From NCBI GenBank assembly GCA_026874595.1, contig CM049313.1, positions 54,398,659 to 54,462,658 on the forward strand: a DNA stretch of 64,000 nucleotides, read 5' to 3'. A model generated the notes under the pieces. That model made no database searches. It was not told the DNA's origin and worked only from the letters and a program-made list of their open reading frames with translations. The position numbers were made by a program, and so were the translations under genes. Positions 1-64,000 of the stretch are shown here, in pieces. The DNA is from Sipunculus nudus (lineage: Eukaryota > Annelida > Sipuncula > Golfingiida > Sipunculidae). Each line of letters opens with the position of its first letter. Positions within the stretch are counted from its first letter, which is position 1.

Positions 1-1022
1 ACACCCCCCCCCCCCCCCCAGAAATAATTCTTTTAGCTAAAATTTCCATCCAAAACCTTCCATCTTTCACATGCAGCTCATCTACCAACAGGGAAAGAAC
101 CATAATTATTTTGAAGTCAACAGGTCAAAGGTCAAGGTCACAGGAGTCCCTTTATTTAATGCCTGTGGATGCATTTTAAGCCAAATCTTTCATACCAATT
201 CTTTGAACTTTTACATATATTTCACCTACTAAGAGGGAGAAGAATCCTATAGATTTTTAGGTCACAAGATCAAAGATCAGGGTCACAGGATCCAATTTTT
301 TTAAAAGGTTGTGAAAACATTTCAAGCTAGACATTTCATTCCAAACTTCCCAGCACTGATATCGCTTCACTGCCAACAGGGGAAAAGACCTGTTGATTTT
401 GAGGTCAAAGGTGAAGTTCACTGCACCCACCTTTTGTGTGGAGTCATTTTCAGGAAACTTTTCAATCTATACCTTCCATTTGTCATATATGGCTTACCTA
501 CCAATAGGGGAAGAAGCCTATCGATGTAGAGTTCAAAAGGTCAAAGGTTAAGGACACATTACTTAATTATTCTAAATGGTTGTGAACATTTTGCAAGTAA
601 AACTGTTCAACCCAAACCTTCAGTCTTTCACATATGCCTCATCTATGCATCACTCAATTTGATTCACACTTCATATTTATAAGCACCCGTTTCTCAATAA
701 TTCTTGCATGGATTTCCTTGATTTTTGCTATATATTTTGATCTTATATTTGCCCTTTGTGGTGTTCCTTTTGAGACTGACAGGTATCAAGCAAGCTATGG
801 GAATAGTTACTGATAGCTTAACAATCAATCATTTTTCCTAAGACCATCAAGTCACTGTGTTTTAACCAGACATAGGTGATGTATATTTCTGTTGTCGTAG
901 AAAATTTCAACATATTGGCAAATTGGTTCTTCAAAATGTGACTGGAAGTTGTGAATCTCAGCCCATGATAAGGTAGGTCATGCTTGGCAGCTGAGCGTCA
1001 TGACCCATGGGTCACTTGTTAA
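1..1022 (+). repeat. Family-A interspersed repeat, internally deleted copy cut by the window edge
   Basis: Bases 20-660 match the body of the complete copies at 17360 and 49417. The match then jumps about 1.2 kb in the consensus (near 660-690) and resumes to the standard 3' end, where CAGCTGAGCGTCATGACC and GGGTCACTTGTT end at about 1019. The opening C-run sits in a cytosine run that also varies in other copies. Bodies of this family contain several AGGTCA half-sites. Confidence 0.8.
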
Positions 1023-1800
1023 ACTATTACATCTTACATCTTACAGTAATATCTCGAAACAGATTATTCATTTTTCTGGATATTGCCAATAGGGGGCGCT
1101 GCACTCGGCTCTCCCCTATATATATTTCTTTGCCATATCTACAAAACTATAAACTTCAATTACAAACACTATGACTTATTGTCTTCTTTTGAATCTACTC
1201 CATAATCTGAGTTAGTCATCTTATCTTATTCTTGTGTCACTTTTTCAGTATGTCTGTCTGTTTGTCAGTGATCCTCTATTTCGCCTGCTTGCTGGATCTT
1301 GCGTCCTACAGTTAGCAGTCTTCAGGCCACAGTTTTTCAGTATGTCTGTCTGTTTGTCAGTGATCCTCAATTTCGCCTGATTGCTGGATCTTGCGTCTTA
1401 CAGTTAGCAATCTTCAGGCCACAGTTTTGAAGGAATCCTTTTGGAATTGGAACATCTCTCACAATAATATATACATCTTGGAACATTTCTTACAATAATA
1501 TCTCAAAAGAAATTTTTAATTTTTGGGATATGGCCGCTAGGGATTGCTGCGGTAGAGCCTCCACACCATATCATTTTTTGGCCATATCTCCGACATTATA
1601 AACTCTACCTTCACTTGTAGTCTGTTATCTCAGGTGTGTCAGTATATTTGTCTGTTTTGAGCTATGTCTGATTTCATGTTCTTTTGTGTGATTTATGTCG
1701 TTCAACAGGCCAAACGTTCCAGGAATCACTTTAAAAGTCATTCAATTGATAGAAAACCGTCAGTTTGTCCTGTTTGTCCATCCGTCTGTCATTTAAGTCC
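1023..1800 (+). repeat. Family-B repeat, leading partial units
   Basis: This stretch has two or three decayed subunits of the array that follows. The phrase 'gtctgtttgtcagtgatcctc' occurs twice within about 85 bases, and there is a GGGGGCGCTGC core at 1091. No complete 5' palindrome is seen before 1800. Confidence 0.7.
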
Positions 1801-3641
1801 GGCAAGCTCTCGACCTATGGTCGTCTAGTTTGTTTGTTTGTTTGTTTGTCTGTCTGTATGTCTGCGCGCTACAAGCCACAATTTTTAAGCAATCGCTCTG
1901 AAAATTTTACATTAAGTGTAAAATCGGTTCTTCTCGGAGCCTATTGTTTTTGGCCATGACCGTTCAAAGGTCAAGGTCAGGGTTACCAAAAACTCTTAAA
2001 ACAGATGTTTCTTCATATCTTCGTCAATAATAATCGTAGCTGCTAAATCTGTAGCTCATTTTATTCCTCATTATGTTAGCTTTCCATGTGCTAGCAAATA
2101 TGTCCGGTCAATGGTTACCATGGTAACGTATTTTTGGGAGAAAATCAGAAAATTCGAAAATTTCCCTCCAAATTTCTCATTTTTTAAGTTAGAGAGCTCT
2201 AGTTTTTTGCATTGTGTAGCATTTTATACGCTCTGTGCTAAATTAATGCAAGTCTCGCAAAATCTCGTGCCATTTGTCGTCAAATGAGACTTTTCGATAT
2301 TTCATTAAATACGATTTAGAGGTCGCAGTTTTACAGCTGAGGTTCTGAAAGTGACAAATTTTCTGTTGTTCTGTATTATCTCGAACTTGTTTTTTCATTT
2401 TTCGAAAATAGCCACCAGGGGGCGTGGTACTGGAAACACTACAACTTATCATTTTTCCACAATATCTTAAAAAATATTAAGCAAATAACAATTTTTTTGT
2501 CGCATCTAAAACTAGGATCATTGCCTTATTCCATCCGACATATAGCCTTGTGTGGCCGTTGCCATGGTTACCAAATTTTTGGGTTAAACTTGACGATCTG
2601 AAAATATGTAGTTTTTGGCTTCTATCTCGGTTAATATTTATGTTTTAAGGGTCTAGTTTTTTGCGTACGGCTGCTTTCTCTTGGTTCTAAGCCATTTAAT
2701 TGCTAGTCTCGTCAAATCTCGCTCGGTTTATTGCCAAACGAGAAATTACGAGATTTCACAGAAATGCTTATAGCTTGATCACGGTTAATGCTAAAATGGA
2801 GTAGTTTTCAGCATTTGGTAGCATTTCAGAAGCTGGACATGATTATACTGCAAATCTCGCCACATCTCGTATCATCTCCCGCCAAACGAGAATATTTTAG
2901 ATTTCAAACAAATGTCTTTATCTCGGTCATTTTCATGCTAGATATTTTATTTTTCTATTGTTCAAGAATCATTTGACTAGTTTTAAGTGACAAAAGTGAA
3001 TGTCTCGTCATATCTCGCACCATTTCTTGTCAAACGAGAACATGGGACCATTCAAAGAAACGCCTATAATTGTGTTATTTTTATGTGGAAGACTTAAAGT
3101 TTTCAGCATTTGATAGCGTCTAACATTCTCGGTCACATTATATGATTATATTGTAAGTTTCTTCAAATCTTGCATCGTTTTTCTTCAAATAAAAAAATTA
3201 CATCCAATTGCCATGACCATAAGCGATGGCAGTATGTGATAGTAAATGTCGGCAGGGGCATTACATTTGACAGTTGGAGCTTTGTTCTATGGATGTGCGA
3301 TGGTCCATGAAAAGACACAATTCAGATTGATCCCACCTGTGCTTTTGGTGGTGGCCTCTTTTCATGGTTTGTATGGCCGCACTTTGAGGATTTCAATGTA
3401 TTGAGAGCTTAATGACCTGTTGTAAAGGATAATCCCTTTAAAAAAAACAAAAACAAAGAGAGAGGCTCCCCGAAATGTTACTGAATGCAGAGATAGTGTT
3501 GCTGGTAAGCACAATCACAACTATAATATCAGGGACGGATCCCCGATTTGCAGTTGGGTGTGTCAAATCAGGGACGGATATCCGGTTTGCAGTTGGGGGT
3601 AGGGGTTAAATATAAATTATACATCATATAAAAATAATAAA

Positions 3642-3715
<74 letters not shown>

Positions 3716-5640
3716 TAACATACTAATAAAATTTCGCGAAGCTTACTTTTATCATTTTGGAAAATAACCACCAGATGGCGCTGCAGTAATCATTATTGTA
3801 CCATATCTCCAAAACTATAAACTGTGTCACAACTTTGATTGTAGCATCTGAAACTAGATTTAATGCGTTTATCCTCTTGGTTGCTCTTTCATATTCTTCC
3901 CTTACCATGGTACCTTATGTAGGTTACAATTCATGAAATTCAAAGTATGAAGAATTATTCGAATAGACTGTGGCTTATTATTATTCATGCTTTCAATTTT
4001 GTATGGCATGAGTACACGACCTTCACCTGGAGTTTTTTTTTCTGTGTGTCTGGCTGTTTGTCTGTCTACTCGTCTGCGACTTTTGAAATTCAGTAAAACC
4101 ACATAAAGATGTGTTTATGTTTTCCAAACAATAGGGGTTGGTCATTTGACCTCTTCCCCAAAAATTTTTTGCCTTTCTGCTGTTTGTTGTCTGTTAGTTT
4201 GACTTTCTAATTTCTACTTCCGGTAAGTCCCGACCTATGGTCGTCTAGTCTGTTTGTCTGTCATCTCTCTACAGGTCTCAATTTTGCACCAATCACTTTC
4301 AATCTTACACACTTTATAGATAATCAAAAATGCAAGAAGCCTATTGTTTTTGGTCAATATAGGTCAAAGGTTAAGGTCAAGGTCATCAAAACTTCTCAAA
4401 ACGGTGTTTTCTTCATATCTTTGTCACTATAAGTCGTATCTTCTTCAAACATAGCTCATTTTAAACGTCATGCCAAGGCCAGTCATCTGGTGTGTAGCTG
4501 ACTCAAATTTGCCGTAACTATGGTTACGAATTTTTGGGAAAAAAATCATGATAATCGAAAATAAGGGGCCTTATTTTTCTAACTTTGGCAGTTTTACAGC
4601 TAGAGAGGTCTAGTTTTTTGCATCAGGTAGCATTTAACAAATACTGCAAGATTTTATTACAGGTCTCGCGATATCTCGTATAATATCTCGTCAAACGAGA
4701 TATTTCGAGATTTCAGTAATCTTGCCCTGGAGGTCACAGTTTTGCAGGAATCCTTTTGAAACTGACATAGCGTAAGTCCTACACTATTATCTCGAAACAG
4801 TTTTTCCATTTTTTGAATGCAGCCGCTAGGTGGCGCTGTATGCAAACCTCCCCAACATATCATGTTTTGGCGATATCTCCAAAACTGTGAGCCTCAATTA
4901 CATAAACTATAGCTTATTTTCTTCCTCTGAGTCTTTTCTAAATCCTGGTGGAGTCATTTTGACTCAATCTTGAGTCACTTTGTCAGTGTGTCCGTCTGTT
5001 TCTCAGTTTTCATCAAACTCGCCTGCTTACCGGTTATGGCGTCTCACATATAGCATTCTACAGCTCACAGTTTTGAAAGAATCCTTTTAAAATTATTACA
5101 TCTTATGTCTTACACTAAAATCTCGAAACGAATTTTTTATTTTCCAGATAAGGCCGCTAGGGGGCGGTGCACTCAAACTTCCACAACATATCATTTTTTG
5201 GCCATATCTCCAAAAGTATAAACCGCATTTACATAAACTATAGCTTATTATCTTCCTCTGAGGTTTCTCCATCACATGATTAAGTCAACTGGTCTCAATC
5301 TTGAGTCACTTTGTCTGTGTGTCCGTCTGTTTCTCAATTGTCCTCAATTTCGCCTGCTTCCAGGTGCTTGCGTCTCACATGTAGCATTCTACTGGACAGT
5401 TTTGAAGGAATCGTTTTGTAAATTACACTTGTCATATATCATGATGATATCTGGAAGTCCTATGTTTATTATTCAAATAAGTCAAAGGTCAAGGACAAGG
5501 TGATCAAAATATATCAAAATCTTATTTTCTTTAGAACTTTGTTAATATTGGTTCTTTCTTCACAAACTATGGATTATTTTCTTTCACTTTTATACTGCTC
5601 GTTCATCTGACTAACTTTACATCATTTCCGGCAAGCGCGT
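1801..5640 (+). repeat. Family-B large unit 1 (~4 kb)
   Basis: The unit starts at a boundary motif (GGCAAGCTCTCGACC, TATGGTCGTCTAG) followed by TTTG/TCTG microsatellite. The order inside is: AGGTCA-rich segment, a CCATGG-centred palindrome (GTTACCATGGTAAC, 2115), several TCTCG/CGAGA hairpin segments, CTCF-like cores at 2412, 3768, 4822 and 5154, an (ATA)n microsatellite, and an internal second boundary motif at about 4216. Unit 2 matches it in the same order, about 4.0 kb downstream. The short open frames here are not genes. Confidence 0.75.
3640..3716 (+). repeat. (AAT)n microsatellite
   Basis: An almost pure AAT/ATA run lies inside family-B unit 1. The equivalent place in unit 2 (about 7540) has only a short AT stretch, so the expansion is private to this unit. 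Confidence 0.95.
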
Positions 5641-8600
5641 GACCTCAGGTCATCTAGTTTGTCTGTTTGTCTGTCTGTCTGTTTGTTGCTTGCCGAAATC
5701 AAAGATTTCGGCAAGCATGTTGGTCAGTTGTGTATGTCTGTTTGTTGCTTGCCGGAATCAAAGATTTCGGCAAGCATATTGCTCAGTTGCGTATGTCTGT
5801 TTGTTGCTTGCCGGAATCAAAGATTCGGCAAGCATGTTCATCACCCGCGTATGTTTGTTTGTCTGTTTGTCTGTTTGTCTGTCTGTCTGTGCTCTACTGG
5901 CCACAATTTTGCACCAATCGTTCTGAAACTTATAGATAAAGTGTAAGGTCTGTTCTCCTCGGAGCCTATTGTTTTTGGTTATGATCGGCATAGTCAAGGT
6001 CAGGGTCACCAAAAAACCTAAAATATTTATTTTCTTCATATCTTCGTCAATAATAATCGTAGCCGCATAATCTGTAGCTCATTTTATTCCTCTTTATGTT
6101 AGCTTTCCAAGTACTAGCAAATTTTTCCGGTCAATGGTTACCATGGTAACGTATTTTTGGGGGGAAATCAGAAAAATCGAAAATTTAACTCCAAATTTCT
6201 CATTTTTTAAGTTAGAGTGCTCTAGTTTTTTGCATTGTGTAGCATTTAATATGTTCTATGCAAAATTAATGGAAGTCTCGCAAAATCTCGTGCTATTTGT
6301 CGTCAAATGAGACTTTTCGAGATTTCATTAAATACGATTTAGAGGTGGCAGTTTTACAGCGAAGGTTCTGAAAGTGACATATTTTCTGTTTTCCTGTATT
6401 ATCTCGAACTTGTTTTTTCATTTTTTGAAAATAGCCACCAGGGGACCAGAAACACTACAACTTATCATTCTTCCGCAATATCTAAAAAAATATTAAGCAT
6501 ATAACAAATTTTTTTGTCGCATCTAAAACAAGGATCATTGCCTTATTCCTTCGTACATATAGCCTTGTGCTGCGGTTACCATGGTTACCAAATTTTGGGG
6601 TAAAACTTGACAATCTGAAAACATGATGTTTTTGGCGTTTATCTCTGTTAATATTTATGCTACAAGGGTCTAGTTTTTGCATAAGGCAGCATTCCCTTGG
6701 TTCTAAGTCATTAAGTTGAAATCTCGTCAAATCTCGCTCGGTTTTTCGTCAAACGAGAAATTACGAGATTTCACAGAAATGCTTATAACCTGATCACCTT
6801 TTAAGCTAAAGAGCAGTTGTTTTCAGCATTTGGTAGCTTTTTTAGAGCTTAATATGAATGAATTGCAAATCTCGCCCAATCTCGCATCATCTCCAACCAA
6901 ACGAGAAATTCGAGATTTTAAACAAATATCTGTATCTCGGCTATTTTAATGCTACAAGGGTCTAGTTTGTTATTGTTGCAGGATGTTTCAGTAGAATCAA
7001 GTGACACAAGTGAATATCTCGTCAAATCTCGCACCTTTTGTCGTCAAACGAGAGCAGGGGACCATTTAAACAAATGCCTATAATGCTGTCATTTTTTACA
7101 CTACAGACATATAGTTTTCAGCATGTGACAGCGTCTGACACTCTCAGTCACATTATGTGTTTATATAGCATTTCTCGTCAAATGTCGCCTCGTTTTTTAT
7201 CAAATGATGAAGATACATCCAATTGCCGTGAGCACAAGTGGCTTCAGCGATGGCCGGTAAGTGCCGGCAAGGCCGTTACAGTTGCAAGTTGGAGTGGGCG
7301 GTCGTCCATGAATTTCACAAAGCAGCATTGAAAAGAGGACAAAAGCCGCTACATTTGAATTGAACACACCTGTTATTTTCATTGTGTCCCCTTGTGCGGC
7401 TACTGGTGTTGCCAGTTAGCACTGGCAAATCTTTCAAACCATGGACGGATCCCCGATTTTGAAGTTGGGTGTGTCAAAATATGGGCGGATCCCTGGTTTA
7501 GCAGTTGGGGGGCAGGGGTTAAATTTTAATTATACATCAAATATTAATAATAAAAAAATATCTGGGAACTTATTTTTTTTTAGAAAATAGCCGCCAGATG
7601 GCGCTGCAGCAATCATTATTGTGCCATATCTCCAAAACTATACACACTGTCACAACACTGATTGCAGCATCTCATACTAGATTTAATGCGTTTATCCTCC
7701 TGGGGACTCTGTCATATTCTGCAGGGGTTAAATATAATTTTACATCAAATATATATAATTAAATAATATCTGGGAACTTATTTTTTCCTTTTAGAAAAAA
7801 GCCGCTAGATGGGGCTGAAGCAATCATTATTGTGCCATATTGTGTTATCTATAAAACTATAGACAGTGTCACAACATTCATTGCAGCATCTGAAACTAGA
7901 TTTAATGCGTTTATCCTCGTCGGGACTCTGTCATATTCTTCCATTACAATGGTGACCTAAAATACGTTCCAATTATATTCTTTTTCTTGAAATTCAAAAT
8001 ATGGAGTTTTATTCTAATAGACTGTTTTCTATTCTCCATGACAGGAGTACATGGCCTTCACATGGAGTTTTTTTCCCCGTCTGCCTGTCTGTTTTTCTGT
8101 CTATTCATCTGCGACTTTTGAAAATCAGCATAACCACAAAAAAATGGTGCTTCTGTTTCCGCCATAATTGGGGTAATTCATTTGACCAGTTCCGAATGTA
8201 ACCTGCCTATCTGCTGTATGTTGTCTCCTAGTTTGACTTTCTTATTTCCGCTTCCGGCAAGCGTTCGACCTCTGGTCGTCTAGTCTATTTGTCTGTCTGT
8301 TTGTTTGTTTGTCTGCACTCTCCTGGCCACAATTTTGCCACAATCACCTTAAAACTTTCAGAGATGATGGAGAATTAAATTTCCAGGTGCCCTATGGTTT
8401 TTGGTAAAAATAGGTCAAAGGTCAAGGTCAAGGTCATCAAAACTTCTCAAAACGGTTTTTTCTTCATATCTTTGTGACTATTAGTCCTATCTACTTCAAC
8501 AATAGCTCATTTTAATCGTCATTCTAAGGCCTGTCATCTGGTGTGTACCTGACTCAAATTTGCCGTAACCATGGTTACAAATTTTGGGGGAAAAGTCATG

Positions 8601-10187
8601 ATATTCGAATATAAGGGCTCTTATTTTTCTAACTTTGTCAGTTTTAAAGCTAGTGTGATCTAGTTTTTTGCATCAGGTAGCATTCAACTAGTACTACAAG
8701 ATTTTATTACAAGTTTTGCAGTATCTCGTAAAATATCTTGTGAATAGAGATATTTCGAGATTTCATTCATCTTGCGCCAAAGGCCAAATTATTGCAGGAA
8801 TCTTTCTGAAACTGACATATTATAAGTCCTACACTAGTATGTTGAAATCATTTTTTCATTTTTTGAATAGGGCCGCTAGGGGGCGCTGGATGCAAACCTC
8901 CCGAACATATCATATTTTGGCCATATCTCCAAAATTATAAGCCTCAATTACATAAACTATAGCTTATTTTCTTCCTTTGAGTTTTCTCCATAACCTAGTG
9001 TAGTCATCTGGTCACAATTTTGTGACACTTTGTCAGTGTGTCTGTCTGTTTGTCAGTTGTCCTCAAATTCGCCTGCTTGCTATTGCTCCTCACATATAGC
9101 ATTCTAAAGGGCACAGTTTTGAAAGAATCCTTTTGAAACTATTACATCTTAAGTCTTACACTAATATCTCGAAAACAATTTTTCATTTTCCAGATATGGC
9201 TGCTAGGGGGCGCTGAACTCGAACCTCTCCCAACATATCATGCTTTGGCAATATCTCCAAAACTATAAACCTCAGTTACATAAACTGTAGTTTTTTTCTT
9301 CCTTTGAGTCTTCTCCATAACCTGGAGTAGTCATCTGGACTCAATTTTGAGTCACTTTGTCAGTGTTTTCGTCTGTTTGTCAGTTGTCCTCAAATTCGCC
9401 TGCTTGTTGGCTCTTGCGTCTCACATATAGCATTCTGTAGGCCACAGTTTTGACGGAATCCTTTTGAAACTAATACATCTTATGTCTTACACTAATATCT
9501 AGAAATAAATTTTTCATTTTCCGGATATGGCCACTAGTGGGCGCTGCACACGACCCCCACACACATACCATTGTATTGGCCATATCTCTACACCCAAAGC
9601 CTCAGTTACATAAACTATAGCTTATTTTCTTCCTTTGAGTCTTCTCCATAACCTGATTAAGGCATCTGGTTTCAATCTTCTGTCACTTTGTCAGTGTGTC
9701 CACCTGTTTGTCCGTTATCCTCAAAGTCGCCTGCTTGCTGGTTCTTACGCCTTACATATAGCATTCTACAGGCTTTGACGGAATCCTTTTGAAACTGGGA
9801 CATCTCATGGTATACACTAATAATACGAAACGCATTTGTCGTCTTCGGAATATGTCTGCTAGAGGGCGCTACAGTCGAGCCTCCCTAGTATATCATTAAT
9901 TCGCCATACCTCCAAAATTATAAATCTAAATTACATAAATTATAACTCATTTTCTTCCTTTGAATCTTCTCAATCACCAGGTTATGTCATCTGGTGTCAA
10001 TCTTGTCTCACAAAGTCCGTATGTCTGTCTGTTCGTCTTTTGTTGTCAGCTTTGTCTGCTTGCCTGTTTTTTTGTCTCATATGTCATTCTACGGGCCACA
10101 TATTCTCAGCAATGTCCCTGAGAGTCATTCCATTAATAGAAAACCGACAATATGTTCTGTCTGTCCGTCTGTGTTTCACTTCCGATT
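5641..10187 (+). repeat. Family-B large unit 2 (~4 kb plus extra subunits)
   Basis: It repeats unit 1 in order: microsatellite, GGTCAATGGTTACCATGG region (6128), TCTCG hairpins, 'gatccccgattt' (7447), 'cttcacatggag' (8053), boundary motif (8254), then body subunits. Offsets to unit 1 are 3.8-4.05 kb. The end carries four ~329-bp subunits with cores at 8873, 9199, 9531 and 9856, where unit 1 has two, so the subunit count has expanded. Confidence 0.75.
5683..5850 (+). repeat. 59-bp tandem repeat with perfect hairpins, three copies
   Basis: Each unit has arms CTTGCCGAAATC and GATTTCGGCAAG around an AAA loop (5689-5715), or a near variant (5748-5774, 5807-5832), followed by TGTATGTCTGTTTG. The arm sequence CGGCAAGC is also the family-B boundary motif. 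Confidence 0.9.
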
Positions 10188-11715
10188 TCCGGCAAGCGTT
10201 CGATCTATGGTCGTCTAGTTTGTTTGTCTGCACTCTCCTGGCCACAATTTTGCCACAATCACCTTGAAACTTTCAGAGATGATTGACAACCAAAATTCTA
10301 GGTGTCCTATTATTTTTTGGTCTAATAAGGTCAAAGGTCAAGGTCATCAAAACTTCTTAAAACGGTTTTTTCTTCATATCTTTCTGACTATTAGTCGTAT
10401 CTACTTCAACGATAGCTCGTTTTAATCGTCATTCCAAGGCCTGTCATCTGGTTGGTAGCTGACTCAAATTTGCCGTAACCATGGGTACAAAATTTGGGGT
10501 AAAAGTCACAATATTCGAAAATAAGGGGTCTTATTTTTCTAAATTGGCCAGTTTTAAGGCTAGAGAGATCTAGTATTTTGCATCAGGTAGCATTCAACTA
10601 GTACTACAAGATTTTATTAAAGGCTTGCAGTATCTCGTAAATATCTCGTGAATAGAGATATTTCGAGATTTCATTCATCTTGCGCCAAAGGCCACATTAT
10701 TGCAGGAAAATTGCACACGACCCTGACACACATATCATTACATTAGCCATATCTCTAAAACCCAAAGCCTCAATTACACAATTTATAGCTTATTTTTTTC
10801 CTCTGAGTCTTCTCCATAATCTGATAATGTCGTCTTGTCTCAATCTTGTGTCACTTTGTCAGTGTGTCAGTCTGTTTGTCAGTTGTCCTCAAATTCGCCT
10901 GCTTGCTGGTTCTTGCGTCTCACATATAGCATTCTACAGGCCACAGTCTTTAAAGAAGCATTTGAAAACTGATGCATATTATGTTTTACAGAAATATCTC
11001 AAAACTTATATTTCATTTTCCGGATATGGCCGCTAGGTGGCGCTGCACATGACCCTCGCACACATATCATTATATTGACCATATCTCTAAAACCCAAAGC
11101 CTCAATTACAGAAACTATGGTTTATTTTCTTTCCCTGAGTCTTCTCCATGACCTAATAATGTAATCTGGTCTCAATCTTGTGTCGCTTTGTCAGTGTGTC
11201 TGTCTGTTTGTCAGTTGTCCTCAAATTCGCCTGCTTGCTGGTTTTTGCGTCTCATATATAGCATTCTACAGGCCACAGTTTTTTCAGGAATCCTTTTAAA
11301 ACTGGTACATCTTATGTGTTACACTTATATCTCAAAAAAGATTTTATATTTCCCGGATATAGCCACTAGGGGGCCCTGCACTTTCACCGCCCCAACATAT
11401 CATGTTTTGCCATATCTCCAAAATTATAAACCTTATCTACATAAACTATCGCTAATTTTGCTATTCTTTACCTTCGGCACTTTTGTCTGGTAATCTGTTA
11501 TCACAGATGTGTCAATATGTCTATCTGTTTGTCTTTTGTGGTCAGTTTTGTCTGCTTCCTCGTTGTTTTGTCTGTTATGTCATTTTACAGGCCACAACTT
11601 CTCAGCAAACGCTGAGGGTCATTCAAATAATAGAAAACCCACCGTATGTTCTGTCTGTCCGTCTGTCTCTCATTTCAACTTCCGGCAAGCGCTCGACCTC
11701 TGGTCGTCTAGTTTG
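10188..11715 (+). repeat. Family-B partial unit 3
   Basis: It begins with a boundary motif (10188-10220), continues with the AGGTCA segment and the 'catcaggtagcatt' segment, then ~333-bp subunits with cores at 11030 and 11363, and ends at another boundary motif (11680-11715). The hairpin-rich half of a full unit is missing. Confidence 0.75.
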
Positions 11716-12804
11716 TTTATATATGAAACAAAGTCAAAATACACAGCATCATTAACTTGATGTACTCTATAGGTTTCATTATACTATGTATTGTATCAGC
11801 TATCATATATGGTCCAGGGGCTCGATAGCAGCCAGCTGACGTGTCAACATGTATCATGTTTCAAGGCCAGCGATTCCTACAGTAGCTTGCCATTCTGTTA
11901 CATTAAGATAAATGTAGTAGCATTATTATTTTTTTTAATGTGTTTTTATTACTAGTCATTTCAGGGTGTATGTAGTTGTTTATTCGTGTCAAGGTATCAA
12001 TGAAATTAATTACATTTTTCAGATGTGCACCACCGGTATGCGTAAAAGAGGTGGTCAGCCTTTTTCCTTCCTGTTACAATAAATAGATAAATTAAGCATG
12101 GGAATAAGAAAGCAATAAGCAGTGATAAATGAAAAAAAAACTTCGAAACTAATGTTGGAACGATATTCAATATATATGCTGATGCGAATATCAAACGAAT
12201 CAGTGACTACACATTGGTGGCATTCGATTCCCCCCCCCCCCCCCATTTTTTTTTTAAAACTGATAAAAAAAATCAGTATTATGCAGTTATCACTCAGGTA
12301 TTAAATGAGTAATTTTTTTTTCATATTGGTGTTACTAATACAAATTTCAAGAATCACGAGTTTATAGTCGGCCGACCAACCCTATGAAATGTGCCTCGTT
12401 TAAAAGACTTTAGATACTATTTTTGTTCCAGTCTGGAAACCATGCTATAAAAATGTTTAAGACCATTTTTCAAGATTTCAAAATCATCCATTTGACAAAG
12501 GACACAGTTCAAGGTCAAGTAGGCCTGTAGTCCTGATAATAAAAATGAGCTTTTATTGAGATATATTGATTTTTGCTAATGTTATAAATGATAAAAACAT
12601 ATTGTGAAAATTAATACAAATGACTCCTTGATTATTGGGTTTCTGTTGAAAATAGCAACGCTTTTGATCTTCATTTAGATTCAGGTTGCAGTCTTATGTT
12701 CGATGGCATAATTTTGTGTATGGACGCTTGGAAGAGTTATTTCTGTATTGTAAAACAATTTTTTCATTCAAAGTTAAAAACCGTTGGTAAAAATAAACAT
12801 CAGT
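11716..12804. other. No recognisable gene
   Basis: AT-rich unique sequence. A C-run (12231-12243) followed by a T-run is the only low-complexity feature. Short open frames on both strands show no domain or codon pattern. Confidence 0.5.
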
Positions 12805-15562
12805 CTAGTTTCCGTATCAATCAGCGAGTTTTGTTGAAAATCCATCCAGCAAACAAAAAAACAAGAGACATGACAGGCAAAAAAAAAAATACACGCAAAA
12901 AACGCGAGTCTTAAGGAGGCACAACTTGGATAGTGAATGTAAATAACCTTTTTAACTTCAAATTCCAAGGTCATATGGGGCAAAATATACTATAATAGTA
13001 AAAAACGGAGGCAGCTCAATTAACTAATGACGCATGAGCCATGACGCACAGCAGATAAGGTTGACTTCTCAATGCCTATAATTAGCAGCTGTATATAGTA
13101 GCATGTCTGAAGAATATATTGGCCAATTTTCCTTTAAACTGTTGGACAGATACCATAGGCTATATATGTTTGCGGAGATAATATTGAGATATGATATTTC
13201 TAGGTTCCATTCTAACTATTAAACTTAGAAAGGAACAATCATGTGGCTTCTTTGGAGACATAATATGTAAATTATTGAGAAATATTATATAAAATCTGTA
13301 TTATATATATATATATGTGTGTGTGTGTGTTATCTGTATTATTCAGATATGTGAAAAAAGTGATACATGCATATATACATACAAACATACATACAAATAT
13401 CATGTATATAAAAATATGTAAAACAGATTGTAATATATTTTGTAACACGTGTAAATCTTACTTCCTTGATTGCAAGTTTCCGCGCTTGCGCAATGTTTCA
13501 ATACACTTAACCAAAACTATGATTAAATCAAGGGAAAAGCGATACCGAACCTTTTAGCCGGAACGGCTTTCTGTAAGAACCTTTAACACTCAGCAATATG
13601 CTACTTATAGCTGAAGGTAATATCCATAATCCGTACTCTAGGTACCTTAAATGGTTGTTATGGGTACATGACTTAAATGAGATTTCAGTTATGCACATGG
13701 GGATGCTCTTACGGAAAAGCTTAGCAAGGGTACATTAGGATATTTGCTAAATTAACAGAGAAAATGGAGGCAATTAAGCAAATTTCTAACCAATAATGGC
13801 TAATAAACTAATCTGGAGCAAAAAAAAAATAATAATGTTGGAGTGCTCTTATTAGGAAATTGTTGAGCCTGCCATACTATCACGTTTATCTTTTGCCACA
13901 TGACCCTGTCCTTGACCTTATTGATATGAGAAAAGTTTCCTATGATTATTGTCCCAAATAAATTTTTGTGAATATTGTTTGGATAACTTCCATTGGCAAA
14001 TCTGTCAAATCTTAAACGACAACGCCGCTCAACGCCCCGGCAACAGTTTTAAAAGGCCAAAGTCTGTGGCACAGGCTCAGAGAGAATGGCCCGACAGGTG
14101 GTTTGCACTGATCTTGTGCACATAGGGTGCCCGGCCAGTGAGCTGTAATTCAACGAAATGTAACAACATTGGCTCCGTGCACACCTCGCTGGCTGATTTC
14201 CGTTTTGCTGGCACACAGATACATGGCTACGCTAACATGGTCTTAATGTCATTATCGAATCGGTCGATGATGCGAGAACGTAGATGGAGCAATTAAAACT
14301 GAACTATTTTTTACTAAAAGGTATCCACTTCAGCTCAGTGCACTTGAACCGCACTTGACGGGCAGCTATAGGCGGAGCCATGATGCATGTCGAGTGTTTG
14401 TTAACTGGCATTTGGTTGGCCTTTAGACATCGACCTACCACCAGGTGTCTAAATGTATCGTAATGGTCACCCAGGCAGAAGGGAAATCAGAAGCTTCTTT
14501 AGAAGCGCAAGATTTAAGCTGCCTCGGGAGCGTACTTACACCAGAGGTCAGATCAAAGGTCAGGTCATGGGTGAACAGAGATCGTGCCTCTGCAACATGG
14601 CTGTGACAGTGACGGTCTTCAGCTCTTCTCTTTATGATAAAATGTTGTTATATCATATATAACAAAACCAGGACAGTCCACATGTATGTCCACTCAAAAA
14701 ATAAAGGATTTATAGGTAGAGTGAACACAGTTTAAGCTGTATCTTATTCTTAATGACTCTTCTATTCGTTCCTTCTGATATATCAGAAGGACCGCTACGA
14801 TATTTCATAAGAACATATTCAAGGCTGAGTAAGGCCCGGGCCACCCAGTGTGTAATTCTCAGCCTTGCACCAAGTCAACTTGAATGGATGCAAGGTAGCC
14901 AGGGGCTGCGGAGCGCCACCGTGTGTCTGTGTAAGAGACTAGGATACAACGCAATTGCAAACGAAGATTCAAGCTATGAGCCTTTTAAGCCTCCTTTAAG
15001 AAAGTTACTGGAGAGCATCATTCGCTGATTCGTCGCACATGTATTGGTATTGCAATGTGTACTAAGTTGAATGGGAAATATTCAAGGAAATATATGCATC
15101 AATATTGATTCAAGCGCCCGTGACTCTGAATTCATTGTTCAAATCTACTGATACCAAACAACATCAGCTGGGGCCTTGGGCTAACGGGGCGCCACTGTGT
15201 GTCCGTGTAGGAAACAACTCATGGCTTGTACGAAGCTGCTTTGTACGCATCACATTTGACAATGGTTGAACCCGCGCCAACACCCTGACGATCCATGCAA
15301 AGGGCCCGAGCAACAGCCGATGAAGCAAACGAACTGGAGATTTGCAGCTTCCGGGTATCAGTCAGCCAGGGATCGGAGAACGTGAGCTGAACTGATCGGT
15401 GAGTCAGTATACCGAAGACACCTAGCCTCAGCTGTTCCAGCCTCGCATGCAGGATTTCAAATCAATTCACCGCATTCGCTCGATTTAACGTTAAGTGTGG
15501 GTGATGCAAAATGGGCTATTATCAGGCGCATTGACTAGCACAGTACACACGCGTGAGGCTGG
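12805..15562 (+). repeat. Segmental duplication, copy 1 (compact)
   Basis: It matches blocks in copy 2 in the same order and orientation: 12805-13290 with 52855-53315, 13290-13640 with 56225-56605, 14878-15000 with 56612-56722, 15015-15265 with 61203-61440, and 15262-15562 with 62413-62705. The stretch 13640-14877 has no partner in copy 2. No protein gene was found; the conserved 'gcgccaccgtgtgtcygtgt' occurs twice within it. Confidence 0.8.
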
Positions 15563-15597
15563 TGTACAAGCGCGATACATTAAAACGGTGAAGCTTG

Positions 15598-16430
15598 CAG
15601 GCCCATGCAGTGGAACCATGGAAATATTAGGCCAAAAAAAAAAAGGTATGGTTCTCAGGTACCGCCCGCGTCAATTTTAACCCCCCCCCCCCCCCCTCAT
15701 CAAACATTTTTTTTTAAATTTTTATCTTTCAAGAAGATAGAATAATACAATTTTGATACGATTGCCTTTGTTTTGTAGTGCTTTTTCCTGTTTACCAAAA
15801 AAAAAAAAAAAAAACCCTGTTATTTACATGCTTTTTCCTGATTATATGACATTTTTATCGAAAAAGTCAAAAAAAAGGTAAAAAATTAAATACCGCCCGC
15901 CCACAGTGATTTCTGAAAAAAAGTGCATAAGAACCATACCTTTTTATTTTTTTAAGCCTTAACAGAAGTGTCACTTTCCTAAGCGGTGGAAATTTATGCT
16001 ACACTCTTTTCACTGGAAAAAAAAAATTAACTGGGGGGGGGGGGGGGGAGGGCATGTCAGGCCCATGCAATGGAGCCATAGAAACAAATGCAGAAGTGCC
16101 ATTTTCAGCAGCGGCTGATGAACACATTAAGAGTAATTAGCGGCCACGGAAGCTAAAAATTGCGGATTTGCGTTATTGCGGTGTCCAAACTATTATATTA
16201 GATTTGGGACATGCGTGATAAAATTTGGTGAATAAATTCATGCTATACTGTTTTGCACTGGATAAAAAATATAATTGTTTAACTCAACAGGGGGTGGGGG
16301 CGGGGGGGGGGGGGAACGGGAAGTGTCAGGCCCATGCAGTGGAGCCATCGAAACAAAAACAGAAGTGTCACATACCTCAGCGGGTGATGAACACATTATA
16401 GTAATTAGCGGCCACGGAAGCTTGTGTGAA
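15598..16430 (+). repeat. ~269-bp tandem repeat, three diverged copies
   Basis: The phrase 'caggcccatgcagtgg' occurs at 15599, 16058 and 16327. 'Gtaattagcggccacgg' occurs in the last two copies, each preceded by 'gatgaacacatta'. Poly-G runs (16034-16048 and 16290-16312) precede copies 2 and 3. Confidence 0.8.
15634..15956. mobile_element. MITE-like element with terminal inverted repeats
   Basis: An A-run plus GGTATGGTTCT (15645) at the left is mirrored by AGAACCATACC plus a T-run (15930-15956) at the right. The interior is about 290 bp with no coding capacity and several homopolymers. It interrupts the first unit of the 'caggcccatgcagtgg' tandem repeat. Superfamily not determined. Confidence 0.7.
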
Positions 16431-17150
16431 AAAAATATTGGTGGATAAATTCATGCTACATTATTTTGCACTGGATAGAAAAAGATGTATAACTCGTGTA
16501 TACTCAAATAACAAAACGTACAAAAAAATGAATATTATACATGTATTTAATAATATAATAAATATTTATATACACAGAATTCAGATAATATCACAAATAT
16601 TTTCGTACTTTATGGGATACATAATTATGAAATAAAATGATCACGATTTTTAACATAAATAGATGCGGCCAAGTGTACTTAAACCATTTACTTAATGCAT
16701 TTTTTAACTCTATAATAATGGTAGGTAGGAACCCAGCACACTGGAATATTCATGGTTTTCAGGCTATTTTATTCCTTAATCTCCCCAGAATAAAAAAAAA
16801 TACAGGGGCAGATCCAGGATTTCGAAAAAGAGGGATCCATCAAAGAAAGAATCATGAGAAAACCTTAGGGGTGATGACTTTGTTAATTATTCACTGTTGT
16901 GACCAGTGTGACCCTTGTATAATAATATGCAGTTACAAATATTATCGTCATCATCTTTCATCAGATCCTTTTCATAAGTTTTCGGGCTCCATTCTCATTT
17001 TTCTGTTAGAGGAATCAACATACATTATAACCCCTAACTCATTCCCCGAAAGATTTCTAAAAATATTTTCAATAGTGTAGGATGCATTTTAAATCAGGAT
17101 ATACCATTTAAGTATACTAAATTCTTTCTCATCTTCAAATTTTAATTATC
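16431..17150. other. No recognisable gene; possible hAT-like MITE end
   Basis: AT-rich sequence. CAGGGGCAGATCCAGGAT at 16804 resembles the terminus of common hAT-type MITEs, and a matching inverted end occurs at 38140. Its partner end was not found here. The 147-residue open frame shows no domain and overlaps this repeat. Confidence 0.4.
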
Positions 17151-17359
17151 CCCAGCCTCAGCGGAGCGGGTTGTATAGTGATCGGCTCCGTCCGTCTGTC
17201 CATCCGTAAACAATTCGTGCTGTCCGTCTGTAAACAATTTTTATGCGACGCGATATCTCGAAAAGTTTAACTCAGATCTACTTTTAAATGTTGTAGCAGG
17301 GACATCTTATTTGTCTCCAGAGCTGATTTGGTATTAGGCACACTTGAGTGATTGTCGGA
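17150..17359 (+). repeat. Fragment of a third palindrome-plus-GTCC repeat family (C)
   Basis: The start 'attatccccagcctcagcgg' and GAGCGGG form an imperfect stem, followed by TATAGTGATCGG and CCGTCCGTCTGTCC, then 'gtaaacaattcgtgc'. The order of parts matches the starts of families A and B, but the sequence is different. The body is cut by the family-A copy that begins at 17360. Confidence 0.5.
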
Positions 17360-19792
17360 TTTTTAGCTCAGCTGACTTTCAGTCATGCTTTGCAATAGCG
17401 ATGGGTCTTTGTCCGTCGTCCTTCCGTCTGCTCGTCCGGCCGTCTGGCCGTCCGTCCGTCCGTTAGCAGGGCACTAATAGTAACCGTAAGGGCCAGGATC
17501 ATGAACCCTATGCAGTCATAGAGGTTTTATAAAGGTCTCCTTGCAAACCTGAAATTAGGTCACTGCGACCCATATTCTCCGAGTTACGGGGTGCGTTTGC
17601 ACCCCCCAGAATAAATTCTTACAGCCAAAATTTTCATCCCACACATACCATCTTTCACATATGGCTCACCTACCAACAGGGGAAAAACCATAATTATTTG
17701 AGGTCACAAGGTCAAAGGTCACGCTCACAGGACCCACTTTTTTTAAAAGCTTGTGGATGCATTTAATCCAAACCTTTCATCCATCCTAAACCTTTGTTCT
17801 TTCACATATTACTCACATACCAATTGGCAGAAGAATCCTATAGATTTTGAGGTCACAAGGCCAAAGGTCAAGGTCACAGGATCCACTTCTTTAAAAAGGC
17901 TGTGGACGCATTTCAAGCTAGACTTTTCTTCCAAACCTTCCAGCATTGACATATCGCTTCTCTGCCAACAGGGGAAAAGACCTGTTGATTTTGAGGTCAA
18001 AGGTCAAGTTCACGGCACCCACTTCTTATGTGGAGTCATATTAAGGCAAACTATTTAACCTATACCTTCCACCTGTCTTATTTGGCCTGCCAGTAGGGGA
18101 AGAACCATATTGATGTTGAGTTCAAAAGGTCAGAGGTCAAGGTCACAATATTCAATTGTTCTAAATGCTTGTGAGCATATTTCAAGTGTAACTGTTCAAC
18201 CCAAACCTTCAGTCTTTCACATATGCCACATCTATGCATCACTCAGTTTGACTCAAACTTCATATTTATGAGTCTTTTTGCTTGAATAAATAACTTATTG
18301 ATTTTGGGGTCAGCTGGTCAGCAGGTTAAAGGTTGCAGGTCAAAGTTATTCACCCATTGGTTGCCAAGTAATTACACCAGATTTAAGTGGTTAGTAGTTA
18401 CCCATCATTTAGAAAGAATCCAGTTGATATATGGGCAAAAGGCCAAGGTCATAGGTCAGGGATGTTCACAATTACTTATTTATAGACCATCTATATTTTT
18501 CTTGTATATATAACCATCCCACTCCAGCTGGTACATCTCCCTGTGTGGCTGTAATTGTGAGTGACACTGGTGACATATGACTCCCTTTTGTATCAGCCTA
18601 TTAAGTGATAAGGCTCAGTGATAAAGTACCTCGTTACTTCATAACAAAAACACTGTTGTTGGAATACTTCAGCCAGGCATTAAGACTATGAGAGTTAAGT
18701 GTTAAGGTTTAGCTACTGATTTATAAGATGATGGGAACATTTTGCAGTTTATTTTATGGAATCCTAGCAATAAACTTAGTTTCCTAGATATCTGAATATT
18801 TTAATATATATCACCACATATAAAAGCAAGTGTTTGTTCTCATAATATGTGGATGTGTACCTTGATTTAGGATGGCTTTTTGTTTTATTTCAAGACTCTT
18901 AGTGATGCTTTCTGCATTTCTTTTCTTTCAGGTTTGGCAGTTTACCTACCCTGCTGACCCCATTGAAAAGCAGAGTGATAATAAAAAATATTGGACTTAC
19001 ACTTTTTACAATTGCATATCTATAAATCTGATATGAGGGCCTGGACATGCCTTTTGAATTATTTTGGGCATTCATTACTGGATAATTTGCCCCAAGTTTG
19101 GTCTCTTATTGGAGAATGTGGGATATCAAATGTCATACTTGTCAGAAATCCATTATGTCTGCCAGTTAGCCACCTTTGAAATTCTTTCTTCAGTGCAGTT
19201 TCAGTAATTTTTCTTTAATGTTTGGTCCGATTTAGAGAATGTTTGTTGTCTGATTTCAGACTTGTCAGAAGTCCAATATGGCCACCAGGCAACCATCTTT
19301 TAATTCCTTTTGATCATATTATCTCAAGAACAGTTAAAGTGAATGCAGTTGGATGTATATTTATGTTATCTTGTAAAGGATTGGGTCAAATATTTCTGAA
19401 TAAATATTACCATCATTTATAAAAGTGCAGTACAGTTGGCTTGTATTGAATAAAAATTCATGCAGAAGCAACTGTTTCTGAATAATTCTTGCATGTATTT
19501 CCTTGATTTTTGCTATATATTTTGATCTTATATTTGCCCTTTGTGGTGTTCCTTTGAGACTGACAGGTTTCAAGCAAGCTGTTGGAATAGTTCCTGATAG
19601 CTTAACAATCATGCATTTTCCTCAGACCATCAATTCACTGTGTTTTAACCAGACATAGGTGAAATATATTTCTGTTGTCATAGAAAATTTTCAACAAATT
19701 GGTTCTTCAAAATTTGACTGGAAGTTGTGAATCTCCATGATGTCACAGGTCATGCTTGGCAGCTGAGCGTCATGACCCATGGGTCACTTGTT
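17360..19792 (+). repeat. Family-A interspersed repeat, complete copy 1
   Basis: It starts TTTTTAGCTCAGCTGAC and contains a GTCC/GTCT microsatellite (17400-17465). Six or more segments with 'ccttycaycttycacata' and AGGTCA clusters follow, then a non-repetitive ~1.2-kb centre. It ends CAGCTGAGCGTCATGACC, then the palindrome TGACCCATGGGTCA and CTTGTT. It is nearly collinear with 49417-51855 (2433 against 2439 bp). It has no long open frame, so it is non-autonomous. Confidence 0.88.
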
Positions 19793-19799
19793 TATCAAT

Positions 19800-20320
19800 T
19801 TCGCGCCTGATAACTCAACAACAACCTGCTGCAGTTTTCCCAAATTCACAGGGATCATTGATACCTATGAGGGCTCCAGACCTATTGAAATACAGATCTG
19901 TGTGAATTCCAATATGCCAACCACAGCCCGATCACTGATTTTCTTTTGCACGCGATAACTCTGTGGACTCCAGACCCATTGAAATACAGACCTGTTGGAA
20001 TACCGATATGGCCGCTACAGCCTGATCACTGATTTTCTTTTGCACGCGATAACTAAACAACAACATACTTAAGCTTTCCCAAATTTACAGGGATAGTTGG
20101 TACATATGAGGACTCCAGACCTATTGAATTACAGACCTCATGGAATTTCAATATGGCTGCCACAGCCCGATCGTTGATTTTTCTTTCGCAGGTGATAAAT
20201 CAACAACAACCTACTGCAGGTTTCCCAATTTCATAGGGATCATTGGTGCCTATGAGGGCTTCAGATCTATTGAATTACATACTTGCTCAAAATCAAATAT
20301 GGCTAACAGACTACATTCGG
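19800..20320 (+). repeat. ~120-150-bp tandem repeat, about four units
   Basis: The units share 'gataactcaacaacaacct', 'tttcccaaattcacaggga', 'ctccagacctattgaa' and 'acagcccgatcactgattt'. The last unit grades into a decayed copy by about 20320. Each is non-coding. Confidence 0.8.
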
Positions 20321-20479
20321 TGTTTTTCTATTGCACTATTTTAGACATATCTTCTTTAATATCATTTGATCCAGTAGGATTTTTTACCTCACGCATATGG
20401 ATAAAAATCTGTTTCTGTTTGTCATATTTCTCAAATTTAACTTTATTGTTCACCCATATGTAAACTAGTCCAACACAAG

Positions 20480-21195
20480 CAGAAACGCGGGGCCCTCTCA
20501 AGACCATTGTCCGACCACATATATTTTTTTAAATTTTTAATGACTTTTTTTAAATCCTAAACATTTTATATGAAATGCAAGATTTAACTGGTGACCCAAA
20601 AATCAAAAGGAACCTTCCCCCATTGGAAGTTGCGCCACGTGGAAGACGGAATGTTTTGGACGAAGAAGTTTTATAAAGAAGTTGGTCCTGTGACCTTAAC
20701 CTTTGACGTCATGACCCCAAAATCTAAAGGGTCCTCACATTATTTGTGGGTCATATAGAAGTCAAGCTTGAAACTAATATGTAAATCCAAACTGTTTCTA
20801 ACTGTTATCCAAAAAGTTACTATCGGGAAACAAATATGCGAACAGATGGAACCTGTGACTTAGCCTTTGACCTTGTGACCCCAAATTCAATTAGGTTCTT
20901 CCCCTTTTTGTAGGTCGGCTATATATGGAAGATGGAAGGTTTGAGATGGAAATTTTGGCTTAAAATGCGTCCACAAGCTTTCTAAATATGTGGTTCTCTT
21001 GGCCCCTGACCTCACGACCCCAAAATTATTTTTGCGTTAGTGGTGAGCCAAATATAATCAAGTTTGAAATTCATATGTCACTCCAAACTGGAGTTTTCAT
21101 CAGGAAACAAATTTGACGGACATACAGAAGGAGGAGCAGACGGACGGACAGGGTGATTAATATAGGGCTTCCGCGAATTCAAGCGGGGCCCTAAT
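20480..21195 (+). repeat. Interspersed repeat bounded by GCGGGGCCCT motifs
   Basis: It begins at 'aacgcggggccctctcaag' and ends at 'gaattcaagcggggcccta'. Between them, 'gtgaccttaacctttgac' and 'gaccccaaaat' phrases recur three times at about 160-190-bp spacing, and 'gacggacggacag' lies near the 3' end. No coding frame. Confidence 0.6.
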
Positions 21196-21474
21196 TAACC
21201 ACACAAGGTTTCAAGGCACAAATCAAACCTAGTATCGATATAATTTGGCAGTCTAAAAATAAAGAAAAGAAGCATAAAAAATAGAATAATTAACAAGGCT
21301 GATATATTTTATTGTTATCCTCACTTGATTAGGTTTATGGTGCATTGTTAGTTTATTTTGTGATTTTTTTTCTACATGCTGTGTCTTTGTCATGATTCGG
21401 ATTCGATTACAAGGCGAAGTAGACATTTCTCGCATAAGTCTCTTGCCGTATGAATCGGCAGCAGATTAGTTTCT

Positions 21475-21730
21475 CTGATTAAGCCTGGACGAAGTGGAAC
21501 GCTATTGTTTTAGGTCATTTCTGTGTGTGTTTCGGTCTGTGTTCACATTTCTCACATTCCCATTTGGCGGGGGATCTAGTCGTCTGGGCATTTTCTAGTT
21601 AATTCTAATACTGAGCGTCATCTCGTTTATCCTTTACCGTATTTATGCGCATCCTAATCATCTAGAATTTTACCTCCTCATTTACACCAGTTTTACATTT
21701 TTTGTACGCTGTAGCAATTCGTTCATATAA
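21475..21730 (+). repeat. Short interspersed repeat, inverted partner at 63440-63697
   Basis: Shared phrases include 'aagcctggacgaagtggaac', 'cccatttggcgggggatc', 'atgcgcatcctaatcatcta' and 'ttgtacgctgta'. Both copies are non-coding and moderately diverged. Confidence 0.8.
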
Positions 21731-22189
21731 TTAGCATGCAGCTGTGTTCCCTACTATTAACTCCGTAACTGTAAGGTGATACCTCGATTTTAGTTGTGCT
21801 TGCATCACTGAGTCTTCGCTTAAAATCTTCGGATTTTTTGGTGTAATAATGGTCCTATTAGACATAGTATTTTAATGTAATTTCTCTATGTATACCTGGC
21901 CTTTATGTAATCAGAATTTTATTCTGATATAGTCTGCCGTGGAAGATGTTTAAAATGTTAATAAATAAAGAAATAAATAAATAGCATATATTAAATCTGA
22001 TAAAATCAATTTTATATAAAAGTTTTCGAAGTGCTTTTACTTTAAGTTGACCCACTTATACGATCAGCTCCTATTAATTTAAATAAAGAAGAAAGTGCAA
22101 AATATCACCAACACATCTGATTATACATCAGCATGTTGGCCAAGTCCCCTTACATCCATGTATTTATATACCAACAGGCCGTGTTCAGT

Positions 22190-22378
22190 ATGGCAACACA
22201 AACACCTCAGCCCGAAGAACATCCGTTGAAAGGTAGCACAAATGAAGTCATGGAGAAAGGGAGAGAGGATATGTCCTCAAGCGTACCTGGAACATGTCCA
22301 TCAGAGGCATCAAAGAGGACAAACAGGCGAATTAAGCTGCTGAGAACAACACAAGTGTATTGTTCACATATTGGTGTG
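22190..22378 (+). CDS. Transporter coding exon 1
   Basis: This exon encodes residues 1-63: an acidic then basic N-terminal tail (ending SKRTNRRIKLL) and the first part of TM1 (RTTQVYCSHIGV). It ends on a complete GTG codon followed by donor GTAAGG. The same frame opens 57 bases upstream at 22133. A possible acceptor (ataccaacag) lies just before 22180, so the ATG at 22190 could sit near the start of an internal exon. No TATA box or other clear promoter is visible upstream. Confidence 0.75.
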
Positions 22379-25300
22379 GTAAGGAATGCTTTGTATTTAA
22401 TAACAAGAATGATATGAAATGTTTATTTTTTAAATGATCGTTTTAATCTGATTTAAGTTTAGCTGACTGTATGTCATCTGCACTATAGCGATCACCCTTT
22501 GTCCGTCAAAACCTGCTTCAAAACCTGAAATTTGGTCTTGATGACAAATATCCTTGGAAATGGTGGCCAAACAAACTTGATTTTCAGGACCCCGAAAGAC
22601 AGATAGGACAAAAATCTTAACCGTTTGATCTAGAATATTTTTTTCTTTAAATTAAGGGAGTTCCTTATAAAACCTCCTTGCAAACGTGGATTTTCGTCAC
22701 TGTGATCTATATTCTGCGAAATATGGGATAACATGAGCTAAGCATCCTGAAAGTCAGATGTGCCCAAATTGTAATTCTGTGTCTAGAAACTTCTATTGAA
22801 ACAAGGAGGTCCTGGTGAAATCCTCTTAGAAATCTTAAATTGGGTCCCTGTGACCTACATTCTGCCAAATATAAGCAATAACAATATTTTCCGTGCCTGT
22901 AAGTCACCCTGGCACATTGTAACCGCGTTGGCATTTGTAATGTCTTATTTAAATCTAGAGGGGCTTGATGGAGTCTCTTGAATCTGAAATGTCGTCACTG
23001 TGATCTTTATTATAAAGTTAATAAAATAATAGAGCCGGGCACCCTGTTACAGGAGAGGCCATATGACTGACTTACAGCCAGATCTGACCTTATCATATAG
23101 ACATCAGCCCTAGCACTTGGCTAACTGCTGACATGCACTGTGAATGTATTTCAACAAATACCATTATGTCCCCCTCTGGATCCTGATCAATGTATTATCA
23201 TTTCAACAATGCTGTGGGACGTTATATAAATATGAACCCTGTTTAACCATAAAAATCTTTTGAGTTACTTGAAGAGGATACTAATTAACATATACTGGTA
23301 CCAACACATATACCTCTCATTGAGGCTGCCATTGTATATAACATCACAAAACAGCTGTACCCCTGGTGCTTGTCACCTTGCTAGCCCCAGTATCCCAAGG
23401 GCAAATTAAGATGTGTACAAGCTGGAAGGAAGATAACAAAGGCAACATGCATATTTAGTTTCCAATGCATTTGGGTGTTATTGATTTGACTATGTAACAA
23501 TATCTTAAAATACAACTCCATTACTGGCTTGACTCACTGAAATTTGTTCAACAAATGCTGCCTGTTACCCTAAGAAAATGAGACATTCCTAACATTATGA
23601 AGTAACCCAATGTGGTTCATGTTTCCAGTCCATGGCCTGACAATAAACTCACCCAGAATTTTTATTCAGCCATGCCACATCTTCACAAAGAAACTTGGTG
23701 AACAGGTTCATGTGACTGTGTAGTGTCACCAGTATGTATTCTCATTCTGATTATTCAATGTGTAATTTCTTACAAATTGAGCTTGATTTAAACCGGGGTT
23801 AAAAAGTCAACATTTATAAGCCACTATGCATTAAGAGTTTCAGCAGAGCTTGTTCTGGTGAGTACCAGCAGGTATTTGGAGCAGAGACAGCCAGTCACTG
23901 ACTAAGGACATGGCATGCCTGCTTATTCACAAAGCCACGTGCTGTTATTTATACACATCATGGCTGCTAACTGATTGGCTCCTGCTGTGGCTGACACCTC
24001 CCCCGCTAAATTTGAACTGGGACTGGCATGAGCAATTATAATTCATTTATTGCAGAAACCACATTAATTGATCAGTTTAAATTATTTCAGTTACATGCAG
24101 TTCTAGGAACATGTCTGCCAAAATCCAGCTCTAGTTACATCTTCCTTCCCAGCTAATATTCAGATTACAGTCAGAGCCCAAGTGAACATTTGCAGATATT
24201 ATGCTAAACTCCATGTTGCCAAGTAACGCCCCCTGGTATTTATAGGGGCACTCAGCTTTTATAACAGTAATTTGAACATTCTGGAGATCAGTATTCCAGT
24301 GTCCGAGGTTGAATAACAAATATTTTGCATTATATCATAACATAAATAATCATATTCATATACACTGATAGATAAATAATAAACAATAAACGTATGCTGA
24401 ATGGCCTGTTGGTAAAGACCAGCCTAGTGTTATGTCCATTGACCACTTGTTTATTCTTGATACCGGTAATCTACAGTAGCTCTGTGAAAATATTTATTCA
24501 TTTACATACATGTACTATTCTTGATTTTATTTTCTGGAGACACAATATAGAAATTATATGGCTAAGGTAACGCAGCAGCTAGTAGACTGACTATCTGTGA
24601 ATAAACCACTCCTAGGCAATGAATCTGAACTCATAGAACTCACAGGCCATTTCCGCCGAGCAAAATGGACCACAATGGTCACCCATCACAATGCAAAAAT
24701 GATACTCTATATAGCCGATGGTCTTGACATCAGATAATGAGTGACGATTTAACCAATAGTACCTGCATATGAACCAACCCAAGCACACCTGCCACCTCAG
24801 TGTTGATCGCTGTCAGTTTCTACATTTCGCACGCCTTAACCGCCATTCACATAACCTGTGGGAGATACATGCTTATATACATGCAGGAGGATATACTTCT
24901 GCTGAGTTATACCAGAATTATATGCTTTCCTGGTTGATTACATTCCAAAGTAACATATTTCAAGATAGCCTGATATATGCTAGTTACACGATAACTTTAA
25001 GGCATATAAAACATGATAAATATATCTGTTTCTTCATTTAGATTTTCAGACGGCTTCAGACTGGCTTAATTGTCCTGCAATTCTGGTGTTTCTGTAGATA
25101 CATGAGTGGTGCTTTTATAAGAACCAACACTTCCAACAGAAACTAATATCGCTAAATATGCTTTTCATATTTGACATTCTTTTTCTTTTCCCCATGAATA
25201 TTTCACACTTGAACAATTAGATTTTTGTTGAAACTGACCGATTAGGTGGTAATAATGACATCCTTTCCTCAATTTGACAAACAAATCAGACAATTATCTT

Positions 25301-28300
25301 TGGTAATTATCTATCTGAAATAGTTCGCAGCTTTTTTTAAAGATCATCTTTCAGCCCTCAATCATTATAGTTAACCAGTATCATAACTGTCAATACTGCA
25401 TCTACGGATCTATAAAAATAGAAGTAAGACAATGGTTTATTGCGATTTTCTTCCATAAATTTCCTGTACATTATTAACAAGCAAAATAATGTATAATTCA
25501 TGAAATGTTCCAATACATCTAGTAACAAATGGTCATGAATTCGATTTCAATACAGTGTGTTCTAAATCTTCTTTACCAGAAAGCATATACTTTGCACAAA
25601 TTGCAAACATTGACTTAACCCACTGAGACATTAGCACTTTAGCAGATTTAATTTACTTGCAGGCATTTAGTTTTCACATTCTCGGCTTGACACTTCTTGA
25701 TCTGCGGGACCTGACCAGTACTTCTACAGAGCGTATCGCGACCCTTTTCTTATGCAGGGGATTAGGAGGTCTGGCCGGCACTTTGGTGTCAGGGAAGCTG
25801 TTGGATAAAATGAACTACCGGATTCTCTTCTTTGTCCCTTTGTTTGTGAATGGAATAATACTTTGCATAATCCCATGGTCAACATCCTTCTGGGCAACCG
25901 CGGTCCTTCACGGTATAATGGGACTCTTCTTATCTGCACCAGCTTTAGGTAAGTTGCAGCCTTAATATATGTCCTTTTAATATATCTTGGTTACTACATA
26001 TTAGCTTATCATCTTCAGCTTTGGAATTAAACTCAATAAAAAATCAATTAAACTGAAGTAATGACCCTTCGACTCCCTGTCAAACAGACACTCTTGTTAA
26101 ATAGGGACCTACGCCATGTAAAATAAAAATGATATAAATGATTTGAAGTTGTTAAACCAATCTAAACCAGGCATATCAGTTCCATGGATGTGTCAAGCAA
26201 ATGAATCAACGTCACTTTTAACCATTTATAAAGCTACCGTAAAACCAGGCCTATCAGTTCCATGCACGTGCCAAGCAAATGAATCAATGTCACTTTTTAC
26301 CATTTATAAAGCTACCGTCAAACCAGGCCTATCAGTTCCATGCACGTGCCAAGCAAATGAATCAGTGTCACTTTTACCATTTATAAAGCTACCCTCATAC
26401 CAGGCCTATCAGTTCCATGCACGTGCCAAGCAAATGAATCAGTGTCACTTTTACCATTTATAAAGCTACCGTCAAACCAGGCCTACAGTTCCATGCATGT
26501 GAAGCAAATGAATCAGTGTCACTTTTAACCATTCATAAAGCTACCGTCAAACCAGGCCTATCAGTTCCATGCACGTGCCAAGCAAATGAATCAGTGTCAC
26601 TTTTAACCATTTATAAAGCTACCGTCAAACCAGGCCTGTCAGTTCCATGGACGTGCCAAGCAAATGAATCAATGTTACTTTTTAGCCCTCAGCCCTTAGG
26701 CTGATGGGCTATTGTCGCCAACCAAGTTGTCCGTCCGCCCGTCGGAAATTAATGAACATTGAATATTTTTAACGTCTCCGTTACTTAAGAAACACTAACA
26801 ATGAACTATCATATAGAATAAAGGTATATATTTATATGAAGGGCGATATTTATTGTGTTATATTGTCCGGCCTTCGTGGGTAATAGTACATGTTGACGTA
26901 CAAACGTAATTTGTGAAAATGACCGGTGTTATTATCGTTACTTATGTGGTCTTATTTGATACTTTATTTTATTTTGCCATATTTGGCATTAAAAAAAAAA
27001 AATTATGTCGAATATGATAAAATTGGCACTGGTGTATTACTGATTAACAGGAAACCACTCACCACTATATAGCTTAATTGACCCGGAAAACACCGCCGGG
27101 TTTGGTCTCCGAACATCAAAGGGAAGTGTCGCGGCGGTGTGCACATTAAAAGGATTATGAGCCGTTATATAGCCGCACTTGCATGCTATAACTGCGATAT
27201 CATAACATCAGCGTAATGTTTTGTTGGATTTTTTATGAAATTCACTATTAACTGTAAATAATCAGATTTAATCGACATCTTTTTATTTTGTTTTATCCTA
27301 CTTACAACTGAACATTGCATCTTGCTTGAGAGTAGCGGCACGGTTCGACGATTCTAGAAGGAAGACGCCAGATCGACATTAATTTAGGAGTTTGATTTTC
27401 AGGAATTTTTACCCGTGTCTTTTAAATCAAATTATTTAAATCAACCAACCCTTCCCTGGGTTTTATAACCCTGCCATTATACCAGCAAGGCAAGATTTTA
27501 AAATTAAGATAGTAAATTATTTTCATGGCATTTTAGGGTGGATTAAAACGGTTAACTCAGAGATAAGCTTCAAATCAATGAGAAAATCATTAACAAGTTC
27601 AGAAATATTCAACAATTCTGTAGGGTCAACAAAACCTATATTGTAGAGCATCCGATATATTGCTTATGTGGCTGTCCAATACGACTTTCGGATACGAAAA
27701 TTCCACGGTCGGTTACCAAAAATATTGTTCGGGTTTGGTGTGAAACCGCCTTTAGCGTCACCGCTTGGTTGTATTTAGGAGCGGGAGAATCCGCACTAAC
27801 ACATTTCTATAAGGAAGATTAGGCACGTCGTACATCATTTTTGATTACGGAATCTTTTAGTTTTTAAACTCAAATGTCTTTGGAGACTACAACATGGAAC
27901 AGTGTTCATGTTTTTTTAACATATTGTATATTATAGATACTGTTTTGTATGTAAATAATGAATCTCTAGTGACAATGTATGATATTATGTATGTGCTTTT
28001 GCTTGATGCCTTTATTTGTTAATTTGTGGGTGAGACGATGCATGGACAGCACTGCATGATATTTATGTGTACAGTGTTCAAACAAATATTCATCTGAACT
28101 TAATACATGTATAAAATAAAACTATATAGCACTACCTTCCTTGTTAATGAGATTAAAATATAATACAATACAGAAAAAAATATATCGCAAAACATCAAAT
28201 CCGCATGTGAATCCACAGGGTATTATAATTCTGTCTTCTGTATTAAAACAATATAAATCCAGGCATAAGTACAATACAAGTGTGGTATCAATGTCTGTCT

Positions 28301-31300
28301 GGAATGTAGAATGGCTTAATAGAAACGGAAATCCTGACCGTACTGGAAAGCGATGGTATATATATGTAGTTCTGCAATAATATTTACCGTCTTTGGAGAC
28401 TATACAAACTGTATATTATAGATACTGTTTTGTATGTATATAATAAATCTCTAGTAACATTGTATGATATTGTGTATTTGCTTTTGCATGATGCCTTTAT
28501 TCGTTAATCTGTGAGTGAGACGATGCATGGGCAGCACTGCATGATATTTATGTTTTGTGTACAGTGTACACAAAGATATTCATCAGAACATAATACATGT
28601 ATAAAATAAAACTATATAGCACTTCTTTGTTAATGAGAATAAAATATAATACAATACAGAAAACTAATTTATAGCCATACATTTAAAATCCATGTGAATC
28701 CATAGGGTATCATTCTATCTTCCGTATTAAAACAATATATATCCAGACATAAGTACAAAAATTATCTGAAATGTAGAATGGTATATTAGCAACGATAATC
28801 CTGACCGTATCCGAAAGCGACAGTATGCAGTTCTTAAATAATACTATTTTTACTTTAAAAAATATAAAAACATTACAAAAAGTGTGTAACAGTATCCGAA
28901 ATGTAGAATGGATTATTAGCAACAAAAACCCTAACAATATTCGGGAAACGACGAATATTATTATTTGTATACTTTCTGATGATAATAATAATAATGTGAT
29001 TAAAAATAAATATTTCCACGTTTACTTTCTCGTAACATGGGATATAATTAATGAAAATGAAAAAAAACACGCTTTGACAAAAGCAATAAAAACCGAACGA
29101 CGATGTTGTTATTATATCGCAGGTATAACATGCGAGTGCTGGTATATACGGCACATAATCCTTTTAATGTGCTCATTAACAATGAACCGCCGCCACACTT
29201 TCCGTTTGATGTTCGGAGACCAAACCCGGCGGGCTTTTCCGGGTCAATTAAGCCATAGTGGTGAGTGGTTTCCTGTTAATCAGTAATACACCAGTGTAAA
29301 TTATATCATATTCGACAATTCTTTTTATAATGCCAAATATGGCATAAATAAAATAAAATATCAAATGAGACCACATTAGTAACGATAACAACACCGGTCA
29401 TTTACACAAATTACGTTTGTACGTCAACATGTACTATCACCCATGCACGAAGGCCGGACAATATGACACAATAAATTTGCCCTTTATTTAAATATATACC
29501 TTTAATCTATATGATAGTTCATTGTTAGTGTTTCTTAAGTAACAGGGACGAATAAATAAAAACATTCAATGTTCATTAATTTTTATTGACAAAAAAAAAA
29601 CGCGACTGTGTCATGTTGATCGATCGCACGTGCATGTCGTGAACGCACATTGTCGCTCAAAATGGAAAGGGTTTCTTAGCTCGTATTTTGTTGCAAAAAA
29701 TATACCGCATTCGATAAAATTATGAAGGGGCCGTCTGATACAGATACACACTTACTATAAGCACAGCGTAATATAACTCCATATGGCTTAATATAACTTT
29801 GTTGCGCATGTGGCATGAGGCGCAACTGAAATTTGGCGCATATGGCAGTTGCGCATCTGGCAGTAGCGTAACTGACAGGTGCGCATTTGGGAGTGGCGCA
29901 TCTGGCATGGAATCTATAAAGCTACCGTCAAACCAGGCCTATCAGTTCCATGGACGTGCCAAGCAAATGAATCAATGTCACTTTTTACCCTGTATAAAGC
30001 TACCGTCATAATACCTTTATGCTCTGTACTTCATTGTTAAGGCATAGTATCATACTTTGTCATCAATAATACCAGCATCTTCAGTTCTGTATTTCCTCAT
30101 GGTTGCTAAGGATAAAAGATAACATTGCATTATGGGTAGAAGAAAATTTTCTAGAACATCTGGGTCACTATACACAGGGAGAAAGCGAATTTATGCCCTT
30201 TGAACTGTTTAAGACAAAAAAAAAAGTAAATAAAAGTGTACTGTGGTAGCCTTGTCAAATTTATGTCCATTCTCTTACTCTGAGATAAATTTGTTCCAGT
30301 TTAAAGTCATTTTATAATGTTATAGAATTTGCTTATCAGCTGAGCAGCAAGACCCATGGTTACTAGTTTTTTTTAGCTCAGCTGCCTTAAAGTCATCTGA
30401 GCTATAGTGAGCAGTCTTGGTCCTTCGTCCGTCCGTCTGGCTCTTAACAGGGCACCAATCGTAACCGCTGGACCTGGAATCTTGACATCCATGGAGGTCC
30501 ATGGAAAATCTCCGCCGAAACCTGAAACAAGGTCTCTGTTACCAATACCGAGCGATGGGGCTCAGTAGTACCTACCAGAATATTTAAAAAATTGATACAT
30601 AAGCTCCAGTATTTGGCCAACTAATGCATTGATCACCATGATTCTTTGCATGTACATTGTATATTTATCATGGAGTGTTTCATCAGTTCCTGCAGACTGG
30701 TGGCGCCAACTGTTTTCAACGGATTTTTACGCATTTTTTTCTCTATTTTGGAGACCTTCAAAGATGTGGTTGTCCGTCAACAGGGCACAAATCGTAACCA
30801 TCAACCTAGAATCTTCTTATTTAACATCTAGGGAGGTCCATTGAAAATCTCCTTTGAAAGCTGAACTTAGGTCTCTGTTACTCATATTCTTTGAGCTATG
30901 CTTCAATTGAGTTTTGGATACCACCTACAAAATTTGGCAATCAGGTGATAAAATTCTTTTGGTGAATGCATTTCTAGACAGCTGAGCGTCATGTCCCCTG
31001 GGTCACTTGTTAAAACTTACCGTCAGAATATTTTTGATATAATACACAACTATGGATTGAGTTGTTCTTTAAAACCACTGTAATAAAGACTGGTTTTAAT
31101 TACACTTTGAAGGGGACATGTACTTTTTTGTTTTCAGTGGAAAATGGGAAGAAACAAAAGTTTACTAGTTGTTTGGGAATTTAATCCCTGAACTTTGTGT
31201 ATTGCTGATCATCCTGAAGTCATTTTAGGCATTACAAATATTAGCCCCAGCCAATTCAATAAAACCATATAATTTTTTAATGATGTAGAAAAAAATCATG

Positions 31301-32601
31301 CACTACGGACCTGCAAATAACAGTCATATATGTTCACCCATGCCCTACATAGAAATAGGTACACACGCAGACAGAATGGTCACAGAGCTTAACATATATC
31401 AATGGACGCAAACAATTTACATTCATTTTGATTGTGGTTAATCAACATGGACTATCTGAAAGTCTAAGTTAATTGTAATTTTAATATTTTCAGGGCCCAG
31501 CACAGTGATTCGTCGCATATTGTTATATATGTTTATATTCTCTATGAAAGTGTATACTTGCTTCCTTCAGGCGGAAACGTGATGGTGGTAAGGATTTGGA
31601 AAGACAAGGGCGCCCCCTTCCTCCAGGCGCTTCACTTACTGTTCCCGATTGCTGCATTCATCTGCCCATTGTTCACGGAACCCTTTTTGACGCCCAGACA
31701 TAGTGAACAAGGACACCAACATAACATATCATGGAAATACTCCAATATGAGAAACACCTCTGGGGGGATTAATGTTGAACGAAATAACTCTTATCTCAGC
31801 AACCTCTATGCAGATTTGGAAAATCCACTTGGTCCCGCAGGTGCAGGCAGAAGGAACACGTACATCGAAGTGCCTTATAGTCTCATTGCTGCATATGTTT
31901 GGTTGGCTGGCATTCCTTTTTTCGTGCAGTTCCTTAATAAGAGAGACTGCCGAAAGCATTGGAAGGAAGAAACAGACGATTCGTCCCACGGACCAGGAAA
32001 AGCGTCTAGCAAAGCTAAAGAACGCTTATATTGGTGTCTTTTCTTCTTGAAGGCTTGTGCACTTGGGGCGTTGGAGAATAGTTTTTCGGGTCTTCTGTTT
32101 ACGTACGGTGTACAGGCCTTGAACTGGCAAACCAGAGAGGCCGCGTACTTGTGGACAGTGCTGTCAGTATGTAACGCAATAGGAAGGCTCGTCGGTGTCT
32201 TTGTTTCAAAATATGTTTCTCCTGCTATCTTACTGCCAATAGACTATGCTGTCATTCTATCTTCTTTACTGGGCGGTGCTTTCGGAATCCATATTCACCA
32301 AGCTATCCCATACGTTTACACGGGTCTATACGGTGTGGGCGTGGCCACGGTATTTGCCTCGAGTCTTTCGTGGGCTGGTAGCTTTGTGAACCTGTCCGGT
32401 GCCTTCACGTCTTTGTTTGTCGTAGGTTATTCACTCGGCCTGCTGGGTGGGCCGCCCTTGACTGCAGTTTTGTTTGAAACACTTAGCCATGCATGGTACT
32501 GGAATGTTTTACTTGTTTTAACTTGTATACAAATACTGGTTCATGTGGTTTTGTCGCTAATGAAACGTATGTCAGAGGCTAAATATCTGGATGAGACATG
32601 A
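22190..32601 (+). CDS. MFS transporter, MFSD4 / NaGLT1-like, three coding exons (gene span)
   Basis: Coding parts are 22190-22378, 25663-25948 and 31571-32601, giving 501 residues, the usual length for this family. Junction 1 is phase 0 (GTG then GTAAGG; acceptor TTACTTGCAG) and junction 2 is phase 1 (GTAAGT; acceptor CTTCCTTCAG). The frame stays open throughout. Residues 1-50 are a polar, basic cytosolic N-terminus. Twelve hydrophobic segments follow: TM1 about 52-76, TM2 88-110, a motif-A-like loop GKLLDKMNYR, TM3-TM4 to about 163, then RIW and QALHLLFPIAAFICPLF in TM5. A long TM5-TM6 loop (about 199-260) carries three N-glycosylation sequons (NIS, NTS, NNS), so it is probably extracellular. 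After a hydrophilic central loop come TM7-TM12, with GRLVGVFVSK echoing motif A. Relatives are plasma-membrane sugar or organic-solute carriers; the substrate here is not known. The ATG at 22190 was chosen over 22133 because it gives a typical N-terminus, but an upstream exon is possible. All frames are intact, so it is probably functional. Confidence 0.85.
22447..23010 (+). repeat. Decayed family-A copy in transporter intron 1
   Basis: The start 'tttagctgactgtatgtcat', then CACTATAGCGATCACCCTTTG and GTCCGTC, matches the family-A 5' end. Two decayed body segments follow ('aatttggtcttgatgac', 'aattgggtccctgtgacc'). No 3' terminus was found. Confidence 0.65.
23011..25662 (+). other. Rest of transporter intron 1; nothing recognised
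   Basis: AT-rich intron sequence without repeated phrases elsewhere in the window. The open frames at 24131-24319 (minus) and 24769-25041 (plus) have no domain signature. A pyrimidine-poor but acceptable acceptor closes the intron at 25661-25662. Confidence 0.5.
25663..25948 (+). CDS. Transporter coding exon 2
   Basis: This exon encodes residues 64-158 plus the first base of codon 159. It runs from the second half of TM1 (AFSFHILGLTLLDLRDL) through TM2, the motif-A-like loop GKLLDKMNYR, and TM3 to most of TM4. The acceptor is atttacttgcag and the donor is GTAAGT. The TTG-initiated frame beginning at 25657 is only read-in from the intron. Confidence 0.85.
26155..26690 (+). repeat. 78-bp minisatellite, seven units, in transporter intron 2
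   Basis: 'Ccaggcctatcagttcca' recurs at 26167, 26245, 26323, 26400, 26477, 26552 and 26630 (spacing 75-78). Because 78 is a multiple of three, the array stays open as repetitive pseudo-protein, but it lies between two proven exons and is not coding. Four units contain the E-box CACGTG. Confidence 0.95.
26690..29907 (+). mobile_element. 3.2-kb foldback-type element splitting the minisatellite
   Basis: It starts TTTTTAGCCCTCAGCCC with stem partner AGGCTGATGGGCT and then GTCCGTCCGCCCGTC. Arms of about 430 bp follow (26745-27170 and 29144-29590) in inverted orientation; 'gtttggtctccgaacatcaa' and its complement mark them. The centre contains a direct duplication (27880-28140 and 28385-28640). 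The right end has ~15-bp 'ggcgcatctggca' repeats (29820-29905). There is no transposase frame, so it is non-autonomous. The minisatellite resumes at 29908. Confidence 0.75.
27180..29140 (+). repeat. Internal direct duplication of the foldback element centre
   Basis: 'Agatactgttttgtatgta', 'gagacgatgcatgg', 'cagcactgcatgatattta' and 'ataaaactatatagcac' each appear twice, about 490 bases apart. 'Gaatgtagaatgg' followed by 'aatcctgaccgta' recurs at about 28300, 28770 and 28900 in decreasing quality, so the duplication is older than some of the divergence. Confidence 0.8.
29908..30010 (+). repeat. Minisatellite remnant beyond the insertion
   Basis: One unit of the 78-bp repeat plus the start of another ('tataaagctaccgtcaaacc') lies directly after the foldback element. 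It shows that the element inserted into a once continuous array. Confidence 0.9.
30330..30368 (+). repeat. Family-A 3' terminus, orphan
   Basis: 'Cagctgagcagcaagaccca' and TGGTTACTAGTT resemble the family-A 3' end. They sit immediately before the 5' end of the next family-A copy, so two copies abut head to tail. The body of the first was not delimited. Confidence 0.55.
30367..31013 (+). repeat. Short family-A copy in transporter intron 2 (~0.65 kb)
   Basis: It has a 5' palindrome (AGCTCAGCTGCC, GTCATCTGAGCT), a GTCCGTCCGTC microsatellite, 'cacaaatcgtaacc', one 'ggtggcgcca' core (30700) and a complete 3' end (CAGCTGAGCGTCATG, GGGTCACTTGTT). It lies in the sense orientation of the gene, about 560 bp before exon 3. 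Confidence 0.85.
31571..32601 (+). CDS. Transporter coding exon 3 (terminal)
   Basis: This exon encodes the last two bases of codon 159 through residue 501 and the TGA. It carries GGN and RIW after TM4, TM5, the glycosylated loop, the central cytosolic loop and TM6-TM12. The acceptor cttccttcag fits the phase of exon 2. More than two thirds of the protein sits in this one large exon. The C-terminal tail is short (KRMSEAKYLDET). Confidence 0.87.
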
Positions 32602-33300
32602 TGATGGATTCTAAAACGGATAGACATGAATACTAAAAAAAATATGAAAAAAAAAACAACAAAACTTAGTTACAATGGGTTTAGACTCGCAGTTGACTAG
32701 GATGACATTCAACCTAGTATTTAGCATTGTTGGTCATATTAATAGAATAATGATGACAAGTGGAGATAGATTTAACAGATATCCTTTAAATAAGTTTCAT
32801 CATCTATATTCAAATGTTAGCTGTTAATCTTAAAGCACTCTTAAGGTGGCATTTCGCGCATTTAATATTTGGAACCACTTTTCACTTGGACATTGTTCTG
32901 AATAGGCTTTCATATCAGCAGTATTCCTGGGTCTTGGGTCTGTAAGAATGTGATTTTCTCCAAGTCGATTTTCTACAATTCATAAGAGGTGAGTTTTCAT
33001 TTTGGTGGAAAGATAATTATTCAGTATTTATTGTTTTTTTTAAATTAAATATACAATAATAATTGTTGGTTTTGAAGAGAACTTTACTCCTTTTAATACA
33101 TAAGAAGAGCCATTAAATATATGTGTTTGTGCTGAATATACAATACTTTACAATTCTAAATCTAATACAATGTTGGCATTGTTATTTCTTTGCAGTTCAC
33201 AAAATCTGTTTGCTTTTCAGCAGTTACTGGATTAATTTATGTGCTAAATAGGCTTGTCAAATTGTTGATTTCTCTTAGTTATTTTTTTTTCTAAGGGATG
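32602..33300 (+). other. Probable 3' untranslated region and downstream flank of the transporter
   Basis: AT-rich sequence without an open frame follows the stop codon. There is no canonical AATAAA close by. ATTAAA occurs near 33047 and 33112 and could serve as the polyadenylation signal, so the transcript end is uncertain. Confidence 0.35.
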
Positions 33301-33579
33301 ACTTCATATATAGATAGAGTGAGAGATATACATACACACATATACACATGAAAATATATACACAAATTACACAATTGTATATATGTGTGTGTAAATATAT
33401 ACATATATGTGTGTATATATGCATATATAAATGTAAATAAATATATATACATGTATCTGTGTATTTATTTTTGTGTGTATAAATATATATATATGTGTTT
33501 GTGTATACACATGTATATTTATGTGTGTATATATATGTGTGTAGTGTGTACTGATTACATCGGAGGTTAACACTACCTT

Positions 33580-33626
<47 letters not shown>
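33300..33626. repeat. TA/TATG microsatellite tract
   Basis: Mixed (TATG)n, (TACA)n and (TA)n. The open frames on both strands through this tract encode only Tyr/Ile runs and are not genes. Confidence 0.95.
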
Positions 33627-33627
<1 letters not shown>

Positions 33628-35117
33628 ATATATTAATAGCGTAAGGCGATTTTTGTAATTTTCCGTATCTCCTCTGATACCAGCGTACGGATTGACATGA
33701 TTTTCGACATACATATGCTTCGGTGGTGTCCGAAGAGATTCCACCCACTTTTATTTGCAATATTCGCGTATAACGTGCATAATTCATAATTTTAATATTT
33801 GCTCCCCCGTGGGCGCCTCTTTTCTTTGTGTCTTCGGGTCCGATGATACAATGGCCATAGATTTTGTCATGCTTAGACAGAGTTTTACTCCGGGGGCCCT
33901 ATCTGGGTTATTTGTACATTTCGCGGTCACCGGCCCGAAATAATCCCCTTCTCAAAAATGAGATCTTTGAAAAGATTGTTTGGCAGGCCTTCCTGTGACG
34001 GGGGATCACACGAAGAGGGCTTCTACCTGCGACCCCCCTTATATGACCTGGTGTGCTTTAATGCACACGCACCGGGTCTAGGGCGTTGGACAATTGAGCG
34101 AGTCGCATGCGACTAAAATCATGTTCCACGCTCACACTAAGTTGAAACCAGCGTTTATCGCATTTGGTTTGTCACACCCGTCTTTCATGTGCGATCAAAG
34201 GGCGGCAACCATGAGGCAACACATGACACATACAAGCGTCAAACAGGTGACGATAAGTCGTTTTGTCCCTTCAGATCAAGATTTATACATGTAAATCTAA
34301 ATGATATTTCAGTAAAATATTACATATAATTATGTTTTAATTAAATTAAAATGGGATGGGACCCCACCCCCTCACAAAAATAATTGTCCTGGCGCCTGTT
34401 CTTAACGCTTTATTTTGTTTCCACTTTTAATGTCACATTTTATTGCATCACATTTAATGTTGCAATTTTTCAGTGATGCACAGTAAGATGCATGTTGAGT
34501 CTTATAGACATTACGATGCTTCCCTACAGTTAATCCCCTTCAATAAACTTCAATACTCATATTTTGGTAATGCAAGTGAGGGCTTCCCCGATTTCACGTC
34601 TTTCACGCGTTTAACGGATGCGTTTATTGCAAAAAATCGAGCAGGACTCAAGGTCTGCTATAAATGCCTGCATGCGTTGATAATCGTAGCCAGAGGTATG
34701 TGTCATGTGTAATTGAAAATATAGTGTCTAATATTTTCACATGGATGCGATGAACGGATGCAATGATCGGATTCAAAACAACGTTGGGATGCGTCACCAG
34801 CTTTTTACACGGTGCCATTTTGTCACAAGAATAATTGGAGGGCAACTTTAAATAGCCATTTTCAACATAAAACAACGTATATATTTTCATATAAAATTAT
34901 TTCATTAATCGTATCAACTTCTCCGAAAAATTCTCCATCCAATCTCTTGGCTTCAGTTTGATGTTTATGCATAACACCATACATATAATGGGTCTATATA
35001 TTAACAGCGTATCGCGATTTGTGTGATTTTCCGTATCTCCGATTTCCGGTGGATTTTCGATAACACCGTTCGGATTGTTTGTTCGCCCCAAACCGTGCGT
35101 AGCATGGGTATTTGCTA

Positions 35118-35118
<1 letters not shown>
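33627..35118. other. No recognised gene; a short direct repeat at both ends
   Basis: 'Ctatatattaayagcgta' with 'attttccgtatctcc' occurs at 33627-33673 and again at 34994-35040, each next to a TA microsatellite, suggesting copies of one repeat. Between them, 34474-34695 is flanked by an acceptor-like tttttcag and donor-like GTATGT and stays open (74 codons), but I see no domain and would not call it a gene. Confidence 0.4.

Positions 35119-35166
<48 letters not shown>
35119..35166. repeat. (TA)n microsatellite
   Basis: A pure TA run. Confidence 0.98.
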
Positions 35167-35168
<2 letters not shown>

Positions 35169-35229
35169 GTGTTTTATATGATTACAATGTTCTGTTAATA
35201 AAATGAACAAATGTTCCTTGTTTAATGGG

Positions 35230-35710
35230 CTGTGTTTGTGTCTATTATTTTTGGACTGTGGTACAATTAAGTGACATAAAGGTTTGGTCTCACAACCCCC
35301 CCCCCCCCCCAATGTAATAAGAACATTTATATTTATTTATATATTTTATAACATTTATTTAAGAACTTTTTATAATTCATGTTTTAACAGTTGTCAATTT
35401 GTCGGGCTGTTAAAGAGTTTTGAAATTAATGTAGAAGAATAGCAGGGAACAATGCTGATTAAAGAGAAACAGTACATATATTGAGATATTTTCTTCGGAT
35501 TTTGGACTGTTGTACAATTAAGTGACATATAGGTTTGCTCCGACTAACCCCCCCCCCCCCCCCCTTGCAATAAGTAAGTTTAATCCTGAAACTCTTCATA
35601 ATTTGTTTTAACAGTTGCCACTTTGTTGGCCTGTTAAAGTGTTATGAAATTAATTTTGAAGAATAGCAGGAAATTAAAGAAAATCAATGCTGATTAAAGA
35701 GAAAAGGTAT
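35230..35710 (+). repeat. ~280-bp tandem repeat, two units with poly-C
   Basis: 'Tttttggactgtggtacaat' followed by 'taagtgacata' occurs at 35248 and 35499, each followed by a C-run of 14-16. 'Ttttaacagttg' and 'gaagaatagcagg' recur in both units. Non-coding. Confidence 0.85.
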
Positions 35711-36005
35711 GTGTGAGGAAGAGGGTGTGTGTGAGAGGACAGGGTGGCGGGTGTTAGTTAGTGAGTGGGAGGATGGGTGGTGGAGGATGTGCCTCTGTCA
35801 CAGATAGAATATCTGCCACATGGGGCGCTTCATGTATTTGTTTACAAATGCAAAGTCGTCTAGTTTTGTTGGTTATAAGGAATTAAGCTATATATGTTAT
35901 TTTCTAAAATGGGATAAATATATATAGGAATATCCTGCCAGTGGTTAACTTAACTTCATGGAATTCTCAATCCAATAAAGCATAATGAGTCGACAGTCAT
36001 TGTAC

Positions 36006-36761
36006 TGTTACATGTATCTGTTTATCATGCGCAAGAATTTGCATGGCTTGACATGTGCCTGGCGTTCTGATTCGTGTAAGGCGCAAGCCCTGTGGGTTGC
36101 TAAGGGAACCGCACTTATTGAACTCTTGCTCACCGCTGAGTGTAAAGATAGCGTGATCGTTGTAGTCTAAAAGGTTCGAGTTTGCTCTTTGGAATGTTCC
36201 GGATTAGAAGCTTCTGGACTTTGGGGAAAAAGCTATAAATAGGGGCGGTGTTTGGAGCCGACAGAAAAGAAAATACCAGCGGACACTAAAGGAAGCGATT
36301 TTCTCGTCTGTCTTGGGACCTACCCCGATAATTCCATAATTACATATATATACTCTATACAGATTTTATATAGATTGTCTTCAGTTTGCCTTTGGGATTT
36401 TAAGTGAACTTGACTTATGAATTACAACAGATTGTCTTCGGGATTTAATTTGACTATTAACTGGGAAGATTTATTTGAACTGTTCGCGTGGATTATTTGT
36501 GCTCAAAGACTCTTATTGAATTGTGACAGTTGGGGTATCCAGGGATCAAAGCCTAGGATCCGGACTCTGGTGATGCACATTTTTATTATTGTTATGTCTT
36601 AAATACTGTGAAATTGTATTGATTTAGTCTATTTTAATTTTAGGATTGTTCTAAGAATACATTATGATTATTTGTTAACAAAAAACCACTGACTCTTTAT
36701 TATTCCCCTAGACATTTCACTCTGCCTAGTGTTACGGCATCTAATTTTTTTCTCCGTAACA
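36006..36761 (+). mobile_element. Probable solo LTR of an LTR retrotransposon (fossil)
   Basis: The ends TGTTAC and GTAACA form the usual short inverted termini. TATAAATAG at about 36233 is placed like an LTR promoter. A related, more decayed stretch begins with the same 'tgttacatgtatctgttta' at 51911. No internal retroelement genes are attached on either side, and no flanking duplication could be confirmed. Family not determined. Confidence 0.45.
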
Positions 36762-37995
36762 AGGGTCTGTGCTCGTCACGATATCATGATATGTTATTAA
36801 GTTCCGTTACAATACTACCAAACAAAAATAATTTATTTGATGAAAATATTCGTTAGATTATGCAGTACATTCTCTGGAAACATTGTACAGTTCCATTAAG
36901 TAGACTAGTTAAAAACAAATGTAAATACATGTACAATATGTTACAATACAAACTAGTCCGTTGCATTTGAGAAATATGTCGTACGTTAAGAAAAAATCTG
37001 AGAAATGTATGATGTCACCTAAAACTTAAGGGACATCACCAGGAGCAATATTATGCCTATTCTTTCAAACTGTCAGCTCAATTTTGCTTTCTACAAAAAA
37101 AAACTTCCAGCTTAACCATCCCCGCACACTGTCTCAGTACTTCGCAAACGGCTGTTTAACATCTTGTTATGGGTTTGCGTGTAGGTAAACACAGCCCACG
37201 TGTGTCTGTTTACCAGAACAAGGCCTCATAACCAGAGGTCTGATCGTGAGCCACACCACATGATGTTTCAGCCAGCGGGATCATGTATTACAAATTTTTG
37301 TGCCAAGTCAGTCAGGGTATCTCCTGATTGACACGTGTTGTGGCCGGGCGATGCATCGCGCCCGGTCCACTGTTTTTAAAACTCGTTTACAGGAGGTAGC
37401 AAACGGTTTCATGGCAATATTTTGGCAGGTATAAATATATTTTAAAGGGAAGAAGCTTTTTTTCGTGCTAATGCAGCATGCTTTATAGGTGATTGGGCCT
37501 TTTAATCTAAAAATGGAGAATGAAAGATTGTGGAAAGTTTGCAAACAGTCAGAGAGTCCGTGGAGACGACTTCCAAAGTCATATAAATTATATATTAGTT
37601 GCAGTGACCTAAATTCAGGTTTTCACAGAGATTTCAGCAAGACCTGTTAGCAAGAACTTTCTGTGTAAACTGGTTACTTTTGTGTCCTGTTAACGGATTG
37701 GCTGACGGCTGGTTGTATAAAACATGAAAATACAGGTGGGCCGTGGCGCAATGTTGTTTTATACATAGTAACTCCTGTCAAAGAGTTCCTGTCAAACTCA
37801 TGTTTTCCCTGCATAGCCATGTAAAATATAGGTCAAAGTGACGTAATATCAGGTATGCATAGACGTTTATCCATGACGTGTCTGGATGATTAGCAAGAAC
37901 TCTCTGGGTGTAATAGTTACCTGTGCCCTATACACTACCGGACTAACAGACGGCCGAATGAAAGGACGGCGGATAGAAAGTCTGAGAATAAATAT
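36762..37995. other. No recognised gene
   Basis: Moderately AT-rich sequence with no repeat shared with the rest of the window. The minus-strand open frame 37308-37544 has no domain. Confidence 0.45.
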
Positions 37996-38157
37996 ACAGG
38001 TGGCTTCATCCCCCCCCCCCTTTTTTTTTTAGGCGCTGCAACTTTTTTTCAAAGGGTTTCTGACCAATGTTCTCGGCTTAGACCCCCCCCCCCCTTTTTC
38101 CGGAACTAAGGACCTGATTAAGGACCTCCTTTTACAAAATCCTGGATCCGCCCCTGG
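37996..38157. mobile_element. Small hAT-type MITE-like element
   Basis: The right end AAATCCTGGATCCGCCCCTG is the complement of the widespread CAGGGGCGGATCCAGGA-type terminus. The left end CAGGTGGC is only partly inverted-complementary. The interior contains two C-runs followed by T-runs and is non-coding. Confidence 0.5.
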
Positions 38158-38931
38158 AAACTATCATGTTAATTATACTGCTTGTAGTGTTCATTTGAGA
38201 AAATGGTTTCATTTTTTTAAATATTAACAAATAACCATTTTTTGGATAGTTTTAAACATGACACAACTCTTGCGAATGTGGTATCCTTCGGATGTCGAAT
38301 CAAACACCAAGTACAGTCTCAGATGGGAGCGAAGAGAATAAGGGTATTGGCTAGTTATATGAAATTAGTGTCATAATTGTATTATTATTGCATTGTATCA
38401 TTAAGCATGATCCTTTAATTTTGCAGATCTCTGAAAAAAGTCCTTTCACCCGGGTAGATCTTTTTGAATATGCTCCGTGTCCTCACACCTTTCGAAGCCT
38501 TTTGTTCATTAGTTCTCAGCGTTTTCACCACACGTTTTATTTTAGAAAACTGGTTTAATTGGAAATTATATAATTTAATATAAGTATATATAATAACAGC
38601 GGACGCTACATTTTAAATTTCACAGACCCTCATCATGAAAATATCTACCTTTTAATAAAACCGATTGCTCATTTACTAAGTCAAAAGTAATTTAATTTGA
38701 GAAAAACTGGTTTAATTGGAGATTATATAATTTTATACATTATAAAATTTTCACTTTGACATAGCCATACATAGTAGCAGTCTCATAATTTTTTTTAAAA
38801 TTTGTTTTCAATGTTTTATACCTGTACGAGATCTGAGGTTCTATAACAGGACATGAACCTTATCAATGAATAAAAATGGTTCAGACAAGTATCCAAATTG
38901 AAATATCTTAACACCACGACAGTACAATCAT
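38158..38931. other. No recognised gene; phrase shared with 42687
   Basis: 'Acattttaaatttcacag' with 'catgaaaatatctacc' near 38608 recurs at 42690 just upstream of a family-A copy, so a short repeat is present. The rest is AT-rich and unique. Confidence 0.45.
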
Positions 38932-41900
38932 CTTTAGCTCAGCTGACTGAAAGTCATCTGAGCTATAGCGATCACTCTTTGTCCGTCGTCCGTCTGTCTG
39001 TCTGTCCGTCTGTCTGTCTGTCTGTCTGTCCGTCTGTCTGTCCGTTAACCAGGCACATATCGTAACCGCTAGAACTGGAATCTTCTTACTTGACATCCTG
39101 GGAGGTCCATGAAAAATCTCCTTGGAAACCAGAAATTAGGTCTCTGTTACCCATATCCTTCGAGCTATCGGGCCCCAAAGTACCCCCCAGAAAAGTCCAA
39201 AATTTCATACAAAAACTTCAATATCTCATTAACTACTTGACTAATGGTCATGATTTTTGGCATACATATTGATCATGAGAGGTTCCATCAGTTCCTGAAG
39301 ACTGGTGGCGCCACCTGTATTTTTCGATTTTTTACGAATTTTTTTCTCTATTTTTGAGACCTTTAAAAATGTGAACATCTGTTAACAAGGCACAAATCGT
39401 AATGACTGGACTTAGAATCTTCATTCTCGACACACTGAGAGACCTATGAAAAGTCTCCATGGAAACCAGAAATTAGGTCTCTGTTACCCATATCCTTCCA
39501 GCTATGGGGCCCCAAACTACCCCCCAGAAAAGTCCAAAATTTCAAACAAAAACTTCAATATCTCATTAAATACTTGACTGATGGTCATGATTTTCTTCGT
39601 ACGTATTGATCATGAGATGTTCCATCACTTCCTGCAGACTGGTGGCGCCACCTGTATCGTTCAATTTTTTACGAATTTTTTTCTCTATTTTTGAGACCTT
39701 TCAAAATGTAAACATCTGTTAACAAGGCACAAATCGTAAAGACTGGACCTAGAATCTTCATTCTTGACACACTAAGAGACCTATGAAAAGTCTCCATGGA
39801 AACCAGAAATTAGGTCTCTGTTACCCATATTCTTCGAGCTATGGAGCCCCAAAGTACCCCCAAGAAAAGTAAAAAATTTCATACAAAAACTTCAAAATCT
39901 CATTAACTACTTGACTGATGGTCATGATTTGTGGCATAACTATTGATCATGAGATGTGTCATCACTTCCTGCAAAATGGTGGTGCCACCTTTATTGTTCG
40001 ATTTTTTACGATTTTTTCCTCTATTTTTTAGACCTTTTAGGATGCTGTCATCTGTTAGCATGGCACAAATCGTAACGACTGGACCTAGAATCTTTATTCT
40101 TGACACACTGAGAGGTCCATGAAAAATATCCTTGGAAACCAGAAATTAGGTCTCTGTTACCCATATTCTTCGAGCTATGGAGCCCTAAAGTACCCCCAAG
40201 AAAAGTAAAAAGTTTCATACAAAAACTTCAATATCTCATTAACTACTTGAATGATGGTCATGATTTGTGGCATAACTATTGATCATGAGATGTGTCATCT
40301 GTTCCTGCAGACTGGTGGCGCCACCTGTATCGTTCGATTTTTTACGATTCTTTCCTCTATTTTTGAGACCTTTAAGGATGCTGTCATCTGTTAGCATGGC
40401 ACATATAGTAACGACTGGACCTAGAATCTTCATTCTCAACACACTAGAAGACCTATGAAAAGTCTCCATGGAAACCAGAAATTAAGTCTCTGTTACCCAT
40501 ATCCTTCGAGCTATGGGGCCCCAAAGTACCCCCCCCCCCCCAGAGTAGTCAAAAATTTCATACAAAAACTTCAATATCTCAATAACTACATCACTGATGG
40601 TCATGATTTTTGGCATACATATTGATTATGAGATGTTCCATCAGTTCCTGCAGACTGGTGGCGCCACTTATGTTATCTATCAAGAGGGTACAAATTGCAA
40701 CAACTGGACCTAGAAACTTCATTCTTGTCATGCAAGGAGGCCCATGAAGAGTGCCTGTGGAAACTTGAAATTAGGTCTCTGTTACCCATATCCTTCAAGC
40801 TATAGGTCTCTGAAGTATCCCTCAGAATAATGGACAATTTGATACAAAAGCTGAAGTATCTGAACAACTAATATTGACCATTAAGTGTTTTTAGCTCAGC
40901 TGACTGTAAATCATCTGAAGTATCCCTCAGAATAATGGACAATTTGATACAAAAGCTCAAGTATCTAAACAACTATTGCAGTGATCACCATGATTCTTTG
41001 CATGGATATTGATCATGGAATGTGTCATCAGTTTCTGCAGTATGGTGGCGCCACCTGTATTTTTTTTATTTTTACGTATTTTTTTCTCTATTTTTGAGAC
41101 CTCATAAGATGCGGTCATCTGTTAACATGGCACAAATCGTAACAACTGGACCTAGAATCTTCTCTCTTGACATGCTGAGAGGCCCATGAAAAGTTTCCTT
41201 AAAAACTTGAAATTAGGTCTCTGTTACCCATAACCTCTGAGCTATGGGGCTCCGAAGTACCCCTCAGAATAATGGAAAATTTGATACAAAAGCTCAAGTA
41301 TCTGAACAATTATTATATTGATCACCATGATTCTTTGCATGGATATTAATCATGAAATGTTTCATCAGTTTCTGCATTCTGGTGGCGCCACCTGTATTTT
41401 TTCAATTTTTAGCTCAGCTGACTGAAAGTCATCTGAGCTGTAGGGATCACCTTTTGTCCGTCGTCCGTCTGGCCATCCAGGCGTCTGTCTGTTAACAGGG
41501 CACAAATCGTAACCGCTAGACCGGAAATCTTCATACTTGAAATCCTGGGAGGTCTATGGAAATTCTCCTTTTAAACCTGAAATTAGGTCACTGTGACCTA
41601 TATTCTTCGAGCTATGGGGTTCTGAAGTACCCCCCAGAATAATGCAAAATTTAATACAAAAGCTCAAGTATCTGAACAACTAATGCATTAATCACCATGA
41701 TTCTTTGCATGGATATTGATCATGGAGTGTTTCATCAATTTCTGGAGATTGGTGGCGCCACCTATATTTTTTTTTTTTTACGATTTTTTTTCTCTACTTT
41801 TGTGATCTTTAAACATTTGGTCATCTGTAAACAGGGCACAAATCATAATGACTGGACCTAGAATCTTCTGTCCTCACCTCCAGGGAAGCCCATAAAAGGT

Positions 41901-42549
41901 CTACATGGAAACCCGAAATAAGGTCCCTGTTACCCATATTCTGTGAGCCATGGGGCTCTGAAGTACCCCCCAGAATAAAGATTTGGTCATATATTAACAG
42001 GGCACAATTCATAATGACTGGACCTAGAATCTTCTGTCCTCACCTCCAGGGAAGCCCATAAAAGGTCTACATGGAAAACCGAAATAAGGTCCCTGTTACC
42101 CATATCCTTCATGCTCTGGGGCTCCGAAGTACTCCTAGAATCTCCTTTCTTGATATGCTGGGAGGCCCCTGAAAAGTCTCCTTGTGCACCTGAAATTACA
42201 TCTCTGTTACCCATATCCTTCATCCTATGCGGCTTTGAAATACCCCCCAGAATAAACATTTGGATTTGTTAACAGGGCACAAATCATAATAACTGGACCT
42301 AGAATTTTATTTTTTGACATGCTGGGAGACCCCTGAAAAGTCATCTTGTAAACCTTGAAAATAGGTGTCTGTTACCCATATCCTTCATGCTACAGAACTC
42401 CATAGTACCATAATGAATATTGGATGATTTTATACAAAAGGTCAAGTTTGGAAAAAGTATTTCATTCAAATTTGACATTCAGATGATAAAATTACTTTTG
42501 TCAATGTCTTCCTGGTCAGCTGAGCGTCATGACCCCTGGGTCACTTGTT
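38932..42549 (+). repeat. Family-A copy with ~338-bp internal tandem expansion and nested 5' ends
   Basis: Full 5' ends occur at 38932 and 41405 and a partial one at 40889, but there is only one 3' end (42515-42549). About eight body units have 'ggtggcgccacc'-type cores at 39303, 39642, 39978, 40314, 40656, 41044, 41382 and 41752, mostly 336-342 bases apart. Each carries 'cacaaatcgtaac', 'ggtctctgttacccatat' and 'tatggggc'. It is probably a compound of two or three copies plus unequal exchange. Confidence 0.85.
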
Positions 42550-42732
42550 TTATCATATGTCAAGATATTTAGAAATGAGCTAACTGCATCTGAAACATCT
42601 AATAATTTTCTTAGTTTAATCAAGACAATGCAGTAATTTTACTGTTTTAGCAATATTCGTATTGCTAAAAGACTAGAGAAGTGGGGTTGTTACATTTTAA
42701 ATTTAACAGGCCCTCCTCATGAAAACATCTAC

Positions 42733-44837
42733 CTTTTTAGCTCAGCTGACTTTAAGTCATCTGAGCTATAGTCGTGGTCCTTTGTCCGTCGTCCGGCCGT
42801 CCGGCCGTCCGTCCGTTAACAGGGCACGTTTTAAAACTGTTGGACCTACGAATCCAAAATTCTGCATACCATTAGATGTCCCCAAAATCTCCTACCATAC
42901 CAAAAATTGGGTCATTAGAACTTCGTTCCTTCGAAAAAACCTCCGTTTTCCATAAAAAAGCCATTGTTACACTTCAAGGCTGCCTAATATCAAAACCACT
43001 GATCTGTTTTTGATCAGATTTAGTATTCATATTCTTCCATACATTTTCTGTGCACATTCCAAAAATTAGGTCACTTTTGGGTATTATTTTGAAGTTATAG
43101 GCCCAAATATAATGCAATTTTTTAAAAATCAGGAAATATATTTGCTCACTTAACATGAGAATTGCTGAAGCTGGAGACTTTTTTTCAGGAATATAACTTT
43201 ATATAATCAAGATTCAATTGTTTACCCAAAATTAGATCTGAATTTTGCAAATTGTTCAAGTTATTAGCATAAATAAAAAATCAATACCTTAAATTTTGTC
43301 CAAATTTGGCAGTGGCACGTTTTTTCCCTGTAAGTACTGTTGAATTTATTTTCACAGCATATATACATGAGGATTTAATCTTTTTTAAATCTGAAATTTC
43401 AAAGAAATTGTTTGAAAAGAGTAGCTTTTATTCAAGTTTTCATACACCATGTCAAGTGTTGTTAACATCTGGCCAACCTGGTAGTACAGCCTTCACTTGC
43501 ATTATGTAACCCACCCCAGGCAGCTTGCCTTGGCCCAGCTTGGCCACTACTAGCAGGGTTCCACTCTGCCCTGCACTCACCCCCCCCCCCAGCTGGTGCA
43601 TAAACTAGATGAATGTTATAATTTTCTGTATTTTATTTTATTCTTGGACATGCTACATTTTAGATTTTGTATTGTACAACCAGGGTTACAACGATTAAAG
43701 TGCACATTTAATTTGTCCACAAAGTGATGTATTGCTATGAAAGTGTGGATGTTCATCAGATAAGTAATGCTTTACTTCAGAAGAGTAAAACTTCACCAGG
43801 TGTGAAATTGACTATTAATTCCAGTAATTAATTATAGTTGAGATTGTAATTAGCATTATGATATTGTTTGTCCCTCATTCAACCAACAGTGTGTATACTT
43901 TATTTGAAAAGATGTTTTTATTTTATCAAATGTACTGAATCTTTTATTTTATTTCGGTGAATAAAATTAAGCATGTACTGAAAACTCCAATGTGCAAAAC
44001 GTTTTAATAGGGATTCAAGGAATAATTTTGTAGATGCCCCGTTGTTATATATAAACTTAAATGCATTATATCCTTGAAAGTGAAATGAAGGTATTAGTCC
44101 ATTCTGTCCACTTGCCTGTCCATCTGCAAATTTTTCATATGCATCACAGTATCTCAAAACTTTTACTGTTTTTCTTCATGACAGTCTTGTCAGAGTATTA
44201 GTTTGCAATCATATATTGAGAACTTTACTATAACCAAGTAGGAGGGCCCTTTCCTCTTAGCTTCTCATATGCTTATATAAATAAAAAACATTACAATAGA
44301 ATATTTTTCATATTTTGCATTTGCAAAAATTTCAAACTTAAGCTGGTTGTAGTGACCCATGGGTCCTTTGTTTATATTCTGGATTCTCAACATCATTGTT
44401 TGGCTAAAACTGAATAAATACCAGACATGGTGCGAATACTTGGCAAATGTATATGAATATGAATATGAATATGTACTCCATTATAAAATTTCTTGCATAA
44501 GAATGGGAATTCAGGTAAAAATGAAATTATTTGAATACCAGTGCAAATACTTTCAAAATGTATTCATGAATGCATTCATGAATATATTCTATAATATTAT
44601 TTTAATAATCATTTCAGTTATATTTTATTAAAAAAAACATATGATTCTCTTATTATTTTTAATAAAAATTATATTTAGCACAATATTTGTTATTAAATTT
44701 TAATTAAGCTTAACACTAACAACTCATAATACAGCTTATATTTTTTTCCACACAAAACCAGCATGTGCCTCATTTCAAAATCATATTTTTTTATCTTATA
44801 TAACAGCTGAGCGTTGTGACCCATAGGTCCCTTGTTT
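42733..44837 (+). repeat. Family-A variant (subfamily A2) with two 3' ends
   Basis: It has a 5' palindrome (AGCTCAGCTGACTT, AAGTCATCTGAGCT) and a GTCCGGCCGTCCG microsatellite. The body differs from the 17-kb type and matches 56723-60541 in reverse. 3'-like ends occur at 44342-44370 and 44803-44837. A proline-coding C-run lies at 43582-43592. Non-coding. Confidence 0.8.
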
Positions 44838-46915
44838 ATTTGCTGGTCTGTAAACATGTTTAATGTGTATTTATGTTTTCTTGGAAAGTTATAATAAAAA
44901 TGTTTATCTTAGTGCGTCATTAACACATTCTTGAGTATACAGCGAATTTATTCACGATATGAAACAAACGAACAAATACGGCTGGAATATATATTTAATA
45001 TCTTTCATCTGTCAGAACAAAACACAGGTAAACAATAATGTTCAACATATAATATTGCAAATACATTCAGGCCATTGCCAAATAAGTCATCTCGGAGAGC
45101 ACCTTTTTGTGTTTTTTCTAATCTGTCCAGGCTGTAGGGTTACAGTATATATAATGTATTGCAGTTCTGAAATTTATTTATTTACACACCTTACTACTTA
45201 AAGGAGCCTATTCCGATATCTGACGTCTTTTAACTAAAAATAATCCCTTGATCCTTACATGAAAATAGGCCAGATAATGCGGATTTCATGGTACACAGGT
45301 AGTTAATTTTGTTCTATACACGTGTTTTATAACCTTTGTGTCTGATAAAATATGTATGATTAAGAAAAGCAGTATTCAGTTTCTCATAAAAAATTCAGAA
45401 TAATGCTATAATATAACTATTACAAATTAACTTATAAAGATAAGTGTGGGGGAATGGGGGGGGGGGCAAAATAATCCAAATAATCAAAACGCATTCCACA
45501 AGCACATCTGGCGCCAGATAAGACAACCCTTATTTTTTTGCAAACGGTTTTTGGTAGGCAGTGGTCTTCCAACTTCTACACGTGTGCAGGTACCGTGTTT
45601 GTAGACAAACAAGGCCATATATCCGTTATAGAGGAATAATAAGAATCTTTATTAGCAAGAATATCCTACAGTTCATTAATGGAAATCACAAAAATTCTAC
45701 AGATCAGGCAGGAGAATTCCTTTCTTAAATACAAAGAACAAAAAATGCTACAGACGCAGATACGTGGGGTTTTGCAATACAGTATTTTATTCCATTTTGT
45801 TTTGTGATTAAGTGATCTTCGTTTTAAGTAAAATTCAGTCGTCATGTTCGTAATTGCCCTTGGCATGTTTTAACTTTTTTTATTGTTTTTATTATATTAT
45901 AATTACAGTACGTAAACTATATTTATGTGAAGGAAAGAACATGTAATTAGAATCTTATAATATGACAGCAAAATCTAAGATAGTGAATTGCATAAAACTG
46001 CTTTTTGAAGCTTAAGGCATGACAAATCTTGATAAAAATGAGCTCGTTAAAGAGAGTAAATACACCTAATTGACAAAAAGTCATAGATAATGAAGCTATG
46101 GCTCATTGTATTGGTTACTATGGCTTTTCAAATCTATCTCGGCAAAGAATACAAAATTGAAAGTTTGCGGTGAGAGTGTACAGCTGATTTTTTAAGTAAC
46201 TCCTAATGAAACTCGCATACAGAATGTGTAATTAATGCATTTTTATGTAGGATTCTATGACCCCAGGTCTTTTTAACGATATTAAGTTGCCTACAGTTTC
46301 CAGAAATGGAAGTTACATGTGACATTAAATTAATCTGTAATCAGCTATGTTCAAGAGTGACTCCACGGAACCTAATTGAAATGTTATGTTTTCCCATCGG
46401 ATCTTGCAGACATTTTGGCAATAGTGAAATTAAAACACTTTCTTCTTTAAAACCGAAAACATGACACACGACTTTTCAAAATCTAAAAATAGGTTTTGCA
46501 CCAAGTGGGAGAAATCCTTTACATTCAGAAATATACAGAGCACTTGTGGGCTATATTTCTAAGAAATACACTATAAACCTCTATTTCTTTAAAATTCTAA
46601 ATGCCCGGTAAATAAAAAAAAATATATGATTGGCACAAATTCAGTATATAAAAATTAGGATAGATATCCTCAATAATAATATTTACAAGCATATTAACTA
46701 CCAATGATAAAATCCATAAACGTCATGAGGTAATATACACGTGCATTAATTTACATGTTATGTCTATTAGGCATGTAATTTATGCTTTGTGTTTTTGGCT
46801 ATGTAATCATGTATGTGTTACAAGTACCTGCGCATGTAATTGTATGTTTTCATGTTTGTAACTGTTTACAAGATGTAATGTTATTGTTTCAATAAAAAAA
46901 AAATAATGACGCGTC
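44838..46915. other. No recognised gene
   Basis: AT-rich unique sequence (poly-G at 45450-45465). No open frame longer than 80 codons shows a domain or splice context I trust. Confidence 0.45.
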
Positions 46916-46939
46916 AGATTTACTCATGAAGATACCGCC

Positions 46940-47285
46940 CATGCACTAGTGACCTTTTGTTCCCGGGTCCAATGTTGGCCAGGACGTAGGGCCAACATGG
47001 GTACACATGTGGACCCATGGAGGGTACCAGGCGGGGTCTGTATATGGGGCCCACGAATGGCTACCAATGGGCTAAAAAGGGAAGACACAAGGGTCCTTGG
47101 AGGGTTTGTCACTGCATGCAAACAAGGGACCCATGTGGTACATGTCCATAGGCCCCATATGGGCTAACCCTGTGGGCACCACTGACTTTTTGCTCCCAGG
47201 TCCAATTTTCACTAGGACGTAGGGCCAACATGGGTACACATGTACGCTGGTGGGGACCCGGGAGGGTCTGTATATGGGGCAAAGC
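46940..47285 (+). repeat. ~240-bp tandem repeat, two units
   Basis: 'Gacgtagggccaacatgggt' recurs at 46984 and 47217, along with 'ttttgytcccrggtccaat' and 'gtctgtatatggggc'. GC content is distinctly higher than the flanks. Overlapping open frames on both strands follow from the composition and are not convincing genes. Confidence 0.8.
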
Positions 47286-47289
47286 ACTT

Positions 47290-48398
47290 CTGTCGATATA
47301 AAAATAAACCAGTGCTATTAATTGAGATAATCCAGGTGTTGCAGGTACAAAAATATGTGTTTCTCACCTGTTTCATTGTTTGGGTTTGAGTTTACTTGTC
47401 TTAATATATGTATAGTCCTAATTACACATTTCCCGTGCTGAAGATCAGGGTCAGGCTTTTTTTTAAATTAAACTTAATTATGTTTGGTAAAGGGCTATGT
47501 TATGTAAGTGTGCAGGCATATAGGGTTGCAGCACATGATCAGTCTGAAATTAGGTAAAGTTTTGAAATGCCGTGCTAGTCTGTTACTTACAAAAGTAATG
47601 TAAATGGTTGACACCTTTTGAAAAAGACTAGCTGTGTGTGGGTTCTTGTACACAAGCTTTTGGGTGCTCGGCCCCCTTCCTCAGGTGTAAATGGAGCTAC
47701 TCCTCAGGTAGCAGTTCCCAGCTTTTTCAAGCCATTCTCGAGGTCAAAACAGGTCTGAAACAGCATACATGAACATCGAGAGTAGTGTGACAGGCCACTG
47801 GGGAAAGGTGAATTGTATGACTAGCCACTCGTATTTGACATTCATACCACTTCAATTTTTTTTAACTGTAAAAATATCATTTGTTTTGTTGTGCAATCTA
47901 TTTAAAAGTTATTGGGCATCATAAAGACTCTATGATTAATAAATATAACAGGTCGATACTTTAAGTATTTTACAGAAATGAAGATCGTCTGACACCCAGA
48001 ATCAACAAGTGTGCGATAATTGAAAAGCCAAGGATTTCTTTCCGTCATTGCTTATTTATTTTAAACTTCTAATGATTGTTTGTGTCAGATATCAATAAAA
48101 ACATGACTATTTAGGCGTGTTACTTAAACAGGATTGTCGCGGACTTCTCTTCATTTTATATAATCTAAATTGAAAAGAACTCGCGAAGTTGGGACCAAGC
48201 GAGTCGCCCGAAAAGGCCACGTGACAGTGTAAGCTGTCCTCAGCTTGGTCATATCCGTGGATCAAGGGCAGTAATTTTATTATCAGAGATTTTTATTATA
48301 CATTCTGAGAAAACACAAGGCCGTAAACGACAGTTTTATTCAAGTTTTAATCAACTCATGTCTTCCTTAACTCCACAGACGGACGAACTAATGAACAA
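47290..48398. other. No recognised gene
   Basis: Unique AT-rich sequence. A locally CG-richer patch (48180-48250, with GTCGCCCG and CACGTG) precedes the open frame on the other strand. Confidence 0.4.
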
Positions 48399-48776
48399 TT
48401 ACATGCGATATAACTGCATATATGCAGCGTAGGTATAAAGCATAGCGAACCGCAGAGTAAGGGCACGGAAGTCAGGGCAACACGTGGACAACACGTCAGT
48501 CGTTCTTTGATCAAACTCCGTTTTCCTATCTTTTTGATGAAAGTGTCGTGAATGAATCATATATTTCACATTCTGTGGAGTACTAATTTTGACTAAGTCT
48601 TGCAGGTTTTGTGTTCGTTCGTTCGTAGCGATATCGATCTCAGGGCCGCAGTCATTCACTACTATTTGGGGTGATTTTGAAGTAGGAACTTCCGAACGGA
48701 GTGATAATTTCCCCGCGTGTAAGTACACGGGTGAACAGCGTGACCTAGTTTTGGGCTTCTTGGGACAAGCAGCCAT
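48399..48776 (-). CDS. Unrecognised minus-strand open frame, 125 codons; doubtful
   Basis: This is the longest non-repetitive open frame outside the transporter. The predicted product begins MAACPKKPKTRSRCSPVYLH and is basic and polar, with no membrane segment or domain I recognise. The region is not repeated elsewhere in the window and has a slightly higher GC content, which would suit a first exon. No obvious splice donor or promoter was identified. Chance occurrence remains likely. Confidence 0.15.
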   Translation of the reverse strand: MAACPKKPKTRSRCSPVYLHAGKLSLRSEVPTSKSPQIVVNDCGPEIDIATNERTQNLQDLVKISTPQNVKYMIHSRHFHQKDRKTEFDQRTTDVLSTCCPDFRALTLRFAMLYTYAAYMQLYRM

Positions 48777-48799
48777 CCTCGTACGGAGTGAGCGCTAAT

Positions 48800-49416
48800 C
48801 GGTGCTGTAACCAGCCATTTGTCACTTGCCTGTAGTTCAGATACCACGGCCCACAGGCTTTTACCGTTTACATGTTTGCAAACTTACGCAAGCACCTAAT
48901 GTTTTATTTTGGGAAATACTGTAACATTTATAACTGGATGTCAAATACACAGGGGCCGATGCCCTGGATAAATACCCGTGCCTCTTGCACTCGTACTCAA
49001 TCGCCCGTGAATGAAGCTCATTAAAGCTAGACGCGGGTCATTTCCTAGTTGTCATCAACCATGTAAATTGCAAACATTTTAATATACTGCATTATCCAAA
49101 TGAAAGAACAGCGTAAATGGTCAAAATTTGAAGAAGAAAAAATATTCGAAAACTTTATTAGACTGTATTTTTGGACTGAAAGGGGGACTTGTGTAACAGA
49201 CTTAACCGGAAACGGATATCTAGTTGTCGATCAGTTAAGACATTCAGGCCGGCAGTTTGACTAGGTTCGTGCAAAATTTTGCCTCTCAGGCTTAGACCCG
49301 CACATAAGTCGACCCCCCCCCTTTCATGGATTAATTTTTTAGGAGCAAATTTCTCGACGTATATGCGGTTTTTTACGGTACATAAAATAATCGATTAAAT
49401 TATCGATCATCAGTCG
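48800..49416. other. No gene; short MITE-like fragment
   Basis: 'Cgcacataagtcgacccccc' with 'gtatatgcggttttttacgg' (49300-49380) looks like part of a small mobile element. The rest is unremarkable. Confidence 0.35.
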
Positions 49417-51855
49417 TTTTTAGCTCAGCTGACTTTCAGTCATGCTGGGCTATAGCGATGGGTCTTTGTCCGTCGTCCTTCCGTCTGTCCGTCCGGCCGG
49501 CCGGCCGTCCGTCCGTTAGCAGGGCACAAATCGTAACCGTAGGGGCTAGGGCCATGAACCCTATGCAGTCTTAGAGGTTATAAAAAGATCTCCTTGCAAA
49601 CCTGAAATTAGGTCACTGCGACCTATATTCTCGAAGTTATGGGGTGTGTTTGCACCCCCAGAAATAACTCTTTGAGACAAAATTTTCATCCCAAACCTTG
49701 CATCTTTCACATACAGCTCACCTACCAACAGGGGAAGAACCATAATTTTTTTAGGTCAAAAGGTCAAAGGTCAAGGTCACAGGAGCCTCTCCTTTGAAAA
49801 GCCTGTGGATGCATTTTAAGCCAACCCTTTCATCCCAATTCTTTGATTTTTCACATGTAGCTCACCTACTAAGTTGGAGAAGAATCCTATAGATTTTGAG
49901 GTCACAAGGTCAAAGGTCAGGGTCACAGGATCCACTTCTTTGAAAAGGTTGTGGACACATTTCAAGCTAGACTTTTCATTCCAAACCTTCCAGCACTGAT
50001 ATCGCTTCTCTGCCAACAGGGGAAAAGACCTGTTGATTTTGAGGTCAAAGGTCAAGTTCACAGCACCCACTTCTTGCGTGGAGTCATTTTCAGGCAAACT
50101 TTTCAATCTGTACCTTCCATCTGTCATATATGGCTTACCTACCAATAAGGGAAGAAGCCTATTGATGTTGAGGTCAAAAAGTCAAAGGTCAAGGTCACAA
50201 TATTTAATTGTTCTAAATGCTTGTGAGCATATTTCAAGTGTAACTGTTCAACCCAGACCTTCAGTCTTTCACATATGCCACATCTATGCATCACTCAGTT
50301 TGACTCAAACTTCATATTTATGGGTCTTTTTGCTTGAATATATAACTTATTGATTTTGGGGTCAGCTGGTCAGCAGGTTAAAGGTTGCAGGTCAAAGTTA
50401 TTCACCAATTGGTTGCCAAGTAATTACACCAGATTTAAGTGGTTAGTAGTTACCCATCATTTAGAAAGAATCCAGTTGATATATGGGCAAAAGGCCAAGG
50501 TCATAGGTCAGGGATGTTCACAATTACTTATTTTATAGACCATCTCTATTTTTCTTGTATATATAACCATCCCACTCCAGCTGGTACATCTCCCTGTGTG
50601 GCTGTAATTGTGAGTGACACTGGTGACATAAGACTCCCTTTTGTATCAGCCTATTAAGTGATAAGGCTCAGTGATAAGTACCTCGTTACTTCATAACAAA
50701 AACACTGTTGTCAGAATGCTTCAGCCAGGCATTAAGACTATGAGAGTTAAGTGTTAAGGTTTAGCTACTGATTTATAAGATGATGGGAACATTTTGCAGT
50801 TTATTTTATGGAATCCTAGCAATAAACTTAGTTTCCTAGATTTCTGAATATTTTAATATATATCACCACATATAAAAGCAAGTGTTTGTTCTCATAATAT
50901 GTGGATGTGTACCTTGATTTAGGATGGCTTTTTGTTTTATTTCAAGACTCTTAGTCATGCTTTCTGCATTTCTTTTCTTTCAGGTTTGGCAGTTTACCTA
51001 CCCTGCTGACCCCATTGAAAAGCAGAGTGATAATAAAAAATATTGGACTTACACTTTTTACAATTGCATATCTATAAATATGATATGAGGGCCTGGACAT
51101 GCCTTTTGAATTATTTTGGGCATTCATTACTGGATAATTTGCCCAAGTTTGGTCTCTTATTGGAGAATGTGGGATATCAAATGTCATACTTGTCAGAAAT
51201 CCATAATGTCTGCCAGTTAGCCACCTTAGAAATTCTTTCTTCAGTGCAGTTTCAGTAATTTTTCTTTAATGTTTGGTCCGATTTATAGAATTTTTGTTGT
51301 CTGATTTCAGACTTCTCAGAAGTCCAATATGGCCACCAGGCAATCATCTTATAATTCCTTTTGATCATATTATCTCAAGAACAGTTAAAGTGAATGCAGT
51401 TGGATGTATATTTATGTAATCTTGTAAAGGATTGGGTCAAATATTTCTGAATAAATATTACCATCATTTATAAAAGTGCAGTACAGTTGGCTTGTATTGA
51501 ATAAAAATTCATACAGAAGAACCTGTTTCTCAATAATTCTTGCATGTATTTCCTTGATTTTTGCTATATATTTTGATCTTATATTTGCCCTTTGTGGTGT
51601 TCCTTTGAGACTGACAGGTTTCAAGCAAGCTGTTGGAATAGTTCCTGTTAGCTTAACAATCATACATTTTCCTCAGACCATCAATTCACTGTGTTTTGAC
51701 CAGACATAGGTGATATATATTTCTGTTGTCATAGAAAATTTTCAACAAATTGGCAAATTGGTTCTTCAAAATTTGACTGGAAGTTGTGAATCTCAGTCCA
51801 TGATGTCACAGGTCATGCTTGGCAGCTGAGCGTCATGACCCATGGGTCACTTGTT
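49417..51855 (+). repeat. Family-A interspersed repeat, complete copy 2
   Basis: It is collinear end to end with 17360-19792, with few substitutions and single-base indels, so the two are young relative to the other family-A copies. It has the 5' palindrome, a GTCC/GGCC microsatellite (49470-49515) and the 3' end CAGCTGAGCGTCATGACC, CATGGGTCACTTGTT. Four AGGTCA-type DR1 sites lie in the first 700 bases. No transposase frame. Confidence 0.9.
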
Positions 51856-51908
51856 ATTTTTTCAATCATCGATTATGATTTTAAAACCATTTCCTACAGC
51901 TATATTTA

Positions 51909-52300
51909 TATATGTATAATGTTACATGTATCTGTTTATAATGCGCAGGCATTCTGATTCGTGTCTGACGCCAGCCCTATTCGTTGCTATGGGAGACGCG
52001 CGAGTTGGGCTATGGCTTACGCGTGAAGTGTGAAACGTGGAGACACACCGTTCTTTGTGTTCTAGCTAACTCGGGTCTGTTCAGGGGTTTTGGGCGCGCG
52101 TGTATTGTTGTTCTTTAGGATGTTCTTGGATATGGAAGTTGCTGGGCGTCTATAAAGCAATAAATTAGGGACTGTGTTTGAAGTCGGGAGAGAGAGGAAA
52201 ATAACAGGAGACACGAAAGAGTGTGAGCCTCTAATCAGTGTTTTCAGGACCTTTCCGATAATTGCAGAACTTACAGATCTTCAACGATCTTCAACCAGTG
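51909..52300 (+). mobile_element. LTR-like fossil fragment related to 36006-36761
   Basis: It shares the 'tgttacatgtatctgttta' opening, 'gcattctgattcgtgt', 'gtgtttgaagtcggg' and 'cgataattgcag' stretches with the proposed solo LTR, at visible divergence. The right end was not found. It is incomplete and old. Confidence 0.45.
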
Positions 52301-52735
52301 TCCAATACCGGTCATTATAAACTTGCTAGTTGTTTAAGTAAGAAAAACGGACTGAATGGTTTTACAAAAATGTTTAAATGGACTGATTAGTTTTACAAAA
52401 ATGTATAATTTGATTAACGTTTAAAAAGTAAAAAAATCATGATTTTTTAGAAAAGTTTTTTTACCAGCCCTTCAAGAAAATAATGAGGATGTCCCGCAGA
52501 TACTGAGAATACTATTTGCACTAGACATTGTAAAAGGGTACATATAGTTCCTATCTATTCATTTCATCATTTGCGAAACTTATATGGAAAAAATGGCGGT
52601 TTTTATATCTTTAAAGTTTGATTTACACTATTTTTATTCTCCCTCCTCCTTCCCACCACTGTTCATTTCTTCGTTCGAGAAACTATTAATTAAATATGTG
52701 AGGCCTTATAATTATGTAAGGGCTCACAGCTTCAA
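52301..52735. other. No recognised gene
   Basis: AT-rich sequence; a short direct repeat 'tttttacaaaaatgt' occurs twice near 52360. Confidence 0.4.
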
Positions 52736-52854
52736 GAAATTACACAATACTGACTAATTTCTGGTATGTACATGGCATATATAGAGAGGAATATTTATAA
52801 TAAATATGATCAAAATCAGATCAGTAGTTTTGATGATCTTGAAAGTAAAGAATG
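52736..52854 (-). repeat. A2-subfamily fragment
   Basis: 'Acacaatactgact', 'atttctggtatgtacat' and 'atagaggaatattta' match 60155-60250 inside the reverse-oriented A2 copy. No termini. Confidence 0.6.
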
Positions 52855-53315
52855 GGTTTCCGTATCCATCTGGGAGTTTTGTTAAAAATCCATCTAGCAA
52901 ACAAAAAGCAGGAGACATGACAGGCAAAAAATATACCAAAGAACGCGAGTCTTAATGAGGCACAACTGGGATATATAGTGAATGTCAATAACTTTTTTAA
53001 CGTCAAATTCCAAGGTCATATGGGGCAAATTATACTGTAATATTTAAAAGCGAAGGCAGATCAATTAACTAATGACGCATGGGCCATGACGCACAGCAGA
53101 TAAGGTTGACCTCTCAAAGCCTACAATTAGCAACTGTATATAGTAGCATATCTGTAGAATATATTGGGTTATTTTCCTTACACCTGTTGGACAGATAGAT
53201 ACCATAGGCTATATATCTTTGCAGAGATAATACTGTGAGATGATATTTCTAGGTCTCATTCTAACTATAAAACTTAGGAAAGATTATTCATGTGGCTTCT
53301 TTTGATACATAGTAT

Positions 53316-53316
53316 A

Positions 53317-53381
<65 letters not shown>

Positions 53382-56224
53382 ACCGTGGGTTGGGGACGAA
53401 GACCAGTAGACAAGTTGATTTGATCTGTTTATTCTTACGGTTCCTAAATAGAGGGGTTGGCGAACCAGCTAAAATACAAAAATATAAAAGAAATATAAGA
53501 TATGAATGTAACAAAGGTCAAGATAAAATTAATGATTGTTAGATATATATAGCAATTTTCTTACTCATCCAGTTATCATTTAATGCAGTTTAGGTACTGA
53601 AAACCTGATATATTTGACAAAGCCTTAATGTGAATTTTCTTTTGAAATATGTATAGTGTTTACAAATAACCAATTCTTAATTTCTGGCTCTGATCCTAAT
53701 GATATCTAAACAATTATTATTTGAACTTGAAAACAATCATAATTTCAAAGAATTATATTGAAAATGAATATATCTCTATGATTGATCACAATTTACATAA
53801 ATTACCATAATAAATAATGTAAAGTTTATTGTATGGAATAAAACCCCATTAACTTACAACAAATAGTATGGTTTGTTCTGTACAACAGTTAATCGTGAAA
53901 GTCGTCCCGTTGACTATTGTATGTTTGACCAATGAAAACAATCTTTAATCTGACAGAGAGATTTCAAAGATCGCTGAGAAATACATAAAATGATATGATA
54001 TATCTCGGGAAGCATATCAATATAATAAAACATTTCAATGATAAACCCTCTAAGAACTTGGCATATCCAATACAAGTAACATATACATAAATGCCCATGA
54101 TACTTTCAGTCACTAGAAACCAATTATCTTATCATAAAATTGTACGAAAACAATTACCCTGGTTTTTATTAGTAACATGTATCAGCACAACACACATACA
54201 TAAATGTACCCTATGACTTGAAGTGTGTAAGCAGACAAATGCAATGCAATATAATATTTGAAATAATTAATACACACACACGTTGGGTAAACAACAAAAG
54301 TAACTACTAAAAGTCCTAACACATCATGCTCCGCCCAAACATTTTACTACATGCCAACAATACAATGTTGCATCTTTATTCCTTTGGACTTGCACAATAA
54401 CCTCTTTATCCAAAGAGAAAATCCATTAAAATGACAATACACAAAACTAGTAAAACATTACATTTAATCCTCAATTATTGATTTTACCATCAAAGAATAT
54501 AATAATAAATGATTCAAGAAATTCTATACAGAATCAATTAAGAATACTCATTAACTGACAAAGTAAATGAACTAATCAGCACTGGTACAGTACGTTTTGT
54601 CATTGTTGAGTGATCAAGGCCACAAGTACCAGTATCACATGTTGTAGCTATTGTGGTGGCATTTTACAGAAAACAACGTAACCATAAACTGATATACATG
54701 ACTGTAAGTTGCAGCTGCTTGCCTGCGGGAACAATTAAATGGCACAGTCTGTGTACAACATGAGCGACAAGGGTCCCCTGTCCTGGTCTGTGGAACTTGA
54801 TGTTACAGCCAGACAGCTATTGACCTTAGACATTAAAAGGTCAGGGACTGTCCTCAGCTCTCTCGCAGAGAGAGAGAAGGGGGGGGGGGGTCGGGGGTCA
54901 GAGTCTAAATTGCCCATATCTAGAGGGTAAACAAGGCAGTCCCATATGTATATACTAAACAGATTTAGTTCCACATACTCAGAAATGGGCACACCTGTCA
55001 CTTATTTAAATAAACATTTAGACAATTATTTTTATGCAAACATTTCAGCCAATTAATAATAGTGACTCACCAGATATAAATATTGCACATGTTACACTAT
55101 CTGCACGTATTCTCTTCATGTTTTGATCTGAAGAGAACATTAAATGACCTAACTCTTTCTATCCCACCCTGAATTATATTATGTAACAATAGTCCAGCAA
55201 AACTGGGGAAAAGGAGGAACACAAGTTGGACTTCTGTGTCTACAGGATACATTTAACAGGCAGATACTAGACATTTCCTGTCTGATTATACATTACACTC
55301 ATCAGTTCATACAGGAATAAATATAAAACAACATTATATAACAATTCTGATAGTCATCACTTAAAGGGACAACATGCCACATAGCACTGTTATTTCTCAA
55401 AAATAATGTAAACAGATTTAAAGAATTACAATGTATTGACATTCTAACAGTTAACATAACTGACCAAGCTGTGTTGCATCAAAAGAGTTTCAAGAGACAT
55501 ATGTATCAATCATACAAATATTCTGACTGGAATTAAAGCCAATCTGTACCTTGGTATAAAGTTAACCTTTTAAACTGACATTTTTCTTTAATTTATATCT
55601 AAGTACTTAAGTAATGGCAAGATGGAAACAAACTTAAATTACTTATATGACAAAATTAATAAATAAAAAAACTCTTAGGACTAAAGACCTTAGCTTATTA
55701 AGTATAAAGCTTTTACCTCATATTCAGTAGTTTTCAGCTTTCTTCAGACAGTGGGTCAAACCGAGGGGCCCACCCTGAGCAGGGGGTTATGTACCCAGAC
55801 ATCCGGGTCAAGACGCAAAATAGTTCCTACTTGTGTATTAAATATCAAAATACTACCAAATACATTTATGAATAGAACTTTTGAAATAAACTGAAAACAT
55901 GTCTGTTCTCTGAACATGTACCCTAATAAAATGATAAAATATATTTATGGTTTCACAATGCATGCTCATACATAAACATTAGGTGTTATAGGTCAGTTCT
56001 GGGTTTCCACTGTAACTAGCAGCATGACCATATATAGCTTTCCCTGTATAGCATATGTCCAGTCTGCTGGAGGCCTGCTGTAATTGTATATTTCAAAGAC
56101 ACTACATGTTTCAAGTGCACATTGGACTTCACAGTCTGAGTAATCATATTAAAGCATTATGTTTAATCAAACAGTCACAAAATTATTAAGAGATGAAAGT
56201 ATAAATAGTTGACATGTCCTAATT
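53316..56224. mobile_element. 2.9-kb insertion of unknown class at a TA/TG microsatellite
   Basis: In copy 1 the flanking sequences are continuous across a TA/TG microsatellite (13300-13330). Here (TA)n (53316-53378) and (TA)n(TG)n (56232-56278) flank 2.9 kb of AT-rich sequence. The left edge, read on the minus strand, has an AATAAA box then ...GGTTACA, like an LTR end, so a broken LTR fossil is possible. No genes. Confidence 0.5.
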
Positions 56225-56232
56225 TAAACTCT

Positions 56233-56285
<53 letters not shown>

Positions 56286-56323
56286 TATTATTTAGATATG
56301 TGAAAACGTGATACATACATACA

Positions 56324-56375
<52 letters not shown>
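56225..56375. repeat. (TA)n(TG)n and (TA)n microsatellites
   Basis: TA then TG dinucleotide runs (56232-56278) and a pure TA run (56327-56375), homologous to the shorter tract at 13300 in copy 1. Confidence 0.95.
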
Positions 56376-56377
<2 letters not shown>

Positions 56378-58419
56378 GTATACAAACATATGTAAAATTT
56401 AATAGATTGTATAATCTTACCTCCTTGATTTCAAGTTTCCGCGCGCAATGATTCAATAAACATAACCAAACTATAAATAACTGATCAAGGGGAAAGTGAA
56501 ACCGAGCCTTTTAGCCGGAACGGCTTTCTGTAAGTACTTGTTACACTCAGCAATATGATACTGATAGCTGAAGATAATATCCATAATGGCAACTCCAGGT
56601 ACCTTGAATGGATGCAACGTAGCCTGGGGCTGCGGGGTGCCACCGTGTGTCTGTGTTAGAGACTAGGATACAACGCAGATGCCAACGAAGATTCCAGCTA
56701 TGAGCCTTTTATGCCTCCTATAAAAACAAGGGACCCATGGGTCACGGCGCTCAGCTGATCATGATTGGACCATAAATGTTTCTCCACTGTGATACTATAT
56801 CAAGTCGATAAAGCTTATGAATATCATGGACATGTTGGGCTATTATAAAGGAATTTAATGTAATATGTGAGTAAATGATAAATGAAATTACCTGACTGAT
56901 GGATTAATAGAGTCAAATATAGTGGTTTATTTTTTTATTTATTTAGCAGGGGTTGAAAATTGTGATATATTTGAGCAAATATGAATGCAATGACAGCAGT
57001 AATAAGCAGTAGTAGAATGATGATAAGGCTATTTGTTGAAGGATCTAAAGTGTATGGTAGTCTGCAAGCTTTCAATTTGACAGATATGATGTTATGATTA
57101 ACTATGCTGATGAAGTGATTCATGAATTTGTGACTGTATGACACAATATCTCTTTAGTCTTGACAAGGTACATTATTGTGATGCCCACTATGTCTACATA
57201 TTACACAATACTGACATAATTTCTGGCATGTACATAGGTACCTATGGACGAATAGTTATACAAAATATTAAAGTATGAATATATCTGATTTATCTTGTTC
57301 TTGCTTACTGAGGCTGACTTTGGGATGGGGTTCGGAGAAGGGAAAAGTCAGGGCAGCACGAAGGTGGATGTAGATATATTCTATTGTAATTTTTTCATTT
57401 ATATAAGAATATGAAAAGCTAAGAGGAAAGGGGCCCTCCTACTTGGTTACAGTAAAGTTCTAAATATATGATTGCAATTAATACTCTGACAAGACTGTCA
57501 TGAAGAAAAACAGTAAAAGTTTTGAGATACTGTGATGCATATGAAAATTTACAGATGGACAGGCAAGTTGACAGAATGGACTAATACCTTTATTTCACTT
57601 TCAAGGGAATAATGCATTTAAGTTTATATATAATCCTATTTTTTTAAAGCATATCCACTTTTTCCATTAAGAAGTTTATATCTGAATCATTCTTTTATTT
57701 ACAGGTTTTATAAATTTTTAATAAAAAAAACCTGAAAATATAAGTTAAAATATTAGAATTGTTGCAAAAGTTGCAATCATTATATATACACAGTAAAAAA
57801 CTGAAACTATAAGTTCAAATATTAGAATTGTTGCAAAAGTTGCAATCATCATATATCCAAAGTGTAGCTCATATTGGGTCATATTATGCATACACATATA
57901 TTTTATTATTTTTAATTCATAAATGTTTAAACTGAATTTAAAAGAAAATAATGCTACAACATGGCTTCTACAAGAATATTCCTTGAATCACTATTAGAAA
58001 GTTTTGCACATTGGAGTTTTCAGTACATGCTTAATTTTATTCACCAAAATAAAATAAAAGATTCAGTAAATTTGATAAAATAAAACATCTTTTTCAAATA
58101 AAGTAAACACACTGTTGGTTGAATGAGGGACAAACAATATTGTGCTAATTACTATCCCAGTATTAATTTATTACTGGAATTAATACTCAATTTCACACCT
58201 GGTGAAGTTTTTACTCCTCTGAAGTAAGGAATTACTTATCTCATGAACATCCACACTTTCATAGCAATACACCTTTTTGTGGACACAATTAAATGTACAC
58301 TTTAATCGCTGTAACCTTGGTGGTAAAATACAAAATCTAAAATGTAGCATAGCCTAGAAGAAGAATGAATCAAATACAGAAAATAACTAGAATACGGGAA
58401 GTCGACAAGCGACTACGTG

Positions 58420-59279
58420 TATCCGCCTAAATCAGAGTGGATCGGGTGAAGTGAGGCATGGATTGAGTGGCAAGGGGAAATAGAGTGAAGTGTTGCATAT
58501 TAGCATGGATATCTGCAGCCAATTGGTGTATGTAGGTTGCGCCACCTACCACCAAATCCAGAAAGCCGTCCAAGTTGTATACATATGCAAAATTTGAGGC
58601 AGATAAGTCAAACCACTATATGTTTATGAGTGATTTTAGCCCGTGGCAGACAAACAGTCGGACGCTGTGCAAAAATGGTTGAAGGTTATGCCACCAGTTT
58701 TGCTTATGACAAAGAGCTATGTGAGAACTATACACATGCAAAACTTTGGCCCAATCGGTCAAATGGTTCCCGAGATATGAGCTTGGATGTCTGCAGCGTA
58801 AACGTGAATGTAGGTGGCGCCACCTGTCACAAAATCAGAAAAGCTACCCAGGATGTATACGCATGCCAAATTTCAGGTGAATTAGTCAAATCACTGCAGA
58901 GATATGAGTGATTTTAACCCAAGGCAGACGAACAGATGGACACTGTGCAAACATGGTGGCGCCACCATTTTTTGTGTATGTTATAAAGCTCTCCAAGGGC
59001 TACATTTGTGCAAAAAAATTTTCCTGATCCGTCAAACGGTTCCCAAGATATGTGTGTTTATGTGTGGAAACAGACGCACAAACGGACGCAGAGCGCAGAG
59101 GAAAGGTCAGAGGTCAAAACGAAATCGGGCCGCAGCAGTTCACATGTGACCCGAACATAATCCCGGGTTTCGTAAAATTCCGCCCAGCGGTTACGGAGGA
59201 GTTCTCCGGACACCTACGCGGCGGCGGCGGCGTGCAGCTGAAAACATAGTATCCGCAAAACTCTGTTTTGGCGGATACA
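58420..59279. mobile_element. ~860-bp element with inverted ends, nested in the A2 copy
   Basis: GTATCCGCC with AAATCAGAGT at the left (58419-58438) is mirrored by ACTCTGTTTTGGCGGATAC at the right (59260-59278). The sequence between 'acagaaaat' and 'aacattcatctag' is absent from the A2 copy at 43600. The interior has two ~290-bp direct repeats, each with a 'ggtggcgccacc'-like core (58835, 58960) and 'atatgagtgattttarccc'. No transposase. Confidence 0.7.
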
Positions 59280-59499
59280 ATAACATTCATCTAGTTTATG
59301 CACCTGCTGGGGGGGGGGGGGGGAGTGCAGGGCAGAGGGGAAGCCTGCTGGTAGTGGCCAAGCTGACCCAAGGCAAGCTGCCTGGGGTGGGTTACATAAT
59401 GCAAGTGAAGGCTGTACTACTAGGTGGGCTAGATGTAAACAACACTTGACATGGTGTATGAAAACATGAATAAAAGCTATTCTTTCCAATCAATTTCTT

Positions 59500-60010
59500 T
59501 GAAGTTTCAGATTTTAAAAGATTAAATCCTTATGTATATATGCTGTGAAAATTAAATCAACAGTGCCAAAGTTGGACAAAAATTTAAGGTATTGATTTTT
59601 TATTTATGCTAATAACTTGAAAAATTTGCAAAATTCAGATCTCATTTTGGATAAACACTTGAATCTTGATTAAATAAAGTTATATTCCTGAAAAAAAGTC
59701 TCTAGGTTCAGCAATTCTCATAATTCGTATGGTAGGAGATTTTGGGGACATCTAAAATTATGCCAACAGCCTGGGGAGCATAGAGATGTGCACTGAATGA
59801 CCTACAGTCATCAAAGTGGACTGCTTGACATGTAAGGGAATACAACAAGAGCCTAAAAAAAAAAATCAATAACTAGCCTAATTTTGCAGCTTTTATTTTC
59901 AAATTTCAGATTTTAACAGATTAAATCCTTATGTATACATGCTGTGAAAATTAAATCCACAGTACTTACAGGAAAAAAAAACGTGCCGTGGCCAAAAATG
60001 GGCAAAATTT
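59500..60010 (-). repeat. Internal direct duplication in the A2 copy
   Basis: 'Agattaaatccttatgtata' with 'tgctgtgaaaattaaatc' occurs at about 59520 and again at about 59920, with matching flanks. The plus-strand A2 copy has the stretch only once, so this is a local tandem gain. Confidence 0.75.
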
Positions 60011-60557
60011 AAGGTACCAATTTTATATTTTTGCCAATATTTAAAAAAAAAACAGATTTTGATCTAATTTTTTAACACTTTTGGTCTTAAGTGACCAAAT
60101 ATCTTCCTGATTTTTTTCCAAAGTCCATTATGTTTGGGCCCATAACTTTTTTTAAATTATATAATACTGACTTAATATCTGGCATGTACATAGAAACTAT
60201 ATAGAGGAATATCTATGGTAAATATGAAGAAAACCAGATGAGTGGTTTTGATATAAGGCAGTCCTGAAGTGTGAAAATAGATTTCTAATAAAAAATTGAG
60301 GTTTTTCCTTAATATCTCGAAGGAACGAAGTCCTATTGACCCAGTTTTCGGCATGGTAGGAGATTTTAGGGACATCTAACTGTATGCCCAATTTCAGATT
60401 CGTAGGTCCAACGGTGTCGAAACGTGCCAGTCTTACGGACGGACATCCAGACGGACAGACGGACGGACAGACAGACGGACGGACGACGGACAATGGACCA
60501 CGACTATAGCTCAGATGACTTATAGTCAGCTGAGCTAAAAATTACAGGAGAGCATTA

Positions 60558-61202
60558 GGCCCCACTCGAGAGTGTGAACCGGTTTCGGTTCAGCGAAACC
60601 ATTCACTTACTAATAGCGAAACCAAAACTGGTTTTAACGAAACTGCGAAACAATCTCCGGAGATGGTTTCATTTTGGTTTCGCTAAAACCGCCCACTCGA
60701 TAATTATGCTGTCCAGATGGCGGAGGTGGGCCAAAGTAGTGCAATTAATTAATTATTTTATTAATTGACACTATTGATGCCTGTTAGAGTTAAATAAGCA
60801 ATGACTGAGACATAAACATTCTTTCGGAAGTGTTTTGAATTCAATATTCACTACTGTAACCATGTATAGCTAAAGATGAGCTGCATGTATCCTGTACGTC
60901 CATGTCGTCTGACACGGGGACATATTAGGACGCAGAGAAACAGTCTATTTCATCATAATTGAATATATATATTAGCCAGTCACAATTAATAATGCTCTCA
61001 CTTGGTCTCAAAGTGCCCAGGCATGGATCTCTAACTTTTGAGAAAATTTTCATCTTTAATTTATTTAATTATTAAAAATAATTTACGATGATATCAATAT
61101 TTTCTATTAAAACCGAAACCGTCCACTTAAAAATACAAGGTGAAACCATACAGAACCGGTTTTCCCGGAACCGAAACCAGTTTCGAATTTTCGAGTGAGC
61201 CC
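60558..61202. mobile_element. 645-bp PIF/Harbinger-like MITE
   Basis: The ends GGCCCCACTCGAGAGT and (complement of right) AGGGCTCACTCGAAAATT are inverted, followed by shared GGTTTCGGTTC. The element is flanked by TTA on both sides (60555-60557, 61203-61205), the target duplication typical of PIF/Harbinger. Copy 1 of the segmental duplication reads 'gagagcatcattcgc' here, the empty site. Internal CGAAACC repeats, no coding frame. Confidence 0.75.
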
Positions 61203-61447
61203 TTATTCGCCGATTCATGGCACATTATTGGTATTACAATGCGACTAAGTTGGTTGGAAAATATTTATGGAAATATATGCATCAATATTGATTCAAGCGC
61301 CCGTGACTCAGAAATCTTTGTTCAAATCTACTGATACCTACAACATCGGCTGGGACCTTGGGGTAACAGGGCGCCACCGTGTGTCCGTGTAGGAAACTAC
61401 TCATGGCTTGCCCGAAGCTGCTTTGCACACATCACAGTGGTTGAACC

Positions 61448-62412
61448 AAGGAGTTTACAGGGATGGAGTATCAAGTGAGAGTCTGGCCGTGTCGTATGTT
61501 GCTGACGGGGGTCATAAAACTCGCTGCTCTAAGGCCCAAAGAGATACCGCTGATAAGCCCGGTGCTAATTGATACAGCGCTGAGACCCCCCTTCGGCGTG
61601 ACTTCGGAACAGCTCGTTAGTTCCCGGAGACCCCCAATGTGAACTAACGCGAGACCCAGTATTTAATATAAATTTTTAAACAATCAAAAGTTTGAACACC
61701 ATATTTTCATATGTGTGGGAAACGTGTGTGAAGCTGTCGTTGCTAATGACGCCTAAGCTATAGCTTGGCTGCGGTAAATATGGGCGATAATACGAGATCA
61801 ACGCCGTCATTGACAGAGCGGGCGATGGCTCACTGTTATCCATCAAAATGAAAGTCATCCGTTCATAAGCGTCAAATTTTTTTTTATCGACGGAATACTA
61901 TAATAAATGGCTAATTATTAATATAAGTCAGAAGTGTGGGAACTGATGGAATTTTTTTATAATTCCGAAGTTATTCAGGGAAAGTAAGGTTTACACCAGT
62001 TGTCCGTCATGAATCACGACAGAAGTTGATATAGAGTGACCGCATCTATCCCAAAATCGAACAAGTAATTCCTCAACACGAGACCTCTCTAGATATATTT
62101 GTTGCGCATAATTCTTGACAAAACAAACCATTTGCGCATTCATAATTCCGGTCAATGTTATTCCAGTGATTTACTGCTCAATTACTGGATATAACGCTCT
62201 CCGCTTCAGCGAGCTACAGCGGACCGCAGAAGTAACATCTAGCAGGCTCGCTTTATCAAAAGCCGTGCCGCCGCTGCACCTGACACCGCGGCACAATAGA
62301 CGCACAATAGAGTTAATGGGCTTTTCATGTCTTAATTGCAATTAGCGCACGACTGACACTCGCGACCTGGCAGGGCTTCTGACAGTTGTTACTCTATTCC
62401 TGTAATCTCCTT
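61448..62412. mobile_element. 965-bp element with AAGGAG...CTCCTT ends and 9-bp flanking repeats
   Basis: GGTTGAACC stands on both sides (61439-61447, 62413-62421), and copy 1 has a single GGTTGAACC at 15264. The inverted ends read AAGGAGTTTACAGGGATGGAG and its imperfect complement. The duplication could be 7, 8 or 9 bp because it shares bases with the ends; 8 would suit hAT, 9 a Mutator-like element. No transposase, so non-autonomous. Confidence 0.75.
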
Positions 62413-62705
62413 GGTTGAACCTACGCCAACACCCTGACGCTCAAACCGAAGGGAGCAGCAGCCGATGTAGCAAACACACTGGAGGTTTGCAGCTTTAGGG
62501 TATCAGTCAACCAGGGATCGGTGAACGTGAGCTGAACTGATCGGTGAGTCGGTATACCAAAGACACCTAGGCTCGGCTGTTTTACAGCCTCGCATGATTT
62601 CTAATCAATATATCGCATTCTCTCGATTTAACGTTAAGTGTGGTAAATAAAAATGGGTTATTATCAGGCGCATTAACTTGCACAGCACACATGCATGAGG
62701 GGTGG

Positions 62706-63439
62706 CCGCCCGGCTATCCGCTTCCCAGTTATCCGCTTCCCAAATATAAGCTCACCAAATATCCGCGTGCCCAGATATCCGTGTGTGAGCGTTAATGGTC
62801 GAAAACGACCCTGCACGGTTCATATATGCAACGGTCATGGAAAAAGAAGATGAAGGAAGACATCAAGAAACATTTAAATACAGGAGCTACCGGTTTTTGA
62901 ATCATTTTTTGACCAGATCGCGACATCGCTGTCGAGGCTGGTGTCCTGAATTGGGTCAACGAATTACTGCATGTGTGTGATCACAGAACCGCGACGCTCC
63001 AAGCGAACTTGTACGTGTGAGGCCATCCAAGCCTTAGTTAAAACACTGCTTTTATTAAATTATCATTAATCTTACGTTTTTTTTGTGTCAGCTTTATATT
63101 CATTCTTGCAGGTTTTTATTATTTTACCCCGAGCGATTGTTTTTGCATCATTCATGACACATATATGTTGACGGACGGACAAAAAAACTGGTTTTAAATT
63201 TGTTGTCATACAGGTGACTACAACAGATTATACATATTCTTTAACAATAATTTTTTTCCTTAAAATTTTAGCTTGGATGTTTTCATCACGTTAACCTGGG
63301 GAAACCCCGCTTGCGTGATATAAATAAGCTGTTTCGTGCAGTCGAAAACCGCTCCGCCGCGTAAGGGTTCTCTTTAAGTGTAATACAAACAGTATTGCAC
63401 CCTTGATCATGTAAATTTGATTAAATCATTAAGGCAAGT
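62706..63439. other. No recognised gene; short TATCCGCTTCCCA repeats
   Basis: 'Tatccgcttccca' and variants recur four or five times at 62716-62785. The 61-codon frame at 62795 has no recognisable domain. 63280-63370 is locally CG-richer. Confidence 0.45.
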
Positions 63440-63697
63440 ACACCCGTACAACGTTTGGAGTAGTACAGCGTACAAAAAAATGTAAAACTGAAGTGTTAAT
63501 GAGTAGGTGAAAGTCTAGATGATTAAGATGCGCATAAATACACTGATGGATAAATGAGATGACGCTCAATATTAGTATTAACTAGGAAATGTCCAGACGA
63601 CTGGATCCCCCGCCAAATGGGAATGTTAGAAATGTGTACACAGACTGACACACACACATAATTGACCGAAAACAATAACGTTCCACTTCGTCCAGGC
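63440..63697 (-). repeat. Short interspersed repeat, inverted relative to 21475-21730
   Basis: It is the complement of the 21.5-kb copy from 'gcctggacgaagtggaac' to 'ttgtacgctgta', with scattered substitutions. It lies against, or is inserted into, the family-A fragment that follows. Confidence 0.8.
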
Positions 63698-64000
63698 TTC
63701 ATTAAAGTCAACGGAGACTTTTCATGGACCTCGCTGCATATCAAGAGAGAAGATTCTAGGTCCGGTAGTTACGATTTGTAAAACAATCCATGATCAATAT
63801 CTATGCAATGAATCATGTTGATCAATGCATTAGTTGTTCAGATACTTGAGCTTTTGCATCAAATTTTCCATTATTGGGGGGGGGGGGGGGAGTACTTCGG
63901 AGCACGAAGTATATGGGTAACAGAGACCTAATTTTCAAGGAGATTTTTCATGTACCTCCCTGGATGTCAAGTTAGAGGATTCCAGGTCCAGAGGTTACGA
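63698..64000 (-). repeat. Family-A fragment cut by the right window edge
   Basis: Read on the minus strand, it contains 'ggtctctgttacccatat', 'gatgcaaaagctcaagtatc', 'aactaatgcattgatcaaca' and 'cctagaatcttct', as in the 38.9-42.5-kb copy. A G-run (63877-63889) marks the variable cytosine run of the family. Confidence 0.85.

What the first reader, a model, noticed from the sequence alone, without database searches (positions are those of the whole stretch)
1086..11379. Thirteen same-orientation CTCF-like motifs in a tandem repeat array
The core CCNCTAGGGGGCGCTGC or a close variant sits at 1086, 2412, 3768, 4822, 5154, 7591, 7801, 8873, 9199, 9531, 9856, 11030 and 11363, all on the + strand. 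CCACCAGATGGCGC at 3769-3781 fits the published CTCF core CCASYAGRKGGCRS at every base, and most others differ at one or two positions. Within subunit runs the spacing is 325-333 bases. In mammals, SINE B2 repeats are known to have spread CTCF sites; a molluscan tandem equivalent would be new to me. Whether CTCF binds here is inference.
Basis: partly seen in the sequence, partly recalled or inferred. Interest (0 to 1): 0.78.

Follow-up and report, generated by a model that had tools for sequence, protein, structure and literature searches.

The report
Helentron array seeded with CTCF-like sites
The row of CTCF-like motifs is the inside of a mobile element that has copied thousands of CTCF-type sequences around this animal's genome, which makes it a candidate shaper of chromosome folding, though binding has not been shown.

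Summary
In detail: 13 CTCF-like cores lie on the + strand within a base of the stated places, plus two decayed ones. In this region 11 sites reach 14 bits on +, none on -; shuffles give 0.11. One orientation is expected from head-to-tail copying and is not independent evidence. The array (1015-11718) is the central-repeat part of a non-autonomous Helentron (HINE). Its 5' palindrome and its 3' "TTCCGGCAAGC + hairpin + CTAGT" end bound copies at other loci; the 3' end occurs 2056 times genome-wide, control 0. Modules found by their flanks alone number 6186 (control 2); of 57 distinct strings among the first 100 listed, 51 carry a core of at least 15 bits. The genome has an 11-finger CTCF gene with 15 of 20 core-contact residues as in human and 1613 dispersed copies of a strict CTCF word (control 13). 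Core changes spare the CTCF score, but other boxes of the unit are nearly as conserved, and rank correlation with matrix information is not significant. Likely a Helentron that spreads CTCF-type sites; occupancy and function are untested.

The parts
1015..11718 (+). HINE-type array: head-to-tail, partly truncated element copies with ~331-bp and related central repeats
   Evidence: self-comparison, boundaries shared with other loci
1083..1101 (+). CTCF-like core, A-type subunit, 22.8 bits
1531..1549 (+). decayed core, A-type subunit, 11.1 bits (not in the finding)
2409..2427 (+). CTCF-like core, B-type subunit, 22.1 bits
3765..3783 (+). CTCF-like core, C-type subunit, 24.1 bits, perfect to CCASYAGRKGGCRS
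4820..4838 (+). CTCF-like core, A-type, 23.0 bits
5151..5169 (+). CTCF-like core, A-type, 23.2 bits
6432..6450 (+). core broken by a deletion, B-type, 13.3 bits (not in the finding)
7588..7606 (+). CTCF-like core, C-type, 22.7 bits
7799..7817 (+). weak core, C-type, 12.0 bits
8870..8888 (+). CTCF-like core, A-type, 24.4 bits
9197..9215 (+). CTCF-like core, A-type, 16.9 bits
9528..9546 (+). CTCF-like core, A-type, 22.4 bits
9853..9871 (+). weak core, A-type, 12.9 bits
11027..11045 (+). CTCF-like core, A-type, 25.0 bits (best in window)
11360..11378 (+). CTCF-like core, A-type, 21.8 bits
5686..5833 (+). three tandem copies (59-bp period) of the HINE 5' end: subTIR GCTTGCCGGAA plus its inverted partner
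5852..5890 (+). TGTC microsatellite next to the 5' ends
1797..1829 (+). HINE 3' end: subTIR, hairpin GACCTATGGTC, CTAGT
4217..4249 (+). HINE 3' end
5626..5658 (+). HINE 3' end; a 5' end begins at 5686 (head-to-tail joint)
8252..8284 (+). HINE 3' end
10187..10219 (+). HINE 3' end
11680..11712 (+). terminal HINE 3' end; array homology stops at 11718

Best explanation
The array is a head-to-tail pile of non-autonomous Helentrons (HINEs) with central ~331-bp and related repeats. A typical subunit carries one CTCF-type site in the element's sense orientation, so an insertion drops several same-facing sites at a new place (2 to 13 of at least 12 bits in six bounded copies). SHOWN: the HINE ends, thousands of copies, the CTCF-like core in flank-selected copies, a CTCF gene and a dispersed CTCF word in the same genome. 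INFERRED: copying by rolling-circle transposition plus unequal exchange; binding of this animal's CTCF to at least the better cores; and, if bound, a one-sided stop for cohesin. By the convergent rule known from vertebrates, + strand sites here would stop cohesin arriving from the right (higher window coordinates). Whether this locus is a boundary is open.
For: HINE ends and subTIRs match the definition in PMC7492417 (passages). 3' end 2056 genome-wide, control 0. Flank-selected modules 6186, control 2; of 57 distinct strings among the first 100 listed, 51 have a core of at least 15 bits, 38 at least 20; core pairwise identity 0.82 against 0.57 for the spacers on either side, p = 7e-5. Core substitutions cost 66 bits in all where 119-132 are expected; 0 of 5000 permuted matrices do as well. 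CTCF gene: PDB best match CTCF, 368 bits, best non-CTCF 246; ZF3-6 75% identical, next best locus 52%. Helix positions -1, 2, 3, 6 identical in ZF3-5 (12 of 12), 15 of 20 in ZF3-7. Dispersed CCASYAGRKGGCAG 1613, control 13; the CCG form used by most cores 996, control 41; among the listed places on C1:1-24.63 Mb, 1 of 40 and 5 of 21 lie within 2 kb of a listed HINE mark (unlisted, diverged HINE copies would be missed).
Against: Other boxes of the unit are nearly as conserved as the core. Without copies holding the search 14-mer, the core window is 12th of 201 (22 copies) or 3rd of 201 (31 copies). Matrix information does not predict conservation: rho 0.09, -0.06 and 0.05 for rates, 0.28, p 0.24, or 0.43, p 0.11, without CpG columns. 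26 of 165 copies found by the upstream flank score under 15 bits, and 6 of 57 flank-selected cores have an indel. ZF6 differs at three of four contact positions. The CT form (CT for CC), found in part of the cores, is rarer in the dispersed word (537, control 42). No occupancy, methylation or contact data. By chance about 6500 sites of at least 15 bits and 311 of at least 20 are expected in a genome of this size.
Confidence: 0.6

Rival explanations
1. Passenger motif: the HINE central repeat happens to hold a CTCF-like stretch from an old host capture; copies are silenced or methylated, CTCF does not bind in vivo, and the core is conserved only because many copies are young and homogenised.
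For: Other boxes of the unit are nearly as conserved; regular 1274-bp spacing in arrays suggests recent copying; matrix information does not predict conservation.
Against: Substitutions cost less CTCF score than random ones; diverged A, B and C subunits keep the core while spacers differ; the CCG form is also common away from listed HINE marks.
Confidence: 0.3
2. The core is the target of another C2H2 protein, for example a transposon-silencing zinc finger from the large clusters of this genome, or serves the element's own replication.
For: Many C2H2 frames on C16, C7, C9 and other contigs; several conserved boxes besides the core suggest more than one bound factor or an element function.
Against: The 14-base CTCF word is also enriched singly and away from HINE marks, with every degenerate letter used, which fits a host-wide factor such as CTCF; no link to a particular other protein was found or looked for.
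Confidence: 0.1
3. The arms around the core (GATATGGCC / GGCCATATC) form a conserved hairpin with the core in its loop, an RNA or cruciform element.
For: The two arms pair in the consensus; 75% of cells paired at register 0 against 25-46% in slid registers.
Against: The common variants break pairs rather than restore them (for example G-C to T-C or A-C); no Rfam match at gathering thresholds.
Confidence: 0.02

Closest known systems
Cg_HINE elements of the Pacific oyster and bivalve Pearl (PMC7492417, passages read)
   Same: 11-12 bp subTIRs, inverted partner in the left flank, palindrome after the right subTIR, GTCY-type microsatellite, central satellite-like repeats in one orientation
   Different: Here the central repeats are ~331 bp and carry a CTCF-like core; the passages read do not mention CTCF; sequence relation to the oyster families was not tested, and T-rich insertion was not tested properly here
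SINE B2 CTCF expansion in rodents (Schmidt et al. 2012, recalled; cited in PMC6598467 and PMC12221973)
   Same: A mobile element spreads CTCF-type sites through a genome
   Different: B2 is a retroposon with ChIP proof (recalled); this is a DNA element with several same-facing sites per insertion and no occupancy data
DXZ4 macrosatellite (PMC6985041, abstract and passages)
   Same: Tandem units carrying CTCF sites that act in one direction
   Different: A large X-linked array at one locus with proven CTCF binding and loops; here many separate places on C1 and C8
ISX Helitron of Drosophila miranda (through PMC6598467, passages)
   Same: A Helitron family spreads binding sites for a chromosome-scale regulator
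   Different: Dosage-compensation motif on a neo-X, functionally shown; not CTCF
Mutator TIR motifs at placozoan loop anchors (PMC12221973, passages)
   Same: A DNA transposon's sequence coincides with the motif of loop anchors in an invertebrate
   Different: Different transposon, no CTCF outside bilaterians, and contact maps exist there

Membership tests
HINE (non-autonomous Helentron) | subterminal inverted repeats of 11-12 bp at both ends | tested here: met
   GCTTGCCGGAA at 5' ends, TTCCGGCAAGC at 3' ends
HINE (non-autonomous Helentron) | inverted partner beside the left subTIR | tested here: met
   GCTTGCCGGAA-TCAAAGA-TTTCGGCAAGC type at 5686, 5745, 5804 and at many fetched loci
HINE (non-autonomous Helentron) | short palindrome after the right subTIR at the 3' end | tested here: met
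   GACCTMTGGTC then GTCTAGT; six in the window with up to 3 substitutions; 2056 exact genome-wide
HINE (non-autonomous Helentron) | microsatellite and central satellite-like repeats in one fixed orientation | tested here: met
   GTCT/GTTT repeats. Of 171 sites of at least 15 bits, 163 lie on the commoner strand of their stretch: 152 of 160 in the 20 loci (L022 is a 2:2 tie, counted as 2 of 4) and 11 of 11 in the window array. Of the other 8, five lie in an inverted copy in L015. At 12 bits some antisense hits occur inside copies
HINE (non-autonomous Helentron) | insertion in T-rich sites without target-site duplication | tested here: inconclusive
   flanks of several bounded copies look T-rich; no empty-site search and no systematic test
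HINE (non-autonomous Helentron) | autonomous partner with the same ends | tested here: inconclusive
   143 Helitron_like_N matches, some in frames over 2000 aa; in the one region looked at (L034+L035) the close matches to HINE ends lie outside the 2250-aa frame, beyond its 3' side, with the intact 3' end on the opposite strand
CTCF binding site | match to the vertebrate CTCF matrix | tested here: met
   matrix counts recalled
CTCF binding site | a CTCF protein with conserved core-reading fingers in the same genome | tested here: met
   L029/L036, 11 fingers; 15 of 20 contact residues, 5 differing in ZF6 and ZF7
CTCF binding site | core under constraint that follows the CTCF matrix | tested here: inconclusive
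   positive; rank correlation not significant and other boxes nearly equal
CTCF binding site | occupancy in vivo | not testable with these tools
   no ChIP, ATAC or Hi-C data here
SINE (B2-like) | short retroposed unit with RNA polymerase III promoter | not tested
   set aside because of the Helentron-type ends; no RNA polymerase III promoter scan was run
DXZ4-like macrosatellite | one large array at a single locus with CTCF bound in each unit | tested here: not met
   copies lie at many places along C1 and on C8; binding not testable

The most novel reading that the evidence does not exclude
An invertebrate (probably bivalve) genome has had its set of oriented CTCF sites enlarged by a Helentron: thousands of HINE insertions, each a small cluster of same-facing sites, act as portable one-way cohesin stops, some of them domain boundaries, so that chromosome folding evolves by rolling-circle transposition.
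Probability: 0.2. Interest if true: 0.85.

Novelty: new variant of a known kind. Interest (0 to 1): 0.64.

Why it matters
How 3D genome structure is made in spiralians is little studied: the 2023 reviews PMC10658182 and PMC10658181 (passages) name one squid study with a CTCF-like motif at domain borders, without motif direction. A transposon that sets down same-facing clusters of CTCF-type sites, in a genome with a CTCF gene and a dispersed CTCF word, gives a natural experiment. Insertions are directional, numerous and can be dated, so loop extrusion with a direction rule could be tested outside vertebrates. If CTCF does not bind them, they are an equally useful set of thousands of near-perfect sites that stay unbound.

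Tried and rejected
Hairpin around the core: variants break the pairs; no Rfam family at gathering thresholds. Finding copies in IMG/VR by a 22-base box: none. Relating core variability to matrix information by rank: not significant. A first score simulation used 14 cores picked by hand and is not counted as evidence; searches use the 30 distinct ungapped cores of the 57 strings (the six strings with indels left out). differ in observed sum (-65.9 and -81.9) because root and tie rule of the tree differ. Autonomous partner: one candidate region examined, no shared ends seen. Coding content of the array: one of its frames (9863-10264) gave no Pfam match; the other frames were not searched. Loci L009-L028 were chosen because they hold the exact 14-mer, so core conservation there is biased upward; the flank-selected list avoids this, but it is the first 100 places of 6186, all on C1. 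The reversed-pattern controls for the dispersed word differ in CpG content from the pattern, so the 100-fold ratio is probably somewhat inflated (inference). In some searches only 150 candidates were scored (of 1978 and 2889), so a second CTCF gene is not excluded.
Full report
WHAT WAS CLAIMED AND WHAT IS THERE. The finding lists 13 same-strand CTCF-like cores between 1086 and 11379. All are present on the + strand. One has no mismatch to CCASYAGRKGGCRS, nine have one and three have two; the perfect one is at 3768-3781. With the vertebrate CTCF matrix (counts recalled), 11 sites of at least 14 bits lie on + and none on - in positions 1001-11500; shuffles give 0.11 on both strands together. The best is 25.0 bits (11027). 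Two decayed cores at 1531 and 6432 belong to the same series.

ANATOMY OF THE ARRAY. Self-comparison shows one block of head-to-tail homology from 1015 to 11718; the listed matches of this block (60 bases or more) are all inside it. Three related subunit types carry the core: A (~331 bp apart in runs), B (2409, 6432) and C (3765, 7588, 7799). They share boxes around the core, more or less decayed (a TATCTC box, a TTTTTCATTTT box, a CATATCAT box, a CCATATCTCCAAAACTAT box), while the spacers differ. Long stretches repeat at a super-period of about 3.7-4.0 kb, for example 1828-3279 with 5853-7294 at 84%.

WHAT CARRIES IT. The exact word CTAGGGGGCGCTGC occurs 4137 times, reversed control 0. I fetched 20 stretches of 10 kb around listed places on C1. 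Repeat homology begins and ends at the same sequences in independent places: TTGCTTGCCGGAATCAAAGATTTCGGCAAGC (with variants) on the left and TTCCGGCAAGCG..CGACCTMTGGTCGTCTAGT on the right. These are marks given for HINEs in PMC7492417: subTIRs, an inverted partner on the left, a palindrome after the right subTIR, a short microsatellite and one-way central repeats (passages). L009, L013, L016, L017, L019 and L021 each hold a copy with a 5' end on the left and a 3' end on the right, some with further ends inside; they carry 13, 6, 2, 5, 5 and 5 sense sites of at least 12 bits. The window holds six 3' ends and a triple 5' end at 5686-5833, so it is a pile of copies, mostly without their own 5' ends; its left edge (1015) meets another dispersed repeat at a joint also seen in L014, L023 and L025. 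Genome-wide there are 2056 exact 3' ends, control 0. The genome also has 143 or more Helitron_like_N matches, some in frames over 2000 aa; one was looked at and did not show the same ends.

IS THE CORE SPECIAL? Among 165 copies found by the upstream flank in the window and 20 loci, 139 score at least 15 bits, but the loci were chosen by the core. So I searched by two flanking boxes with a free gap: 6186 matches, control 2. Of 57 distinct strings among the first 100 places, 51 have a core of at least 15 bits, 38 of at least 20, and 6 have an indel in the core; pairwise identity is 0.82 in the core and 0.57 in the spacers beside it. Substitutions among the 30 distinct ungapped cores lower the CTCF score by 66 bits in all; random changes lower it by 119-132 (0, 2 and 6 of 1000 simulations do as well, rising with the CpG weight), and no permuted matrix of 5000 does as well. 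Against this: in 55 dereplicated copies the core is among the slowest windows (mean rate 0.64 against 0.99 in the flank), but boxes near -41 and +46 follow at about 0.75; without exact-14-mer copies (31) the rates are 0.81 and 1.01, p 0.02, and the core ranks 3rd of 201, level with those boxes. By pairwise identity the core ranks 1st of 201 in 40 dereplicated copies and 12th of 201 in the 22 without the 14-mer. Rank correlation with matrix information is near zero and 0.28 (p 0.24). So the unit as a whole has conserved boxes, the core is one of them, and its changes lean towards CTCF-tolerated letters.

COULD CTCF OF THIS ANIMAL BIND IT? One locus (C11:67037743-67038510) matches human CTCF fingers with 54% identity over 226 residues and 75% over ZF3-6, the next best locus having 52%. 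It has eleven fingers in one frame (counted by eye), and its best PDB match is CTCF at 368 bits against 246 for the best other protein. The base-reading positions of ZF3, ZF4 and ZF5 are identical to human (12 of 12); in ZF7 two of four are, in ZF6 one of four. The word CCASYAGRKGGCAG, which none of the 57 HINE strings contains, occurs 1613 times, control 13; of the 40 listed on C1:1-24.63 Mb, 1 lies within 2 kb of a listed HINE mark, and the median gap is 412 kb. So a CTCF word is in dispersed use. The CCG form, as in most HINE cores and rare in the human matrix, occurs 996 times, control 41, with 5 of 21 near HINE marks; the CTR form is rarer (537, control 42). This fits the HINE core being readable by this animal's CTCF, and the CTGC copies being weaker.

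HOW IT MOST LIKELY WORKS. A Helentron copies itself by a rolling circle (established for the superfamily; inferred here), tandem ends give head-to-tail piles, and unequal exchange changes subunit number. A landing sets several CTCF-type sites facing one way. If CTCF binds, vertebrate work on tandem sites (PMC7087399, abstract) and DXZ4 (PMC6985041, passages) predicts a directional stop for cohesin; here it would face the right-hand side of the window. None of this last step is shown.

WHAT IS KNOWN. TE-spread CTCF sites, CTCF macrosatellites and bivalve HINEs are each known. The held library has no paper with both "Helentron" and "CTCF", and among the 15 listed of 23 papers with Helitron, CTCF and binding sites, none reports this in its title or abstract start. 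The library lacks most subscription papers, so this is not proof of absence. Spiralian data on CTCF are thin: squid domain borders (PMC9023564, passages), open chromatin in an annelid (PMC7854359, passages), loop anchors in coleoids (PMC12407938, passages).

VERDICT. Observation confirmed; interpretation partly supported; new variant of a known kind.

Noticed in passing
window 1-680, 17602-18272, 49655-50321 (+), 20671-20988 (-): A dispersed repeat with ~146-bp tandem subunits rich in GGTCAAAGGTCAAGGTCA (nuclear-receptor-like half-sites, recalled) and a weak CCAACAGGGGAAGA word; the first + place is 83% and 89% alike to the other two over about 670 bases, with shorter pieces on -.
   Followed up: partly
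G000 C1:65.12-65.64 Mb: Of the first 100 listed 3' ends, 31 fall in this half megabase and 30 of them are on the - strand, suggesting a large one-way HINE array (the list stops there).
   Followed up: no
L014, L015, L023, L025, L026, L027: Units repeated every 1264-1274 bp with usually two CTCF-like cores in each, mostly equal in score from unit to unit, perhaps a young sub-array.
   Followed up: partly
G000 C16, C7, C9, C6, C11: Many C2H2 zinc-finger frames, most on C16, turned up as weaker matches to CTCF; possible transposon-silencing families.
   Followed up: no
window 14911-14929, 56635-56653, 61369-61387 (-): Three weak minus-strand CTCF-like hits; the first two lie in a 124-bp repeat 90% alike, the third shares only the short ACACGGTGGCGC stretch.
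   Followed up: partly
window 25627-25965 and 31468-32601 (+): Exon-like frames of what looks like a membrane transporter: the first has a sub-threshold MFS_1 match (23.6 bits, cut-off 33.4), the second no Pfam match.
   Followed up: partly
window 39044-40667: A second tandem array with a 337-bp unit, 4.8 copies, 88% matches; no homology to the HINE array was listed.
   Followed up: no
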